A DNA stretch of 64,000 bases from Gammaproteobacteria bacterium (GTDB lineage: Bacteria > Pseudomonadota > Gammaproteobacteria > Steroidobacterales > Steroidobacteraceae). This document shows positions 1 to 64,000 of the stretch, one piece after another. Location: contig JANYLM010000143.1 in the NCBI GenBank assembly GCA_025357835.1, forward strand, positions 1-64,000, in the 5' to 3' direction. Within the stretch, counting starts at the first letter, position 1. Every line of letters starts with the position of its first letter. The position numbers and the translations under genes are program-made. The notes below the pieces were generated by a model, which ran no database searches, was not told where the DNA came from, and worked only from the letters and a program-made list of their open reading frames with translations.

Positions 1-49
1 TCGTGTATATACTCGGACCCCGGACTAACCCGATAACGGAGTTTCTATC

Positions 50-115
50 ATGGCAGCGAAAGCAAAGAAGGCGAAGAAGAAGGTAGCTAAGAAAAAGGCC
101 GCTAAGAAAAAGTAA
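50..115 (+). CDS. 21-residue Lys/Ala-rich basic peptide
   Basis: A tiny frame of 21 codons opens with ATG after a GGAG-like site about 8 bases upstream and closes with TAA just before a strong hairpin. The product is only Lys, Ala, one Val and the initiator Met, in KAKK/KKK blocks. This is the composition of the tails of bacterial histone H1-like and AlgP-like DNA-binding proteins. No globular domain is possible at this length. It may be a free nucleic-acid- or ribosome-binding peptide, or a remnant of a longer H1-like protein. The SD-like site, ATG, stop and terminator make a self-contained gene, but translation is unproven. Confidence 0.5.
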   Translation: MAAKAKKAKKKVAKKKAAKKK

Positions 116-130
116 GCCTTCGAAAGTAAT

Positions 131-163
131 CAACTGTGCCCGCGTAAGCGGGCACAGTTGTTT
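131..163 (+). terminator. Rho-independent terminator after the Lys-rich peptide
   Basis: A perfect 13-bp inverted repeat (131-143 with 148-160) encloses a GTAA tetraloop and is followed by a short T run. It lies between the small basic peptide and rpiA and would separate their transcripts. Confidence 0.75.
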
Positions 164-183
164 CTGAGGGTAGGAAATTTCAC

Positions 184-849
184 ATGGGCCTAGACAAGAA
201 ACGTCGCGCCGCAGAAGCCGCTCTTGCTTACATAGAAAGCGACATGGTGTTGGGCGTCGGCACCGGCTCCACGGTGACCCAGCTCATTGAGGCGTTGAAA
301 GCCCGTAAAATACAGCTTTCCGGCGCTGTTTCGAGTTCGCGCCAAACCTCTGAAAGCTTGAAGGACGCCGGCATACCGGAACTGGATCTCAATTCCGCGG
401 GGCCTTTGAGTCTCTATATCGACGGCGCCGACGAAGCCACCGCTACTTGCGCATTGATCAAGGGCGGCGGCGCCGCGCTTACCCGAGAGAAAGTCATCGC
501 TGCCGCCGCGTCCCGATTCATCTGCATCGTCGACGACACCAAGCTGGTCGAGGTACTAGGCAGGTTCCCTCTCCCCGTCGAGGTGATTCCGATGGCAAGG
601 TCCTATGTGGCGCGCGAACTTGTGAAGATGGGGGGGCAGCCCGTGTGGCGAGACGGAGTGGTCACCGACAACGGCAATGTCATCCTGGACGTCCACAACC
701 TCAGGCTGAAGGACCCTGCGGACTTCGAATCGGCGGTGAATCAAATCGCGGGGGTGGTGACGGTGGGTCTGTTCGCCCGGCGCCGCGCCGACGTATTGAT
801 CGTGGCGGGCGATGCCGGTGTCAGGACCTTCAACGCCGAGCCGGCCTAG
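184..849 (+). CDS. rpiA: Ribose-5-phosphate isomerase A
   Basis: Interconverts ribose 5-phosphate and ribulose 5-phosphate in the non-oxidative pentose phosphate pathway, in the cytoplasm. The 221 residues match the usual RpiA size. The phosphate-binding GVGTGSTV lies at 24-31, the catalytic YIDGADE at 78-84, [11 protein letters not shown] at 93-103, and the conserved [12 protein letters not shown] near 127-138. ATG follows a GGGTAGG-like site. Its stop codon overlaps the stop of the convergent kup gene. A ribulose-phosphate epimerase gene of the same pathway lies 5 kb away. Confidence 0.96.
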
Positions 850-2720
850 ATCTCCAGCCGGGTCCCGATTTCAATCACTCGATTGGGCGGCAGGCCATAG
901 TAGTCGGCGATCACCTGTGCGCCCCGCGCCATCTGCATGAACGCTCTGCGTCGCAGCGGGGATAGATCCGACCGCTGCCCCGGCAACAGCTCCTCGCGGC
1001 TGAGAAAGAAAGTCGTATGCTCGGGCTCATAGGGCACCCCATGATTCTCGGCCTCGCGCAAGATCTCCGTAATGTTCGGCTTCTCCATGAACCCGATCTG
1101 CGCCACTACCCGCACGATGCCCTCGCACACCGGAGTGACGGTCAAGCGCTTGGACAAGGCGATTCGCGGCTGCTCGCGGGTTACCACGGTCAACAGGACC
1201 ACCCGCTCATGCATGACGCGGTTGAACTTGATGTTGTTGAGCAGAGCTCGCGGAATACCCGAGGCCTTAGGGTCCAGGAAAATTGATGTCCCTCCCACCC
1301 GCACAGGTGGATCGCGCTTCAAGTCCTCGAGGAAATCGCGCACCGGCTTCTGTTCGCGCAGCAGGCGCGCCATGACCGAGGCACGTCCGCTCTGCCAGGT
1401 CTGCATCAGCCAGTAGATGATCAGTCCGGATACCAGCGGCAGCCAGCCGCCGTCCTCGAGTTTGGTCAGGTTCGCCAAAAGGAAGGCAATGTCGATGATG
1501 AACAGCAGCGACAGGCCCATACGCAGCGCTCGGCTTTCCCGGCCGGTCCGGGATTTGATCAGGCTCAAGGTCAACGGGGTCACGATGGTCATAGCCCCGG
1601 AGACCGCCAAGCCATAGGCCCCGGCCAATGCCGCCGAGCTGCCGAAACTTATCACCAGCGCAAGTGCGGCCACCATCAGAATCCAATTCATGGTGGGCAC
1701 GTAGATCTGCCCCGCGTTATCGGCCGAGGAATGCTCCACTCGCAAACGCGGCAACAGCCCCAAGCTCACGGCCTGCGTGGTCACCGAGAACACGCCGGAG
1801 ATCACCGCCTGCGATGCGATGACGGTCGCCGCAGTCGCGAGCATGACCAAGGGCCACAGCGACCATGCGGGCGCCATCAAGTAGAAGGGATTGCTGATGG
1901 CCGCCGGGTTCTCGATCAGCATCGCACCCTGGCCGAAGTAATTGATGACCAGCGCCGGCATCACAATGCAAATCCAGCCGAGACGAATCGGCGCCTTGCC
2001 GAAGTGACCCATGTCGGCGTACAAGGCCTCGCCGCCCGTGACGGTCAAGAAGACGCCGGCCAGCACCGCGAGCGAGCTGATCTGGTGCTGCGTCAGCAGC
2101 TGCAACGCGCGTGTCGGATCAAGTGCCCACAGCACTCCCGGCTCCCGCACTATCCAACTCGCACCCATCACCGCCAGTATCGCAAACCAGCCCAGCATCA
2201 CCGGACCGAATACCTTGCCCACCGAGCCGGTACCGTGCCGCTGAATCAAGAACAATCCCACCAACACCACCATTGTGATCGGCAGGACCGGAATTTGCGC
2301 ATCCGGCGCGGCCACATGCAGACCTTCCACCGCGCTCAAGACCGAGATCGCCGGCGTTATGGCGCCGTCCGCGAAGAACAACGAGGCGCCCAAAATACCC
2401 AAGGTCCCATACAGTTTTCGGCGCGGGCTTTCACGTGCCGTGTTGATCACCAAGGCGGTGAGGGCCAGCACCCCACCCTCGCCCTTATTGTCGGCGTTCA
2501 ATACTACGCTGACATACTTGAGCAGGATGACCAGAACCAGGGACCAGAAAATCAGCGATAGCACACCGAGCACGTGCTCGGGAGTGACGGCGATGCCGGG
2601 ACCTGTGAAACACGAGGACACCGCGTAAAGGGGGCTGGTGCCGATGTCACCGAATACTACACCGAGCGCCGCAAGCGCCGTTGGCGCCAGCCGTCCACTC
2701 GAATTTCGTTCGGCCGACAT
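846..2720 (-). CDS. kup: Low-affinity potassium uptake protein Kup
   Basis: Inner-membrane K+/H+ symporter of the KUP/HAK family. The signature [15 protein letters not shown] lies near residues 20-34 and is followed by about twelve hydrophobic segments and a cytoplasmic C-terminal domain of roughly 180 residues. ATG at 2720 gives 624 residues, the usual length. A longer frame from a GTG at 2753 was rejected because that codon lies inside the tRNA-Gln terminator hairpin. The SD is weak, so the exact start is slightly uncertain. The gene is convergent with rpiA, and the two stop codons overlap. Confidence 0.94.
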
Positions 2721-2739
2721 TTTTACCCGTGCACTTGTA

Positions 2740-2765
2740 AGAAAAGGGCCCACCGGAGTGGGCCC
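2740..2765 (-). terminator. Rho-independent terminator of tRNA-Gln
   Basis: A perfect 8-bp stem (2746-2753 with 2758-2765) with a four-base loop is followed on the minus strand by TTTTCTT. It begins five bases after the tRNA CCA end. It separates the tRNA, and possibly the rplM-rpsI transcript, from kup. Confidence 0.85.
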
Positions 2766-2769
2766 TGTT

Positions 2770-2843
2770 TGGCTGGGGGACTAGGATTCGAACCTAGGTA
2801 AACGGTGTCAGAGACCGTTGTCCTACCGCTAGACGATCCCCCA
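2770..2843 (-). tRNA. tRNA-Gln (anticodon CUG)
   Basis: On the minus strand the 74-nt sequence starts with the U typical of tRNA-Gln and forms a 7-bp acceptor stem (TGGGGGA with TCCCCCA). It has an ACGGT/ACCGT anticodon stem around loop CTCTGAC, giving anticodon CUG, and a T-loop GGTTCGAATCC. CCA is encoded at 2770-2772. It lies 58 bases after rpsI on the same strand, so co-transcription with the ribosomal protein genes is possible. Confidence 0.95.
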
Positions 2844-2901
2844 AAACCCACCAACCGCCTGCTCTGTAAAAACGGAAGGCGGAAGGAAACCGTCCACGCG
2901 A

Positions 2902-3306
2902 TCAGCGTTTGGAGAACTGGGTGCCGCGACGCGCCTTGCGACGACCGACCTTCTTACGTTCGACTTCACGCGCATCGCGGGTGAAGAACCCCGCCTTGCG
3001 CAGCGGCGAACGGAGAGTCTCGTCATATGCCATGAGCGCCCGCGTAATGCCGTGGCGAATCGCACCGGCTTGACCCGTGATTCCGCCGCCCTCAACATGC
3101 GCATCGACATCGAATTTCCCGTCGAGCTGTACGGCGCCGAAAGGCTGCTGCACGATCATGCGACCGGTTTCTCTGCCGAAGAACTCATCGAGAGTCCGAC
3201 CGTTGATCGATACCTTACCCGTGCCTTGACGCAGGTAAACTCGCGCGCTCGAAGTCTTGCGGCGGCCGGTGCCGTAAAAGGAATTGACGGCTGTCTTTGA
3301 TGCCAT
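2902..3306 (-). CDS. rpsI: 30S ribosomal protein S9
   Basis: Small-subunit ribosomal protein whose basic C-terminal tail reaches the P-site tRNA. The 134 residues include [12 protein letters not shown] near the start, [15 protein letters not shown] in the middle and the expected end, [11 protein letters not shown]. It follows rplM by 17 bases in the conserved rplM-rpsI operon. Confidence 0.98.
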
Positions 3307-3323
3307 GAATGTCGGTCCTGAGT

Positions 3324-3752
3324 TTAAAATACCAGCGCTTTGGGCTGCTGTGCTTGATGGGGATGGTCCTTACCGCCGAAAACATGCAGCTTCTTGTACA
3401 TGCGGCGACCCAATGGACCCTTCGGCAGCATACCCTTCACCGCGAACTCGATCGCGCGTTCCGGGTGCTCTTGCAGTAGCTTACCGAGTGAAATGCTCTT
3501 CAAGTTACCGACATAGCCGGTGTGCTGGTGGTAAAACTTGTCCGTGAGCTTGGCCCCCGTGACGCGCACCGCCCCAGCATTAACAACGACGATATGATCG
3601 CCAAGGTCTTGGTGCGGCGCATAATTCGGCTTGTGCTTGCCTTTCAAACGATGCGCGATCTCCGAGGCCAATCGGCCCAGAGTTTTGCCTTCCGCGTCGA
3701 CCAGGAACCAGTCGCCACGGGTCTCTTCAGGCTTGGAAAATACGGTATACAT
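3324..3752 (-). CDS. rplM: 50S ribosomal protein L13
   Basis: Early-assembly large-subunit protein, 142 residues, the standard length. Recognisable features are [16 protein letters not shown] at the N-terminus, [25 protein letters not shown] and the C-terminal HPHQAQQPK. It is the first gene of the rplM-rpsI unit and diverges from coq7 across about 110 bases. Confidence 0.98.
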
Positions 3753-3847
3753 GAAAATACTCAGCTGTTTCAGGTCGTTAACGAAAGGCGCGAAAGTGTA
3801 CAGAACGGCGGGCTCAGATGCCAGCCCCAGTACCTTAAGATGCTACC

Positions 3848-3853
3848 TATAAT
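3848..3853 (+). promoter_or_regulatory. Possible -10 element for coq7
   Basis: An exact TATAAT lies 12-17 bases before the coq7 ATG at 3865. No convincing -35 is visible 16-18 bases upstream. If used, transcription would start around 3860, leaving almost no leader. The reverse strand also offers TATTAT, so the site could instead serve rplM. Confidence 0.35.
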
Positions 3854-3864
3854 ATAGTGTGCTT

Positions 3865-4503
3865 ATGGAGACGCGGACTTTTAACATAATCGACGGGCTC
3901 TTCGGCGAAATAGATAAAGCAATCAAGGTCTTAAGCACGCCCAGCCACTCATCTCGACCGGCGCCCATCGTTCCGGAGGGTGCACCGCTGCAGGAAACAC
4001 AGCGCGCCGAGTCGGCTCGGCTCATGCGAGTAAATCACTCCGGAGAGGTGGCGGCCCAGGCCCTGTACCAAGGTCAGGCGTTAACGGCGGGCGACGCAGG
4101 CGTCTGCGCAGCCCTACGCCGCGCCGCCGCCGAAGAGGCCGACCATCTTGCCTGGTGCCAACTGCGCTTGCGCGAACTTAACGGCCGTACCAGCATCTTG
4201 AACCCCCTTTGGTATGCCGGTTCTTTCGCGATCGGAGCGTTGGCAGGTGCCATGGGGCCCGGCACCGGCTTGGGCTTTGTCACCGAGACCGAACGTCAGG
4301 TGGAATCGCATTTGCGCGGCCATATGAAACGCCTGGGTAAGGCCGACCCGCGCAGCCATGCCATCCTTGAGCAGATGACCCACGATGAGATGCAGCACGG
4401 CGCCCAAGCGGCTTCATTAGGGGGTAAAGAGCTGCCTTTCCCGGTGAGAGTGGCGATGCGTATCACCTCCCGAATCATGACTCGCAGCTCCTATTGGCTG
4501 TAA
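3865..4503 (+). CDS. coq7: Ubiquinone biosynthesis hydroxylase Coq7 (DMQ hydroxylase)
   Basis: Di-iron monooxygenase that adds the last hydroxyl to demethoxyubiquinone at the inner membrane. Ferritin-like ligands are visible: E61 in RVNHSGE, E91 and H94 in EEADHLAW, a Glu in the ETERQVESHL stretch, and E175/H178 in MTHDEMQHG. Central and C-terminal hydrophobic helices fit monotopic membrane binding. The length of 212 residues is typical. ATG at 3865 is chosen; an in-frame GTG lies two codons earlier. No SD is present. The presence of this oxygen-dependent enzyme supports aerobic respiration with ubiquinone. Confidence 0.95.
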   Translation: METRTFNIIDGLFGEIDKAIKVLSTPSHSSRPAPIVPEGAPLQETQRAESARLMRVNHSGEVAAQALYQGQALTAGDAGVCAALRRAAAEEADHLAWCQLRLRELNGRTSILNPLWYAGSFAIGALAGAMGPGTGLGFVTETERQVESHLRGHMKRLGKADPRSHAILEQMTHDEMQHGAQAASLGGKELPFPVRVAMRITSRIMTRSSYWL

Positions 4504-4607
4504 ACTTTAGGGGCGTTTAGCCCGAGAACCTTGCGATTCCGGGACTTATGTAATAAAACGTGCGCCAGCATAGGCGTTTAATAGACGACAAGAACCAGGG
4601 AGAGACC

Positions 4608-5372
4608 ATGGAAGAAGGGGCAAAAGCCTTAAGCGATATCCCAGCGATCAATCGTTTCTTGAGCTACTGCCGAATTCGGACAGTCCCTTCCAAGACCGTG
4701 ATCATCCACGCCGGCGATTTGCCGGACATTTTGTACTACATCATCTCGGGCTCGGTCGAAGTCATGATCGAAGACGAAGATGGCAATGAAATGGTCCTGG
4801 CGTACCTCAACAAGGGGCAGTTTTTCGGGGAAATGGGCTTGTTCTACGAGCAACCGACCCGCAGCGCCTGGGTGCGCACCCGCCAGCAGTCCGAACTCGC
4901 CGAAATGACTTATCCGCGCTTTCGGCAAATCGCTGCTGAAAGCCCCGGGTTGATCTTCGAGTTGGCCACTCAACTGGCGACCCGACTCGATCGCACCAAT
5001 CGCAAATTGGGCGATCTCGCCTTCGTTGACGTGACCGGCCGTGTGGCTCACGCCATCATGGATCTCTGCGGCGAGCCGGATGCGATGACGCATCCTGAGG
5101 GCATGCAGATCAAAGTCAGTCGGCAGGAGCTTTCCCGTCTCGTGGGCTGCTCGCGCGAGATGGCGGGGCGCGTCCTTAAGGTACTGGAAGAACAAGGCTT
5201 GCTGCGTGCGACCGGCAAGACCATCGTCGTGTTCAACGCCCGTCCGAAGGTCAAGACGCGACCCTTGATCGTGCCAGTGAAAGCCGGCGCGGGTAGCGGC
5301 GCATCAGCCGCCAAGACCTCGCATGCCGAAACACACGATGACGATGATGACGATGAGGACGACGACGAATAG
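4608..5372 (+). CDS. CRP/Vfr-type cyclic-nucleotide regulator with acidic C-terminal tail
   Basis: Crp/Fnr-family transcription factor. The cyclic-nucleotide-binding beta-roll occupies about residues 15-110, with GEMGLF at 74-79 and RSAW at 85-88, the residues that contact cAMP in CRP and Vfr. The dimer helix spans about 110-140 and the winged helix-turn-helix about 168-210, with SRQELSRLVGCSREMAGRVL as recognition region. After a normal end near 212, the protein runs on for about 40 residues and finishes with eleven consecutive Asp/Glu (244-254), absent from E. coli CRP (210 residues). ATG at 4608 has AGGGAGAG just upstream, so a longer GTG start is unlikely. It could be a cAMP- or cyclic-di-GMP-responsive (Clp-like) protein. 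Confidence 0.88.
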   Translation: MEEGAKALSDIPAINRFLSYCRIRTVPSKTVIIHAGDLPDILYYIISGSVEVMIEDEDGNEMVLAYLNKGQFFGEMGLFYEQPTRSAWVRTRQQSELAEMTYPRFRQIAAESPGLIFELATQLATRLDRTNRKLGDLAFVDVTGRVAHAIMDLCGEPDAMTHPEGMQIKVSRQELSRLVGCSREMAGRVLKVLEEQGLLRATGKTIVVFNARPKVKTRPLIVPVKAGAGSGASAAKTSHAETHDDDDDDEDDDE

Positions 5373-5437
5373 CCGATTAGGCCACGCAACGCTGCACCGC
5401 CTGTTCGCGGGTTTGGGGTAAGCCCCATCAGGGTTAG

Positions 5438-6109
5438 TTACATGCTCCCCGCGGCTATTTGCCCGCGCATGGCCCTGATGGTGCCGGCGTAGTCTGCACT
5501 GCCGAATATGGCAGAGCCGGAGACGAAGGTGTCCGCGCCGGCTCGGGCAATCTCCGCGGCATTGTCGACTTTGACGCCGCCGTCGATTTCCAGACGTATT
5601 TCGCGCCCGCTGGCCTTGATGCGCGCCCTTGCCTCGGCAAGCTTGTGTAGCGTCTGCGGGATGAATTTCTGGCCGCCGAACCCCGGATTGACCGACATCA
5701 CCAAGATCAGATCGATCTTCTCGATGACGTAATCCAGCCAATTCAATGGCGTCGCCGGATTGAACACCAGACCCGGCTTGCAGCCGGAATCCCGAATGAG
5801 CTGAATGGTGCGATCCACATGCTGGGTCGCTTCCGGGTGAAAGCTAATGTAGGTCGCGCCCGCTTTCGCGAACTCCGGTACTAGTTGATCCACTGGCGAG
5901 ATCATCAAGTGTACGTCGATCGGCGCCTTGACTCCCGCCTTGCGCAAAGCCTCGCAAACCAGCGGGCCGATGGTGAGATTCGGCACGTAGTGATTGTCCA
6001 TGACGTCGAAGTGAATCCAGTCGGCGCCGGCGGCAAGTACCGCATTCACTTCTTCGCCCAGACGCGCGAAATCAGCGGACAAAATCGACGGCGAGATAAT
6101 AATCGTCAT
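5438..6109 (-). CDS. rpe: Ribulose-phosphate 3-epimerase
   Basis: Metal-dependent TIM-barrel enzyme interconverting ribulose 5-phosphate and xylulose 5-phosphate. Motifs are [15 protein letters not shown] at the N-terminus, [17 protein letters not shown] with metal-binding His and Asp, [17 protein letters not shown], and LEIDGGV with the second catalytic Asp. ATG at 6109 follows AAGGAGTGACG, an excellent SD, giving 223 residues. An upstream frame extension is not needed. It lies 10 bases downstream of djlA. Confidence 0.96.
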
Positions 6110-6119
6110 CGTCACTCCT

Positions 6120-6929
6120 TCATCGCATGCCGCGCGCCGCGCGTATGCCCTCATAGGCTTCTTGAATGCGCTGGGTCTTCTCTTTGGCCATCTGCGCCAT
6201 CGACTCGGGCAAACCGTTGGCAACGAGCTTATCAGGATGATGGCGGCTCATTTGGCGCCGATAGGCCTTGGTCACTTCTGGATCGGTGCTATGGGCATCG
6301 ATTTCCAGTTCCGCATAGCACTCCGCCAGCGACGCTGAATCTGCGGCCGGCCGGTTGCCGGCAGAGGCACCGTGGGTTCGTTGCCGCGCCCGCAGCGAGG
6401 CTTCCATGTACGCGAATTCCAGGCCGGACATGCCGAGCCGCTCGGCCACCCGCATCAAAATCGCACGCGCCGGAGGCGATAGGCCATTGCCGGCCAACGC
6501 CGCCCGCAATTGCAGCTCCACGAAGGCACGCAGCAGGTCATAGCGCTGGCCGCAGGCCTCGCGCAGACGCTCGACGCCGAGCTCGGCGTCATAGGCGGTC
6601 GATTTACCGCTGCGAAAGCACGCGATCGCAGTACTGATTTCATGCGGCCCCAGTTTCAGTTCATTCATGAGCCGGCGCGCGGCGTCGATCTCCGCCTCGG
6701 TCACGCGGCCATCGGACTTGGCGACGTGACCCATCAATTCGAAAGTCGTGCGGAAAAACTCGTCGGAAATGGAAATGGAGTGGGGTGAGTGCCCGGCGCC
6801 GGCGGCGGTGCCAAAGGCGCCGCTGTGCTCGACCAAATGCCCGATAAGAGCGCCGATCGCGGCGCCCCAAACGCTGCGAGTGGTCAGCAGACCGATCAGA
6901 CCCCCGAAAAATGCAGCGCTCCAACTCAT
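6120..6929 (-). CDS. djlA: Membrane-anchored DnaJ-like co-chaperone DjlA
   Basis: Type III J-domain protein that stimulates DnaK at the inner membrane. Order of parts: a Gly-rich transmembrane segment at about residues 8-31, a TerB-like helical domain (about 55-180) with [11 protein letters not shown], and a C-terminal J domain with [13 protein letters not shown] near 230 and a helix rich in [13 protein letters not shown]. The 269 residues fit the DjlA family. ATG at 6929 precedes the membrane anchor directly. It forms a two-gene unit with rpe. Confidence 0.93.
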
Positions 6930-7009
6930 TCGCGTTGACCTATCCACCTTGTCCCGCCACAATCGCCGGCCTTCAACTACAATGGTAGCAGTCGGCAGGC
7001 AGCTCACGC

Positions 7010-7909
7010 ATGCAACAGGTTTCGCAATCGGCACCGCTTTTCGAGTCGCAGCTACGCGGCTTGAAGAAGATTCACCAGGGAAAGGTGCGTGACATCTACG
7101 ATGTGGATGCGGAGCATCTGTTGATCGTCACCACCGATCGATTGTCGGCTTTCGACGTAGTGCTGCCGGACCCGATTCCCTTCAAAGGAGAGGTCCTCAC
7201 CCAAATCTCGCTGTTCTGGTTTGCCAAGACGCAGCACATGATAGCCAACCATCTCTCCGCGCTGCAGGTGGAGGATGTCGTCGCCGACTCCCGAGAGAGA
7301 CAGCAATTGGCTGGTCGAGCCATGGTGGTGAAGAAACTCCAGGCACTGCCCATTGAGGCGGTGGTACGCGGCTATCTGATCGGTTCGGGCTTCAAGGACT
7401 ACAGGCTTCACGGTTCGGTATGCGGCATAGACTTACCCGCCGGGCTGCAAATGGCGGACCGATTGCCGGAGCCCTTATTCACTCCGGCGTCCAAGGCACC
7501 CGCGGGCCGGCACGATGAAAATATCGATTTCGACGCCATGGTGGCATTGATCGGGCGCGAGCACGCCGGCGAGGTTCGGCGCATCGCACTGGATATTTAT
7601 AAATTCGCCGCCGAGCATGCCCGCGCGCGGCAAATCATCATCGCCGACACCAAATTCGAGTTCGGCGTCGACAAGGCGGGGCGACTGATGCTCATCGACG
7701 AGGCGCTGACCCCGGATTCTTCGCGCTTCTGGCCGATGGCGTCGTACAAGACCGGAATCAGCCCGCCGAGCTTCGACAAGCAATTCGTGCGCGACTACCT
7801 GGAGTCGCTGCACTGGAATAAGAAGCCTCCGGCGCCGCATCTGCCGCAGGATGTTCTGGCACGCACCAGCGATAACTATCGCGAGGCACTCCGGCTCCTG
7901 ACCGCGTAA
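7010..7909 (+). CDS. purC: SAICAR synthetase
   Basis: Joins CAIR and aspartate with ATP in de novo purine synthesis. The 299 residues match the longer class of PurC found in many proteobacteria and yeast, not the 237-residue E. coli form. Motifs: HQGKVRDIYDVD (22-33), TDRLSAFDVVLPDPIP, VVRGYLIGSGFKDY, and EFGVDKAGRLMLIDEALTPDSSRFWP near the metal and ATP site. purE and purK lie 4 kb further on. Confidence 0.96.
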   Translation: MQQVSQSAPLFESQLRGLKKIHQGKVRDIYDVDAEHLLIVTTDRLSAFDVVLPDPIPFKGEVLTQISLFWFAKTQHMIANHLSALQVEDVVADSRERQQLAGRAMVVKKLQALPIEAVVRGYLIGSGFKDYRLHGSVCGIDLPAGLQMADRLPEPLFTPASKAPAGRHDENIDFDAMVALIGREHAGEVRRIALDIYKFAAEHARARQIIIADTKFEFGVDKAGRLMLIDEALTPDSSRFWPMASYKTGISPPSFDKQFVRDYLESLHWNKKPPAPHLPQDVLARTSDNYREALRLLTA

Positions 7910-7918
7910 GGCGCGCGC

Positions 7919-9223
7919 ATGCTCAATTGGTGGCAACGTCTGGAAGACGGGTTGTTTCAAAAATCCCGCGGCATGGGTCCGCCCTGGGGCGCCACCCTGC
8001 GCTGGCTGCGCTATCCCGCCGCGCTGATTCGCGACTGGTTGAGCGGCGACATCAGCATCCGGGCGATGAGCCTGGCTTACACCACCCTGCTGTCCCTCGT
8101 GCCGCTGCTGGTGTTCAGCTTCGCCATACTCAAGGGTCTCGGCGCGCGCGGCGATCTAAGATTCATCGTTCATGAATTCCTCCGTCCCGTGGGCGGCGCC
8201 GCGACGCAGCTGACCGAGACCGTCATGCAATTCGTAGCGAACATGCGCGGCGAACTCTTAGGCTCGATCGGCCTGGCGTTTCTCGTGTACACCGTGGTCA
8301 CCACGATTCAAAAGGTCGAGGGGAGTTTCAATTTCGTATGGCGAGTCGAGCGCCCGCGAAGTTTCGCCCGCCGCTTCACCGAATATCTGAGCGTCATGAT
8401 CCTGGGACCCATACTGCTGGCGGTGGCCATCGGGCTTCTAGGGTCGGCTGAGCACAGCCCCTTTGCGCAATGGCTGCACGCCATCGCCCCGCTGGCGTGG
8501 ATCTATGGTGCCTTCGGCCGTCTAGTGCCCTATGCCATCGGCACCGTCGTTTTTACCCTCATGTATTCGTTGATTCCCAACACCCAAGTGCAGTTTCGCG
8601 CCGCAGCTATAGGCGGCGCGACCGCAGGCATCATTTGGGGACTCGTGGGTAAGGTCTTCACGATCGTTATTGTGTATTCCTCGCAAATGGTGGCGGTCTA
8701 CACCGGTTTCGCCATCGTGTTGACGACCCTGATCTGGGTGTACCTAAGCTGGCTCATATTGCTCATCGGCGCGCAGCTCGCGTTCTACCTGCAATTTCCG
8801 CAGTATCTACGCCATGGTCAGGAGGCCATCGAACTGACCGGCAGCGATCATGAGCAGGCGGGCCTGTCCATCATGTACTTGATCGGGCGCGACTACGGCG
8901 CAGGCAAGGTCCATTGGACCGCGGGCCGCCTCGCGGCCGAACTGGACGTCCCCAGCATCGCGCTGACACCCGTACTGGCGCGCCTGGAGCGCTGTGGATT
9001 GATCTTGGCCACAGAAAATGAACAATTCGTGCCCGGCCGCGCCACCGAGGGCATCTTATTGACCGACATCCTGGATGCCGTGCGCACTCTGCATATCGGC
9101 CGGTTGGCAATCGAGGTAAATGCGGTGACTGCCGCGTCGCGCGTGATGTCCGAGCTGCGAGGCGCCATGCGAGAGCGGCTAGGAACACGGTCGCTCAAGG
9201 ATTTTATCGCCGACAAACCTTGA
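7919..9223 (+). CDS. YihY/BrkB-family inner-membrane protein with C-terminal winged-helix-like domain
   Basis: The N-terminal 290 residues carry six hydrophobic segments and the family motifs SIRAMSLAYTTLLSLVPL, FIVHEFLRP and PYAIGTVVFTLMYSLIPN, as in YihY (older literature: RNase BN or BrkB). The role of the family is not settled. The last 130 residues are soluble and resemble a winged helix (KVHWTAGRLAAELDVPS), a known extension of the longer members. It starts 9 bases after purC, so the two are probably co-transcribed. Confidence 0.85.
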   Translation: MLNWWQRLEDGLFQKSRGMGPPWGATLRWLRYPAALIRDWLSGDISIRAMSLAYTTLLSLVPLLVFSFAILKGLGARGDLRFIVHEFLRPVGGAATQLTETVMQFVANMRGELLGSIGLAFLVYTVVTTIQKVEGSFNFVWRVERPRSFARRFTEYLSVMILGPILLAVAIGLLGSAEHSPFAQWLHAIAPLAWIYGAFGRLVPYAIGTVVFTLMYSLIPNTQVQFRAAAIGGATAGIIWGLVGKVFTIVIVYSSQMVAVYTGFAIVLTTLIWVYLSWLILLIGAQLAFYLQFPQYLRHGQEAIELTGSDHEQAGLSIMYLIGRDYGAGKVHWTAGRLAAELDVPSIALTPVLARLERCGLILATENEQFVPGRATEGILLTDILDAVRTLHIGRLAIEVNAVTAASRVMSELRGAMRERLGTRSLKDFIADKP

Positions 9224-9234
9224 GCCCCGCGATC

Positions 9235-10584
9235 TCATTCGCCGGCGATGGTCATTTCCTGCAGCAAGATCGAACCCACACGCGTGCCGCCGCGCGCGTC
9301 GATATCGTCTCCGACGGCCACGATGCCTTTGAGCATTTCACCCAAGTTGCCGGCAATCGTGATCTCCGCCACGGGATACTGCAGGGAACCGTTCTCCACC
9401 CAGAAGCCCGCTGCGCCCCGCGAATAATCGCCGGTCACCATATTGATGCCCTGCCCCATGAGTTCGGTCACCAGAAGCCCGGTGCCGAGCCGCGACAGCA
9501 ACGCTTCCATGCCGCCGACGAGGCTGGGCTTGACCAACAAATTGTGGGTGCCGCCAGCATTCCCTGTGGTCTGAAGACCGAGCTTGCGCGCCGAGTAACT
9601 GGAAAGCACGTAGCCCGTGAGAATCCCGTCGGCGACCAACTCGCGATCGCGGGTTGCAACTCCCTCGTCGTCGAAGGGCGCGCTGCCCATGGCCTTCGGT
9701 ATATGCGGCCGCTCGGCAATGGAGAACCCGGGGGGGAAGATCTGCTGACCCACTGAATTCAAGAGGAACGAGGATTGCCGGTATTGGCTGCTGCCGCGAA
9801 TGGCGGCCACGAAATGCCCGATCAGCCCGCGGGCGATTTCCGGCGCGAACAGCACCGGGGCACGGCGCGTGCTCAGTTTGCGCGGTCCTAGGCGCGCTAT
9901 GGTGCGTCGCGCACTCTCCCGGCCGATGGCCTCTGCCCGCTCCAGTTCGCGCCAATCGCGCGACGTGCTGTACCAGTAATCGCGCTGCATATCTTCCCCG
10001 GTCCCCGCAAGCACCACGCAGCTTAAAGTATGCGATGTGGTCGGATAGCCGCCCACGAAGCCATGGCTGTTACCGTACACATGCAGGCCTTGGTGGGTGC
10101 CGAGCGATGCTCCCTCGGAATTGTTGATGCGGGGATCGAATGCCAGCGCCGCGGCCTCGCAGGATTTAGCGATCTCGATGGCACTGTCCGCCGTGACATT
10201 CCAGGGATGGGCAAGATCCAAGTCCTGGGGCCCACGTGTCATCAGGGCGGCGTCGGCAAGCCCCGAGCAGGCATCTTCCGCGGTGAACCGAGCGATGCTA
10301 CAAGCCTTGGCCACCGTCGCCCGGACGGCGTCCGGCGAGAAATCCGCAGTGCTCGCCGAACCCTTGCGCCGCCCGAGATATACCGTAACTCCCATGCTGC
10401 GATCGCGTTGGTGCTCCAGGGTCTCGACCTCGCCCAGTCGCACCCCGACCGAAAGACCCGTATCCTGGCTGACTGCTGCCTCGGCCTGCGAGGCGCCTCG
10501 AGCACCTGCTTCCTCAAGAGCACGCTCGATAATCGATTCCAGGTCTTCTTGGGTGAGGCGAACGGGATTGCTGGATACAGCCAT
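9235..10584 (-). CDS. pmbA: Metalloprotease PmbA (TldE)
   Basis: The TldD/TldE heterodimer is a zinc peptidase that trims modified peptides such as microcin B17 and degrades the CcdA antitoxin. The 449 residues have the PmbA hallmarks: SVGVRLGEVETLEHQRDRS, FAPEIARGLIGHF, a central SYSARKLGL, and the C-terminal ENGSLQYPVAEITIAGNL. Three starts are possible; ATG at 10584 is preferred because GGAG sits 6 bases before it. It diverges from yjgA, the usual gammaproteobacterial order. Its partner tldD lies about 8 kb away. Confidence 0.94.
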   Translation of the reverse strand: MAVSSNPVRLTQEDLESIIERALEEAGARGASQAEAAVSQDTGLSVGVRLGEVETLEHQRDRSMGVTVYLGRRKGSASTADFSPDAVRATVAKACSIARFTAEDACSGLADAALMTRGPQDLDLAHPWNVTADSAIEIAKSCEAAALAFDPRINNSEGASLGTHQGLHVYGNSHGFVGGYPTTSHTLSCVVLAGTGEDMQRDYWYSTSRDWRELERAEAIGRESARRTIARLGPRKLSTRRAPVLFAPEIARGLIGHFVAAIRGSSQYRQSSFLLNSVGQQIFPPGFSIAERPHIPKAMGSAPFDDEGVATRDRELVADGILTGYVLSSYSARKLGLQTTGNAGGTHNLLVKPSLVGGMEALLSRLGTGLLVTELMGQGINMVTGDYSRGAAGFWVENGSLQYPVAEITIAGNLGEMLKGIVAVGDDIDARGGTRVGSILLQEMTIAGE

Positions 10585-10647
10585 CAACATCTCCAATACT
10601 CTCTTTGAGGATTCCGAGCGGCGATTCTACCGGGCTCCGGTGATAGC

Positions 10648-11175
10648 ATGGGCGATATGACGACAGAGAACGAAATCGACACTTCCGGCGAGTCCGAGGA
10701 GCAGCGCCGGAGTAAGAGTGCCCGCAAACGGGAAGCCGCTTCTTTACAGGAGCTGGGCGTGAAACTTTCAGCCCTTCCTGACCAGGAGATCAAGGCACTG
10801 GACTTACCGGACAATTTGTTCGTTGCACTGCGTGATTTACGCCGTCTGCCCTCTCACGGGGCGCAGGTTAGGCAGAGGCAGTACATCGGCAAGCTGATGC
10901 GCGATATCGATCCGCAGCCGGTGCTTGCCAAACTGGCAGAGCGAAAGCAGCGCCACGACCTGGAGATTCGGCATTTTCAGCAAATCGAGCGCTGGCGCGA
11001 TCGGCTGCTGTCGGAGCCGGTGACCGGGCTGAACGAACTTCTCCAGGCGTACCCGCAGGCCGACCGGGCCACCTTGAGCAAATTGCTGGAAAAAGCCGAG
11101 AGAGAGCGCCTGGAGCAGCGCTCGCCCGTCGGCGCGCGGGAGCTTTTTGCGTTTCTACGCCAGTTGCTCGGGTAG
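10648..11175 (+). CDS. yjgA: YjgA/DarP family ribosome-associated protein (DUF615)
   Basis: Small basic helical protein that associates with late 50S precursors and promotes peptidyl transferase centre maturation. The 175 residues show RSKSARKREAASLQELG near the start and the conserved LRDLRRLPSHGAQVRQRQYI and GKLMRDIDPQPV in the middle. A second ATG three codons in is possible. Located divergently from pmbA. Confidence 0.92.
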   Translation: MGDMTTENEIDTSGESEEQRRSKSARKREAASLQELGVKLSALPDQEIKALDLPDNLFVALRDLRRLPSHGAQVRQRQYIGKLMRDIDPQPVLAKLAERKQRHDLEIRHFQQIERWRDRLLSEPVTGLNELLQAYPQADRATLSKLLEKAERERLEQRSPVGARELFAFLRQLLG

Positions 11176-11194
11176 GCTTTGGTAAACTAGCGGG

Positions 11195-11686
11195 ATGAAA
11201 GCCTTGGTCGGAATCATTATGGGATCGTCTTCCGACTGGGAAACGATGCAAGGGGCCGCTGATATACTCGATTCCTTGGGGATCGCGCACGAGGTTCGCG
11301 TGGTATCGGCCCACCGCACACCCGACCTTCTGTTCGAATATGCGGCCACGGCGCGTGAGCGCGGCCTGAAGGCCATTATTGCGGGTGCCGGCGGAGCGGC
11401 GCATCTGCCCGGCATGACCGCCGCCAAGACCTCGGTGCCTGTATTGGGCGTACCGGTGCAATCCAAAGCCTTGAACGGCCTGGATTCATTGCTATCGATT
11501 GCCCAAATGCCGAGCGGCATACCCGTCGCCACCTTCGCCATCGGTTCCGCCGGAGCGAAGAATGCCGCGCTATTCGCGGCCGCGATTCTCGCCAATGAAT
11601 TCGTCGACGTCCGAAAGGCATTAGACGCCTTTCGCCAGGCACAAACCGCTGCCGTGCTCGCCAAGCCGGACCCGCGCGGCTCTTGA
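11195..11686 (+). CDS. purE: N5-CAIR mutase, PurE class I
   Basis: Moves the carboxyl of N5-CAIR to C4, giving CAIR, in purine synthesis. The 163 residues include the family signature [12 protein letters not shown] at 7-18, VVSAHRTPD near 45-53 with the catalytic His, [11 protein letters not shown], and [16 protein letters not shown]. The stop TGA overlaps the purK start (TTGA), indicating translational coupling with its pathway partner. Confidence 0.97.
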
Positions 11687-12780
11687 AGTTGTCGCGCGTC
11701 GGCATTGTCGGTGCCGGTCAGCTAGGGCGCATGCTGGCGCTAGCCGGTTATCCGCTGGGCATAAATTGCGTGTTTCTCGACCGCAGCGCTGCGGCGCCGG
11801 CCGCACAAGTCGCGCCGATAATCACGGGCGAACTAGAGGATGCGGCACAGCTCACCGCACTGGCCGCGTGCAGCGATGTCCTCACATTTGACTGGGAGAA
11901 TATCGCCGGCGGCGCACTCGCGCCGCTCGAAAAACTCACCCAGGTCCGACCGCCACGGGCGGCGCTGGAGGTGTCCCAGGACCGCTTAGCGGAAAAGGCG
12001 CTGTTTTCGAGGCTGCGGATCCCGGTTGCCGCGCATGCGGCCATCGACGGCAAAGAGCAATTGGTTCGTGCAACCCGCAAACTGGGACTTCCCGGCGTAC
12101 TCAAGACACGGCGCCTGGGCTATGACGGCAAGGGCCAGTTCCTCGTCCGCGATGCCGCCCACATCGATGCGGCCTGGGCCGCGATCGGCGGACCCGGTTT
12201 GATCTACGAGAGATTTCAGGAGTTTTCGCGCGAAGTGTCCATCGTGGGCGCGCGCTCAGCGGCGGGTCAAACGGTGTTCTATCCGCTCTCCGCCAATGTG
12301 CATGGCGGCGGCATCCTGCGCTACAGCATCGCACCGTTTACGAACCGCGTACTCGAGCACGCTGCCCGAACTTATTTAAAAAGGGTGATGAAGTCACTGT
12401 CCTACGTGGGGGTGCTCGCCATCGAGTTTTTCGTCGTCAAGGGCCGATTGATTGCCAATGAAATGGCGCCTAGAGTCCACAATTCCGGGCATTGGACCAT
12501 CGAAGGCTGCGTAACCAGTCAATTCGAAAACCACTTGCGCGCGATTTGCGACCTACCCCTGGGCAGCACGCGCGCCCTGGGCCACACCGCCATGGTTAAT
12601 TTCTTGGGAGCAATGCCGGACCGCGAGCGGCTGTTGAGCATGGACGGCCTGGCTTTCCACGATTATGGCAAGGAGCCGCGCCCTGGGCGCAAATTGGGTC
12701 ATTGCACCATCCTCAAATGCCGTGCAATGGAGCGCAATTTGGCTCTTGCGGATGCACTAAAATTGATTCGGTGGACCTGA
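11683..12780 (+). CDS. purK: N5-CAIR synthetase
   Basis: ATP-grasp enzyme that carboxylates AIR to N5-CAIR for PurE. It opens with TTG overlapping the purE stop, then an N-terminal [32 protein letters not shown] for ATP binding, and [23 protein letters not shown] near the C-terminus with metal ligands. The 365 residues are normal length. The TTG start is inferred from the frame and the four-base overlap. Confidence 0.95.
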
Positions 12781-12806
12781 AGCCCCCTTAACGACCACCT
12801 CAAGTC

Positions 12807-14048
12807 ATGTATTTAGAACTCTTTAAACTCCACGATTTGCCATTCCGCTTAAGCCCGGACCCACAGTTTCTGTACTTGAGCAAACAGCATGCGCGCGCCA
12901 AGGCGTACATGGAGTCGACGATTTGGTTTACCGACGGTTTCGTGGTGATTACCGGGGAAATCGGCGCCGGCAAGACCACATTGATCGAAACCTTCCTGCG
13001 CGAATTGCAAACCGATGCGGTCGTAGCGCAAATCAACCAGACCCAATTGTCGCCGACGGCGTTTCTGCAAACCGTCCTGGTGCAGTTCGGCTTCTCGCCC
13101 TTCGACATGAAGAAGGCGGAGGTGTTGGCCACGTTGAATCAGTTCTTGGTGGAGCAACACGCAAGTGGGCGCAAGGTGCTGCTGATCGTCGACGAAGCTC
13201 AAAACTTGAGTCACCGCGTGCTCGAGGAAGTGCGCATGTTATCGGGCATCGAGACCACTAAAGAGAAGGCTCTGCGCATCATTCTCGCGGGGCAACCCGA
13301 GCTCAACGACAAGCTCAATTCACCCGAACTGGTTCAGCTTGCGCAACGCGTGCGCCTGCGATTTCACCTAACCGCGCTCTCCAGGGCGGAGACCGCGGCG
13401 TACATCGATCACCGTCTCGAGGTGGCCGGCTCTCAGGGGCGGAGAATTTTCGCAAACGAAACCTATGCCACGATTTACAAATACACGGGCGGCGTCCCGC
13501 GCCTGGTCAACACCCTGTGCGATACCTGCCTGATGGCCGCCTTCACTCGCGCGGCAGATTCGGTGACCGTGGCGGATCTAGAGGCTGCGATTCAGGAGTT
13601 GCAGTGGGTCGAAGTGGCGAGCAACACCAACCGCATGCGCACCCTCAATATGGAACACAGTATGCCGCCCGGCACCGATACCGGCCATCCGGTTGCGCGA
13701 ATACTGCTGGCGAGTGCGGGTAAAACCGTGTTGGAGCGCGAACTCAAACCGGGCCGCTTGGTGATCGGTAGAACCTCGGACAATGATTTACAAATCGACA
13801 GCAAATTCATCAGCCGCCATCACTGCCAGATCGTGACCCAAGCGGACTCCTGCCTGATCGAGGACCTCAACAGCACCAACGGTATCTACGTGCAGTTCAA
13901 ACGCGTGCGGCGCTATAACTTGAACGACGGCGACGTGGTGCAGGTCGGTCAGCATGAAATCATGTACATCGACGAAAGAGCGCCCCGATCGCGCGGCAGC
14001 GGCGATCTCGCCGAAACCGACGTGCATCCCAAGCCCAGAGCCGACTAG
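12807..14048 (+). CDS. ExeA/GspA-type AAA ATPase fused to a C-terminal FHA domain
   Basis: The N-terminal 270 residues are an AAA ATPase of the ExeA (GspA) class: the family opening FRLSPDPQFLYLSKQHARA, Walker A GEIGAGKTT near 51-59, Walker B VLLIVDEAQNL, and a GGVPRLVNTLCD sensor region. ExeA proteins use ATP to help build secretin complexes or act at exosortase-linked exopolysaccharide loci. The last 100 residues form an FHA phosphothreonine-binding domain (IGRTSDNDLQID, SRHHCQI, EDLNSTNGI). ExeA commonly carries a peptidoglycan-binding domain instead, so the FHA suggests control by Ser/Thr phosphorylation. No secretin, exeB or kinase gene is near. Confidence 0.85.
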   Translation: MYLELFKLHDLPFRLSPDPQFLYLSKQHARAKAYMESTIWFTDGFVVITGEIGAGKTTLIETFLRELQTDAVVAQINQTQLSPTAFLQTVLVQFGFSPFDMKKAEVLATLNQFLVEQHASGRKVLLIVDEAQNLSHRVLEEVRMLSGIETTKEKALRIILAGQPELNDKLNSPELVQLAQRVRLRFHLTALSRAETAAYIDHRLEVAGSQGRRIFANETYATIYKYTGGVPRLVNTLCDTCLMAAFTRAADSVTVADLEAAIQELQWVEVASNTNRMRTLNMEHSMPPGTDTGHPVARILLASAGKTVLERELKPGRLVIGRTSDNDLQIDSKFISRHHCQIVTQADSCLIEDLNSTNGIYVQFKRVRRYNLNDGDVVQVGQHEIMYIDERAPRSRGSGDLAETDVHPKPRAD

Positions 14049-14284
14049 CCGTGCAGGGTGGACGGTAGGTCAATGGTCTCGCCGGAGTATTCGCGGCTCA
14101 ATTCACGATAATCTTGGCGCCGCAACAGCAGCGTCAAGGCAGCCGTCTCGACGACCACGCCGATCACGAAGGCCGCGACTGCCCGCGGGCCGGCCGGATC
14201 GATGTAGAACAAGAATATGGCCAATCCGCCGATTGCCATGTAGAGATAGGGCAGGCTTTCATAAACAGGCCGAGCCAAGCGCAT
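14045..14284 (-). CDS. Small membrane protein with two predicted TM helices
   Basis: The 79-residue product has two hydrophobic segments (about residues 9-25 and 33-54) separated by a short Pro-rich turn, then a charged tail with RRQDYRELSREYSGETIDL. No family recognised. ATG at 14284 is chosen over an ATG at 14299 because a near-perfect anti-SD complement (GGAGGTGAT) lies immediately upstream. It is convergent with the ExeA-FHA gene and overlaps its last four bases. Confidence 0.6.
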   Translation of the reverse strand: MRLARPVYESLPYLYMAIGGLAIFLFYIDPAGPRAVAAFVIGVVVETAALTLLLRRQDYRELSREYSGETIDLPSTLHG

Positions 14285-14430
14285 GGGTATCACCTCCATG
14301 CCTATGGTAATGCCGATACGGCGGATAAATCCGCCCTATTTGACTTAAAGTATGCGGAACATCCCGCCGGTCGGGTCAATAGACGGCGCTGAGGCGCCGC
14401 GCCCTGCGGACGGCCGCGTTCGCGGCGTTC

Positions 14431-14452
14431 AATTCGGCCGGACGGCCGAATT
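14431..14452. repeat. Perfect 10-bp inverted repeat at the end of the 54-residue frame
   Basis: AATTCGGCCG and its complement flank a two-base spacer and include the stop codon of the small gene. There is no T run on either strand, so it is a weak terminator candidate at best; it could also be a protein-binding palindrome. Confidence 0.35.
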
Positions 14453-14615
14453 AGTCCTTGCCGACCAATAGCTCGGATATGCGCGACAACCAGGAGTTGC
14501 GCCAGCCTTCGACGTGCAGCTGTTCACCTTTGGCCTTGGTAGCTCGCTTCGCCTCCAACAGCAAGTCCTTGGGCAACTCGATTTGAAACGTGCCCGTCAT
14601 TGAATTGTCGACCAT
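14451..14615 (-). CDS. 54-residue protein, possible ribbon-helix-helix type
   Basis: A short frame opens with ATG at 14615, with GGAG five bases upstream, and ends with TAA inside a hairpin. The pattern is a short strand (TFQIELPKDL) followed by two helices (LLEAKRATKAKGEQ and NSWLSRISELL), broadly the layout of MetJ/Arc ribbon-helix-helix regulators, with the strand residues placed as in that fold. No toxin gene lies beside it, so an antitoxin role has no support. It could equally be an unrelated small protein. Confidence 0.45.
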   Translation of the reverse strand: MVDNSMTGTFQIELPKDLLLEAKRATKAKGEQLHVEGWRNSWLSRISELLVGKD

Positions 14616-14780
14616 GGGAACTCCGTCGGTGAGTCGTTGATAACGTGACTTCAGCGTACCGAGTCCCCCCTTACGGCAGATGCGACCCGTCGCACGTTAT
14701 TGTTGTTTCCCACCGCTGCAGGAAGCAACGCGTCGCCACAATGCGACGCGCCCGTGGATTTCCGCAATATGTCGCCTGGG

Positions 14781-16463
14781 CTACGGTGCGTTGGGGCTAT
14801 GCGGCCTCGCTGCCTCAAACTCATCGCCCGGCAGCCAGTTCACGGTCCCCTTCGCCAGCAGTGCCTGCCAGCCCAGCACAAAGCCGAATTTGGCGAGCGA
14901 TGCGTTGCTCGAGAAATCCATCGCGGGCGAATACTCATCGCTGGGGTTGTGGTAGTGCTTAGCGGTGTATTCATCGCTTTGCGCCTTACCCCACTGCGCC
15001 GGATGCCCGGCAAATTTCATACCGGTATTGATCGAGAAGGCGGGCACTCCCGCGCGCGCCAAGCTGAAGTGATCCGAGCGATAGTAATGGCCGGCGCCGG
15101 GTTCGGCATCCGGCTGGATGTCGAAGCCGAAGGCCTTGGCGGTCTTCTCGACGACGGGATAAAACGAAGTGCGCTCTGCACCCGTCACATTCACGGACTC
15201 CGGCACGCCGATGGGCGGTATGGCATCGAAATTCAGGCCCAACGCAAACCGGCGGGCCGCCATCGGCAGGTGCTTGCCCAGAAAATTCGATCCCAGCAGG
15301 CCCTTCTCCTCGGCAGTCACCGCGGCGAACAGCACCGTATGAGGCGGATGCACCGACGACGCGGCGAAGGCATGCGCCAATTCCAGCACCACCCCTACGC
15401 CTGTGCCGTTGTCGACGGCGCCGTTATAAATGTTGTCCCCGGCCATGCTCGGATCGAGCCCAAGATGATCGTAGTGGGCCGAATATACGACGGCCTGGCT
15501 GGCGTTGCCGCCGTCGGCGCCGGGCAGCAGGCCGAGCACATTGTAGGAAACGAATTTGCGCACTTTGCTCACAATGTGGGCTTTGAACCGCACCGGCAGG
15601 TCTCTGGCCTTGAATTCGCGGGTACCGGCAGTCGCCATCATGTCGTCCAATTTCAGGCCCGCGGCGGCGAACAGCTGCCGTGCCACCTCGAGCTGTATCC
15701 AAGAGGCGGCCTTGAGCTTCGGTTCGCTGTCGTTGCTCAGGTATACCTGCTCGTTGCTCCAGGAGCTGCGAACCACGCTCCAGCCGTAGCTCGCGAGATC
15801 GGTGCGGTGAATGATCAGGACTCCGACCGCTCCCTTGCGCGCCGCCTCCTCGAACTTGTAGGTCCAACGGCCGTAATAGGTCATGGCTTCCCCTTTGAAG
15901 AATTTCGGGTCCTTCGACGGCGGCTGATTGACGATCACCAACAGCACCTTGCCCTTGACGTCCACACCCTTGAAATCGTTCCAGCCATATTCCGGCGCCT
16001 CGATGCCATAACCGACGAAGACCACGGGCGCGTCTACATCGACGTTGTCCGTCTGGGTTTGGTTGTTTGTCACATAGTCCGCGCCGAGCTTCAAATCCAG
16101 CGCGCCGCCGTGTTCTGGCGCCAAGGCAAAAGTCGTCGCCGGCAGAGTCTGCACGCCCGTGAATTCTATTTTTTGCAGATAACCGCCGTTATCTCCCGCG
16201 GGTTTCAGTCCATCCAGCGCAAATTGTGTCGCGATGTACTTCGCCGCAATGTCGCCGCCGCGCGTACCGGTGCCGCGACCCTCGAGCAGGTCGTCCGACA
16301 AGAAGCGCACGTGCGCACGAATACGCTCTGCGTCGATACTACGCATCGCGGCGGCCGCGTTGGCCGGCAATCCAAGTTCCCGGCCTAAGTCCGGCGCCGC
16401 CCATGCACCTGAAACCAATCCTGCTGTAATGCCCAGGGCGAGCATGAGTCTAAAAGTTCGCAT
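14781..16463 (-). CDS. Exported M28-family zinc aminopeptidase with PA domain
   Basis: Secreted or periplasmic peptidase, 560 residues. A signal peptide ends at SGAWA-AP (about residue 22). A PA insertion domain spans roughly 140-270. The M28 catalytic domain has SAHYDHLG (zinc His), DNGTGVG (bridging Asp), TAEEKGLLGS (catalytic and zinc Glu), FDAIPP, and SDHFSLARAGVPAF for the last zinc ligand. A role in scavenging amino acids from external peptides is likely. It is downstream of the acyltransferase by about 90 bases. Confidence 0.9.
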   Translation of the reverse strand: MRTFRLMLALGITAGLVSGAWAAPDLGRELGLPANAAAAMRSIDAERIRAHVRFLSDDLLEGRGTGTRGGDIAAKYIATQFALDGLKPAGDNGGYLQKIEFTGVQTLPATTFALAPEHGGALDLKLGADYVTNNQTQTDNVDVDAPVVFVGYGIEAPEYGWNDFKGVDVKGKVLLVIVNQPPSKDPKFFKGEAMTYYGRWTYKFEEAARKGAVGVLIIHRTDLASYGWSVVRSSWSNEQVYLSNDSEPKLKAASWIQLEVARQLFAAAGLKLDDMMATAGTREFKARDLPVRFKAHIVSKVRKFVSYNVLGLLPGADGGNASQAVVYSAHYDHLGLDPSMAGDNIYNGAVDNGTGVGVVLELAHAFAASSVHPPHTVLFAAVTAEEKGLLGSNFLGKHLPMAARRFALGLNFDAIPPIGVPESVNVTGAERTSFYPVVEKTAKAFGFDIQPDAEPGAGHYYRSDHFSLARAGVPAFSINTGMKFAGHPAQWGKAQSDEYTAKHYHNPSDEYSPAMDFSSNASLAKFGFVLGWQALLAKGTVNWLPGDEFEAARPHSPNAP

Positions 16464-16554
16464 CCACTGCTCCTGTTTTAATAGTTGCTGAAGACTACTG
16501 CATCGCGCCTCCTGTTGCGATTTCCCCGCTCCAGTGTATTGCCAGCGCCCCTCG

Positions 16555-17691
16555 CTAGGCGGTCAGATACCACCGCAGCCGGGCGTTCAATGGCTCTGCG
16601 AAATACCTGGATATCGCCCCCGCAAAAAGCGCCGACAGCAGCAGGAACAATGCGAAGTACGGTAACTTGTATGCGTAGGGAAGCGCCCCCTTCGGTACCA
16701 GATCTCGCATGGCAGCAAGCACGATAATGTGAAACAAATAGAGTACATAGCTGTGTTTGCCGAACCAGCAGACCACTCGAGCGGGACCTAGCCCTCGCTT
16801 CTCATCCGGTGCGTCGAGTGCGTCGAGTGCGTCGACCAATAAACCGGCGCTGCAGAGCGCGACCCACGAGAACCCAAGCACCTCGTGCCCCTCGATTCCG
16901 GCGAAGTACCCCGCGGCCAGACCAGCTCCTGCAGCTGCCCAGATCAGGCGGCTCGCGCTCGGCCCAATGTCGAATTCCCGACAGCACAGCGCAGTCAGGC
17001 AGCCGAACGCAATCGCATCAAAGCATGCCGCGTAGCCATACATGAAGTAGAGCTCATCGTCGCGATGTAGGCCTCGGTATATCGGTCCGGCCACCATGGC
17101 GCAGACGCACAGACCAAGGATATATCGGTTGCGCTTCAGCAGCACGCAGGCAAGCGGAAACGTCAAGTAAAATACTTCCTCGACGGACAAGGACCAGTAG
17201 ATGTTTAGGCAGTAGTTGAAGTACCCCACCGCTTGCATGAGAACGTTGTGCCAAAATGTCAGGACCGACAGTACGGCGACCACGAAAAACGACGGCGGCA
17301 AGTCGTGGCCACCGTCGCTGTTGCCGAACGACGGCACGCCCAATACGCCCAGCCCGACGATGACGATCAGCGCCAGAATTAGCGGTGGAATGATTCTCGA
17401 AAAGCGCAAGGCATAGAACTGCCGCAGGCGCACGTCGCCCAAGCGTTTGTATCGAACCAAATTGTTCGATGTGATCAGAAAACCGGAAATCACAAAGAAT
17501 ATTGTGACGCCGTAGTTGCCGTTCTGCACGGCGAGCTGCAGCCACTTTGCCGGAAAAATGCGCGATAGCGGGCTGTCGACGAGGTTATAAATCAGTGAGT
17601 AATGGAGCAGAAGTACCAAGCAAATCGCCACGCCCCGCAAGAAATCGATACGCGAGCTCCGCGTTGTGGATGGCAACCCCATATGCGACAT
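16555..17691 (-). CDS. Acyltransferase family 3 membrane protein
   Basis: Integral membrane O-acyltransferase of the OafA/NodX/ExoZ group. SRIDFLRGVAICLVLLLHYS at the N-terminus carries the R-x(10)-H motif that defines the family; eight to ten hydrophobic segments follow, with SVEEVFYLTFPL in the middle and WFGKHSYVLYLFH near the C-terminus. The acceptor is unknown; cell-surface glycans are typical. ATG at 17691 (378 residues) is chosen; an upstream extension of the frame is low in hydrophobicity and runs through the divergent methyltransferase gene. A second ATG at 17682 is possible. Confidence 0.85.
   Translation of the reverse strand: MSHMGLPSTTRSSRIDFLRGVAICLVLLLHYSLIYNLVDSPLSRIFPAKWLQLAVQNGNYGVTIFFVISGFLITSNNLVRYKRLGDVRLRQFYALRFSRIIPPLILALIVIVGLGVLGVPSFGNSDGGHDLPPSFFVVAVLSVLTFWHNVLMQAVGYFNYCLNIYWSLSVEEVFYLTFPLACVLLKRNRYILGLCVCAMVAGPIYRGLHRDDELYFMYGYAACFDAIAFGCLTALCCREFDIGPSASRLIWAAAGAGLAAGYFAGIEGHEVLGFSWVALCSAGLLVDALDALDAPDEKRGLGPARVVCWFGKHSYVLYLFHIIVLAAMRDLVPKGALPYAYKLPYFALFLLLSALFAGAISRYFAEPLNARLRWYLTA
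16809..16835. repeat. Three tandem 9-bp units inside the acyltransferase gene
   Basis: GTGCGTCGA occurs three times head to tail. On the coding strand it yields the repeated Asp-Ala-Leu of DALDALDAPDEK in a loop of the acyltransferase. The unit is a multiple of three, so copy-number change would keep the frame. Confidence 0.8.
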
Positions 17692-17781
17692 TACCGCAAC
17701 CGTCAGCCTATCGGCGAGCGTCGTTCGGTTGGATTGTACGGTGGCCCTCGATGCGCGAGTGAAACCCGTTGGAGGTTTGCA

Positions 17782-18462
17782 GTGGCGAAAGGTCGCGACT
17801 CCGGCATGCCGCCAGTGGAGTTGTGGGAGACATTCTTCGATCCAGAGGGCATCTTTGATGCTCTGGGATGCCTCAGCCTGCGGGGTGACGCCGTCGAACT
17901 TGGCTGCGGATATGGCACGTTTACAATTCCGATGGCGGCACGGGTGTCCGGCACCGTCTATGCGTTGGACATCGATCCAATCATGGTGAGCGCAACCGCC
18001 GCTCGTGCGTGCAATGCCTCGGTCCCCAACATCGTTGTCGAGCAGCGCGATTTCGTGACTGCGGGCAGCGGCCGTCCCGCGGGATCGGCGGGCCTCGTGA
18101 TGCTGTTTAATATATTGCACATCGAAGATCCAGTGAGCCTGCTGCGCGAAGCTCATCGGATTCTGCGCGACGGAGGCACCGCGGCGGTGATTCACTGGCG
18201 ACACGACATTGATACGCCGCGTGGGCCTCCTCTGGACATCCGCCCTAGTGCCGAACAGTGCCGGGCCTGGGCTGAGAAGGCTGCACTGCGCTGGCGCAGT
18301 GGGCCACATTTGCCCAATTCACCCTGGCACTGGGGCATGCTGCTGGATAAGGTGCCGACTCCGCTCAGACAAAGCGAGGGCAAGGACGCTCGTGCTTTGA
18401 ACGTCCCGCCCGCGCCGCGGTCGAGCATCCTGCAATTTCCCCGGATGAGGCTTCGTCCTTGA
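17782..18462 (+). CDS. Class I SAM-dependent methyltransferase
   Basis: The 226-residue protein has the Rossmann-type methyltransferase motifs: I, AVELGCGYGTFTIPMA; II, YALDIDPIMV; III, NIVVEQRDF; IV, LVMLFNILHIEDP; and the REAHRILRDGG segment that follows. The substrate is unknown. GTG at 17782 is chosen because GGAGG sits 6 bases before it. It diverges from the acyltransferase gene across 90 bases. A longer frame to 17602 lacks an SD and would overlap that gene. Confidence 0.82.
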   Translation: MAKGRDSGMPPVELWETFFDPEGIFDALGCLSLRGDAVELGCGYGTFTIPMAARVSGTVYALDIDPIMVSATAARACNASVPNIVVEQRDFVTAGSGRPAGSAGLVMLFNILHIEDPVSLLREAHRILRDGGTAAVIHWRHDIDTPRGPPLDIRPSAEQCRAWAEKAALRWRSGPHLPNSPWHWGMLLDKVPTPLRQSEGKDARALNVPPAPRSSILQFPRMRLRP

Positions 18463-18589
18463 AAGTACCGCGCGATTATTCTGCTTGGGTAACAATCCGG
18501 ACGAAATAGCCGATCCTGGCGCAAACGCATAGATACGGGGCAAGCCCAATCCGCCCACGCACCGGCCCCTGCGTGCCGCAGCGGCAACG

Positions 18590-20053
18590 TCAGCCCGTGC
18601 CGCCCACCGTCAGCGCGTCGATGCGCAGAGTGGGCTGGCCGACTCCGACAGGGACCGACTGGCCTTCTTTGCCGCAGGTCCCCACCCCGCCGTCCAGCTT
18701 CAGATCACTGCCGACCATGCTGACCCGCTGCAGAACATCCGGGCCATTGCCGATCAAGGTGGCGCCTTTGACAGGAGCACCGATCTTGCCGTTCTCGATT
18801 AGGTAGGCTTCGCTCGCGGAGAACACGAATTTCCCGGAGGTTATATCGACCTGGCCGCCGCCGAAATTGACCGCGTACAAGCCCTTCTCGACCGAAGCGA
18901 TGATCTCTTCCGGAGCACGCGAGCCGGCGCGCATGTAGGTATTGGTCATGCGCGGCAAGGTCATGTGGGCGAAAGATTCGCGTCGGCCATTGCCGGTCGC
19001 CGGCATGCCCATTAGTCTCGCGTTCATCTTGTCTTGTATGTAGCCGCGCAGTACGCCGTTTTCGATCAGGGTGGTGCACTGGGTGGGCGTTCCTTCATCG
19101 TCGACGTTCAACGATCCACGCCGCCGATCGAGAGTGCCATCGTCAACCACGGTGATATCGTCCGCCGCCACCTTTTGGCCGATGCGGTTCGAGAAGGCCG
19201 AGGTGCCCTTGCGATTGAAATCGCCCTCCAAACCGTGGCCGATGGCCTCGTGCAACAAGATTCCCGGCCAGCCCGGACCCAGCACCACGGTCATGGAACC
19301 GGCAGGTGCCGCCACCGCTTCGAGATTGACCAGCGCCTGGCGCACCGCCTCGCGGCCATGTGCAAAAGGCTCATCGCCGCGCAATAGCTCGTCCAGTCCG
19401 AAGCGTCCGCCGCCGCCGCTATAGCCCTGCTCGCGGCGGCCGTTGTGCTCGACGATGACCGAGACATTGATCCGCACCAAGGGCCGCACGTCGGCGGTCA
19501 AGGTGCCTTCGCTGGTTGCGATCAATATCACTTCATGGATTGCCGCCAACGATGCCATCACCTGCTTGACCCGAGGGTCGATGCGACGAGTGTCGGCATC
19601 GATGCGCATCAACCACGCCACCTTGTCCTCGTCGCGTATGGCGTCGAGCGGGTCGACGGGTAGGTAGAGCCGATGGGTCACAGGACGCTGCCATGCCTTC
19701 ACCGCATTGCTGCCGCCGCTGCGTGCAATGGCGCGGGCCGCATTGGATGCCTCAAGCAAGGCCGGCAGCAACACTTCGTCGGTGTAGGCGAAGCCGGTCT
19801 TCTCGCCGCTGATCGCGCGCACACCTACGCCCTGCTCGATGCTGTGCGATCCCTCTTTGACGATGCCGTCCTCCAGCGACCAGGATTCCTCCCGCGACAA
19901 CTGAAAATACAAATCGGCGTAGTCCACACCGCGGCTCATCACGGCGCCGAGTACCGTCGACAGTCGACCCTCGTCGAGACCCGACGGCGTCAGAATCATT
20001 TTCTCCGCCACACCGAACGTAGGCTCGCTCAGTTCTGCACTGCGTGCATTCAT
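18590..20053 (-). CDS. tldD: Metalloprotease TldD
   Basis: Catalytic subunit of the TldD/TldE zinc peptidase. The 487 residues carry the [11 protein letters not shown] motif in the middle, where the two His and a Glu/Asp belong to the zinc site, plus VDDGTL, NDEGTPT-like VDDEGTPTQ and MTNTYM. ATG at 20053 overlaps the nit2-like stop as ATGA, so the genes are translationally coupled and the longer upstream frame is rejected. Its partner PmbA is encoded at about 9.2-10.6 kb. Confidence 0.95.
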
Positions 20054-20889
20054 GCCGGCACCGTTGCGACTTTGGGCAGCCCCAGTTGCCGGTTGTCGAG
20101 TGCAGGAAAGCGCGCGCGCGTCTCCGCTTGCTTGGCAAGATCGATGTCTGCGGTTATCACTCCGGCACCCTTTGCCAAGCGCGACAGCACCTGGCCCCAA
20201 TAATCGACGATGAGCGAGTCGCCGTAAGTCTCGCGTCCGCTCGTATGAGTGCCGGTTTGCGCCGGCGCCACCACATAACATAGATTTTCGATGGCTCGCG
20301 CGCGCAGCAAGGTCTCCCAGTGAGCGCGCCCCGTCGGCACCGTGAACGCCGCGGGCATGGCCAACCACTCGGCGCCCTGGGACACGAGCTGGCGGTAGAG
20401 TTCTGGGAAGCGCATATCGTAGCACACCGAGAGCCCGAGCTTTCCGACGGGTGTATCGGCGATGATCGGCTCGCGCCCCGGAGCGACATGAGTCGACTCG
20501 AGATACTGGTCCTCGCGGCCGGGAATGGTGACATCGAACAAATGAATCTTGTCATAGCGCGCCACCCGCTTGCCGGCGGAGTCGATCAGCAGTGACGAGT
20601 TGGCAACGCGATCATCGGTGTCACGGCGGATGACAATGGTGCCGCCCAGGATCCACATCTTGAGTTTTAGCGCGGCCTCGCTCAGGAAGGACTGCACGGC
20701 GCCCGTGCCGTCAGCTTCGGCGACTTGCAGCTTGTCGGCGTCGCGCAGGCCGATGAAGGAGAAGTTCTCCGGCAGGCAGGCGATGTCGGCTCCCGCGTCC
20801 TTGGCTTCACGCAACAAGTCGCCGGCGGCAGCCAAATTGTCTGCGACGACGTGACTCGAGGTCATTTGTATGGCGGCAACCTTGCCCAT
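20050..20889 (-). CDS. Carbon-nitrogen hydrolase (Nit1/deaminated-glutathione amidase type)
   Basis: Nitrilase-superfamily amidase, 279 residues. The Glu-Lys-Cys triad is visible: Glu in [10 protein letters not shown], Lys in YDKIHLFDV, and Cys in [13 protein letters not shown]. The sequence is of the NIT1/YbeM class, which removes glutamine-derived amide from deaminated glutathione as metabolite repair. It lies between yhdP (start directly abuts the yhdP stop) and tldD (ATGA overlap), a common gammaproteobacterial order. Confidence 0.9.
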
Positions 20890-23800
20890 CTATTTCGGCA
20901 CCTCGGCGGACGCGGCGGCCGCGTCTGCACTCTTGATTCGTTCGACAATCGGATTATCCCAACTGCCCGTAATTCGATAATACCCTCGTGCCAGGCCTTT
21001 CAGCGGTTGTTTGAACACTTGGGTGAAAAGAAGCACCGCCCCCGCCACGACGGGCCCGCCTGCCAAGGCCGCCAGCGGCAGTGAATTGCCGACGCTGCCG
21101 GCTACCACTGCAGTTTGGTCGTAATCTTTGTTTTTCAAGCCAACCCGCCCAATTAACCCGATTTCCGCCGCCGGCCCCTTGACTACCACGTCATCCGTGT
21201 AGGCGCTGCCGTCGCGCAAGTCGAAGTCGCCGCGAACGGTGTCGAACGCCAGACCCTTGTCGGTAAGGTCGCTGAAATCGAGCGCTAATCGCCTGCGCAG
21301 CGCCGCAACACTGGTAAGACCCAGTACTCGTCCCGCACCGGGCTTAAGCCCGATAATTTGCCCCTTGTCCAGCGCCAACTGCACATTTCCCTCCGCCCGG
21401 GTAAGCGCCTCTCCCGTCGGTGCGCCCACCCAATTCAGATCGAAGTCCATGCGTCCCGATTTGGCTTCGATGACAGGGATGTATCCCAGTTGCTTCAACG
21501 TCTCCTGCACATCGTTGCTGGTCAGGGTTCCCTCGATGCGTCCCAGACCCGCGTCCCTGCCGCGCCATTCGCCGGTGGCATTAACATTGAAATCGGCGCC
21601 GGTGACGGTCAGTTCCTTCAAGCTAATGCCGTCGTCGAATTTGACCAGGCTGGCGTGCACATCACCGAGCCGCCGTTCACCGAAATTGAGTTCCGCAGCG
21701 TGGAAATTGAGCGCCGGTACACTGCGAGGATCGCCGACACCCTTGGCATCTCTCGATCCAGCGGCGGCCGTGCCCGGAGCCTCCTGCTGCTCCGAATCAG
21801 CTACCGCGTCCACATGCAGACGCTCGAATTGCAGGCTCCAAGGCTCGGACGAACCCAAAGCGCTCGGCAAAGTGATCGTTCCGACAACGTTGGGACCGCC
21901 CACCGCAACGCGCAAGCCGCCCTTGGCAACCGCTAAGTTCAATGACACGTCGCGAAACGCCAAACCTAGATAGTCGAGTTCGGCGACATTCAAGGTGGCC
22001 GCGCTTAAGTAATCCGCCAGAGGCCTGGCGTTCTTGTCGGCTGGGTTCAATTTGAGCCATCCGGCCAAATCCAGGCGCGCGACCGAGCCGCCCACGTTGA
22101 CTATTTGCGCAGCGCTCGAGCTTGATTCGCCCGCGCCGAAGGTCAATGCCAGATGCGCGAGCCGCATGGCGCCGGCATCGGACTCCAACGCATAGGAGCC
22201 GCTCACCACGGATCCCAGTGCAAGCCGCCCCTGGGGTCCGCCGCTCGCCGGCCACTGCATTTCAAGCCACGAGGGCATGGAAGTGTCCGCCGGCTTGTCC
22301 AGCGGCGCCGGCAGCTTCATCTCGAGTCCGACCAGTGTGCTGCTCACACGCAGGCTTCGCTCGCGATTGGGCTCCGTTGCCATTTTCAGCACCGCCCGCC
22401 AATCCGTCTGCCCGCCGATCGAAATGCCGGCCGGTAATCCCAGCGCCGCCCGCATGGCATCGCCGCTGAAATTACCGCGAAACTCGAGTTGAGTTCGGGT
22501 CAGCGGCCGGTTGCGCGACGCACGAGCCTGCATTTGAAACGATCCGCCCAGAGCCCGGCCGTGAACATCGGCATGCGACACCTGTGCGCCGTCGATATCG
22601 AAATCGCCGTTCACATCGGCCGCCGTCACCGTCGCTCCGGGACGTCCGACGGTCACGCCCTCCAAGCGACCATGCACCAACACCCGTCGATGCACGAAAT
22701 CCTTGAACGGCAAAAACAAATCGACTGTGGACTGCATCGAGCCCTTGGCCTCGACGCCAGAAAAGACGTGCTCGGCCAGGGCGTCCAAGGGCGAGGCACG
22801 TAAAAACACTAGCGCGTCCGCGGCGTCGCCGCCGGCGCCGATATGAATTTCGAGTTCGCCCGACTTAAAGTCGGCGAAATGCGCGTCGGCCGAACCGATC
22901 GAGATGCCGGCCACCCGTCCGGAGATAAAGCGCGCGCTCAAGCCTTCGTTGCGAAAATCCGCCTGTGCGGCAAGATTCTCTGCGCGGGGCCAACCCTCGC
23001 CGTAGTCCAGCGTCATGCCGTCCAATGCGCAGCGTGCCAGAAACAGGCCGCTGCCGTCGCGAAATGGGAAATGCCGTATCGGTCCCCGCAACACGATATC
23101 CGCACGCGACAAGCGGCCCGCCACTAGGGCTCGATCCAGCCAGGCGAGCGCCGGCGGCGCGATGATCGCCCGCGGAAGATAATTGTGGGTGCTGGCTACA
23201 TTACCGTTCTCCACGGCGGCGACTAAGGTCAGCACCGGCGATGAGCCGTCTGCAGGCGCAGCCCAAGCAACTTTTCCATGCACGCCGCCGTCCCGATTTC
23301 TCATCTCCCAATCGGAGGTGGCGACCAGCAATTCATCATCGGTGCGCTTCCAGTACACGGTCGCTTTCAAAGCATCCAGAGCAACGGGCTGGGGGAACTG
23401 TGCGGGCCATGCGAACACCGCGGTGTGCCTATCGATAGTCACGTGCCCGCCGTGTTCGGTGCCGGCAATCGTTCCGGTCAGGCCACGCAGACCCGGCGCA
23501 CGTCCTACCGGCGCAAACCCCACGTCGCGGAATTTCGCCTGGACCTGCAATGCCCACGGGTCGGTCGCCGAATTGCGCTCCAATGCAACGCTCGTATCCA
23601 GCCACTCACCCGTCGGCGCGATCTCGCCCAATCGGTCGCGAAGCGCCTTGTCCGGCAATAGCCCGATCAGCGGCAGCAGAGTATCGGCCCGCAGGTAGCT
23701 CGCGCGGATGCGCAAATCTAGCAAGCCTGAGTCGCCGCCGCGCCAGCCCGCATCGAACTGTGAGTCAGGGTCGCGGCGGCCAGAGCGCACAGCACGCACC

Positions 23801-24735
23801 TGGCGGCCCGAAAGGCTCCAGCGGTCACCCGCATGAATGACGCTCAAAGCACCGCCGACTTGCTCGAACTTCGCGCTCGGACCATCGCTGGGCCGTGTGA
23901 CCACATTGCGCGCTGAAAAATCGAGGTCCGCCCGCGTCAGCACAAATCCGGCCCCGCGGGCCGCCAGCTCGAACGAGCCGCTGCCCGAGCCCAACCACCT
24001 TAAGTATTCCGGCAGCAGCAATCGCCATCCTGCGAAGGAAATATCACGCGCCCGGCCCAAGCCGCTCCAATTCAATAATTCTAAACGCCCGAGGCCGCGT
24101 GCATTGCCACTGATATTCAATGTGCCGCCGAGTGCCGGCGGCAAGCGGCAGTTGAAAGCCATCAAAAGACCCGCCTCACCGCGCCGCACATCCAGATTGA
24201 CGTCTTGCAGGGCCAACTGCGGAAGTGCGGAATTCCAATTCTGCATCGTCACCACGGCGTGGCGGATTGCCAGCTTGCCGGCGGGCAAATCCTCCAAAGT
24301 GAGGGTCTGCAGTGAAGAGTTCTCGCCGCCTAATTTGATCTCGGACGCCAATGCGAAGCTGGTGGGACCTAACCGCGCGATGACGATGTTAGGCGAATCG
24401 AGCTCTATCCTGCCGGCAAGCAGCTTGCCGCTGCTGATCAACTGCCAAATATCGGCGGCGACCCGGCCTCCGGCGGCGCGCGCCAGCACTCGGCGATCAT
24501 CCTTGGAGCGTAGTTCCAATTGCTCGAAATGCAGTTCCGGGCCGTACCAGCGAAACGACGGCGAAACAGCCGCGAATCCGATGTGGTATCCCGTTTGCGC
24601 GTGTACCCATTGCCTAATCTCGGCCTTATACGCCGGTGCGCGATCGAGCGCGAGCTTGATTGCCAGCATCAGCAGAGCCACGAGGCCCAGAAGACCCGCG
24701 AAGGTGTACAGCAAAATTTTTCCGAATTTACGCAC
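20890..24735 (-). CDS. yhdP: YhdP-type AsmA-like protein (TIGR02099)
   Basis: Very large inner-membrane-anchored periplasmic protein of the AsmA/YhdP family, 1281 residues. YhdP and its paralogues bridge the periplasm and carry phospholipids to the outer membrane. A single N-terminal TM helix (about residues 8-30, LLYTFAGLLGLVALLMLAI) precedes a long beta-rich, repeat-like body. The C-terminal AsmA-like segment has GRMDFDLNWVGAP, GAGRVLGLTSVAALRRRL and GNSLPLAALAGGPVVAG, typical of the family. It starts 6 bases after rng and abuts the next gene. Confidence 0.93.
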   Translation of the reverse strand: MRKFGKILLYTFAGLLGLVALLMLAIKLALDRAPAYKAEIRQWVHAQTGYHIGFAAVSPSFRWYGPELHFEQLELRSKDDRRVLARAAGGRVAADIWQLISSGKLLAGRIELDSPNIVIARLGPTSFALASEIKLGGENSSLQTLTLEDLPAGKLAIRHAVVTMQNWNSALPQLALQDVNLDVRRGEAGLLMAFNCRLPPALGGTLNISGNARGLGRLELLNWSGLGRARDISFAGWRLLLPEYLRWLGSGSGSFELAARGAGFVLTRADLDFSARNVVTRPSDGPSAKFEQVGGALSVIHAGDRWSLSGRQVRAVRSGRRDPDSQFDAGWRGGDSGLLDLRIRASYLRADTLLPLIGLLPDKALRDRLGEIAPTGEWLDTSVALERNSATDPWALQVQAKFRDVGFAPVGRAPGLRGLTGTIAGTEHGGHVTIDRHTAVFAWPAQFPQPVALDALKATVYWKRTDDELLVATSDWEMRNRDGGVHGKVAWAAPADGSSPVLTLVAAVENGNVASTHNYLPRAIIAPPALAWLDRALVAGRLSRADIVLRGPIRHFPFRDGSGLFLARCALDGMTLDYGEGWPRAENLAAQADFRNEGLSARFISGRVAGISIGSADAHFADFKSGELEIHIGAGGDAADALVFLRASPLDALAEHVFSGVEAKGSMQSTVDLFLPFKDFVHRRVLVHGRLEGVTVGRPGATVTAADVNGDFDIDGAQVSHADVHGRALGGSFQMQARASRNRPLTRTQLEFRGNFSGDAMRAALGLPAGISIGGQTDWRAVLKMATEPNRERSLRVSSTLVGLEMKLPAPLDKPADTSMPSWLEMQWPASGGPQGRLALGSVVSGSYALESDAGAMRLAHLALTFGAGESSSSAAQIVNVGGSVARLDLAGWLKLNPADKNARPLADYLSAATLNVAELDYLGLAFRDVSLNLAVAKGGLRVAVGGPNVVGTITLPSALGSSEPWSLQFERLHVDAVADSEQQEAPGTAAAGSRDAKGVGDPRSVPALNFHAAELNFGERRLGDVHASLVKFDDGISLKELTVTGADFNVNATGEWRGRDAGLGRIEGTLTSNDVQETLKQLGYIPVIEAKSGRMDFDLNWVGAPTGEALTRAEGNVQLALDKGQIIGLKPGAGRVLGLTSVAALRRRLALDFSDLTDKGLAFDTVRGDFDLRDGSAYTDDVVVKGPAAEIGLIGRVGLKNKDYDQTAVVAGSVGNSLPLAALAGGPVVAGAVLLFTQVFKQPLKGLARGYYRITGSWDNPIVERIKSADAAAASAEVPK

Positions 24736-24741
24736 GCACAG

Positions 24742-26211
24742 CTACATCAGCACGACGTCATACTGATCGACCGAGTAAAGAGCCTCGGTCTGCAGACGTA
24801 TCGGCTTGCCGGTAACCAATTCTAATTCGCCGAGCGCAGAGGATTCTTCGTCGAGCAAACGTTCGATCACGTCCTGATGGGCCAATACCATCAATTGCTT
24901 ACACTCGAACTGGCGCGCTTGACGCAAGAGCTCACGAAACACCTCGTAACACACCGTTTCAGCCGTTTTTACAAAACCTCGTCCCTCGCAGGTTGGACAA
25001 GGCTGGCACAGCAGATGTTCCAGGCTCTCTCGCGTGCGTTTACGCGTCATTTCGACCAATCCTAAGGGCGATACCGATGAGATGCTGGTTTTAACGTGAT
25101 CGTCGGCAAGTGCTTTTTCCAAGGCTTGGATCAATTGCCGGCGATGCTCCGGTTCTTCCATATCGATGAAATCGATGATGATGATGCCGCCCAAATTGCG
25201 CAGCCGCAGCTGCCTCGCTATCGTCACTGCGGCCTCGAGATTGGTGCGGAAAATGGTTTCCTCGAGATTCCGATGACCGACGAAGGCGCCGGTATTGATG
25301 TCGATGGTGGTCATCGCCTCGGTCTGATCGATGATCAGGTAGCCGCCGGATTTCAGCGATACTTTGCGATCCAATGCCTTCTGGATTTCCTCTTCGACGT
25401 GGTGCAGCTCGAATACCGGCCGCGCCTCGCCGTACAGTTCGATGCGCGACAATGCGTCCGGCATGAAGTTGCCGGCGAACTCGCACATCTCGCGATGCGC
25501 GCTCGCCTGGTCGATCAGCACCCTATCGACATCCGGCCGCAGCAAATCGCGCAAGATGCGCAAATGCAGCGGCAAATCCGCGTGCACTAATTGGCCGGGC
25601 TGGGTACGCAGACCCTTGTGACGCAGGAATTCCCACAATTTGCGCAAATACATCATGTCGGCGCGCAAGGCCTCCGGCGGCGCATCCTCCGCAGCGGTGC
25701 GCACGATGAATCCGGCGTTCTCGTCCGGCTCGATGCAGGATTGCACGGCAGTGCGCAAGCGCTCGCGCTCGCTTTCATTTTCGATGCGCGCCGACACACC
25801 GACCCCATGGCCTTTCGGCATGTACACCAGGTAGCGCGACGGCAGAGTGATATAGGTGGTTAAACGGGCGCCCTTGGTCCCCAGGGGATCCTTGACCACT
25901 TGGACCAATATCTCATTGCCTTCGGCAACCAGCGCGCGGATGTTTTCCGTACGGGGAGGCTCGATGCCGGTGCCAGCGTGGCGCGGATCGAATATATCGG
26001 AGGCATGTAGGAATGCCGTACGCTCCATCCCGATCTCGATGAATGCCGCCTGCATACCCGGAAGGACCCGCGACACACGACCCTTGTAGATATTGCTGAT
26101 CAGCCCGCGGCGGCTGGCGCGCTCGAGAAACACCTCCTGCAGCACGCCATTCTCGACGACGGCGGCGCGCGCTTCGTGAATGCTCGCATTGACCAGAATT
26201 TCGATGCTCAT
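24742..26211 (-). CDS. rng: Ribonuclease G
   Basis: Endoribonuclease of the RNase E/G family, acting in 16S rRNA 5'-end maturation and mRNA decay. The 489 residues start with MSIEILVNASIHEAR and contain an S1 domain (GLISNIYKGRVSRVLPGMQAAFI), IDQTEAMTTIDINTGAFVG with the catalytic Asp, GGIIIIDFIDME, and the zinc-link CPTCEGRG. It lacks the long C-terminal scaffold of RNase E. ATG at 26211 overlaps the maf stop (ATGA). Confidence 0.96.
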   Translation of the reverse strand: MSIEILVNASIHEARAAVVENGVLQEVFLERASRRGLISNIYKGRVSRVLPGMQAAFIEIGMERTAFLHASDIFDPRHAGTGIEPPRTENIRALVAEGNEILVQVVKDPLGTKGARLTTYITLPSRYLVYMPKGHGVGVSARIENESERERLRTAVQSCIEPDENAGFIVRTAAEDAPPEALRADMMYLRKLWEFLRHKGLRTQPGQLVHADLPLHLRILRDLLRPDVDRVLIDQASAHREMCEFAGNFMPDALSRIELYGEARPVFELHHVEEEIQKALDRKVSLKSGGYLIIDQTEAMTTIDINTGAFVGHRNLEETIFRTNLEAAVTIARQLRLRNLGGIIIIDFIDMEEPEHRRQLIQALEKALADDHVKTSISSVSPLGLVEMTRKRTRESLEHLLCQPCPTCEGRGFVKTAETVCYEVFRELLRQARQFECKQLMVLAHQDVIERLLDEESSALGELELVTGKPIRLQTEALYSVDQYDVVLM

Positions 26212-26813
26212 CGAGTTTGTCCTTGCCTGAGCCAACTCAGCACACCGGCCGCACGCAACAGCTCGGCGGTTTCAAACAGCGGCAGCCCCATCACACCGGA
26301 ATAGCTGCCCCGCAGATCGGCTATGAAGATGGCCGCGCGGCCCTGTATGGCATAGGCGCCCGCCTTATCGCCCGATTCCCCGGTTTCCCAGTAGACCTGG
26401 GCCTCGCCGGGAGCGATGTTGCGGAAGGTGACTTCACTGCGGCTAATTCTGGATTGCAGGCCGTCCACGGTGCGCAACGCGATGGCGGTCAACACTTCGT
26501 GGGCGCGGCCGGAGAGCTGCCCCAGCAGCCCCAAGGCATCCTCCCGGCCCGCCGGCTTGCCGAGTATTTTGCCGTCCAGGACCACCGCCGTGTCCGCGGC
26601 CAAAACGGGCACATCGGCCGCGTCGCGGCTTCTTTCCCACCCGGCTTCTGCCTTGGCCGCCGCCAGTCGCGTGACGTAGGCGTCCGGCGCTTCGCCGCGC
26701 AACACCGCTTCATCGACCGCCGCGCCTACCACGCGGAACGCCACGCCGATTTGCTGCAGCAATTCACGCCGTCGCGGCGACCCCGAGGCCAGGTAAATGA
26801 AGTCTAAGGACAT
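26208..26813 (-). CDS. maf: Maf-type nucleotide pyrophosphatase (dTTP/UTP class)
   Basis: House-cleaning enzyme that removes pyrophosphate from non-canonical or excess pyrimidine triphosphates. ASGSPRRRELL at 8-18 is the YhdE/MafA form of the signature rather than the YceF form. AADTAVVLDGKILGKP, SGRAHEVLTAI and GESGDKAGAYAIQGRAAIF follow. The 201 residues are the usual size. It sits between rlmH (27-base gap) and rng (ATGA overlap). Confidence 0.94.
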   Translation of the reverse strand: MSLDFIYLASGSPRRRELLQQIGVAFRVVGAAVDEAVLRGEAPDAYVTRLAAAKAEAGWERSRDAADVPVLAADTAVVLDGKILGKPAGREDALGLLGQLSGRAHEVLTAIALRTVDGLQSRISRSEVTFRNIAPGEAQVYWETGESGDKAGAYAIQGRAAIFIADLRGSYSGVMGLPLFETAELLRAAGVLSWLRQGQTR

Positions 26814-26840
26814 GTGGCCAGGATACCGAACCCCGGCACC

Positions 26841-27311
26841 TTAAGCGCGGTGATAGGGGTGCCCGGCAAGCAGGCTCATGGCGCGGTAGAGCTGTTCGGC
26901 CACCACCACCCTGACCAGCGCATGCGGCAGGGTCAGCGGCGACAAGGACCAGCTCTGGTCGGCCCTTGCGCGACATTGCGGCGACAGACCGTCGGGACCG
27001 CCAATTAGAAGCGCGAGCGGGCGGCCTACCCTCATGCGCTCCGCCAGCCATGTGCTGAGTTGCTCGGTGCTCATGGTTTTGGCGGTGATTTCGAGAGCCA
27101 CCACATAATCATCCTTGCCCAGTGCGGCCAGCATGTCGGCCCCTTCCTTCAATATTGCGCGTTGTGGGTTTTCGCCGGTGCGACGCGTCGCGACCGGTAT
27201 TTCGTGCAACTCCAACACGAGGGGGGTGCGCAGCCGCTTCTGATATTCGCGAAATCCGCTGTTCACCCAATCGGGTAGACGCGAACCGGCGGCGATCAAC
27301 CGGCATTTCAT
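26841..27311 (-). CDS. rlmH: 23S rRNA pseudouridine1915 N3-methyltransferase
   Basis: SPOUT-fold methyltransferase modifying helix 69 of 23S rRNA. The 156 residues contain the SAM knot LLIGGPDGLSPQCR and the C-terminal LTLPHALVRVVVAEQLYRA and AGHPYHR. It lies directly after rsfS (19-base gap), the widespread rsfS-rlmH pair. Confidence 0.96.
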   Translation of the reverse strand: MKCRLIAAGSRLPDWVNSGFREYQKRLRTPLVLELHEIPVATRRTGENPQRAILKEGADMLAALGKDDYVVALEITAKTMSTEQLSTWLAERMRVGRPLALLIGGPDGLSPQCRARADQSWSLSPLTLPHALVRVVVAEQLYRAMSLLAGHPYHRA

Positions 27312-27330
27312 CCGCGGGGAGTGCCGGGAA

Positions 27331-27876
27331 TTAGGCGCGCGCCGCGCGCTTCATTGCCGTCATGTCCCATAGTTTTTCGAGTCCGTAGAACTCGCGCACG
27401 CGCGGCAACATGACATGCACGATCATTTCGTTCAAATCGATGAGCACCCAGTCGCTGTCCTGCTGTCCCTCGACACCATGCGGACGGAACCCGGCTTCCT
27501 TGGTTCTTTCGACCACGCGTTGCGCAACGGAGCGCACATGTCGATCGGAGGTGCCGCTCGCGATGACCATGAAGTCCGCTATATCGGTGACGCCGCGCAC
27601 ATCCAGCACTTTAACTTCCAAGGCCTTCATGTCGGCCAAGGCATCGATCACCACGTTCTTGAGCGAAGGCGTCGCCTTGGCAGCTTTGGTCTGGCTGGTG
27701 GGCTTGGCGCCGGCCCTGGCTTTGGCACCGGCCTTGGATGGGGTGCCGGCCTCGCGCCTGATAGGGACTTTGGGTTTGCCGGCCGCCGCCTTCGGCCTGC
27801 CTAAGGCCTTGGGATTGACGCCCGCTTTCTTGCGGTCCTGTGGCTTGCTGTTCAGGGTCTTTTTGTTGACTGGCAC
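27331..27876 (-). CDS. rsfS: Ribosomal silencing factor RsfS with Lys/Ala/Pro-rich N-terminal extension
   Basis: The C-terminal 110 residues are RsfS, which binds L14 and blocks subunit joining in poor nutrients: VIDALADMKALEVKVLDV, DFMVIASGTSDRHVRSVA, DSDWVLIDLNEMIVHVM and REFYGLEKLW. The first 70 residues form a disordered basic extension of K, A, G, P and R not found in E. coli RsfS (105 residues). The start is taken as GTG at 27876, whose G is also the last base of the nadD stop (TAGTG). A TTG at 27903 would overlap nadD by 28 bases. No alternative ATG exists before the core domain. Confidence 0.88.
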   Translation of the reverse strand: MPVNKKTLNSKPQDRKKAGVNPKALGRPKAAAGKPKVPIRREAGTPSKAGAKARAGAKPTSQTKAAKATPSLKNVVIDALADMKALEVKVLDVRGVTDIADFMVIASGTSDRHVRSVAQRVVERTKEAGFRPHGVEGQQDSDWVLIDLNEMIVHVMLPRVREFYGLEKLWDMTAMKRAARA

Positions 27877-28523
27877 TACGTTGTCCGTGTTTTGGAATAA
27901 CAATGGGTATCCAGGATGAGTTTACGCACTGCATCGGGCATGAGGAAGCGAGGATCGCGGCCCATGCCGATGAGCTGCCTAACCTCGGTGGACGAAATCT
28001 CCAGCTGCGTCACCGCATGAATATATATGCATCCCGCCCGCGACTCGTGCAAATCGCCGATTCGCCCTGTGCCCCGATCGACCAATAGCTCACCGAGCGG
28101 TCCCATACCGGGTGCGCGCCAGCCCGGTCGATGCGCAACCACCAAGTGCGCCAATTGCAGCAGTTCCCGCCACTGATGCCACTTAGGCAAGCTCAGGAAA
28201 GCGTCCATGCCCACGATAAGACACAGGCTGCGGTCCGGATACTCATGTCGCAGCTCCGCCAGGGTCTCGACCGAATAGGAGGGTCCCTCTTTGCGCACCT
28301 CGCGATCGTCAACGACGAAGCCCGGTTGACCGGCGGTCGCCAATTGCACCATCTGCAGCCGCAGTTGCGCATCGGCGCAGGGCTGGTCTCGGTGCGGCGG
28401 ATTGCCGGCCGGAAGAAACCGGATTTCCTTTAATCGCAGCGCCTGCTGCAACTCGAACGCCGTGCGCAGATGTGCATAGTGAATCGGATCGAAAGTTCCG
28501 CCGAAAATACCCATGGGATTCAT
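27876..28523 (-). CDS. nadD: Nicotinate-nucleotide adenylyltransferase
   Basis: Forms deamido-NAD from nicotinate mononucleotide and ATP. The 215 residues have GIFGGTFDPIHYAHLR (HxGH-type nucleotide site), GNPPHRD, VETLAELRHEYPD, IVGMDAFLSLPKWH and the second signature EISSTEVRQLI. ATG at 28523 overlaps the holA stop (ATGA). The holA-nadD-rsfS-rlmH order is conserved in gammaproteobacteria. Confidence 0.96.
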   Translation of the reverse strand: MNPMGIFGGTFDPIHYAHLRTAFELQQALRLKEIRFLPAGNPPHRDQPCADAQLRLQMVQLATAGQPGFVVDDREVRKEGPSYSVETLAELRHEYPDRSLCLIVGMDAFLSLPKWHQWRELLQLAHLVVAHRPGWRAPGMGPLGELLVDRGTGRIGDLHESRAGCIYIHAVTQLEISSTEVRQLIGMGRDPRFLMPDAVRKLILDTHCYSKTRTT

Positions 28524-29542
28524 GCCACTACCCTGCCTGAATCCGCAGAAGCTTGCAAAGCACCGGCCAGGGAGCAGGCGAGGCCGGTCAGTGCGCTCCA
28601 TGCATCGCCCGCCGCCAGCCCCTTGATGACTCGATCCGCGTGGCTTGCCTGTCGGAGCAGGCGCGCCAGCGGCAGCTTGTTAAGCCTCGACAATGCACGC
28701 GGCGAAGGCGTAGCCGCCAGGTTCCAGCCGCTCCCGCGAACCGCGGAGCGCAGCCGGTCGCGTTCCCGGGCCTGCCACAGCCCGCGCAGCTCCCGCACCA
28801 GCGCCCATAAAATCAGCGTGGGCTCCACCCCTTCGCTCTTGAGCCCTAGCAGCACGCGCAAGGCTCGCTCCGCATCGCCGGCAGCGGCTGCTTCGGCGAG
28901 CTGGAACACGTCGTAGCGGGCGCTGTCGCCCACCGACCGTAACACCAGATCGGCGTTGATGGGCTCACCGTTGGCCAGCAAGCTTAACTTCTCGAGTTCT
29001 TGTTTCGCCGCCAGTAGATTTCCCTCCACCCGATCGACGATCAGCTGCGCCGCCGCCGGCTCAATATCCACGCTCAACTGCTTGGCGCGGGCACGTAGCC
29101 AACCCGGCAAAGCAGCCGTCTCCACCGGCCAAATAGGCACCCAGACCCCGTGCTTTTCCACGGCCCGTACCCAGGGAGCATCGCTCGCCTTCTTATCGAG
29201 TTTGTCGGTGACTATTAGGCACAGCACATCAGGCGGCGGCCGCTCCGCCAATTCCCCCAGCTGCTGCGCACCTTTGTCCGGCTTGCCGCTCGGCATCCGC
29301 AGCTCGAACAGACGCCGCTCAGCGAACAACGACATCGACTGGCTAGCATGGCGCAACCCGTCCCAGGCGAAACTGCGATCGATGAAAAACACCGTGCGAT
29401 CCGCATACCCCGCCGCCCTCGCGGCGGTGCGCACGGCATCCGCAGCCTCGCCGACCAACAGAGGTTCATCTCCGGAAACCAGGTACACGCCAGCCAAGCT
29501 CCGAGCCAGAGCGGCGGGTAATTGATCGGCGCTTAGACGCAA
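28520..29542 (-). CDS. holA: DNA polymerase III delta subunit
   Basis: Clamp-loader subunit that opens the sliding clamp. The 340 residues show YLVSGDEPLLVGEAADAVR near 20-38, an FELRMPSGKPDKGAQQL region, and the C-terminal LKSEGVEPTLILWALVRELRGLW, as in HolA. It heads the long minus-strand run. In many gammaproteobacteria lptE and leuS lie upstream; here the neighbour is a nitronate monooxygenase. Confidence 0.93.
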   Translation of the reverse strand: MRLSADQLPAALARSLAGVYLVSGDEPLLVGEAADAVRTAARAAGYADRTVFFIDRSFAWDGLRHASQSMSLFAERRLFELRMPSGKPDKGAQQLGELAERPPPDVLCLIVTDKLDKKASDAPWVRAVEKHGVWVPIWPVETAALPGWLRARAKQLSVDIEPAAAQLIVDRVEGNLLAAKQELEKLSLLANGEPINADLVLRSVGDSARYDVFQLAEAAAAGDAERALRVLLGLKSEGVEPTLILWALVRELRGLWQARERDRLRSAVRGSGWNLAATPSPRALSRLNKLPLARLLRQASHADRVIKGLAAGDAWSALTGLACSLAGALQASADSGRVVA

Positions 29543-29577
29543 ATAGAACGCCTCAGATGGGAATGGCGGCGATTATC

Positions 29578-30561
29578 TCAATCTACCGGCAGCAATGCTT
29601 GTTTATTGATCCGCGTACGCGCCGCCTCATACTCCCCCGCCATTGCATCGACGAGCGCCGCAACCGACTCGACGTCGTGAATGCCGCTGACGCTCTGCCC
29701 GGCGCTCCAAATATCCCGCCACGCCTTGAATTCCGCACTGCCGCCGCTGCCGAAATTCATTTTCGTCTTATCACCCTCGGGAAGCTTGTCGGGATCGAGG
29801 CCTGCGCGCACCACGCTGCCGCGCAAGTAGTTGCCGGCCACGCCGCTGAACAATGAGGTGTAAACGATGTCTTCGCCGCGACTGTCGACCAGCATTTGCT
29901 TGTACTCGGCGCTGGCGTTGCCTTCGTCGGTGGCGATGAAACGTGTCCCGAGATACGCCAGATCCGCACCCATTGCCTGCGCAGCCAACACGTCGGCGCC
30001 CGTGCTCATGGCACCCGACAGAATGATGGTTCCCGGATAAACCTCGCGAATCTGCTTGACCAAGGCAAACGGGCTAAGCACGCCGGCATGCCCCCCCGCC
30101 CCTGCGCACACCGCGATAATGCCGTCGACCCCCTGTGCCGCGGCCTTTTCGGCGTGGCGTAAATTGATGACATCGTGAAACACCACGCCGCCGTAGCCAT
30201 GCACTGCGGCCACCACTTCCGCCGGGGGGCGAAGGCTGGTGATGATAATGGGCACGCGATGCTTCACGCACAGAGCGACATCGTGCTCCAGGCGATCGTT
30301 GCTGCTATGCACGATCTGATTAACCGCGAACGGCGCCACCGTGACTTGGCGGTTCGCGCGACTGTAGGCCGCGAGTTCGCCGGTAATCTCGGCGAGCCAG
30401 TCATCCAGCTGCGCCGCGGGCCGCGCGTTCAGTGCGGGGAAGGAGCCGACGATGCCGGCCTTGCATTGTGCGAGCACCAGGCGCGGAGTGGAGACGATGA
30501 ACATCGGAGCGCCGATGACGGGTAGTCTCAAGCGGCCATTCAGAATCTCAGGGATGGGCAT
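29578..30561 (-). CDS. Nitronate monooxygenase family FMN protein
   Basis: TIM-barrel FMN enzyme of the nitronate monooxygenase/2-nitropropane dioxygenase family, 327 residues. RLPVIGAPMFIVS opens the barrel. AVCAGAGGHAGVLSPFALV holds the catalytic His and phosphate-binding glycines. ILSGAMSTGADVLAAQAMGADLAYLGTRFIAT binds FMN phosphate. Such enzymes detoxify nitronates such as propionate 3-nitronate; some members act on other substrates. It is followed, after 35 bases, by holA on the same strand. Confidence 0.87.
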   Translation of the reverse strand: MPIPEILNGRLRLPVIGAPMFIVSTPRLVLAQCKAGIVGSFPALNARPAAQLDDWLAEITGELAAYSRANRQVTVAPFAVNQIVHSSNDRLEHDVALCVKHRVPIIITSLRPPAEVVAAVHGYGGVVFHDVINLRHAEKAAAQGVDGIIAVCAGAGGHAGVLSPFALVKQIREVYPGTIILSGAMSTGADVLAAQAMGADLAYLGTRFIATDEGNASAEYKQMLVDSRGEDIVYTSLFSGVAGNYLRGSVVRAGLDPDKLPEGDKTKMNFGSGGSAEFKAWRDIWSAGQSVSGIHDVESVAALVDAMAGEYEAARTRINKQALLPVD

Positions 30562-30690
30562 GTACGGCTCCGCGCCGGGTAGGGATTATTGACGGGCTTC
30601 TGTCATTATGGCGTAGTCCGCTGCGCTGCACACGTTCCTGAACGGGTCTCCCTACTCATCACTATCTGTGAACCAACCACCGGAATCACC

Positions 30691-31494
30691 ATGCAATTTG
30701 ACACTCTGCTATTCGAGCGGCGAGAAGACATCGCGCACGTCACTCTCAACCGGCCGGATAGGTTGAATGCACTGAATTTGGCGTTGATCACGGACTTGCG
30801 CGCGGCCGCGGCAGCCATCGACTCCGATCATGGCATTCGCGCCGTCGTGCTCACCGCTTCCGGCCGCGCCTTTTGTTCCGGCGCGGATCTTATGGGCGAT
30901 GATCTTCTGGGCGATCCGCAGCGCAGCCGCGGCGAGAATATCGGTGCCAGCTTACGGGAATATTTCAATCCCATGGTGAACGCCTGGTATCAATTGCGCA
31001 TGCCGGTGGTGGTCGCCGTCAATGGCGTCGCAGCGGGTGCTGGGGTGAGTCTCGCGCTGGTCGGCGACATTGTTCTGGCGGCGCGCTCCGCGACATTTCT
31101 GCAGTTGTTCGCGCCCAAACTCGGTCTCATGCCCGATCTTGGCAGTACCTTTCACTTGCCCCGCTTGGTGGGTACGGCGCGCGCCAAGGGCCTGGCCTTG
31201 CTCGGCGATGCGCTGACGGCCGCGGATGCGGCGAGCTGGGGGCTCATCTGGGCCTGCGTGGACGATGCAGCGCTGCTGGCACAATCGGAATCGGTCGCAC
31301 AACGGCTCGCCGCCGGACCCACCCAAGCGTTCCAACGCATCAAAGCAGTCTTCAATGTGGAACCGCCCCGCACTCTCGACCAACAATTGGCACTGGAGGC
31401 AGTGGCACAGGCCGAGCTTGGCGACACACACGACTTTGCGGAAGGCGTGCAGGCGTTTCGCCACAAGCGGGTGCCGAATTTCAAGGGCAAGTAG
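30691..31494 (+). CDS. Enoyl-CoA hydratase/isomerase family protein
   Basis: Crotonase-fold protein, 267 residues. HVTLNRPDRLNALN and GRAFCSGADL form the first oxyanion-hole segment; VAVNGVAAGAGVSLALVGDIVLA forms the second. It is closest in pattern to PaaG/PaaF-like hydratases or isomerases; the substrate cannot be fixed from sequence. ATG at 30691 is chosen; an earlier in-frame start lacks support. It is isolated on the plus strand between minus-strand genes. Confidence 0.85.
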   Translation: MQFDTLLFERREDIAHVTLNRPDRLNALNLALITDLRAAAAAIDSDHGIRAVVLTASGRAFCSGADLMGDDLLGDPQRSRGENIGASLREYFNPMVNAWYQLRMPVVVAVNGVAAGAGVSLALVGDIVLAARSATFLQLFAPKLGLMPDLGSTFHLPRLVGTARAKGLALLGDALTAADAASWGLIWACVDDAALLAQSESVAQRLAAGPTQAFQRIKAVFNVEPPRTLDQQLALEAVAQAELGDTHDFAEGVQAFRHKRVPNFKGK

Positions 31495-31578
31495 CCCCGC
31501 AAGGGAGACGCCGCCGGGCAACTAAATCACGGCCGATGCAGCGCCATCGTCGCGGCGAAATTCGCAGGGTTGTGCGCG

Positions 31579-33204
31579 CTACCGTGTGGCAGCGGCCGCC
31601 GAGCTGTCGCTCACCGCGTCATCGACACTGGAGTATTCGAGCCCGGCGGCGGGCAGCTGGGTGAAATTGGCGCGCAACAACGCATCGCGGCTGGCTTCTT
31701 TCAAGCGTGCCACGCGTATGTCGATGTTACGCGCGGCGAGCCATACAGCGAACTCTCCCAGGCTTTCCAGCGCCGTGCCGTCCAGGTCCGGCGATTCCTC
31801 GAGACTGAAAATCACGAGGCGTACGTCGGTCTGCTGCAATACGCGGTGGCGCGCAAGCACCAGCAGCGGCTCAGCATTCGCGAAGAACAAAGGCTCTTCG
31901 GGTCGCAGCACCAGAATACCTGGTGTGCACTCCGCCTGCGGAAAGCGCGCGACATTGACGAAATCGTGTGCACCCCTGCGGCCGAGCACGGCAAGGCGCG
32001 GACTGGACAATGAATGCAGCAGCATCGCCAGACTGAAAGCGATCGCCGCCAGCAGGCCGTTGAGCATGCCGAACACTATGACTGCTGCCACCGCCGTCAG
32101 CGTGACCAGCCGATCGCGCTGCCAGCGAAAGTACGGTCTGAAAACGGCGAGGCGCAGCGATTTACTGACCGCATGGATGACGATGGCGGCCAAGACCGGA
32201 GAGGGGATGAGTTCGATCCACGGCAGAAATAACAGCACCAGGGCCAGCACCGTCGCGGCCGCGACCAGGCCGGCGGCGCGCGACTGTGCGCCCGCCGCTT
32301 CATTCGCAGATGTGCCTGAATACCCTGCGCCAACCGGCGTTCCATGAAACGCTCCCGATATGACATTGGCGACACCGAGTGCGATCAAATCGCGATTCGG
32401 CTGCACGGCGTCGTTGTGCTTCAGCGCGAAGCTGCGAATCGCACTGTAGGATTCCGCATACAGAATGAACATCAGCGCCAGCGCGAACTCCACCAGCGGC
32501 AGCCAATGCCCTCCCGCAGGCATCTCAATTGCCGGCATTTCAAGGACCAGATGGATGGGTCCGGTCAGCACTACTCCGTGGGAGGTCAGCCACGGAGCCG
32601 CGGCAATTCCGGCGACAATCACGACTAGAACACCCGGAAAATGTCGGACTCGCTCTAGCGTGAACAGACCCAGCAGGGCACATAGAGCAACTGCAAGACT
32701 GGCCGGCTGCCAGGCGCCGACGTTGCGAAAAATCTCCGCCAGCAAGGGCAGGAAGTCCGTGCTTTGCACATGCATCCCGACGACGTGCGGCCACTGCTTC
32801 ACCGCGATCACCAGCGCCAGCCCAAACGAAAAGCCGCGCAACACCGGCCGCGCGATCAGATTCGACATCGCTCCGAACCGGGCGCAGCCGGCCAGCAGGA
32901 AGGCGATTCCAGTGGCACACACCAGGATCGAGGCAAACGCAACACGTTGGCCGCCGGCGTTAGCGCCCAGCGCCAAGGTCGCCGCCGCGAACACCGCTGC
33001 GGACGACGACGTGGCCGTGACGATGGCATAGCGGCTGCGCCCAATGAGGGCATAGCAGGTGAGCCCCGCGAACAATCCGATCACACCCGCCTGAGGCGGC
33101 AAGCCGGCCAAGCCTGAATAGGCAACCGCCTCGGGCAGCAACAGCCCGGCGAGCGCCAAACCGGCCAGGGCATCCGCCGCACCAAATGCACCGATTTTGT
33201 TCAT
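31579..33204 (-). CDS. SulP-family anion transporter with C-terminal STAS domain
   Basis: Inner-membrane protein of the SLC26/SulP group, 541 residues. The N-terminal GLLLPEAVAYSGLAGLPPQAG is the family signature; about twelve hydrophobic segments follow, then a cytoplasmic STAS domain (about 430-530) with VIFSLEESPDLDGTALESL. Substrates in the family include sulfate, bicarbonate and dicarboxylates; none can be assigned here. ATG at 33204 overlaps the stop of the ParB-like gene (ATGA), so the two are translationally coupled. Confidence 0.88.
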   Translation of the reverse strand: MNKIGAFGAADALAGLALAGLLLPEAVAYSGLAGLPPQAGVIGLFAGLTCYALIGRSRYAIVTATSSSAAVFAAATLALGANAGGQRVAFASILVCATGIAFLLAGCARFGAMSNLIARPVLRGFSFGLALVIAVKQWPHVVGMHVQSTDFLPLLAEIFRNVGAWQPASLAVALCALLGLFTLERVRHFPGVLVVIVAGIAAAPWLTSHGVVLTGPIHLVLEMPAIEMPAGGHWLPLVEFALALMFILYAESYSAIRSFALKHNDAVQPNRDLIALGVANVISGAFHGTPVGAGYSGTSANEAAGAQSRAAGLVAAATVLALVLLFLPWIELIPSPVLAAIVIHAVSKSLRLAVFRPYFRWQRDRLVTLTAVAAVIVFGMLNGLLAAIAFSLAMLLHSLSSPRLAVLGRRGAHDFVNVARFPQAECTPGILVLRPEEPLFFANAEPLLVLARHRVLQQTDVRLVIFSLEESPDLDGTALESLGEFAVWLAARNIDIRVARLKEASRDALLRANFTQLPAAGLEYSSVDDAVSDSSAAAATR

Positions 33205-33824
33205 TGATCGGACGATGGGCCGCACCAGCCGGGTAGAAAGTCCGCGTCGCCGCTCTTAGCCAGCTTCAAGGCCCGAACCAGCGCGGCGGGGAAGTTGTCC
33301 TCGAGGAGCTTGCTCTTGATCTGCCGACGTAGGAAGTCCGCCCACAGGAATTCGCTGAACGGCGTCGTATCCTTCGCAAAGCCGCCGCTCTGGCGCAGTT
33401 CGCCGGCCAGACTGCGAAACGGATCGTCCACCAAACCCGAGATCCGCTTCGGCACCTCATCGTATCCACGCCTGCGGCCGCTTGCGTCGAAGGGGTGCAG
33501 CCAGCCGCGGTTGTCCAGAAACACCCAGAAGGCATCGCGCGGTAGCCGCCGCAGATCGGCGACCACCGTGGTCGCTATATTCTTGACGCCCTCCTGGTAC
33601 AGAGCCAGGGTCAAGTGATGATGATCGATTACGTAGTACTCTTCTTTCGGGCCCCAAATGACAGGGATCAGGTGTTTGCCGAGGAAATCCGCCTTCTTTC
33701 GATCCGGATGATCGCGCCAGCTCTTGCGTTTGGCCGTCACTTCGCGCATTCCGACCGTGATTTGTGTGGGCCGAAGGACCGCGATCGACACAGGATGGAT
33801 GCGGGGTTCTCTGGGTAAGGTCAT
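33201..33824 (-). CDS. ParB-like nuclease family protein (ParBc_2 type)
   Basis: The 207-residue protein resembles the putative ParB-like nuclease family (Pfam ParBc_2), not chromosomal ParB: an N-terminal LRPTQITVGMREV, a central YYVIDHHHLTLALYQEG with a His run, and a C-terminal helical segment with SEFLWADFLRR. No helix-turn-helix is seen. The function of the family is unknown. AGGAG precedes the ATG by six bases. Its coupling to a SulP transporter and to a former MarR gene suggests a small regulated unit. Confidence 0.78.
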   Translation of the reverse strand: MTLPREPRIHPVSIAVLRPTQITVGMREVTAKRKSWRDHPDRKKADFLGKHLIPVIWGPKEEYYVIDHHHLTLALYQEGVKNIATTVVADLRRLPRDAFWVFLDNRGWLHPFDASGRRRGYDEVPKRISGLVDDPFRSLAGELRQSGGFAKDTTPFSEFLWADFLRRQIKSKLLEDNFPAALVRALKLAKSGDADFLPGWCGPSSDQ

Positions 33825-33833
33825 TGTTTTCTC

Positions 33834-33999
33834 CTACACCTCGCGGCTGCGTTTCATCAACTTGTCCAAAATAACATCCAGCTGCTGGAGCTCTTGATCG
33901 TTCAACACGGCGAGGTACCATGTCCGAGATCGACCAGCCGCCGCGACGCACGAGAGACGCGCGTCTCATGCATGCTCGCGTGCTCGACCACTTCGTTAT
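33834..33999 (-). pseudogene. Decayed MarR-family regulator fragment
   Basis: On the minus strand, 33997-33916 in one frame encodes a MarR recognition-helix stretch, NEVVEHASMHETRVSRASRR followed by LVDLG. From about 33916 to the TAG at 33834 a different frame encodes a MarR dimerisation helix: LAVLNDQELQQLDVILDKLM, then KRSREV. The wing between them (roughly 40-50 residues) is missing and the frame changes, so an internal deletion is likely. Stops lie just upstream and no N-terminal domain is found. The fragment ends nine bases before the ParB-like gene, so it was probably the first gene of that operon. Confidence 0.68.
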
Positions 34000-34350
34000 T
34001 CTATTATTCCGTGCTCAAGACTTATGAACGCACTCCCTCGGCGTCGACACCGGACAAAGCCTAACACGCTCGCGGCTACCGAAGTGCCACAGACCAAACT
34101 CGCGACCGCGGCACGGTATCCACGCTCGTATTGGACCGCGGGCGGAACGCCCGAGGGGCTTTGACAACGAAACAACTTCGGCCCAATACTAGCCATGATC
34201 GCGCCGCCGCGACTCCGTCGGTGCCCCGATTGCAGCGCAGACGCGGGCACGACAGTGATTGTCTTCTAATGATTCGAATTATTAAAGTCGCAACGGCACA
34301 CCGTATGCCGACACGGGATTCTAAATTTCGCTTTCGCCGGGAGGATACCA
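34000..34350. other. Noncoding stretch upstream of the TonB receptor
   Basis: No credible gene on either strand: frames here are short or lack a ribosome-binding site and any recognisable domain. The stretch presumably carries the promoter of the TonB-dependent receptor gene, but no clear -10/-35 pair or Fur-like site is evident. An AT-rich patch lies near 34261-34285. Confidence 0.5.
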
Positions 34351-36798
34351 ATGGGGACATCAAAGAATCACCTTGCCTGGATCGGAGCTACCGCATTGAT
34401 TGGATCATTGCGAGTGTTCGCCGCCGACAGCGTGGCGCCAGCCACCGAACTGGAAACGATTACTGTTACCGCACAGAAACGCAGCGAAAGCCTGCAGGAT
34501 GTGCCGCTTTCCATCACCGCCATTGATGCACGCAATTTGCAACAGAAAGCAATATATAGTTTCTTCGACTACGGCGGGAAGGTACCCAATCTAGCGTTCG
34601 CCGATACCGGGGACGGTAGCGGCACGGCACGGACCATATCGATTCGCGGCATCTCGGGCGACGGCACCACCGGGTTCTATATCGACGAGACGCCGGTACC
34701 GGACTCTATCGATCCGCGGATCGTCGACATCCAGCGCATCGAGGTTTTGCGCGGGCCGCAGGGAACTCTATACGGCGCTCGTTCCATGGGCGGCACAGTT
34801 CGCCTTATCACTGAACAGCCAAACCTCAATGACGCCGACGGCAGGCTGCGAATGAGCGGCGGCAAGACATGGAATGCGGTTAGCCCGGATTACGGGGTCG
34901 ACGGCGCCTTCAATGTGCCGCTCATCCAAGACACAATGGCGTTGCGGGCAGTATTATTCTTTCAACACGACGCCGGATTCTTCACGCGTCGCTATTTGGC
35001 GAACCCAGCCGATGCCGCCAATCTGCCGCCGGCCACCAACCCGACCACGCTCGGCAGCTTGCCGACCGCCACTACCGACGGTGTGGGGCGCGTTAATAGT
35101 TACGGCGGCGCAGTGTCACTGGCGATCAAGCCGAACAATGCCTTGATGATCACACCGCGGATTATGTACCAGCAATCGAAAGCGAATGGGCTCTTGTACG
35201 CCGACGGCGGATCGTATCCCGTGCCGGTGCCAGCGACGTTCGTAAACGCGCCGAACATGCATCCGGCCGGCTACATGCAAAACCGGTTCTTCAATCTTCC
35301 GGAGCGCAGCGACGATGCCTGGACTCTGGCTTCGGTGGGAGTCAAATACGAAGCAAGCGCGTTCGCCTTCCTTTCCTCCACATCGTATTTTGACCGGACA
35401 GTTGACGAGACCGAAGACCAAAGTGATTTCATCTGGCAGAACCTTCTGGCGCCGTTCGACGGGATTCCTCTTGGTGACGCGACCAACCCGAACACGCCTG
35501 CATACAAGGCTGTACCAATAGCCACGACCATTCGCGAACTCAAGCAAATTCACCGCTTCGTGCAGGAGTTTCGCTTCACATCGAAACTGTCCGGACCTTG
35601 GGCATACGTCGCCGGAATCTATTTTTCGGATACGCGAGGCCGCGTGCCGTATGCGGGCTACTATCCACCGTCGCTCGCCCCTGGCATCAGTCAGACCGGG
35701 GGATTCGTTGTGCAGGGCATCCCAGGATTGCCGATTCCGGTCAATCCCGCGATCCCCGACGAAATCTTCGGTCAGGACTATCAAACTCGAGTCAGTGAGC
35801 CGGCGATCTACGGAGAGATGTCCTACCATTTCGATGAACAGTGGGCGATGACGGTCGGGCTGCGAGGCTATCGGATCAAAACGCAGACTGGCGGATATCT
35901 GGAAGGAATTGCCTTCGGTGGGCCACGCATCAACGACCCGGATCAATCGTTCACGGAAAGCGGGGTGAATCCCAAGCTCGGACTCGATTACAAGCTGTCC
36001 TCCGATAAGCTGCTGTACGCGCAGATCGCACGTGGCTTCCGGCCCGGCGGCCTCGTCCCCTCGATTCCCGGCAACAGCGTCGTGGACCCGCTCCTCTGCT
36101 TCCAGCAGCTGCAGGCACTCGGCTACATCAGTGCCAGCCAGACGAAGAGTTACAAGTCGGACAGCCTCTGGAACTATGAGCTCGGTGCGAAGACCGCGTG
36201 GGCGGACAACCGCGTCACCCTCGACGGTGCCGTGTTCTTGGTCAAATGGAATAAGATCCAGCAGAGCGTGGCCTTGCCGTGCGGATTTCAATTTCGCGCA
36301 AATTCAGGGGCGGCAGAGATCAAGGGAGCTGAACTCGAGGCGCATGTGCGACCGGCCGCAGGGCTCGACCTGTCCGCCGGTCTCGGCTACCAGCGCGCCC
36401 GCATCACCGAAGCTAGCGCCCTCTTACCGACACTCAAGGTCGGCGACCGGGTCTACCAAGTTCCGGATTGGACCGGCAATGCGTCGGCGACATACACCGT
36501 GCCACTCGCAGAAACACGCAGCTTTGTCAGCACTTTGAGCTACTCCTACACGGGGGACAGCGTCAGTGCCAGTGTCAATGCGAACTTCCCGCGCGTACGG
36601 CCGAGCTACAACATTCTCGATCTGCGGCTTGCCTACGACGTCGGCAGCTATGAACTCGCGCTGATCGGGAAAAATCTCACCAATGTGGAGGCAAACCTGG
36701 GTGACAACCGCTCGCTCGCCGCAGAAACGCTGGGGCGCCCGCGTCTTGTAGTCAATCCGCCGCGAATGATCGGCGCAGAGTTCCGGATGAAGTTCTAG
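34351..36798 (+). CDS. TonB-dependent outer-membrane receptor
   Basis: The 815-residue receptor has a signal peptide (cleavage near residue 25, FA-AD), a TonB box within ETITVTAQKR (about 33-42), a plug with DVPLSITAIDA, ISIRGISGDG and RIEVLRGPQGTLYGARSMGG, and a beta-barrel ending in Phe as expected for Bam recognition. GGAGG lies six bases before ATG. The general pattern resembles receptors of the sphingomonad/Caulobacter type used for organic compounds, so uptake of the substrate of the adjacent convergent catabolic cluster is possible. Siderophore uptake is the alternative; no Fur box was seen upstream. Confidence 0.92.
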   Translation: MGTSKNHLAWIGATALIGSLRVFAADSVAPATELETITVTAQKRSESLQDVPLSITAIDARNLQQKAIYSFFDYGGKVPNLAFADTGDGSGTARTISIRGISGDGTTGFYIDETPVPDSIDPRIVDIQRIEVLRGPQGTLYGARSMGGTVRLITEQPNLNDADGRLRMSGGKTWNAVSPDYGVDGAFNVPLIQDTMALRAVLFFQHDAGFFTRRYLANPADAANLPPATNPTTLGSLPTATTDGVGRVNSYGGAVSLAIKPNNALMITPRIMYQQSKANGLLYADGGSYPVPVPATFVNAPNMHPAGYMQNRFFNLPERSDDAWTLASVGVKYEASAFAFLSSTSYFDRTVDETEDQSDFIWQNLLAPFDGIPLGDATNPNTPAYKAVPIATTIRELKQIHRFVQEFRFTSKLSGPWAYVAGIYFSDTRGRVPYAGYYPPSLAPGISQTGGFVVQGIPGLPIPVNPAIPDEIFGQDYQTRVSEPAIYGEMSYHFDEQWAMTVGLRGYRIKTQTGGYLEGIAFGGPRINDPDQSFTESGVNPKLGLDYKLSSDKLLYAQIARGFRPGGLVPSIPGNSVVDPLLCFQQLQALGYISASQTKSYKSDSLWNYELGAKTAWADNRVTLDGAVFLVKWNKIQQSVALPCGFQFRANSGAAEIKGAELEAHVRPAAGLDLSAGLGYQRARITEASALLPTLKVGDRVYQVPDWTGNASATYTVPLAETRSFVSTLSYSYTGDSVSASVNANFPRVRPSYNILDLRLAYDVGSYELALIGKNLTNVEANLGDNRSLAAETLGRPRLVVNPPRMIGAEFRMKF

Positions 36799-36835
36799 CG
36801 AGGCTATTCGATTACCACCGGCCGGGACTGAAACC

Positions 36836-36872
36836 TCGAAAGCGCGCAGGCTGCCAACTGCGCTGCTTTCGA
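36836..36872. terminator. Hairpin between the convergent TonB receptor and old-yellow-enzyme genes
   Basis: An imperfect inverted repeat of about 13 bp (36836-36849 with 36858-36872, one bulged T) lies between the two convergent stops. No long T run follows, so termination strength is uncertain. Its place suggests a shared bidirectional terminator. Confidence 0.4.
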
Positions 36873-36886
36873 CGCGAGCTTAGGAA

Positions 36887-38353
36887 TCAAGACCACTTCG
36901 GCGCAATAAGCCGCCTCTTACCGTCGGCTGAACGGCGCACCCCGGATTCATCCAACGCGTCGCGATCCCACAACTCGCAGGTCACCTGGCGGTGCCGCTG
37001 ATCCAGCGCCTCGCAATAATTCGTATATATGCACAGACGCACTTGCGCGCCACGCCCGTTACGCACCTTGGTGAACCAGTCGGGATCCGCAAGCGCCTGG
37101 CGCGCAATCGCGACGATATCCGCCTGACCTGAGGCAAGCACGGCTTCGGCCTGCTCGAAATTATGGATTCCGCCCGCGGCAATCAGCGGAGTATTGCAGT
37201 TCGCCGCGCGCAAGGCAGCGTGGATGCGGGCGGTAGCGCCGAGGTTGCGGCCGAACGGGCCTTGCGCATCGGAAAAGTAGGACGGCATGCACTCGTAGCC
37301 GCTGCGTCCGGTATAGGGATAGGCCGCGGCGCCGACCTTGGGCTGCTGCGCGTCATCGAACTTGCCGCCGCGCGACAGCGACAGAAAATCCATGCCGGCT
37401 TTCGCGAACGCACAGGCGAAGTACTCGGCGTCATCGATCGATCCTCCGCCGCTGACGCACTCTTCGGCCAGAAATCGGCAACCAACGGGGAAACCCGCGC
37501 CAACGTCGGCACGCACCTGCTCATAGACCTCCAACGGGAGCCGCGCGCGTTCCGCGACTCCCCCACCATAGCCGTCGCCGCGTGTGTTGTGCGGCGAAAG
37601 AAAGCACGCCATGGTGTAGGCATGAGCGTAATGCAGTTCGACTCCGTCGAAGCCGGCTTCACGGGCCCGCCTTGCCGCACCACCGAACAGTCCCGGCAGT
37701 TGCCGTGGTAAATCTCGGATATGCCCAAGATGCATGTCCGTGACCCGCTCACGCGCACCGTGATCCAGGGACTCCAGTTCCCTGATATCGAGCACCTTTT
37801 CCAGATCGTTGCGTTCGAGTGACGCCAGCCAGCTGCGAATCTCCGCGTCGTTCGCACCCACCGCGCCCCCTGCTTCGGCTGCTCCGAAGGCGCGACGATG
37901 CCGTTCGGTCAAACCAAGGTACTCCGCAAAATATCGGGCCGGGTCGGGCCGCCGCCGGATGGACAGAAAATCGATGAGCTGAATGAACAGGCGCGTTTCG
38001 CCTTCGCTCGCGCGCCGCACGACCTCAACCAGCTGCTTCAAACCCGGTAGGAAACGCTCGTCTCCAATCCGGAGCAAGGGTCCGCTCGGCACATCGCGAA
38101 TGCCCGTCGCCTCCACCACGATAGCCGCGGGCCGGCCCTGGGCAAAACGCTCGTACCATTCCAGCACGTCTTGGGAAACGAAACCGTCCTCCGTGGCACG
38201 CCACGGCACCATGGCGGGAACCCAGGTTCGGTGGCGCAGCGCAATCGACCCCACCTGAATCGGCGAGAACAGCCGCGACAGGGCGGCCTCCTGGGTGCTG
38301 GGCCAACGCGCCGGCCGCGAATCGTGGCGGATTCGCTCAGGGGGACGCCACAT
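36887..38353 (-). CDS. NADH:flavin oxidoreductase (old yellow enzyme family)
   Basis: FMN TIM-barrel enzyme, 488 residues. LFSPIQVGSIALRHRTWVPA near the start is the OYE FMN strand; FDGVELHYAHAYTMACFLSP holds the conserved His pair region; HNTRGDGYGGG, IAAGGI and DIVAIARQALADPDW complete the FMN site. The C-terminal tail has several Cys (RLCIYTNYCEALDQ and TCELW), but their spacing does not clearly match the 4Fe-4S pattern of dienoyl-CoA reductase. Last gene of the catabolic cluster; ATG at 38353 follows the RidA stop by two bases. It may reduce an enone produced by the fused monooxygenase. Confidence 0.87.
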   Translation of the reverse strand: MWRPPERIRHDSRPARWPSTQEAALSRLFSPIQVGSIALRHRTWVPAMVPWRATEDGFVSQDVLEWYERFAQGRPAAIVVEATGIRDVPSGPLLRIGDERFLPGLKQLVEVVRRASEGETRLFIQLIDFLSIRRRPDPARYFAEYLGLTERHRRAFGAAEAGGAVGANDAEIRSWLASLERNDLEKVLDIRELESLDHGARERVTDMHLGHIRDLPRQLPGLFGGAARRAREAGFDGVELHYAHAYTMACFLSPHNTRGDGYGGGVAERARLPLEVYEQVRADVGAGFPVGCRFLAEECVSGGGSIDDAEYFACAFAKAGMDFLSLSRGGKFDDAQQPKVGAAAYPYTGRSGYECMPSYFSDAQGPFGRNLGATARIHAALRAANCNTPLIAAGGIHNFEQAEAVLASGQADIVAIARQALADPDWFTKVRNGRGAQVRLCIYTNYCEALDQRHRQVTCELWDRDALDESGVRRSADGKRRLIAPKWS

Positions 38354-38355
38354 GG

Positions 38356-38775
38356 TCAATCAGCATCCGGCAATACAGCCGTTGCTTCGATTTCCACCCG
38401 GGCCTCCAGTTCCATGAGCGCCACCACTTGCACCACCGACATGGGTGGATAGTGCTTTCCTATCGTCGCCCGATAGGCAGCGCCGATATCGGCCAACTGC
38501 TCGTAGTATTCGTCGCGGCTGGTTACATACCAGGTCAGGCGCACGATGTGTGCCGGGGTAGCACCCGCATCGGCCAGTATCGCGGCTATATTGAGCAGCG
38601 CCTGACGCACCTGATCCGCCAAGCGGCTGCTGGGGAATTTGCCCTCCGCGTCCCAGCCGATCTGGCCGGCCACGAATATCTGCAAGCCGCGGGCCGCCAT
38701 GCCGTTGCTGTAACCCTTGGGCCGCGGCCACCCCGCCGGTTGCAGAATGCGGGGCAGTTTATTGTCCTTGGTCAT
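38356..38775 (-). CDS. RidA/YjgF family (imine or enamine hydrolase type)
   Basis: The 139 residues follow the RidA fold: [51 protein letters not shown], and [26 protein letters not shown]. RidA proteins hydrolyse enamine/imine intermediates, releasing ammonia; subgroups occur in catabolic operons. The catalytic Arg of true RidA lies before the final Glu; here the equivalent position reads [10 protein letters not shown], so this may be a non-canonical subgroup. The ATG overlaps the acyl-CoA dehydrogenase stop (ATGA). Confidence 0.85.
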
Positions 38776-39974
38776 GCCGACTCCGTTGGGGCGAGTAGCT
38801 CGCGAGCGATAATGAGCTTCTGAACCTCGGTCGCTCCCTCATAAATACGCAGCGCGCGTACGTCTCGATATAGACGCTCGACGACTTCGCCCTTCATCAC
38901 TCCGCGGGCGCCGAACATCTGCACCGCTCGATCGACGACTCGCTGCGCGGTCTCAGTCGCCTGCATCTTGGCCATGGCCGCCTCCTTTGTGACACGCTCC
39001 CCGCTGTCGCGCAGCCAGGCAGCGCGATAGGTAAGCAGGCGGGCCGCGTCCACTTCGGTCGCCATGTCGGCCAGCGTAGCTTGAGTCAATTGAAAATCGG
39101 CAAGGTTGCGGCCGAACATGTGCCGCGACCGCGCCTGGGCGATGGAATCATCCAGCGCGCGCTGCGCGAAGCCCAGCGCAGCCGCGGCCACCGAGGTGCG
39201 AAAGATATCCAAGGTACGCATCGCGATCTTGAACCCCTCGCCCTCGGCGCCCAGCCGATTCGTCGCGGGTATTCGGCACTCGTAAAACGCCAAGGATCCC
39301 ATGGGATGTGGTGCCATGATGTCGATGCGGCCGGCGATCGACAGCCCCGGAGCGTCTGCATCGACGACGAAGGCAGTGATGCCGGCGGCGGCCGTGGTGC
39401 CGTCGGCTCGGGTCTGCGCCGGCTGCGTGCGCGCGAAAACGCAGTAGAAATCGGCGATGCCGCCGTTCGAGATCCAAGTCTTCGCGCCATCGAGCACATA
39501 GTGTTCGCCGTCGCGCCGCGCGCGGCACTGCATCCCCGCGACATCGGATCCCGCCTCCGCTTCCGACAGAGCGAATGCCGCCAGTGCCTCGCCGCGCGCG
39601 ACTCGCGGCAGGTACCTCGCTTGCAATTGCGGCGATCCCGCCAGCGTGAGCGCGCCGCTGCCGAGGCCCTGCATGGCGAATGCAAAATCCGCCAATCCGT
39701 CGAAACCGGCCAGGGTTTCGCGGATGATGGCGATGCAGCGGACGTCGAAGTCTGCCGCGGCGCCTCCGTGTTCCGCACGCACGCAGTGACGGAGCATTCC
39801 GGCCGCGCCTAGCTTTCTGACGACCGCGATGCAGTGCGCATCGACCGATTCGCGCGTCTCGCCGTGCGCCCCACCGAGATTTTGCTCGCACCAGGCCACG
39901 AGACTGGCATGAAGATCGCGATGGCGCGCTTCGAAGAAGGGCCAGCTCAAAAACGCCGGGGCCGCCTTCGCCAT
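38772..39974 (-). CDS. Acyl-CoA dehydrogenase
   Basis: FAD enzyme introducing an alpha-beta double bond into an acyl-CoA, 400 residues. [19 protein letters not shown] binds [22 protein letters not shown], the middle [21 protein letters not shown], and the C-terminal [20 protein letters not shown], then [11 protein letters not shown], which carries the Glu found as catalytic base in short- and medium-chain enzymes. It overlaps the hydratase stop by one base (TGATG) and the RidA start by four. In context it probably acts on a cyclic or ring-opened CoA ester. Confidence 0.9.
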
Positions 39975-40783
39975 CAGTTGCCCTCGAAGACCGGTTGGGT
40001 CTTATCCGCAAACGCGCGGTATGCGCGCCGAAAGTCTTCGGTTTGCATGCACAGAGCCTGCGCCTGCGCCTCGGCTTCTATGGCCGTCTCGATGGACAAA
40101 TTCCACTCCTGATGCAGCATGCGCTTGGTCATCGCATGCGCGAACGTCGGCCCTTTAGCAAGCGATGCCGCGAATTCCACCGCCTCGGCGAGCATGCGGG
40201 GCTGCGCAACCACGCGATTGAAAAAACCCCACGCCAGACCTTCCTCGGCGCTCATCGAGCGGCCGGTGTACAGCAGCTCGGCCGCGCGCCCCTGCCCTAT
40301 GATTCGCGGCAAAATGGCGCAGGCGCCCATATCGCAGCCTGCCAATCCAACGCGGACGAATAGAAATGCGGTGCGCGCCTCGGCAGTGGCGAACCGAAAG
40401 TCGGAGGCCATGGCGATAATGGCGCCCGCCCCCGCACAGATCCCTTCCACGCCGGCCACGATGGGCTGCGGACATTCGCGCATGGACAGGACTAGGTCGC
40501 CTGTCAGGCGAGTGAAATCGAGCAATCCCTGCGGGGCCATTCGGGTCAGCGGCCCGATGATGTCGTGTACGTCGCCGCCGGAGCAGAAATTACCCCCTGC
40601 GCCGGAAATCACAATCGCTTTCACGGCGTCTTCGGCGCGCAAACCGCGAAATAGATCTCGCAGTTCTGCGTAGGATTCAAAGGTCAGCGGGTTCTTGCGC
40701 TCCGGCCGATTCAAGGTGATGACGCCGACCCTCTCCTCGACCCGCCACAGGAAATTCTCGGCAACGTAGTTTGCGAATCTCAT
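39974..40783 (-). CDS. Enoyl-CoA hydratase/isomerase of the aryl-CoA cluster
   Basis: Crotonase-family protein, 269 residues: [35 protein letters not shown] and [22 protein letters not shown] supply the two oxyanion-hole segments, and [21 protein letters not shown] covers the active-site loop. The pattern resembles ring-hydrolysing or hydrating crotonases of aromatic degradation as much as fatty-acid enzymes. The ATG overlaps the stop of the MarR gene (ATGA). Confidence 0.88.
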
Positions 40784-41313
40784 AGGGAATTCTCCACGCC
40801 CGACCGCGTTCGTTGTCGCGATTGAATCTTCAAATCCTGCAACAGCCCGGCGAGCTGTTGCTTGCTCTTGGACGGCAGACCTGCGAATAAATCGATAATC
40901 CAGCGTTCGTGTTCGGCAGCCATTCTTTTAAAGAGGCGCTGACCGCTTGGCGTGAGCTTCACTCGAAAAGCGCGGCGGTCCTGTGCATCGATGACGCGCG
41001 CTACCAAGCCTTCCTTCTCCAGCAAGTCGGTAATGCCGGTTACATTACCGCCCGTGACCATCAGGCGCTTGGACAGCTCGCCCATTTTAAGTCCCTCGTG
41101 GCATCGCTCCAGCTGCGCCATGAGATCGAAACGAGGCAGGGTCGTAGCGAATTCGCCTTGTAAGCGCTGCCGGATGTGGTTTTCAATCAGTGTCGAGCAA
41201 CTCAGCAGCCGCAGCCACAGCCGCAACGAGTCATGATGGTCCTCACGCACTCGCGTCTCGCTGTCGGACGGCGGCTCGAGCGCCTTGGAGCGGGGCGTCA
41301 CTTTAGCCGCCAT
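40780..41313 (-). CDS. MarR-family regulator inside the catabolic cluster
   Basis: Winged helix dimer, 177 residues. After a charged N-terminus come [17 protein letters not shown], the [23 protein letters not shown], and the wing with [18 protein letters not shown] containing the DRR signature. ATG at 41313 overlaps the SDR stop (TGATG). MarR proteins in aryl-CoA operons often respond to the CoA thioester, as CouR does to p-coumaroyl-CoA; here this is inference. The gene is cotranscribed with its probable targets. Confidence 0.9.
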
Positions 41314-42086
41314 CACATGACCTCGCCGCCGGCTACGGCGATGCTCTGCCCGGTAATGCTCGCGCTGCTGCGCAGGCACAGCCAGCGAACCGTATCGGCC
41401 ACTTCCTCGGGGGTCACCAAGCGGCCTTGCGGATTGTGGGACAGCAACTCCGCAAGGGCTTCCGATTCGCCGCGGCCCGTCTTGGCGCTGATGTTGGCAA
41501 CGGCTGTCCGCACCAGATCCGTATCCGCGTAGCCCGGGCACACCGCGTTCACGGTCACATTGCGGCGCGCCGTTTCGAGCGCCACGGCGCGGGTCAGTCC
41601 GATGACTCCATGCTTCGACGCACAGTAGGCGCTGACATAGGGGTAGCCCACCAGGCCGGCAGTGCTGGCCACGTTCACGATGCGTCCGAACCCGGCCTTC
41701 AACATATCGGGAAGGCACTCGCGCATGCAATGAAAGGTGCCCGTCAGGTTCACCGAGAGCATGGAATGCCACAGCGCATCGCTGGTGGCGCCCAGCGGGC
41801 CACTCAGCGCCTGACCTGCGTTGTTGACCAGCACGGTGATCGGCCCAATGGCCGCGCGCGCCGCGGCTACCGCCGTGCGCACCGATTCCGCATCGGCCAC
41901 GTCCGCGACCTGACAGCTGCGGCGAACAGGCTCTAGCTCGGCGGCGACGGCCTCCAGATCCCGACGAGAACGGCCCACCAGCGTGACATCGGCGCCTGCG
42001 CCGGCGAGGTTGCGCACGATGGCAGCGCCTATGCCGCGGCCGGCGCCGGTCACCAGGGCATGCAATCCGGTGAGAAGAGCGGTCAT
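41313..42086 (-). CDS. SDR-family oxidoreductase (3-hydroxyacyl-CoA dehydrogenase-like)
   Basis: Classical short-chain dehydrogenase, 257 residues. TGAGRGIGAAIVRNLA binds NAD(P); NNAG near 88; the catalytic Ser in NVASTAG, and Tyr-Lys in YVSAYCASKHG. NAVCPGYADTDL and the C-terminal SITGQSIAVAGG are standard. Placed between the fused monooxygenase and a MarR/hydratase pair, it most likely oxidises a beta-hydroxyacyl-CoA or reduces a ring ketone. Confidence 0.9.
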   Translation of the reverse strand: MTALLTGLHALVTGAGRGIGAAIVRNLAGAGADVTLVGRSRRDLEAVAAELEPVRRSCQVADVADAESVRTAVAAARAAIGPITVLVNNAGQALSGPLGATSDALWHSMLSVNLTGTFHCMRECLPDMLKAGFGRIVNVASTAGLVGYPYVSAYCASKHGVIGLTRAVALETARRNVTVNAVCPGYADTDLVRTAVANISAKTGRGESEALAELLSHNPQGRLVTPEEVADTVRWLCLRSSASITGQSIAVAGGEVM

Positions 42087-42093
42087 GTGATTC

Positions 42094-44388
42094 TCAGACA
42101 GGGCCGACGGCAGCGTCCGCCTGCGCCGCCCGCTCCATATTGCGTTCGAGCTGCGACTTGCCTGACAGATAGGGGTCTGGCCACACCTGCTCTTGAAATT
42201 TCTGTTCCGCCGCGGCGCTCAAGGTCCACGCTGGATTCGACAAGTGCGGCCGCGCCAGCGCGCAAAGATCCGCCCGCCCCGCTGCGATGATGGAATTCAC
42301 GTGATCCGCCTCGAATATATTGCCCACCGCAATGGTTGGGATACCGATCTCGTTGCGAACCTTATCGGCAAAGGGCGTTTGCCACATGCGGCCATACACC
42401 GGTTGCTGTTCCGCCACGGTTTGACCCGTCGATACATCGAGCACGTCCGCGCCGGCGTGCTTGAGTGCGGCGGCGATGGCCAACAAGTCCTTCTCCGACA
42501 GACCGCCCTGGGCCCAGTCACAGGCGGAAATTCTTGCCGACAGCGCACGCTCCCTCGGCCAAACGGCACGTACCGCGGAGAAAACCTCAAGAGGAAATCG
42601 TAATCTTGCCGCGATGTCGCCGCCGAATTCATCCTGACGCTGATTGGTCAGCGGCGACAGAAAACTTCCGAGCAAGTACCCGTGCGCCAGATGCAGCTCC
42701 AGCATGTCGAAGCCCGCGTCGAGAGCGAGCCGCGCGCACCTGACAAAATCGTCGCGGACCTCATCCATGTCCGAGCGCGTCATCGCCTGCGGAATCTGAC
42801 TGACGCCTGCCAAGTAGGGAATAGCCGAGGGAGCCAGGAGCGGCCAATTTCCCGAGGCGAGCGGGTAATCCATGCGCTCCCAGCCAAGTTGCGTCGAACC
42901 CTTGCGGCCGGAATGACCTATCTGCAGGCAAAACTTGGCGGCCGACTGAGCATGAACGAATTCGACGATGCGCCGCCACGCGTCGCGCTGCGCCTCATTC
43001 CAGAGGCCGGTGCAGCCGGGAGTGATGCGCCCCGTCGCCGAAACACAAGTCATTTCAGTGAACAGCAGACCCGCGCCGCCGACGGCCCGCGCGCCGTAGT
43101 GCATCAGGTGCCAGTCGCCGGGAATGCCATCCGCCGCCTGGTACTGCGCCATGGGGGAGACGACCACTCGATTCGCAAGTTCCATGTTCGCAAGCCGGAA
43201 CGGCAGAAACATGGGCGGCCGCGCCGCATCGTATACGCCACTGCGCCGTGCCAGCCAGCGCTCGTAACCTTCCACGAAACCGGAATCTCGCAACTTAAGA
43301 TTGGCGTGACCGATGCGCTGGCTACCCGTCAGCAACGCATACGCGAATTGTCGTGGTTCGAGGTTTGAATACCGTGCGACATTCTCGAACCACTCCATCC
43401 GATTGCGCGCCGCGCTCTGCAGCTTGAGGGCTTCCAAACTCCGCTCCGCCTGATAGATTTGCAGCCCTGCTTGAACGTCGCTGGCACTCGCCACCCGGCT
43501 GACCAGAGACATGGCGTCTTCCATCGCCAGTTTGGTGCCGGACCCGATGCCGAAGTGCGCCGTATGCGCCGCATCGCCGATCAATACGATATTGCGGTGA
43601 TGCCATTGCGCACACAGCACGCGATTGAAATTCAACCAAGCAGAGCCGCGCAAATGGTTTGCGTTGCTCAAAAGCTGCTGTCCATCCAAATACTTGGCAA
43701 ATAGAGCCTCGCAGAATGCGATCGATCGCTCGGTGGTGTAGCCGTCGAGGCCGTGCGCGCGCCAGGTCTCCTCGCGCGTCTCGACAATGACCGTGGAAAC
43801 ATCCTCGCTAAACTGATAGGCATGGATCTGGAACCAACCGTGCTCGGTCTTTTCGAACGCGAAGGTAAACGCAGCGAATTTCTGGCGCGTGCCCAGCCAG
43901 ATGAAGCGACACTTACCGACGGCGATATCCGGCTGGAACACCTCCGCATGACGGGTTCGGACCTTGCTGTTCACGCCATCCGAGGCGACGATGAGGTCCG
44001 CATCCGCGAGCGGCGTCAGTTCGTTTATTTCAGCTTGAAAGTGCTGCTCCACACCCAATGAGCAAGCTCGTTCCTGAAAGATATTGAGCAAGCGGCGCCT
44101 GCCGATCCCGCAGAAGCCATGACCGCCAGAGCGAATCGTCTCGCCCCGAAAATGCACGTCGATGTCATCCCAGTGGTGGAAATCCCCGACAATGGCATCA
44201 TGCGACTGTGGATCCGCCGCTCGAAAACCCGACATGGTCTGATCCGAAAATACCACGCCCCAACCGAAGGTATCGTCGGGCCGGTTGCGCTCGTAAACCT
44301 CGACCTTTGCGTCGGGCAAGGCTTTCTTCAGCAGGATTGCGCCGAAAAGACCCGCAGGACCGCCGCCTATGAACACCGCTCGTTTCAT
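42094..44388 (-). CDS. Fused flavin monooxygenase/old-yellow-enzyme acting on an aryl-CoA (2-aminobenzoyl-CoA or salicylyl-CoA type)
   Basis: The 764-residue protein joins two flavoenzymes. Residues 1 to about 380 are a PHBH-type FAD hydroxylase: [15 protein letters not shown] at 8-22, [10 protein letters not shown], and [19 protein letters not shown]. Residues from about 390 are an old yellow enzyme: [55 protein letters not shown] and [10 protein letters not shown]. This fusion is known from 2-aminobenzoyl-CoA monooxygenase/reductase of Azoarcus evansii, which hydroxylates and dearomatises the ring, and from proteins annotated as bifunctional salicylyl-CoA 5-hydroxylase. The substrate cannot be fixed from sequence alone. 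It heads the downstream unit and has its own promoter candidate. Confidence 0.88.
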
Positions 44389-44394
44389 CGTTCA

Positions 44395-44423
44395 ACAATA
44401 GATCGAGATACTTTAGATGTCAA
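44395..44423 (-). promoter_or_regulatory. Sigma-70-like promoter of the fused monooxygenase gene
   Basis: On the minus strand a perfect -35 TTGACA (44423-44418) is followed after exactly 17 bases by TATTGT (44400-44395). Only six bases separate the -10 from the ATG at 44388, so the transcript would be leaderless or nearly so; no SD is present. It lies in the 76-base gap after iorB. Confidence 0.6.
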
Positions 44424-44464
44424 CTATATAAGCCGGCCCGATACGGTGCAATCCGTGGACTATG

Positions 44465-45979
44465 TCAGGCAGCCGTCAACACCCTTGACAAAGCAATCCC
44501 CTGATCGTCCGCCAACGCCGCGACTCTCAACGCGCGAACTCGATCGGCCGCGTCCGGACGGCCTTGCCGGCCCTGAACGTCGGCCAAGATCGCGTCGAAG
44601 CTCAGGGTGCCGCGCTCATGCGTCTCGCCATAGCCCTTGACCAGTTGTTGACAATCGGCGATCTCGACGGCCAGGGCGTAATCTTCTGGCGCCAGCCGCC
44701 CGATGAGTTGCAGCCAGTGGACGATATGCATCTGTTCTTGGGAATACCGAAGAGTCTTGCGGCGCCACCGGCGTAGCCCGGCGAGCCAGTAGAGCTGCAA
44801 AAACCCGCCGATGCTGGAAGTTGCGATCTGCCGGCCGCCCGTGAGGCGGGTTATCCAGCGCCGCGGGGTTTTCGAGCGAAGAATCCATGTGCCCAACCCG
44901 ACGGGGAGCGTGCCGCAAATTTCCTCCACTCGTGGTTTCATGAATTCGGTGACTTGCACCAACTGTCCGGTGGACGGCCCAACCTCTTGCAGCACTCGCT
45001 TCGAGCGTGCCGTGCGAATCTTCAGGTCAGCGACGCGGATCGTGTCCTCGAAGGACATCCACAGCGCCAGCCCGCGCGCCACCGACTCAGTCAACGCGAC
45101 GCCTGCCGAACCGACATGCTCCAACGCCGCCACTGAGTCGAGCCTGTCCAGATACAGACTCGCATAAGCGACGTCCTGGTAGTCGATCATTCGCCGAACG
45201 CCTTGGCGCGCGAGATCCTGTGCGGCCGCCGGTATGCGCGCCCGTATTCGTTCTTTCAGAAAAGCAGGAATGAATGCGCGAGTGGCCGTGCGCTCCGTGG
45301 GTGATACGGTAGGCGGTGCAGCGGCGGCTGATGACTCTGCGGCCGCGCGCCGCGCGGCCTCGAACGCCCGAGTGCTCGATGCGGCCTCGATGCCGCTGGT
45401 TCGAATCGCCTCAACATAGTGCTCCACGGCGAAGGGCAGTGCTCCGGAACCGCACAGCGCGCCGAGCATGGCGGCGCTGATCACACTGCCGTTGGCCTCC
45501 GCCATGGCCTGCATGTCGAACTCGATATACCGCTTCGCCTGTTCGCGTGCCAGCGCGCGCACTTGGCTCGAATCGGCGCGGCCGTCCCCCATGTGCGATT
45601 TCTCTTGAATGGCGTAGATTCGATGCGAGGACGCGATGAGCGTGGTGCGCGCGGTAACCAAGCCGCGCTGCATGGCGCGGCCTGCTTCCATGATTTCCGA
45701 AGCGATCACCACGTCCACATCGCCGGGATTCGGCATCAGCGCGAATATGGGACGACTTTTATCGGCCGGCAATCCGGCCAGCGGAAAGAATTCCAGGTAG
45801 TAGATGGTGGCCCCGGTTCTTTGAGCTACGCCGGGAACGGAAGTCGCCTGCGCGAGATAGCCAGCCCGCCGAGCGACATGGATCAGCCAATCCGATACCA
45901 CGCCGCCACCCTGCCCGCCCAGTGCGGCGATGGTCAGGGTTATGGGCCTGGTGATTGCGGCAATCGGCAGGGCGCTCAC
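44465..45979 (-). CDS. iorB: Indolepyruvate oxidoreductase beta-type subunit with long C-terminal extension
   Basis: The first 190 residues form the gamma-type domain of 2-oxoacid:ferredoxin oxidoreductases: LTIAALGGQGGGVVSDWLI and ATSVPGVAQRTGATIYYLEF, then MPNPGDVDVVIASEIMEAGR. The remaining 300 residues match the extra domain found in the long IOR-type enzymes of proteobacteria (DUF6537 region, assigned by pattern). The 504 residues start at GTG 45979, which overlaps the iorA stop (GTGA). With IorA it would convert an aryl 2-oxoacid and CoA to an aryl-acyl-CoA, CO2 and reduced ferredoxin. Confidence 0.85.
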   Translation of the reverse strand: MSALPIAAITRPITLTIAALGGQGGGVVSDWLIHVARRAGYLAQATSVPGVAQRTGATIYYLEFFPLAGLPADKSRPIFALMPNPGDVDVVIASEIMEAGRAMQRGLVTARTTLIASSHRIYAIQEKSHMGDGRADSSQVRALAREQAKRYIEFDMQAMAEANGSVISAAMLGALCGSGALPFAVEHYVEAIRTSGIEAASSTRAFEAARRAAAESSAAAAPPTVSPTERTATRAFIPAFLKERIRARIPAAAQDLARQGVRRMIDYQDVAYASLYLDRLDSVAALEHVGSAGVALTESVARGLALWMSFEDTIRVADLKIRTARSKRVLQEVGPSTGQLVQVTEFMKPRVEEICGTLPVGLGTWILRSKTPRRWITRLTGGRQIATSSIGGFLQLYWLAGLRRWRRKTLRYSQEQMHIVHWLQLIGRLAPEDYALAVEIADCQQLVKGYGETHERGTLSFDAILADVQGRQGRPDAADRVRALRVAALADDQGIALSRVLTAA

Positions 45980-48150
45980 AACGAGGGCTCCGCCGCGATG
46001 CGTGCGAGCCGGCGGTCGAAGCGGCGTTGCAGGAACTCGATGACGGTGGTGCGAAAGCGAAATTTCAGGCGGTCCCATGCGCTGGGATTGGTGATGACAT
46101 CCGCCCTGTAAAATGACGGACACAGCACGGCGGCATGGGCCACTTCACCGCAAACGCCGCATCCCACACAGCTGTTGTCGACGTGCGCGATGGGATCGCG
46201 CCGCAGCGGATCCGGATTGGCCTTAATGGTCAACGAGGGACACCCCGAAAGTCTGATACATGAATGATCCCCGGTACACACGTCGGGGTCGATGCCGAAA
46301 CGCTGGCGCACCACGCGCTTGCCTTCCTGGGCCATGCGTTTCAGAACGGGCGCCACGCGCCTCTTTCGATTCAACTCGCACTCGCCTTCCGCGATAATGA
46401 CTTTGGGCCCCTTGTACGCTGTGGTGAGCGCCTCACGCAACGCACTGATACCCTCCTGCATCTTGTACGTATGCACGGTGCGCACCCACTCCACGCCCAC
46501 GCCGCGCACCGCCTTCTCGATCGGATTCCTGCCCTTGCGGTTCTTTAAATCCGCCCGTGAGGACGGAATGTATTGGCCACCGGTGGCTGCGGCGTAGCCG
46601 TTGTCCACTATGACAGTGACCGAATCGTGTTTGTTGAACACCGAATTTCCTATGCCGCTGGTCAGACCGTTATGCCAGAAGCCGCCGTCTCCCATGATGG
46701 ATATGGAGCGCTTGCCCCCCTGACCGCCGCTCAGGGCGGCGCCGCTCGCCGACCCCAATCCATAGCCCATGATGCTAGCGCCCGTGTTGAAGGGCGCCAA
46801 TGTAGCGAAGGAGTGGCAGCCGATGTCGGCACTCACATGTACTGCGCCGAATTCCTTCTGCACGATTTTCATCGACGAGAAGAAGGGCCTTTCCGGACAG
46901 CCTGTGCACAGGCCCGGCGGCCGCATCGGTACCGCCTTGCGCAACTCCTCGATGGGCAGCAGCGGTCGCTCGGTAAACACGCCGATAGGCGAACTCAGCG
47001 GCGCGCTTGGCGCCAGGGCGCTTGCTGCCCATTCCGCAAGAAAGCTCTTGATCCCGGCGCTGACGACGGCGCCGGTGTATTCCCCCGCCATGGGCAAGGG
47101 ACCCTTGCCGACGACCCGCGCCTGAATATCCGCCTTGCGCAGAAACTGATTCACGCTCTGTTCGATGTATTCGGGCTGACCTTCCTCGACGATCAGCAAT
47201 GCCTTCTTGCCCGCAGCGAACCGAGTGAACTCCTCCGGGACGAGGGGGTAGGTGACATTCAGCACATACAAGGGAATCCGCGACTTCCCGAACACATCCG
47301 CCAGCCCCAGCATTTCCAGGGACCGCATTACAGTGTTGTAGAGTCCGCCCTGCATGACAATGCCGATGTCTTCGAGATCGCCCGCACGCATCTCGTTCAA
47401 ATGGTTCTCGACGATGAAACGCACGGCGGCGGGCCATCGAGTGACCACTTTTTCCTGCTCCTGGGCATAGGTTGCCGGCGGCAGAATGATCCGCGCCGCC
47501 GACCGTTGTGGATTCTCCAATGCGTCCTGAATGCTGAACTTGGGGGCGACGTTGTTCTTGGCGACGAAGGAGCCATGCATGTGGCAGGCGCGAATGCGCA
47601 ACATCAACATAACCGGGGTTTGGCTCGCCTCGGACAGTTCGAAGCCACGCTCCACCATGTCGACGATGGTGCTGGTATCGGGACGCGGATCGAGCAGCCA
47701 TATCTGCGATTTCATGGCAAAGGCGTGCGTGCGTTCCTGCATGATGCTGGCGCCTTCGCCGTAGTCCTCGCCGACTATCATCAGCGCGCCGCCCAGTACG
47801 CCTGCCGAGGCAAGATTGGACAATGCATCGGAGGCCACATTGGTGCCTACCGTCGACTTCCAGGTGACGGCGCCCCGCAAAGGATAGTTGACCGAGGCGG
47901 CCAGCATGGCAGCCGCGCCAGCCTCGGAGGCACTCGATTCGAAATGCACGCCGAGATCATCCAGTATCTCGCGGGCGTCGGCCAGGACGTCCATCAAGTG
48001 CGAGACGGGAGCACCCTGATAGCCGCCGACATAGGACACGCCTGCCTGCAGCAGGGCCTTCGTGACGGCGAGGATGGCCTCGCCTTCAAAGACCTCGCCC
48101 GCTCTGAGCCGCAGCGTTTGGACTTCCCGCGCGAACGACCGCTCTGCCAT
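45976..48150 (-). CDS. iorA: Indolepyruvate:ferredoxin oxidoreductase alpha-type subunit
   Basis: The 724-residue thiamine-diphosphate iron-sulfur subunit. The N-terminal third has the pyruvate-oxidoreductase fold (ALLQAGVSYVGGYQGAPVSH, AAAMLAASVNYPLRGAV). The TPP site is GDGGFWHNGLTSGIGN with the following VIVDNGYAAATGGQ. The C-terminus has two Cys groups, CTGDHSCIRLSGCPSL and CVGCGVCGEVAHAAVLC, for 4Fe-4S clusters. ATG at 48150 has AAGG six bases upstream. No ferredoxin gene is visible in the window. The substrate may be indolepyruvate, phenylpyruvate or an arylglyoxylate. Confidence 0.9.
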   Translation of the reverse strand: MAERSFAREVQTLRLRAGEVFEGEAILAVTKALLQAGVSYVGGYQGAPVSHLMDVLADAREILDDLGVHFESSASEAGAAAMLAASVNYPLRGAVTWKSTVGTNVASDALSNLASAGVLGGALMIVGEDYGEGASIMQERTHAFAMKSQIWLLDPRPDTSTIVDMVERGFELSEASQTPVMLMLRIRACHMHGSFVAKNNVAPKFSIQDALENPQRSAARIILPPATYAQEQEKVVTRWPAAVRFIVENHLNEMRAGDLEDIGIVMQGGLYNTVMRSLEMLGLADVFGKSRIPLYVLNVTYPLVPEEFTRFAAGKKALLIVEEGQPEYIEQSVNQFLRKADIQARVVGKGPLPMAGEYTGAVVSAGIKSFLAEWAASALAPSAPLSSPIGVFTERPLLPIEELRKAVPMRPPGLCTGCPERPFFSSMKIVQKEFGAVHVSADIGCHSFATLAPFNTGASIMGYGLGSASGAALSGGQGGKRSISIMGDGGFWHNGLTSGIGNSVFNKHDSVTVIVDNGYAAATGGQYIPSSRADLKNRKGRNPIEKAVRGVGVEWVRTVHTYKMQEGISALREALTTAYKGPKVIIAEGECELNRKRRVAPVLKRMAQEGKRVVRQRFGIDPDVCTGDHSCIRLSGCPSLTIKANPDPLRRDPIAHVDNSCVGCGVCGEVAHAAVLCPSFYRADVITNPSAWDRLKFRFRTTVIEFLQRRFDRRLARIAAEPSL

Positions 48151-48179
48151 GATTAGCCTTGAGTGAACTCTACTGACCT

Positions 48180-48217
48180 GCAATACTATGCCGGTTACGT
48201 GATTTTGCAACTATTGC
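48180..48217. promoter_or_regulatory. Inverted repeat between iorA and the divergent MarR gene
   Basis: GCAATA at 48180-48185 and TATTGC at 48212-48217 form a dyad across the 86-base divergent gap; TTTTGCAA lies inside it. This is a reasonable MarR operator candidate controlling both genes, by position only. Confidence 0.3.
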
Positions 48218-48236
48218 CATCTAAAGGATCCGCCGC

Positions 48237-48749
48237 GTGGCCTTATCTCCCTCCGCAATGCCGCGTCGCGGAAACACGTCGACACTTGCGGACGCCAAAC
48301 GCCGCGGCGACCCCCAATTCGCCGATTTCCGGCTGGCCGACTCACCGCTCTATCTCATCGTGCGCACGGCAGGCCGCTACGCGCAGGAAATGGAAAACGC
48401 CCTGGCCGCGTCGGGCATGGATCTCCTAAGCTGGCGCGCCCTGATGATAGTCAACGAGGTAAGTCCCAGCAGCGTCAGTGAAATCGCCGAGCGCTCGGTG
48501 ACGCGGCTGTCGACCATGACGCGCGTCGTGCAGCGCCTGGAGAAGAAGACTCTGGTGAGCCTCTCGAAACGCCCTTCGGACGCTCGAGTCACCGAAGTCA
48601 TTTTGACGCCGCTCGGTAAACGCTGCGTCGCAAAAGAACGCCGCACGGCCGGCGCTGCCTACCATCGCGCCATGCGGGGTTTTTCGGCTGCCGATATCGC
48701 CGCCTTGAACGGCTGCATGCGGCGTATCTTCGCAAATTTCTCGACCTAG
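48237..48749 (+). CDS. MarR-family regulator divergent from iorAB
   Basis: The 170-residue protein shows the MarR winged helix: GMDLLSWRALMIVNEVSPSS, the HTH VSEIAERSVTRLSTMTRVVQ, and the wing SKRPSDARVTEVILTPLG. GTG at 48237 follows AAGGA by eight bases; an ATG at 48258 is possible. Divergent placement makes it the likely regulator of iorA-iorB. It differs from the MarR at 40.8 kb. Confidence 0.88.
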   Translation: MALSPSAMPRRGNTSTLADAKRRGDPQFADFRLADSPLYLIVRTAGRYAQEMENALAASGMDLLSWRALMIVNEVSPSSVSEIAERSVTRLSTMTRVVQRLEKKTLVSLSKRPSDARVTEVILTPLGKRCVAKERRTAGAAYHRAMRGFSAADIAALNGCMRRIFANFST

Positions 48750-48756
48750 GCGCTGA

Positions 48757-49068
48757 TCAGGCCTTCTGCCGCGCCCTAAAAGCACGTAACACGCCGTTGA
48801 ATTTCGACGCAGTCTTTTGCATGTCGTCGACGGCCACGTTGTGCGCGCTGTCATTGTGCTGGGCATCCATGCACTTCAGAGCGGATTCCATGTCGCTCAA
48901 GTATTGCTTCACGGATTGCTGTGCGGCGACGATGTCCTGTTCGGTTGCCGTCGACGGTTCCGGAAAACTGGACGGCGCGGTCGGTCCATGGCAGCTGTCG
49001 GCGAAACCGACACTTGCACACAAACTGGCGGCCGCTGCGAATGCCAGGACAGGGACGAATCTACGCAT
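48757..49068 (-). CDS. Small exported hypothetical protein
   Basis: The 103-residue product begins with a clear signal peptide (MRRFVPVLAFAAAASLCASV, cleaved near GFA-DS). The mature 80 residues are helical, with two Cys (SCHG and LKCMD) that could form a disulfide. ATG at 49068 follows GGAGG by six bases. No family recognised. The longer upstream frame lacks coding character. It is tail to tail with the MarR gene. Confidence 0.7.
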   Translation of the reverse strand: MRRFVPVLAFAAAASLCASVGFADSCHGPTAPSSFPEPSTATEQDIVAAQQSVKQYLSDMESALKCMDAQHNDSAHNVAVDDMQKTASKFNGVLRAFRARQKA

Positions 49069-49380
49069 AGTGAGCCTCCGAATAGCCAACCGAGCGTACA
49101 AAGCGCACGCATAAGGTGTATCGGCACCGGCCGTGCGAGATTTAGCACCGCAGCAAATGGATTTGTTCATCGTGAAGCGCATCACAATTAGCCGATCAGC
49201 CACGCTCGGAACCTGCCCCGAAGGGCACTCCCCGCGAATTTCCCGCCTCGTCAGCCCCCATCTCACATTAAGTTTTACCCTGAACGGTCGACATCGGCAG
49301 AGACGAGGGCGCCGCAGCAATGGCGAGCATGGGGCGCGGAGTAGGCAATTGAATAGACTCGCCTGGCAGGGAGAACCAAA
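49069..49380. other. Intergenic region upstream of the chemoreceptor
   Basis: 312 bases between the exported protein start and the chemoreceptor start, with no credible gene. It holds the promoters of both divergent genes. A possible sigma-28 site is listed separately. The chemoreceptor SD (AGGGAGAA) is at its right end. Confidence 0.5.
49268..49294 (+). promoter_or_regulatory. Possible sigma-28 (FliA) promoter of the chemoreceptor
   Basis: TTAAGTTT (49268-49275) matches the FliA -35 consensus TAAAGTTT at seven of eight bases; after 11 bases GTCGACAT matches GCCGATAA at five of eight. It lies about 86 bases before the start. The weak -10 keeps this tentative. Confidence 0.3.
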
Positions 49381-51945
49381 ATGAACATTACCGCGCGGAT
49401 GAAGATGGCTCACAAACTGGCGGTGATCGTCATCGTCATGCTACTGCCATTGACTTACGTCAGCGTCGAGTATGCCGCCGGCTTGTGGGCGCGAATCAAC
49501 GAGCATGCGCAGGCCGACGATGGACTGCACTACTTCGAGGGGCTCAAGGAGGCCGGTCGCGCACTGGCGGCCCACGCGTCATTCACCGCCACCATACTCG
49601 CCGGTGAAGCCAATACCCCTTACTTCGACAAGAAGATTCAGGAGGCAGCGACTAGACTCGACGCAAGCATTGCGCTGCAGGATAAGTCGGAGGACAAGTA
49701 CGGCGCGGAAGGCTCGCCGGAACGCGCACTGTGGCATGAGGTCAAAGCCGATTGGGCGAGCCTATCTCTTGATTGGCCGAAGCTTTCTCCGGACGCCTCC
49801 GCGCAACGCCATGATTCACTTTCCGCGAAGCTCACGAAACTGGTGCGCCTGATCGGTGAAACGCATCATCTGGATCGGGACGGCGACCTGCAGCAGTACT
49901 ATCTACAAGACCTGGCGGTGCTGGAAATTCCGCGCTTGTTCTTCGAATTCGGAGCAATGCGTGCGGCCGCGGCGCCAGTAGCCGCGCAGATGTTGTCCGT
50001 CACCCAAGAACAGGAAGCCAGGATCAACGCGATTTCCGCGAACATTCGCTTCTTGATGGACAACGCGCACTGGAAACTCGATTCACTGAATGAGTGGGCT
50101 GCGCGAGCCAAGGACGCGGCATTCGTCGTTCAGATGACCCAAGCCAGCGATGCATTCCACGCCAGCGAGAGCGCGTTCGACGCGTATCAGCACTGGGTTG
50201 CCTCGAACATAACGACGCGCCGGCCGGTCGGCGTCGCCTCGCAAGAGGTGATGGAGCAAGGCACGCTGTTCGAAACCAAGTTGGTAGCGCTGCACGATCT
50301 TTTGATGGATCAAGTCCGTGCCCGCTCGGAACAACGGCTTGCCGCCGAGCGGTTTGAGCGCAATCTGGCGCTTGCGTTCGTCGCCGCCATGGTGATCGCC
50401 GCAATCCTGTTGGCCGGCCATTTTTCCCGCAGTCTGACCCGTTCGATGCGCCGCGCGGTGTCGACATTTGCCGCTATCGAGGCCGGCCACTACGAGAATA
50501 AGATTACAGTGGACAGTGCGGACGAAGCGGGCCAGGTGCTACGCTCGCTCGACAAGATGCAAACGACGCTGCGAATCCGCATTGAAGCCGATAGAGGCAT
50601 TCTCGCAGAAAACACTCGCGTTCGTCAGGCACTGGACAATGCCGGCACCATCGTGCTGGTGGTGGACGAGAAACACAAGATCGTCTACGCAAACGAGACG
50701 GCCAAAACTACGTTCGCACTACTGCAGCAGGACATTCAGCGCGAGCTGGTGCAGTTCTCCGCTGCCGCCTTGGTCGGCGCTTCCATCGATATATTCAAGC
50801 CGGTGCCTTTTTTGGACAGGGTTGCGCTCGACGGATTGCGCGACTCTCAGACTAAAACCCTCACCGTCGGCGGACATACCCTGGTATTGAACGCCAGCCC
50901 CATTGTGGGCATCGCAGGCGACCGGCTCGGCACGGTACTGGAGTGGCGCGATCGCACCAACGGGGTGGCCATGGAGAACGAAGTCAGGTCCGTTGTCGAC
51001 TCCGCTCTGCACGGCGACCTGCAGGCGCGCTTGCCGGTTGAAGGGAAGAGCGGCTTTCACCTCAATCTTGCGGCGGGCTTGAACGAGCTGCTCGACAATC
51101 TCTCCGAGGTGGTGAGGTCGATCAAATATGCCGTGGTTGAGATGCGGGGGAGTGCCGATGAAATTTCATCCGGCAATGCGGAATTGTCGGCGCGCACGGA
51201 AGCCCAATCCTCAGCCTTGGAGGAGACGGGGGCGGCGCTGGAAGAAATGACCGCGACGGTGCGTAACAATGCGGAAAACGCTGGGCATGCGAACGAACTT
51301 GCCGCGACGGCGCGCGATCGCGCCGAGAAGGGCGGTGTCGTCGTCTCCACGGCGATTACCGCCATGCAGCAGATCAATGCCTCGAGCCGCAAGATCGCGG
51401 ACATTATCGGGGTGATAGACGAGATTGCTTTCCAAACCAATTTGCTGGCCTTGAACGCGGCCGTGGAAGCGGCGCGCGCCGGGGAACAGGGACGCGGCTT
51501 CGCCGTCGTCGCATCCGAGGTCCGCAACCTCGCGGGTCGATCGGCGCAAGCCGCCAAGGAAATAAAGGCACTGATCAACGACAGCGTAACCAAGGTCGGC
51601 GAAGGCGCGAAGCTGGTGGATCAATCGGGGGAAATGCTGCAGGAAATCGTCGGCGCCGCACAGAATGTGAGCAAGATAGTGGCGGACATGGCATCCGCCA
51701 CCCGCGAGCAGAGCGCCGGAATCAGCGAGGTCAATAGTGCGATCGCAAAAATTGACGAAATGACCGGCAAGAACGCGGTGCTGGTCCAGGAGAACGCCAC
51801 CGCCGCAACCGCGCTCCTGACTCAAACAAGCGGACTGAGCGATGCAATGAACAAGTACCAAATCGGCGACGTTCGCGCGGCGCAGGTCAAACAATCTGCA
51901 CAGCCGCAGGCAGTGCGCCGACAGGCATCCGGCTCACGGCGTTGA
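49381..51945 (+). CDS. Methyl-accepting chemotaxis protein
   Basis: Transmembrane chemoreceptor, 854 residues. TM1 is at about 12-32, a helical periplasmic sensor domain of about 300 residues follows, and TM2 is at about 330-350. A HAMP linker comes next, then a PAS-like segment (around 415-520, [20 protein letters not shown]). The signalling hairpin has its tip near 679: [20 protein letters not shown], then [20 protein letters not shown]. No C-terminal CheR-binding pentapeptide is present. No cheA, cheW or flagellar genes are nearby. Confidence 0.94.
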
Positions 51946-52272
51946 CGTGCGGGCGCGCCGGCCGATTTTCGCCACCGGCACAATCACCTCGGCTGCCGGC
52001 GAATTCTGCGCAGGTGACTTCTGCGCCGCGCCTTGCTCCGAACCGCAACTCGCGCAACCGCCGCAAGCGCCCTGAGCTTTGCGTGTAGACGCAGTGATGA
52101 GCCGCTGCGTGGTTCGCCGCAGACCCAGGAAGGCCGGCGCACGCCCCGTCGCTCGGCTTAATGCCCCGAGCATTCGTCGCCGCAGACTTTTCGGACCGAG
52201 CGATGACACGGCATATCCCGCGCTGACCAGCAGCGCGAGGCCCACCAGCGAGTTGTCGAGAATGCTGTTCAT
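51934..52272 (-). CDS. FeoB-associated Cys-rich membrane protein
   Basis: The 112-residue protein has one N-terminal hydrophobic segment (about 7-25) and a central Cys cluster, [12 protein letters not shown], with Cys spacing CxxCxxC. Small Cys-rich proteins of this kind follow feoB in many proteobacteria and may support ferrous iron transport. It begins 14 bases after the feoB stop and overlaps the convergent chemoreceptor gene by 12 bases. ATG at 52272 is chosen over an upstream start inside feoB. Confidence 0.75.
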
Positions 52273-52286
52273 GCGGACCCGCTCAG

Positions 52287-54164
52287 CTAACTCGTCAGCG
52301 CCACTGCGACGCGATAGGTAATCCACGAGCCTGTGTAGGCCATCGCAAACAAATACGCAGCCATCATGATGGGGTAGCGCCAGGAATTGGTCTCACGCTT
52401 GACGGTGGCAAGAGTCGACAGGCATTGGGGCGCGAACACATACCACGCCAGGAGCGACAAGGCCGTGGGCAGGCTCCAAGACTGGGCAATTAATGGCGTC
52501 AACGCGCCACTGACATCATTGCCGGCGGCAGACAGGGCGTACACCGTGCCCAGCGCCCCGACGGCAACCTCACGGGCGGCGAGTCCGGGCACCAGAGCAA
52601 TCGATATCTGCCAGTTGAAGCCGATGGGCGCGAACAGCACGGCAAGCCAGGAGCCTAAATGTCCGGCGATGCTGTACTGGATCGCCGGGCCGGCAGCGCC
52701 GGGGGGCGGCGCGGGGAATGAGCTCAAAGCCCACAGAATCACCATCAGCGAGAGAATAATCGTGCCGACCCGGCTCATGAATATTTCGACCCGCTGCCAC
52801 AGTCCAATACCCAAATTACGCAAATTCGGCCAGTGGTACGCCGGCAGCTCCAGCATCAAGGACTGATAGCCCGCACCCGGACCACTGCGCTTGAGCACGA
52901 AGGCCACCGCCATGGCGCTGGCAACTCCGATGACATAGAGGGCAAACAGCACCACTCCCTGCAATTCCAGGCCGCCCCACAGGATGCGCCGGGGGATGAA
53001 GGCGCCGATGATCAGCGCGTACACCGGCAGGCGCGCGGAACAAGTCATCAGCGGCGCGATCATGATGGTTGCCAACCGATCGCGGGGATTTTGTATGGTG
53101 CGCGTGGCCATGATTCCGGGTATGGCGCAGGCGAAGCTCGACAGCAAGGGGATGAATGCCCGGCCCGACAAGCCGACGCTGCCCATCAACCGATCGAGTA
53201 GAAACGCGGCTCGCGGCAAATAGCCCGAGTCTTCGAGCACCAAGATGAAGAAGAAAAGAATGATGATCTGCGGCAGAAACACCAAGACACTGCCGACGCC
53301 GGCAAGCACGCCGTTGACCAGCAAGTCCTTCAGCAAGCTGGCGGGCAGCGCCGTGTCCAGCCAATTACCGAATGCCGCGACGCCCACCTTGATCTGGTCC
53401 ATCGGTAGCTGCGCCCAGGCGAACACCGCTTGAAAGACCAGAAACAGTACGACGCCGAGGAGCAGTGGCCCAAATACCGGATGCAGCACGACGGCATCGA
53501 CGCGATCGCTGACGGTCACGCCGTCGAGCCGGTCGCCGCCCACCAGACCTAAAATTCTGCGCACCTCGGATTGGTCGAACTCGATATCGGCGGCGCTAGG
53601 GGTCCGCCACACCGCGGCATGTCTCGCGCGCGCCGGTACACTCACGCCGTCGAGTACTTTGATCAGGGCTTGCACTCCGCGCGTTTTGACGCCGACGGTT
53701 TCGACCACTGGCACCCCCAATTCAGCGGCTAGGCGCCCGGCATCGATCACGATGCCCTTGCGGCGCGCGATATCGCTCATATTGAGCGCGACCATCATGG
53801 GCAGACCCAGCCTTTTCAAACTCAACACCAAACGCAGGTTCTGGCGCAGATTGGTTGCATCGGTGACGCAGACGACGAAATCCGGTTGAGTCTCGCCGGC
53901 GCGTCGGCCGAGCAGCACATCGGCGGTGACTTGTTCGTCCGGGGTCAAGGGGTCCAGGCTGTAGGCGCCCGGCAAATCCAGGATACGTACGCGCAGCCCG
54001 GATGGAGTGAGCAACGATCCCTCTTTGCGCTCGACCGTTACGCCGGCGTAGTTGGCGACCTTCTGCCGGCTGCCGGTGAGAATATTGAATAATGCCGTCT
54101 TACCGCAGTTGGGATTTCCAACCAAGGCAATGAGGGGACTCGGAGCGCTTGGCACGACCGCCAT
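52287..54164 (-). CDS. feoB: Ferrous iron transporter FeoB
   Basis: GTP-gated Fe2+ transporter in the inner membrane. G1 GNPNCGKTALFNILTG near residue 17, G2 VANYAGVTVERKEG, G3 DLPGAYSL, and G4 ALNMSD in the N-terminal G domain; then two gate regions and about eight TM helices with PLLSSFACAIPGIMATR. The 625 residues are the shorter FeoB form. ATG at 54164 lies four bases after the feoA stop. Confidence 0.95.
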   Translation of the reverse strand: MAVVPSAPSPLIALVGNPNCGKTALFNILTGSRQKVANYAGVTVERKEGSLLTPSGLRVRILDLPGAYSLDPLTPDEQVTADVLLGRRAGETQPDFVVCVTDATNLRQNLRLVLSLKRLGLPMMVALNMSDIARRKGIVIDAGRLAAELGVPVVETVGVKTRGVQALIKVLDGVSVPARARHAAVWRTPSAADIEFDQSEVRRILGLVGGDRLDGVTVSDRVDAVVLHPVFGPLLLGVVLFLVFQAVFAWAQLPMDQIKVGVAAFGNWLDTALPASLLKDLLVNGVLAGVGSVLVFLPQIIILFFFILVLEDSGYLPRAAFLLDRLMGSVGLSGRAFIPLLSSFACAIPGIMATRTIQNPRDRLATIMIAPLMTCSARLPVYALIIGAFIPRRILWGGLELQGVVLFALYVIGVASAMAVAFVLKRSGPGAGYQSLMLELPAYHWPNLRNLGIGLWQRVEIFMSRVGTIILSLMVILWALSSFPAPPPGAAGPAIQYSIAGHLGSWLAVLFAPIGFNWQISIALVPGLAAREVAVGALGTVYALSAAGNDVSGALTPLIAQSWSLPTALSLLAWYVFAPQCLSTLATVKRETNSWRYPIMMAAYLFAMAYTGSWITYRVAVALTS

Positions 54165-54168
54165 GGAC

Positions 54169-54465
54169 TCACGCGCGCTGCGGCTGCTCCGGACACACGC
54201 GGATACAGGCGGCCTCGAAAAGTCGCAGGGCGAATGTGCCCGTACCGATGCGCACCGCAATCGGCGCCCGCGCCATCAGGCCTTTGGCGACGATGCGCAC
54301 GGCTTCGCCTGGAAGAAAGCCCAATTCAGCCAGGCGGCGCCCCAATTCGGGCGTGGCCGCATCGGTCGACGCCACGGCAACCACCCGCGCACATGTTCCT
54401 ATACTCAATTCCGTAAGCTTCATGTCGGCGGGAACCGGAACGCTGGATTGGGGCGTCAACAACAT
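54169..54465 (-). CDS. feoA: Ferrous iron transport protein FeoA
   Basis: Small SH3-like cytoplasmic partner of FeoB, 98 residues from ATG at 54465. The core has LAELGFLPGEAVRIVAKG and an IAVRIGTGTFALRLFEA strand pair, as in FeoA. A later ATG at 54423 (MKLTELSIG) is the more usual FeoA beginning, and neither start has an SD. The upstream start sits seven bases after a TAGAAT -10-like element, which would suit a leaderless transcript. A Fur-like box lies just upstream. Confidence 0.88.
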   Translation of the reverse strand: MLLTPQSSVPVPADMKLTELSIGTCARVVAVASTDAATPELGRRLAELGFLPGEAVRIVAKGLMARAPIAVRIGTGTFALRLFEAACIRVCPEQPQRA

Positions 54466-54481
54466 AGATGCGATTCTATAT

Positions 54482-54500
54482 GAGAATCGTTCCCATTACT
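54482..54500 (-). promoter_or_regulatory. Fur-box-like site upstream of feoA
   Basis: The 19-mer on the minus strand matches the Fur consensus at 12 positions (AGTAATGGGAACGATTCTC). It lies 17-35 bases before the feoA start, over the expected promoter, consistent with iron repression of feoAB. Confidence 0.55.
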
Positions 54501-54589
54501 ATTACCAGGGCACATTGCTGCATCGCAACCCCGAGTGGCGGCGCCGTTCCTGCTAATCTTGACGCCCCTTAAGCCTCGGAGGCATTGAA

Positions 54590-54937
54590 ATGCCTACGCT
54601 TTTCGAGAAAATAATAGCAGGCGAGTTGCCGGCGACCGTGCTCTACCGTGACCCTCGCGTTATCGCATTTTTGGACATCAGGCCGGCCGCGCCGGTGCAC
54701 ATACTCATCGTCCCGAACAAACCCATTCCCACCTCTAACGATGTCACCGACGAAGATGAGTCCTTGATCGGACACATGTTCATTGTCGCGCGCGATCTCG
54801 CCCGCCAGCAGGGCATCGCGCAGAGCGGTTATCGCTTGATCATCAATTGCAACGCGGATGGGGGACAGGAGGTTTATCACCTACATTTACATTTGCTCGG
54901 CGGACGGCCTCTCGGGCCCATGGTTTCGCGAATCTGA
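54590..54937 (+). CDS. HIT-family nucleotide-binding protein (HinT-like)
   Basis: The 115-residue histidine-triad protein is a purine-nucleoside phosphoramidase of the HinT branch. FEKIIAGELPATVLYRD and FLDIRPAAPVHILIVPN open it, and YHLHLHLLGGRPLG carries the triad HxHxHxx. GGAGG precedes the ATG. First gene of a HIT-pip-GNAT set. Confidence 0.94.
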   Translation: MPTLFEKIIAGELPATVLYRDPRVIAFLDIRPAAPVHILIVPNKPIPTSNDVTDEDESLIGHMFIVARDLARQQGIAQSGYRLIINCNADGGQEVYHLHLHLLGGRPLGPMVSRI

Positions 54938-54964
54938 GTACATAGACAAAAAAGAGGATATGTG

Positions 54965-56077
54965 ATGAAGAAGAAAAAGGGCGCGCCCATCAAATCACAC
55001 GCCACGGCGCCGCGGTCCACCCCCAAGCGTACGGTTTCTAAGAAGAAACCCGCCGGCGGAGCCGCAAAATCCGCGGCTCGCCCAGTCAAAGCACGCGAAA
55101 CATCTCGCTCAAGTCAACGCAACACCGCGCGCCGCGAATTGTATCCGGCCATCGAGCCGTTTCGTCATGGCTACCTGCGCGTATCGGACGTGCATGAAAT
55201 CTACTATGAAGAATGCGGCAACCCCGCGGGCAAACCGGCCGTATTCCTGCACGGCGGGCCCGGCGCCGGCTCCGACAAGCGCGCTCGGCAATTCTTCGAC
55301 CCGCAGCACTACCGGATCGTGGTGTTCGATCAGCGCGGTTGCGGGCGCAGCCGCCCGAGCGCGAGTCTCGTCGAGAATACGACCTGGCATCTAGTCGCCG
55401 ACATAGAGCGATTGCGCAAGCATCTGGGCATCGAGCGCTGGCTGGTATTCGGCGGATCCTGGGGCAGCACCTTGGCGCTGGCCTATGCGGAGGCCAATCC
55501 CGAGCGCGTCAGCGAAATCGTGTTGCGCGGGATTTTCCTGTTGCGCTACGCCGAGATCCGTTGGTTCTATCAGCACGGCGCATCGGAAATATTTCCCGAT
55601 GCGTGGGAAGCCTATCGCGACGGCATCCCGGTCGATGAACGCGATGACTTCCTGAGCGCCTACCACGAGCGCCTGGTCGGTAGCGACAGCCGTGCCGCTT
55701 TGGCGGCGGCGCGCGCCTGGTCTGTATGGGAAGCGTCCACGAGTTTCCTGCACAGCAGTGCCGACAACATCAAGAAATGGGGCGAAGATCAATTCGCGCT
55801 GGCCGTGGCGCGAATCGAGTGCCACTACTTCGTGAATCGGGGCTTCCTGCGCAGCGAAAGCCAATTGCTGGACGATGTAGCTCGCATCCGCCACATTCCC
55901 ACGACCATCGTGCAGGGACGCTATGACGTCGTCTGCCCCGCAACCAGCGCGTGGGATTTGCATCGCGCCTGGCCCGAGGCGGACTTGCGCATCGTGCCGG
56001 ATGCCGGCCACTCGGCGTTCGAGCTGGGGAATTCGCACGAGCTCATACTCGCGACCGATCGGTACCGCAGTCGCTGA
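54965..56077 (+). CDS. pip: Proline iminopeptidase with basic N-terminal extension
   Basis: Alpha/beta hydrolase removing N-terminal proline, S33 family. The catalytic domain starts near residue 60 (YPAIEPFRHGYLRVSD); FLHGGPGAGSD is the oxyanion loop, FGGSWGSTLALAYAEANPE holds the nucleophilic Ser, and GRYDVVCPA and DAGHSAFE the Asp and His. The first 55 residues are a Lys/Ala/Arg/Ser-rich tail, foreign to the family (usual length about 315). ATG at 54965 has GAGGA six bases upstream, so the extension is likely translated. Confidence 0.88.
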   Translation: MKKKKGAPIKSHATAPRSTPKRTVSKKKPAGGAAKSAARPVKARETSRSSQRNTARRELYPAIEPFRHGYLRVSDVHEIYYEECGNPAGKPAVFLHGGPGAGSDKRARQFFDPQHYRIVVFDQRGCGRSRPSASLVENTTWHLVADIERLRKHLGIERWLVFGGSWGSTLALAYAEANPERVSEIVLRGIFLLRYAEIRWFYQHGASEIFPDAWEAYRDGIPVDERDDFLSAYHERLVGSDSRAALAAARAWSVWEASTSFLHSSADNIKKWGEDQFALAVARIECHYFVNRGFLRSESQLLDDVARIRHIPTTIVQGRYDVVCPATSAWDLHRAWPEADLRIVPDAGHSAFELGNSHELILATDRYRSR

Positions 56078-56084
56078 GAGTCCT

Positions 56085-56552
56085 ATGGAACTTGCCACAC
56101 TGGGACTGGCCCGCGCCACCGATGCGCGCGAAATCGCGGAAATGTCGCGCGATCTGATCGAACAGGGACTGGCCTGGTCCTGGACGCCGACACGCGTGCA
56201 GCACTTTATTTCAGGACTCGAATCCTCGGTGGTAGTCGCTCGGCGCGAACGGCGGGTCGCTGCCTTCGCCATCATGCATTTCGGGGACGACGTGGCGCAT
56301 TTGAATTTACTGGCCGTGGCGCCGGAGCATCGCCGTCAGGGGCTTGGGCGGCAACTCATGAGCTGGCTGACCGTCACCGCGATCGAAGCCGGCGTGTTTC
56401 GCATCAATCTTGAATTACGTACGGGCAACGAAGCGGCGCGAATCTTCTACAATTGCTTGGGCTTTGACCAGCTGGGGGTCGTGCAGGGCTACTATCAGGG
56501 CCGAGAGGCGGCACTGCGCATGTCGCGACGCCTGGCGAAGAACCAGTGCTGA
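56085..56552 (+). CDS. GNAT-family acetyltransferase
   Basis: The 155-residue N-acetyltransferase has LNLLAVAPEHRRQGLGRQLM as the acetyl-CoA pyrophosphate loop (motif A) and GNEAARIFYNCLGF (motif B). The pattern is close to RimI-like enzymes, but the acceptor is unknown. ATG at 56085 lies eight bases after the pip stop with a GAGAG site. Its last 58 bases overlap the convergent membrane cytochrome-like gene. Confidence 0.85.
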   Translation: MELATLGLARATDAREIAEMSRDLIEQGLAWSWTPTRVQHFISGLESSVVVARRERRVAAFAIMHFGDDVAHLNLLAVAPEHRRQGLGRQLMSWLTVTAIEAGVFRINLELRTGNEAARIFYNCLGFDQLGVVQGYYQGREAALRMSRRLAKNQC

Positions 56553-56968
56553 ATCACAAACCCCGTGATGCCAATCCCTAAGGCGTCGTGTGCAATGGCC
56601 GCCAGATGCTGCCATCGGTCGTCGCTGGTGAAGAATAAGGCGAATCCGCTCACCGCGAGGAGCGCGAATAAAACGGCGAGCGTCGCGCCACTCACGCGCC
56701 GCAATCGACCGGGCCACCACCGCAACACATGCCGAGCCGTAACCCAACCCAACAGATACAGGCTTAAGATCGCGATAACCCCGTGAATCAACAGGATGGC
56801 CGGTTGCCATGGATGGGGAGTCGTGCCGAATGGACCTCTCGACTCGAAAAACCGATCCAACACCAGCCACGCGATGCCCGAAAGCCAGAGCGCGCCGAAT
56901 ATCGAATAGATGGCCAGCCGTTTGCGTGCGGGCATGCGGTCGCGCAATGCGGACGCCTTAGCCGGCAT
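56495..56968 (-). CDS. Four-helix membrane protein with paired His, possible b-type cytochrome
   Basis: The 157-residue protein has four hydrophobic helices. His residues occur as LIHG and TARHV on TM2 (19 positions apart) and AIAHD and VIQHW on TM4 (14 apart). The TM4 spacing resembles that of axial heme ligands in small cytochrome b561-like proteins. No family is certain. It follows the FMN-binding protein on the same strand, so the two may form an electron path across the membrane. No SD is visible; ATG at 56968 is the first start after that gene (56935 is an alternative). Its end overlaps the GNAT gene. Confidence 0.55.
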   Translation of the reverse strand: MPAKASALRDRMPARKRLAIYSIFGALWLSGIAWLVLDRFFESRGPFGTTPHPWQPAILLIHGVIAILSLYLLGWVTARHVLRWWPGRLRRVSGATLAVLFALLAVSGFALFFTSDDRWQHLAAIAHDALGIGITGFVIQHWFFARRRDMRSAASRP

Positions 56969-57026
56969 TCGCAGCGGATCTAGCTGCCGATACCCTCGCG
57001 CTTGCTCTCCGCTCCGCAGGGGACTG

Positions 57027-57584
57027 CTAGCCTGCGGCACGGACCGGTCGCAATGCGGACTGCCATAGGGCCAGCAGCCAACGTACGCCTTGTGTGACGT
57101 GTTCCGAGGACAGGGTGGCGCCGGAAATATTCTTGATGTCGGTACGGAAACGCAATTGTTCGAGGGTGTCACGGCGATCGAATTGCGCACGCCATGCGGA
57201 GTTGCGGATTTCACCGCCGTGACTCTCGCGATACGCCAGGATCTCAAGGCTGCGCAGCGCCCCACCGGCATCGATTCCTACGCCGTAGGTGATGAGGCTT
57301 TGCCGTCCGATCACTTCGTCGACGAAGACATGCCCCAGCAGCACGCCGGCGCGCTTCGCGCTCCAGATGCGCACTATTCCATGCGGCGGCTGCGGACCGG
57401 CGCGGGTCAATAAGACCTGTAATTGCTCGGGGGTCTGCGGCAACAGCACTTCTTGGAAGGCATCGGCCTGCGGAAAGATCGCCTTCTGGAGCGCATCCAC
57501 GCTGAGGTACTCGGCCGCCACCACCACCGGAACCGGCAGTAGGGCCGCCAGCATGAGGCCCGGAGTGAGATATCGGTGATTCAC
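57027..57584 (-). CDS. Exported FMN-binding protein with covalent flavinylation motif
   Basis: The 185-residue protein has a signal peptide or anchor (about residues 5-25, LMLAALLPVPVVVAAEYLS) and an FMN_bind domain like that of NqrC/RnfG. ISGATLSSEHVT near the C-terminus is the motif in which ApbE attaches FMN to a Thr through a phosphoester. ITYGVGIDAGGALRSLEIL is the usual strand pair. GTG at 57584 is chosen because the ATG at 57623 lies inside the predicted -10, so it would not be transcribed. An ApbE gene lies 2.4 kb away. Confidence 0.8.
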   Translation of the reverse strand: MNHRYLTPGLMLAALLPVPVVVAAEYLSVDALQKAIFPQADAFQEVLLPQTPEQLQVLLTRAGPQPPHGIVRIWSAKRAGVLLGHVFVDEVIGRQSLITYGVGIDAGGALRSLEILAYRESHGGEIRNSAWRAQFDRRDTLEQLRFRTDIKNISGATLSSEHVTQGVRWLLALWQSALRPVRAAG

Positions 57585-57608
57585 ATGGCTCAGACGGCTA
57601 TTACGAAT

Positions 57609-57644
57609 AGGAATTATTATCATTTAGTTGCGTAATGATAGCAA
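57609..57644 (-). promoter_or_regulatory. Promoter with -10 inside a Fur-box-like site
   Basis: On the minus strand TTGCTA (57644-57639) and GATAAT (57621-57616) are separated by 17 bases. GATAAT belongs to a 19-mer (57627-57609) with AATGATAATAATT, matching 12 positions of the Fur consensus. A further TAATGATA half-site lies on the plus strand at 57633-57640. The arrangement predicts repression by Fur with iron. Confidence 0.55.
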
Positions 57645-57666
57645 GCGAGCCCGACGGCCTAATTCG

Positions 57667-59808
57667 TCAAGTTGCCGCGGCGCGACTCGTTCCCGAACCG
57701 GGCAACTCGTGGTGCATGTCTCCTTGCTGAATCAGCGGCTTAGGATGGTTATGGGGAAACACGACTGAAATCCGGCAGCCTCGACCTGGAGCGGTGTCAA
57801 CCGTCATCTCGCCGGCGGCGGCGCGCACCCGATCCACCACGCTCCACAGCCCGAAACCCTCGGACCGTGGCTCGAACAAGCTGAGCTGCCACTCGAATCC
57901 CACGCCGCGATCTTCCACCACGACGCGTAGCTCACTGGTCTTCTGTGTGACCGTGACGACCGCCGACTGCACGCCGGAATGCTTGACGACATTGCGCAGC
58001 AACTCTCGAATGAGTTTGAATACGAGCACGCGAAGCTCCAGGTCATACCCGGCGGCGTCCGCGTCGACATTCAGCTCCACATGCAAATTGTCCTTGCCAC
58101 GCATGTATACGCTGAGCCACTTGAGCGCGGGCTCCAATCCAAGGTCATACAGACCCGGGGGGCTCAGGTCGGCGATCACCCTTTGAGTGATCGCCTGCAC
58201 CTCGCGCACGGTATGGGTCGCCTCGCTGAGAAGAAGCCGTACTTCGGGCGACGCGCGCAAGGCCACCGCCTCGAGGGTCAGTGCCAGACCGGCCAGGTGC
58301 TGACCGATACCATCGTGCAGGTCCACCGCGGTCGCTCGCCGGGCGCGCTCTTCCGCGCCGACCAATTGCCGCGCGTACAACTGCAGCCGATCCTGCTTTT
58401 GGCGCAGACGGTGGTTCAGTTCAACCAGCTCGGTGACATCGCGCGCGATGCACCAGACACGCACCAGCTTGCCTTCCTCCACCACGCCGCGGAATCCCGT
58501 GATATACGTGAACTGACGGGATTCGTTCGACAAGGTAAATTGCAGTCCGTCCGCCGAGTAGCCCTGATGCGCCGCCGTTCCGATATGTTCAAGGTAAACC
58601 GCGGACCAGGGCACATCGGCGCGCCATAATCGGGCATCGGTCTCGGTCAGCCCGAACAGTCTATTCAGCCGCAGATAGAGCAAGTTACATTCGGCCACAT
58701 AGGCATGCTCACGCAGCCACGCGATCTGTTCGCTCGCCGAAAGGTTCGGAGCCATCGGCACATCCAGTTCGATACGCCACACAGCTTCGGAACTCTGTTC
58801 GATGAAGTTGTGGTATCGCTCGCCGCTGGCGCGCAACTGGCGCACGGTGTTTCGCATCTCGAGCAGCACGATGGACAACATGAAATTAATCACGACCACC
58901 GTCGCTAAGTACAATTGCAGCGCGCCGACCCGCACAAAGGGATTCGGATCGTCCGCGAAAGGTCCGTTGCCGCGGCTTGCAAAATATGACGCCATGAGCG
59001 CGGCAACGGCCGCGAACGAGGTACACCAGCGCGGCGGCAGGCGAAATGCCGCGACGATCACCAGCGCCAGCAATATGAACGGCAGATCGAAGATGGTGGT
59101 GACGCTGCCGGGCGGCGCCGAAAACACCCAAATCGTCATACCGAGTAGTGCACAGCCCACCAGCACCAACTCACGGATGGGCGGCGAGGGGACGGACATT
59201 TCAGGCTTGCGCCACCGCACGGCCCAGCCGGTCACGACCGGGGCGACGCATAGGGATCCCAACCAATTCCCCGCCCACCACAGCTGCCAGTTGCGCCAAT
59301 ATTCGGCGCTGCCCAGCCACTCGCCGGAACCATAGGCACCCACTACCGCGCTGGCCGCCGAACCGAGCGCGACTGCCGCGAAGAACAGCAACACATACCG
59401 AACCCTTGCAAGTTCCGGAGCCGCCATGAGTCGGCCGGCGACCAGTGCGCCTACGATGCCGTCGAGCGAATTGGCAAATACGAAGGGCACGTGCAGGATC
59501 CAGTTCCGGCTAAAATTGTCGCTGCGTACGACGGCGATGGCGATTTCCATGGCCATTTGTACGCCCACGATCCAGATCCAATTGCGCCGCGGCGAAAACC
59601 AGAGCGCCATGAACAGCAGGCCCGAGGCCGGCCAGATGATGGTCAATTGATGGGAACTCTCGCGCAACACCAAGCCGAGACTCACCAGCGTCGCGTAGAG
59701 TAAACCGAAGGCGGCGAGCGACAGGACACGTCGCGCAATTCCGTGGCGCATGAAGTCCCAGGCAAGATCTGACTTGTGGTCTTCGGTCAGCCGGGCCGCC
59801 ATCGTCAC
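57667..59808 (-). CDS. MASE1-domain sensor histidine kinase (NarX/DegS type)
   Basis: Membrane sensor kinase, 713 residues. The N-terminal 310 residues form a MASE1-like domain with about eight helices (TIIWPASGLLFMALWFSPRR and NSLDGIVGALVAGRLM). A PAS-like segment follows around 330-460, then HisKA_3 with the phosphorylated His near 498 in ATAVDLHDGIGQHLAGLALT. The HATPase has LIRELLRNVVKHSG, DRGVGFEW and GFGLWSVVDRVRAAAG. GTG at 59808 is favoured (GGAGG eight bases upstream); GTG 59814 and ATG 59802 are alternatives. No response regulator is in the window. Confidence 0.88.
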   Translation of the reverse strand: MTMAARLTEDHKSDLAWDFMRHGIARRVLSLAAFGLLYATLVSLGLVLRESSHQLTIIWPASGLLFMALWFSPRRNWIWIVGVQMAMEIAIAVVRSDNFSRNWILHVPFVFANSLDGIVGALVAGRLMAAPELARVRYVLLFFAAVALGSAASAVVGAYGSGEWLGSAEYWRNWQLWWAGNWLGSLCVAPVVTGWAVRWRKPEMSVPSPPIRELVLVGCALLGMTIWVFSAPPGSVTTIFDLPFILLALVIVAAFRLPPRWCTSFAAVAALMASYFASRGNGPFADDPNPFVRVGALQLYLATVVVINFMLSIVLLEMRNTVRQLRASGERYHNFIEQSSEAVWRIELDVPMAPNLSASEQIAWLREHAYVAECNLLYLRLNRLFGLTETDARLWRADVPWSAVYLEHIGTAAHQGYSADGLQFTLSNESRQFTYITGFRGVVEEGKLVRVWCIARDVTELVELNHRLRQKQDRLQLYARQLVGAEERARRATAVDLHDGIGQHLAGLALTLEAVALRASPEVRLLLSEATHTVREVQAITQRVIADLSPPGLYDLGLEPALKWLSVYMRGKDNLHVELNVDADAAGYDLELRVLVFKLIRELLRNVVKHSGVQSAVVTVTQKTSELRVVVEDRGVGFEWQLSLFEPRSEGFGLWSVVDRVRAAAGEMTVDTAPGRGCRISVVFPHNHPKPLIQQGDMHHELPGSGTSRAAAT

Positions 59809-59945
59809 GTTCACAACCTCCCTAGTATCCGAACCATCGGCCTACCCTGCGCCCACTGTTCCCGGCGAGCAATTTGCTGAATAATTGTGCGCCTATTTTC
59901 TGCGAAACTACAAAGACCTGGTTGTCATAAATCACCTGAAACCCC

Positions 59946-60752
59946 GTGCTGCAAACATCCGACTCGCTTAATGACACGGCAGACTGCGTTTCCCGACTGC
60001 GCATAGGAATGGGAACCATCGTCGCGATCAGCGCCGAGGCGCACACGGCGCAAAGCGCTCTGTGTGGCATAGAGGCAGCTTTCGCAGCTATCGACCAAGT
60101 CGACAGGCTCATGCATCCCACGCGGATCGGCGGCGACTTGGTCGCCATTCACCAAGGCAAGCTCGGGGCACCCGTGGCCGTACATGCCTGGACCTGGGAA
60201 GTGCTGGCGCTATCGCGACATATGAATCAGATATCTCACGGAGCTTTCGATCCCTGCTTACCCGGCGCTCAGGGTGGATTCGCGGATCTACAGCTTGTGC
60301 CACCGCAATCCGTAATCCTGCATCGGTCGCTGCGCATCGATCTCGGCGGCATCGCAAAAGGCTATGCAATCGACCGTGCGCTTGACGCGCTGCGCGCCGT
60401 CGGTTGCCGCAGCGGTCTAGTCAACGCGGGTGGCGACCTGGCGGTATTCGGCGACCGCAGTTACCCCGTGGTAATCAGGGGTCAGTGTGCTGCCGGCAGC
60501 ATGGTCGAGCTCAAGAATTCAGCACTGGCCAGCAGCGATGTTTGCAGTTCAGCACGACCCGCCGAGCATCGTGGTTACTACCACGGAGTAACTCGCCGCG
60601 AGATCGGATCAGGCCGCGTCAGCGTCAGCGCACCGCGCGCTGCGATCGCCGATGCCCTCACTAAGTGCCTGCTCGCCGACCCTGGGCCAGCAAGTGTGGC
60701 ATTGCTCGAGACCTTCGATGCACGACTGATTGTCTGCGAAGTCAGTCCATGA
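59946..60752 (+). CDS. apbE: ApbE-family FAD:protein FMN transferase
   Basis: Transfers FMN from FAD to Thr/Ser of a target protein. Motifs are GMGTIVAISAEA near the N-terminus, IDLGGIAKGYAIDRALDAL, VNAGGDLAVFGD, and the C-terminal VSAPRAAIADALTKCLLA. The 268 residues start at a GTG; there is no signal peptide or lipobox, unlike typical periplasmic ApbE, so the protein may act in the cytoplasm or the start may be wrong. The early AIDQVDRLMHPTRIGGDL segment departs from the usual form. The likely client is the FMN-binding protein 2.4 kb away. Confidence 0.82.
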   Translation: MLQTSDSLNDTADCVSRLRIGMGTIVAISAEAHTAQSALCGIEAAFAAIDQVDRLMHPTRIGGDLVAIHQGKLGAPVAVHAWTWEVLALSRHMNQISHGAFDPCLPGAQGGFADLQLVPPQSVILHRSLRIDLGGIAKGYAIDRALDALRAVGCRSGLVNAGGDLAVFGDRSYPVVIRGQCAAGSMVELKNSALASSDVCSSARPAEHRGYYHGVTRREIGSGRVSVSAPRAAIADALTKCLLADPGPASVALLETFDARLIVCEVSP

Positions 60753-61082
60753 CCGGTACCCGCCCGGGCCGCTATGGAATTCGGCTGGCAGGGTACGCGC
60801 CCCGGTTAAAACAATCGCCCCGTCATCGCGAAATGCCGGTCGAATGTCATGGCGATGTCCAACACTTGGCCCAGTATTGCGCGATCGGCCAGGCTGTTTC
60901 CGACTGAGCGCGCCGGTCAGGCGCATCGGCCGCCCGTAACGCGCTGCTGCCCTGCGGGCCAATCAATAAACCTCGGAATTAGCGGTACCACCTATTGGTA
61001 GTTTACCGCATACCAATTAGCGTTTCCCTGTATCCTTGATATTGTCCCTCGTCAAACGTCCAAGCCCGCTCCGGAGATTTTT
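60753..61082. other. Intergenic region with a possible gene remnant
   Basis: No intact gene is visible. On the minus strand about 36 codons (60914 to the TAA at 60806) read as a plausible coding tail ending LDIAMTFDRHFAMTGRLF, a pattern that could be the last strand of an outer-membrane protein, but it has no start and a stop lies just upstream. The right end carries a dyad and the SD (CGGAG) of the next gene. Confidence 0.3.
60994..61017. promoter_or_regulatory. Dyad upstream of the metallo-beta-lactamase-fold gene
   Basis: A perfect 7-bp inverted repeat (ATTGGTA at 60994-61000 and TACCAAT at 61011-61017) with a ten-base spacer lies about 65 bases before the gene. It is a possible operator of a LysR- or TetR-like regulator; none is encoded beside it. 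Confidence 0.35.
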
Positions 61083-62045
61083 ATGACATTGAACTACCGG
61101 CTGTGCAGTGCCGCCATAGCGCTTGCGGTCACCGTCGTATTCGGTGCCGCCGCCGAGGCGGGCGCACCCCAACAAAAGACTCAGGCACCCGGCTACTACC
61201 GGTCGATGCTGGGCGAGTTTGAGGTGACGGCGCTGTCCGACGGCACCTTCTCGGCAGAGGCAGGCAAGCTGCTCACCAACATCACACCCAAGCAACTCGA
61301 CACTGCGCTGGCGCAGTCCTTCCTGAAGGACCCGTTCGAGATGTCGGTCAATGGCTTCCTCGTCAACACCGGCGCGAAACTGGTGCTAATCGATACCGGC
61401 GCCGGCACGCTTTTCGGGCCCACGCTGGGCAAGCTGCTTGCAAATCTCAAGGCATCGGGCTATCGGCCGGAACAAGTGGACGAGATCTATATCACGCACA
61501 TGCACGATGACCACATTGGCGGGCTTGCTGCAGACGGCAAACTCGCCTTTCCCAACGCCATCGTGCGCGCCGCCCAGCAGGACGCCGATTTCTGGCTGAG
61601 CAAGGCAAAGATGGATGCGGCGCCGGCGGAACACAGGGAAAGTTTCCAAAGCGCAATGAATATGCTTAATCCGTACATTTCCGCAGGCAAATTCAAAGCT
61701 TTTAGCAGCGACACCGAACTCGCGCCCGGCATCCGAGCCGTGGCCACTCCCGGTCACACCCCTGGGCATACCATTTACATCGTCGAGAGCAAGGGTCAGA
61801 AGCTCGTGCTATGGGGCGATCTAATGCACATCGCGGCCGCCCAATTCCCCAATCCGTCGGTGACCATCCAATTCGATACTGACTCGGTTAATGCAGCCGC
61901 GCAACGCCAGAAGGTGTTCGCCGACGTGGCCCAACACGGCTACTGGGTTGGCGGAGCACATCTATCGTTTCCGGGCATAGGACATCTGCGTACCGAGGGT
62001 TCGGGGTACGTTTTCGTGCCGGCGAACTACAGCGCGCTTCACTAG
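61083..62045 (+). CDS. Exported metallo-beta-lactamase-fold hydrolase
   Basis: Periplasmic or secreted MBL-fold protein, 320 residues, with a signal peptide (AIALAVTVVFGAAAEA, cleaved near residue 28). Zinc-binding motifs are THMHDDHIGG, PGHTPGHT, LWGDLMH and a C-terminal AHLSFPGIGH. The layout is that of the AttM/AiiA-like and alkylsulfatase-like lactonases and hydrolases. The substrate is unknown. ATG follows CGGAG. Confidence 0.88.
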   Translation: MTLNYRLCSAAIALAVTVVFGAAAEAGAPQQKTQAPGYYRSMLGEFEVTALSDGTFSAEAGKLLTNITPKQLDTALAQSFLKDPFEMSVNGFLVNTGAKLVLIDTGAGTLFGPTLGKLLANLKASGYRPEQVDEIYITHMHDDHIGGLAADGKLAFPNAIVRAAQQDADFWLSKAKMDAAPAEHRESFQSAMNMLNPYISAGKFKAFSSDTELAPGIRAVATPGHTPGHTIYIVESKGQKLVLWGDLMHIAAAQFPNPSVTIQFDTDSVNAAAQRQKVFADVAQHGYWVGGAHLSFPGIGHLRTEGSGYVFVPANYSALH

Positions 62046-62209
62046 CGCGACGCCGACACTCAGCATGGCATTGGCGCGACGCACTTCGATCAGGCCCTGA
62101 ACGCGCTGATGCTGCTGCCTTCGTCGCCTTGAGCAAGGGCGACGCCGTCGGTGCCATGACATTCGGCACGCCGCAATCGCTGGAGAAGCGCTTTGCGCAA
62201 AAGTCATAG
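62046..62209 (+). other. Intergenic tail with a possible coding remnant
   Basis: From about 62090 one plus-strand frame reads through AAFVALSKGDAVGAMTFGTP, then QSLEKRFAQKS, to a TAG at 62207-62209, overlapping the end of the glxD-like gene. It lacks a start and no family is recognised. It may be the decayed end of a former gene or chance. Confidence 0.25.
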
Positions 62210-63553
62210 CCGTGAAGGCGCCGTCCCCGGTATCCACGACGTCCCCGCCAAGGGAACCCCGGCCATCGCCGCCGCTTCCACAGTCAGAGCCACCAGATCC
62301 TCTTTCTCAAGGTGATGCACGTCCTGCTTGCCGCAGGCGCGCGCAATGGTGGTCAATTCCATGTTCACGGTCTTCAGATAATTCTTCAGTCGCTTAGCGC
62401 CCACCGCGGGGTCCAGGCGCAGTTCGAGCGCCGCATCCTGCGTAGTCACTCCCACTGGGCACTTACCCGTATGACAGTGGTGGCAGAACCCGGGCGCGGT
62501 GCCGAGCCGCGCATAATCTTCGACCGCGGACACGTGCTGGCCGCCCGTAATATAAGAATCGCTGTTGCAGCCCAGAGCCACCAGCACGCCCTGCCCGATC
62601 GCCACCGCATCCGCGCCCATGGCCAAGGCCTTGGCCACGTCCGCGCCGCTGCGGATGCCTCCTGAAATCACCAATTGCACGGTGCCGCGCATATTGAGAT
62701 CGTCCAATGCATCGACGGCCTGGCGCAGCGCGGCCAGCGTGGGTATTCCCACATGCTCGATGAACACGGTCTGCGTCGCCGCCGTGCCGCCCTGCATGCC
62801 GTCCACCACGATGACATCAGCGCCGGCGTGGACCGCCAACTTCACATCGTTGAACACCCTCGTGGCGCCGACCTTGACGTAAATCGGCTTTTCCCAATCG
62901 GTGATCTCGCGCAGCTCCTTGATCTTGATCACCAGATCATCCGGCCCAGTCCAGTCCGGATGCCGCGAAGCCGAGCGCTGATCGACACCTTCCGGCAGAG
63001 TGCGCATGCGCGCCACTCGCGGATTGACCTTCTGACCCAGGAGCATGCCGCCGCCGCCGGGCTTGGCGCCCTGGCCAATGACGATTTCAATGGCATCCGC
63101 GCGCCGCACATCGTCCGGATCGAAGCCATAGCGCGATGGCAGACATTGATATACCAATGTTTTCGAGGATGCCCGCTCCTCCGCGGTCATGCCGCCGTCG
63201 CCGGTGGTTGTCGACGTGCCTACTTCGGTTGCGGCACGACCCAACGCATCCTTCACCCGCGCCGATAGTGCCCCAAAGCTCATGCCGGCGACGGTGATGG
63301 GAATGGCCAGCTCCACCGGACGGGTGGCGAAGCGCGTACCTAGCACAGTCTTCGTTACGCAGCGTTCTCGATAGCCCTCGAGGGGATAGCGCGACAGCGA
63401 GGCGGCAAGGAACAGCAAGTCGTCGAAATTCGGGACGCGGCGCTTGGCGCCCAGGCCCCGAATCTCGTACAGACCGCTGGCCGCGGCGCGTTGAATGTAG
63501 TCAATGGTCGATCGATCGAAACCGGCCGATTCCTCGAGCTGTGGGCCCGTCAT
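62204..63553 (-). CDS. FMN-binding glutamate-synthase-like protein (GlxD/MgsC type)
   Basis: Stand-alone version of the FMN/Fe-S synthase domain of GltB, 449 residues. MSFGALSARVKDALGRAATE and GQGAKPGGGGMLLGQKVNPR, GADVIVVDGMQGGTAATQTV and ISGGIRSGADVAKALAMGAD are standard, and FCHHCHTGKCPVGVTTQ carries the 3Fe-4S Cys. In methylotrophs such proteins with GlxB and GlxC form N-methylglutamate synthase; in other bacteria the amide product is unknown. ATG at 63553 follows the glxC stop by two bases. Confidence 0.88.
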   Translation of the reverse strand: MTGPQLEESAGFDRSTIDYIQRAAASGLYEIRGLGAKRRVPNFDDLLFLAASLSRYPLEGYRERCVTKTVLGTRFATRPVELAIPITVAGMSFGALSARVKDALGRAATEVGTSTTTGDGGMTAEERASSKTLVYQCLPSRYGFDPDDVRRADAIEIVIGQGAKPGGGGMLLGQKVNPRVARMRTLPEGVDQRSASRHPDWTGPDDLVIKIKELREITDWEKPIYVKVGATRVFNDVKLAVHAGADVIVVDGMQGGTAATQTVFIEHVGIPTLAALRQAVDALDDLNMRGTVQLVISGGIRSGADVAKALAMGADAVAIGQGVLVALGCNSDSYITGGQHVSAVEDYARLGTAPGFCHHCHTGKCPVGVTTQDAALELRLDPAVGAKRLKNYLKTVNMELTTIARACGKQDVHHLEKEDLVALTVEAAAMAGVPLAGTSWIPGTAPSRL

Positions 63554-63555
63554 GG

Positions 63556-64000
63556 TCAATACTCCTGATTGGCATCGGCGTGCCAGTGATAGAGACTCTT
63601 CGCTGAGGCCACGCGCCTGAATTCCGCGGGATCGTGAGCAAGTCCAGATTGCACCAGCAAACCCTTCAGAGCGGCGCAATCGGCGTCGGTCATCGGTTCA
63701 AAGCGGGCGTCGGCGCCGAGGGAGCGCACCTTGCCGCGCACGTAGATGACCGCTTCATACAGTGAATCGCCCAGCGCGTCTTCCGCGTCACCGCAAATCA
63801 CGATCCGGCCGGCCTGCGCCATAAAGGCGGAAAAGCTGCCGACGCTGCCGCCCACCACGATGTCGGCGCCCTTGAGGGAAATTCCACAGCGCAGCGACGC
63901 ATCGCCGTCGATGATCAACAGGCCGCCGTGCGCGGAGGCGCCGGCGGCCGTGGACGCAAAGCCCCTGACATGCACGCGGCCGGACATCATGTTTTCGGCG
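63556..64000 (-). CDS. GltB C-terminal-domain-like protein GlxC/MgsB type, 5' end outside the window
   Basis: The visible 147 residues form the right-handed beta-helix (GXGXG) domain of glutamate synthase: LLIIDGDASLRCGISLKGAD, IVVGGSVGSFSAFMAQAG, VICGDAEDALGDSLYEAVI. The frame continues past the right edge, and the family is usually about 230 residues, so the start lies outside. It is directly upstream of glxD. A GlxB-type amidotransferase gene would be expected next. Confidence 0.85.
   Translation of the reverse strand, partial: AENMMSGRVHVRGFASTAAGASAHGGLLIIDGDASLRCGISLKGADIVVGGSVGSFSAFMAQAGRIVICGDAEDALGDSLYEAVIYVRGKVRSLGADARFEPMTDADCAALKGLLVQSGLAHDPAEFRRVASAKSLYHWHADANQEY

Follow-up and report, generated by a model that had tools for sequence, protein, structure and literature searches.

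An operon in a Steroidobacteraceae genome that probably links isatinate, and through it auxin breakdown, to 2-aminobenzoyl-CoA

We examined a window of 64,000 nucleotides (positions 1 to 64,000 of contig JANYLM010000143.1, from a gammaproteobacterium of the family Steroidobacteraceae), in which a compact minus-strand operon headed by iorA-iorB quite probably encodes the downstream half of an aerobic isatin/auxin pathway, with IorAB turning isatinate into 2-aminobenzoyl-CoA for the fused flavoenzyme ABM encoded beside it. In this route IadDE, IadJ, IadFGH and isatin hydrolase, encoded elsewhere in the genome, would convert indole-3-acetate to isatin and then isatinate (2-aminophenylglyoxylate). 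IorAB, of the TPP and iron-sulfur type, would combine isatinate with CoA by oxidative decarboxylation, sparing the ATP of a CoA ligase, and ABM would hydroxylate and reduce the resulting 2-aminobenzoyl-CoA to a cyclic enamine, 2-amino-5-oxocyclohex-1-ene-carbonyl-CoA. The Rid protein would then hydrolyse the enamine with release of ammonium, while a short-chain dehydrogenase (SDR), a crotonase, an acyl-CoA dehydrogenase and a second old yellow enzyme would carry out ring opening and a beta-oxidation-like breakdown. The evidence is gene content, co-occurrence, gene neighbourhoods and the presence of the upper genes, with ABM-type chemistry taken from print; from these we infer the IorAB substrate, the steps after ABM and a Variovorax-like action of the iad homologues. 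Genome context as such cannot name the IorAB substrate. The features are as follows.

48237..48749, plus strand: MarR-family regulator, divergent from iorA (Pfam MarR, 41.7 bits; the true start is possibly later)
48151..48236, no strand: spacer separating iorA from the divergent MarR gene, a candidate operator/promoter judging by layout
45976..48150, minus strand: proposed isatinate oxidoreductase alpha, an IorA-type subunit carrying a TPP domain and, at its C terminus, an iron-sulfur (ferredoxin-like) domain (TIGR03336, 290 bits)
44465..45979, minus strand: IorB-type subunit with POR domain and DUF6537 (162.5 bits), proposed isatinate oxidoreductase beta (PRK08312, 647 bits)
42094..44388, minus strand: ABM, fused FAD monooxygenase/old yellow enzyme, 2-aminobenzoyl-CoA (or salicylyl-CoA) monooxygenase-reductase (PRK08255)
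41313..42086, minus strand: SDR (adh_short, 202.6 bits)
40780..41313, minus strand: second MarR-family regulator, within the operon (Pfam MarR, 39.8 bits; ATG at 41313, 177 amino acids)
39974..40783, minus strand: crotonase-family protein, candidate hydratase or ring-opening hydrolase (PRK08258, 468.8 bits, cut-off 330)
38772..39974, minus strand: acyl-CoA dehydrogenase (Acyl-CoA_dh_1, 174 bits)
38356..38775, minus strand: Rid-family protein, candidate enamine-CoA hydrolase (Ribonuc_L-PSP, 80 bits; TIGR00004, 57.3 bits)
36887..38353, minus strand: second old yellow enzyme (Oxidored_FMN, 140.9 bits)

A first-pass annotation of this DNA had described a tightly packed minus-strand set of iorAB, monooxygenase, SDR, hydratase, dehydrogenase, RidA and old yellow enzyme genes, and open reading frame and profile searches placed every one of them at these positions. 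The order on the minus strand is iorA-iorB, ABM, SDR, MarR, crotonase, acyl-CoA dehydrogenase, Rid and second old yellow enzyme; no gap between neighbouring genes exceeds 76 bases, some of them overlap, and the GTG start of iorB overlaps the iorA stop (GTGA). The start given for IorA is that of its aligned relatives and that of the second old yellow enzyme follows a single relative. The gene set was found again in other genomes, and chance is therefore excluded.

Both oxidoreductase subunits fall below the equivalog cut-offs of the indolepyruvate oxidoreductase (IOR) family, IorA reaching 290 bits against 650.9 for the alpha model TIGR03336 and IorB 37.7 bits against 205.8 for TIGR03334, while IorB passes the looser subfamily model PRK08312 (647 against 348). 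No relative of IorA with a solved structure was found at an E value of 0.001. The pair has in common with the IorAB of anaerobes (indolepyruvate:ferredoxin oxidoreductase) a TPP domain, an iron-sulfur domain and a two-subunit composition, but differs from it in the low alpha score and in the DUF6537 of IorB. Phenylglyoxylate:NAD oxidoreductase converts an arylglyoxylate to an aryl-CoA by oxidative decarboxylation, as proposed here for IorAB, but it is a multi-subunit enzyme of another lineage. The window's IorA shares 63% identity with the iad-linked IorA of locus L121 and 62% with that of L127, which identifies the pair as homologues of iadA/iadB of the iad locus. In our tree it belongs to a clade of 20 rows, where 13 of the 14 other ABM-bearing rows also have isatin hydrolase in the examined stretch. 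In a sister clade, which includes locus L125, the neighbours are an enolase-like gene of the mandelate-racemase type and a hydroxyacid oxidase, so the IorA family may not be limited to a single substrate.

ABM matches the curated model PRK08255 over its full length (residues 3-759) and above its cut-off (1242.4 bits against 1078). Compared with solved structures, its N-terminal half resembles VioD and its C-terminal half old yellow enzyme. The accompanying Rid and isatin hydrolase genes favour 2-aminobenzoyl-CoA, an amino substrate, over salicylyl-CoA as the predicted substrate. The Rid protein itself falls short of canonical RidA (TIGR00004, 57.3 bits against 106.25), and Met replaces the Arg of its PAR motif; Met also occupies this position in 17 of 18 sampled cluster members, with Ile in one. 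When three solved Rid proteins were aligned, the Arg was present in two and absent from the best match, 5v4f.

In a sample of 296 genomes from the window's order, ABM was found in 38 of 39 genomes with IorA and in 11 of 257 without (Fisher p 8e-37, a value that ignores shared ancestry), and in a phylum sample in 20 of 22 with IorA and 22 of 277 without (p 1.4e-17, with the same reservation). Among named genomes, for which 50 of 80 loci were taken, 49 of the 50 tested had ABM. IorA without ABM was seen in G233, G484, G550 and the named genome L195. The two genes lie at most 20 kb apart in 21 of 38 genomes. Isatin hydrolase, ABM or iad genes were visible in the examined flank of only 45 of the 80 named IorA loci, or 38 of the 54 with at least 15 kb, by neighbour-context thresholds chosen after earlier neighbourhood results were known. 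All neighbour counts are lower bounds, as annotation by open reading frames and BLAST misses genes in long overlapping frames, such as the cyclase of G122. Co-occurrence of iorAB with the fused monooxygenase, which the first-pass annotation had proposed to survey, goes beyond close relatives and reaches Alphaproteobacteria, Betaproteobacteria and Actinomycetota.

Genes of the cyclase family PF04199, to which isatin hydrolase belongs, are common, numbering 132 across 70 genomes. Even so, in the order such a gene separates ABM from IorA in 10 genomes and lies within 1.7 kb of one or the other in 11 more; these come from 25 genomes picked by eye for a cyclase on the ABM/IorA contig, the others being three with distances of 6-11 kb and G189, which has ABM only. 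Of the 54 named IorA loci covered over 15 kb or more, 31 encode a cyclase that shares no less than 45% identity with the reference cyclases. The window's own genome encodes its isatin hydrolase on contig C26 and not on C58, the iorAB contig. Compared with the cluster cyclases of nine relatives (those of G122 and G054 being left out), the C26 protein is 76-81% identical to four and 53-58% identical to the other five. It scores 274-345 bits against solved isatin hydrolases and 28 bits against kynurenine formamidases, a difference that rules it out as a kynurenine formamidase.

ABM is classically supplied by a 2-aminobenzoate-CoA ligase (PMC3534580, PMC4539516). The abm pathway of Azoarcus evansii, as described in print, uses the same kind of flavoenzyme, said to be followed by beta-oxidation-type steps, but has that ligase where the window's operon is headed by iorA-iorB (PMC4539516, PMC3534580, PMC8388817). 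No CoA ligase or AMP-binding gene occurs within the operon, as had been noted at first reading, and none with a better fit was found near it. The closest AMP-binding gene on the contig (C58:76837-77991) is about 29 kb away and 24% identical to a reference aryl-CoA ligase, and a nearby ligase was rejected on these grounds as the thioester source. The genome holds 14 AMP-binding genes, the best of which matches the ABM-adjacent ligase type at 34%. A ligase near ABM was seen in 4 of 9 fetched genomes lacking IorA and 1 of 38 others (p 0.003), a suggestive count that was tallied post hoc, mixes genomes fetched on the ABM side alone or the IorA side alone and ignores ancestry. A benzoate-CoA-ligase-like gene does occur at 5 of the 80 named IorA loci, and also on plasmid L122, so the ligase and IorAB routes are not mutually exclusive.

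A competing reading is that IorAB is an ordinary indolepyruvate (or phenylpyruvate) oxidoreductase of amino acid breakdown that shares the operon by chance, with ABM fed by anthranilate through a CoA ligase encoded elsewhere. The family names, the 14 AMP-binding genes, the classical feed of ABM and aminotransferase genes near iorAB at L120 and L123 would all suit such an arrangement; according to a review, moreover, an indole-degrading Cupriavidus needs a 2-aminobenzoyl-CoA cluster for anthranilate breakdown, and there is dispute over what part isatin plays when indole is degraded (PMC6221969). However, IorA falls far below the IOR alpha cut-off, it is often accompanied by isatin hydrolase, iad genes and ABM, the window's operon proteins include no aminotransferase, and no AMP-binding gene of the genome matches the ABM-adjacent type of ligase at more than 34%. 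We consider this explanation rather unlikely.

Several upper auxin genes were found in the window's genome. On contig C51, compared with annotated plasmid genes, we identified iadG (61% identity), iadF (50%), iadD (60%), iadE (42%) and iadJ (58%), together with a fragment of iadH (53%) at the contig end; a search of 20 kb of C51 turned up no recognisable iadC homologue. The Rieske oxygenase iadDE is present. Its alpha subunit scores 618 and 609 bits against the structures 9o71 and 7yls/8h2t, which we take to be IadD, with the next class at 136, and shares 60% identity with its Rieske alpha counterpart in an Azospirillum cluster. The upper genes (C51) and isatin hydrolase (C26) are not clustered with iorAB (C58), whereas loci L077, L121 and L214 combine iad genes, IorAB and ABM in a single cluster. 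In the order sample, iadD was found in 23 of 39 IorA genomes (including G075, a weak match of 38%), in 2 of 11 with ABM only and in none of 20 with neither, all 20 being from the window's family; among nine genomes of the window's genus it occurs in the window's own only. The 16 IorA genomes without iadD suggest that auxin is one feed of the isatin module and not its sole feed.

In the iad locus of Variovorax, Achromobacter and Bradyrhizobium, iadA/iadB correspond to iorA/iorB, and iadD, E, F, G, J and part of H recur in the window's genome; the described locus stops at anthranilate, whereas here iorAB share an operon with the ABM module (PMC9613470). The same source presents iadA/iadB as exclusive markers of the iad type of auxin-degrading bacteria and records anthranilate in auxin-fed Variovorax. 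Isatin and isatinic acid are reported in print as intermediates of an iad strain. In Bradyrhizobium japonicum given auxin, iorA rises 30.7-fold and iorB 7.64-fold (PMC3788728), figures taken from print, the sequences of these genes lying outside our comparison. A Variovorax deletion strain, HS33 (lacking genes 77-53, including gene 72, iadA), makes anthranilate at restored levels when given iadC-K2 (PMC12633357), so IorAB is dispensable for anthranilate formation there, a finding that weighs against the proposed route. The parts of these three accounts examined give no reaction for iadAB in the auxin pathway (PMC9613470, PMC12633357, PMC3788728). The anaerobic indoleacetate (iaa) pathway of Aromatoleum has the same end point, 2-aminobenzoyl-CoA, but is described as a distinct gene set (PMC9613470).

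The proposal made at first reading, that IorAB would supply the CoA thioester from isatinate and link ABM to auxin or indole breakdown, is consistent with the co-occurrence and the lack of a ligase, and gains further from the isatin hydrolase genes beside IorA or ABM in relatives, the isatin hydrolase and iad genes of the genome itself and the published auxin induction of iorAB in Bradyrhizobium. Phenylglyoxylate (benzoylformate, from mandelate) as the IorAB substrate, giving benzoyl-CoA and an ABM homologue acting on benzoyl- or salicylyl-CoA, seems very unlikely by comparison. ABM does bear the name salicylyl-CoA 5-hydroxylase, and in Variovorax boronicumulans (L125) iorAB adjoin an enolase-like gene and a hydroxyacid oxidase (which comes closest to the curated L-lactate dehydrogenase family but stays under that family's cut-off); L125, however, falls in a separate, supported clade of 8 rows, and Rid and isatin hydrolase would fit a nitrogen-free substrate poorly. 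Because L125 belongs to another clade, we reject mandelate/phenylglyoxylate for the window, though not for the whole family. Least probable of all is that a thioesterase releases anthranilate after IorAB has acted on isatinate, ABM serving another route: thioesterase-like genes adjoin iorAB at L120, L123 and L127 and the anthranilate of auxin-fed Variovorax would agree, but the window's operon proteins include no thioesterase and ABM lies in the same gene run as IorAB and accompanies it in 38 of 39 IorA genomes of the order sample.

More broadly, we lean towards regarding IorAB/IadAB as a previously undescribed isatinate (2-aminophenylglyoxylate):acceptor oxidoreductase (CoA-acylating). Together with ABM, isatin hydrolase and a line of Rid proteins adapted to a cyclic enamine-CoA, it would make up a widespread aerobic route by which auxin and other indoles enter central metabolism with no ligase step. 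The isatinate reading gives the long-known but unexplained auxin gene pair iorA-iorB (alias iadA-iadB) a testable job. If true, it would complete the iad pathway at its lower end and explain how carbon and nitrogen from auxin could enter central metabolism while bypassing free anthranilate; where iad strains are reported to form free anthranilate, this would then represent a branch or a by-product. An arylglyoxylate branch would also be assigned within the large family now annotated as indolepyruvate oxidoreductase.

The set also includes two MarR regulators unmentioned in the first-pass annotation, one within the operon and one divergent from iorA. No inverted repeats of at least 8 bases with arms at most 40 apart, as might mark an operator beside iorA, were found in 48120-48330. 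In Variovorax, the protein encoded by iadR binds in the region between its own gene and iadA (PMC9613470), a position comparable to that between iorA and the divergent MarR gene here.

In the abm pathway the CoA thioester comes from a CoA ligase, whereas in the window's operon iad-type IorAB, the homologue of iadA/iadB from the iad auxin-degradation locus, would stand in for that ligase. The component enzymes are already known; what appears new is the joining of iad-type IorAB to the module of ABM (the fused FAD monooxygenase/old yellow enzyme of the 2-aminobenzoyl-/salicylyl-CoA type), together with the reaction we propose. We found no description of this pairing or of an isatinate (2-aminophenylglyoxylate) reaction in the searchable, mostly open literature. 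An ORF listing and family scans of ten proteins bore out the gene set named in the first-pass annotation (iorAB, fused monooxygenase, SDR, hydratase, acyl-CoA dehydrogenase, RidA and an old yellow enzyme) and added two MarR regulators, one in the operon and one divergent from it:

48150 to 36887, minus strand: operon of IorA, IorB, ABM, SDR, MarR, crotonase, acyl-CoA dehydrogenase, Rid protein and second old yellow enzyme, in that order
48237-48749, divergent from iorA: second MarR regulator
38356-38775, minus strand: Rid protein, under the Rid-family cut-off

With gene starts as in the parts list, the operon's genes overlap or are separated by at most 76 bases, iorA and iorB sharing a GTGA overlap. 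The C-terminal iron-sulfur domain of IorA carries seven Cys at 645-697, invariant in all eight aligned sequences. A TonB-dependent receptor (34351-36798) and a chemoreceptor (49381-51945) lie on either side of the operon, and the iadF homologue on C51, another contig of this genome, likewise has a TonB plug protein and an amino acid permease in its vicinity; these neighbours are possible candidates for uptake or sensing partners.

A survey of genomes for IorA with the fused monooxygenase, suggested by the first-pass annotation, found the two together in samples from the window's order, its phylum and named genomes. In the order sample (n=296; ABM called at E at most 1e-100), 49 genomes had ABM, 39 IorA and 38 both (Fisher p 8e-37), with ABM only in 11 and IorA only in one (G233). 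The phylum sample (n=299) gave 42, 22 and 20, respectively (p 1.4e-17), IorA occurring without ABM in G484 and G550. For named genomes the best 80 of 583 IorA relatives were fetched from genome_contigs and 50 of the 80 were given to the genome search; ABM was present in 49 of these 50, the one without being a Terriglobia MAG (L195) in which an isatin-hydrolase-like gene adjoins iorA. Presence of IorA thus nearly implies ABM, while ABM can occur without IorA. The link is more than positional, because among the 38 order genomes with both, the two were at most 20 kb apart in 21 but on different contigs in 16, and G060, a genome in one contig, has 727 kb between them. A Comamonadaceae-rich iorAB group (L156, L157, L159, L161, L170, L203) had none of isatin hydrolase, iad genes or ABM next to it under the thresholds applied; all six genomes had ABM matches, split in two pieces in L156 and L157.

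We consider it likely that IorAB acts on isatinate, in which case isatinate and CoA would yield 2-aminobenzoyl-CoA and CO2. Isatin hydrolase belongs to the PF04199 cyclase family, of which we counted 132 genes in 70 genomes. In an order-genome list selected by eye, a cyclase lay inside the ABM-IorA gap in 10 genomes and within 1.7 kb of ABM or IorA in 11 more, and of the 54 named loci for which 15 kb or more was available, 31 had a cyclase sharing 45% identity or more with reference cyclases from annotated plasmids. Contig C26 carries the window genome's own copy, which shares 76-81% identity with cluster cyclases from four relatives and 53-58% with those from five others; among solved structures it comes closest to isatin hydrolases A and B (345 to 274 bits, against 28 for kynurenine formamidases). 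Two further cyclases in this genome are more distant. A quick tree of 113 IorA sequences placed the window's IorA in a 20-row clade (support 96); ABM was in the available stretch for 14 of the clade's other rows, and 13 of these also had isatin hydrolase there.

Homologues of the upper iad genes are present on C51: iadG (61% identity), iadF (50%), iadD (60%), iadE (42%) and iadJ (58%), compared with Azospirillum and Shinella plasmid genes named by gene order and annotation, and an iadH homologue cut off by the contig end; no iadC homologue was recognised within the 20 kb of C51 examined. The Rieske protein matched structures 9o71 (618 bits) and 7yls/8h2t (609), which we take to be IadD, the next class, biphenyl dioxygenase, reaching 136. 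We did not find these entry numbers in the PLoS Biology paper's main text. Across 70 genomes (E at most 1e-70), iadD homologues occurred in 23 of 39 with IorA, 2 of 11 with ABM only and none of 20 with neither, the last all from the window's own family; within its genus only the window's genome, one of nine examined, had iadD. In 7 of the 16 IorA genomes lacking iadD an isatin hydrolase gene sits in the ABM-IorA gap, which suggests that isatin may also come from elsewhere, for instance from indole oxidation.

Alkaline peroxide oxidises isatin to anthranilate, a classical reaction. In the accessible text of a 2025 preprint, steps are assigned to iadC-K2 and none to iadAB, and iadC-K2 alone brings back anthranilate in a locus-less strain, which speaks against a need for IorAB in forming anthranilate (PMC12633357); that anthranilate may be a side product. 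The excerpts available of other papers describe iadA/iadB as homologues of iorA/iorB that mark iad-like operons exclusively, a site bound by MarR between iadR and iadA, and anthranilate, isatin and isatinic acid as detected compounds (Conway et al. 2022, PMC9613470); induction of iorA 30.7-fold and iorB 7.64-fold in Bradyrhizobium japonicum by 1 mM auxin, the authors regarding both as auxin-breakdown candidates without a defined reaction (PMC3788728); a 2-aminobenzoyl-CoA cluster serving anthranilate in an indole degrader, with isatin's role disputed (review, PMC6221969); and no growth on anthranilate of abm-annotated Cupriavidus metallidurans (PMC8879955). Isatinate was not found proposed as an IorAB substrate in titles and abstract openings of the papers listed from a mostly open literature, which leaves its absence unproven.

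ABM regions were fetched for 9 of the 11 order genomes with ABM and no IorA match, and in four (L048, L055, L064, L096) a gene sharing 45-53% identity with the ligase found next to ABM in Tsukamurella lay near ABM; three of these, when scanned, reached 348-367 bits against the benzoate-CoA ligase family, a little short of the cut-off of 375. Such a ligase was absent from all 16 fetched stretches holding ABM and IorA together. It did occur near IorA in L102 and on the Tsukamurella plasmid, and in 5 of the 80 named IorA loci fetched (L160, L165, L174, L192, L225), with ABM too in L165 and L174. As the ligase is found near ABM where IorA is missing, yet both routes coexist in some loci, it looks as if IorAB supplies the thioester either instead of the ligase or alongside it, on a small count made after the fact. 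In G170, whose ABM cluster holds a benzoate-CoA-ligase-like match (53%), the sole iorA match in a set of ORFs at least 60 aa long is 141 residues (L064:2107-2652), with an isatin-hydrolase-like gene nearby.

Fuller pathways were seen in relatives. Azospirillum thermophilum (L121) has a single same-strand run of iorAB, reductase, Rieske alpha and beta, AMP-binding gene, SDR, ABM, SDR, crotonase, acyl-CoA dehydrogenase, thioesterase and Rid protein. L077 (G090) holds within 20 kb homologues of iadE, D, J, isatin hydrolase, H, G, F, the second old yellow enzyme, ABM, MarR, Rid, acyl-CoA dehydrogenase, crotonase, SDR, iorB and iorA, and the L214 cluster resembles it. Caballeronia L120, Tsukamurella L122, Ruegeria L123 and Shinella L127 make up another branch, in which iorAB is accompanied by cupin, fumarylacetoacetate-hydrolase-family, carbon-nitrogen hydrolase and thioesterase-type genes, with ABM also within the L120 and L122 stretches. 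The L123 cupin, the only one scanned, is closest to gentisate and 5-aminosalicylate dioxygenases, under both cut-offs, and the L122 cupin is much shorter; this branch may represent a second lower route via 5-hydroxyanthranilate. Three of these four loci have an Asp/Glu racemase gene.

The PAR-motif Arg bears on the substrate of Rid proteins. The window's Rid protein is unusual in having Met at this position, as do 17 of the 18 cluster members sampled, the remaining one having Ile; of the three solved relatives in the alignment, two keep the Arg and the best match lacks it. Replacement by Met would fit a substrate other than a 2-imino acid, and Rid proteins of this type may be a lineage specialised for a CoA-bound enamine, which they would hydrolyse. 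In the parts available of PMC3534580 and PMC4539516, the enamine product of ABM is 2-amino-5-oxocyclohex-1-ene-carbonyl-CoA, and anthranilate-grown cells contained a CoA ester that might be cyclohexanedione-carboxyl-CoA.

The IorA of L125, a Variovorax boronicumulans plasmid, fell in a different, 8-row clade (support 100). On this plasmid (L125:13998-24574) iorAB lies with a hydroxyacid oxidase, an ABC transporter and an enolase-like gene of the mandelate-racemase type, a set that may carry mandelate to benzoyl-CoA in a sister clade.
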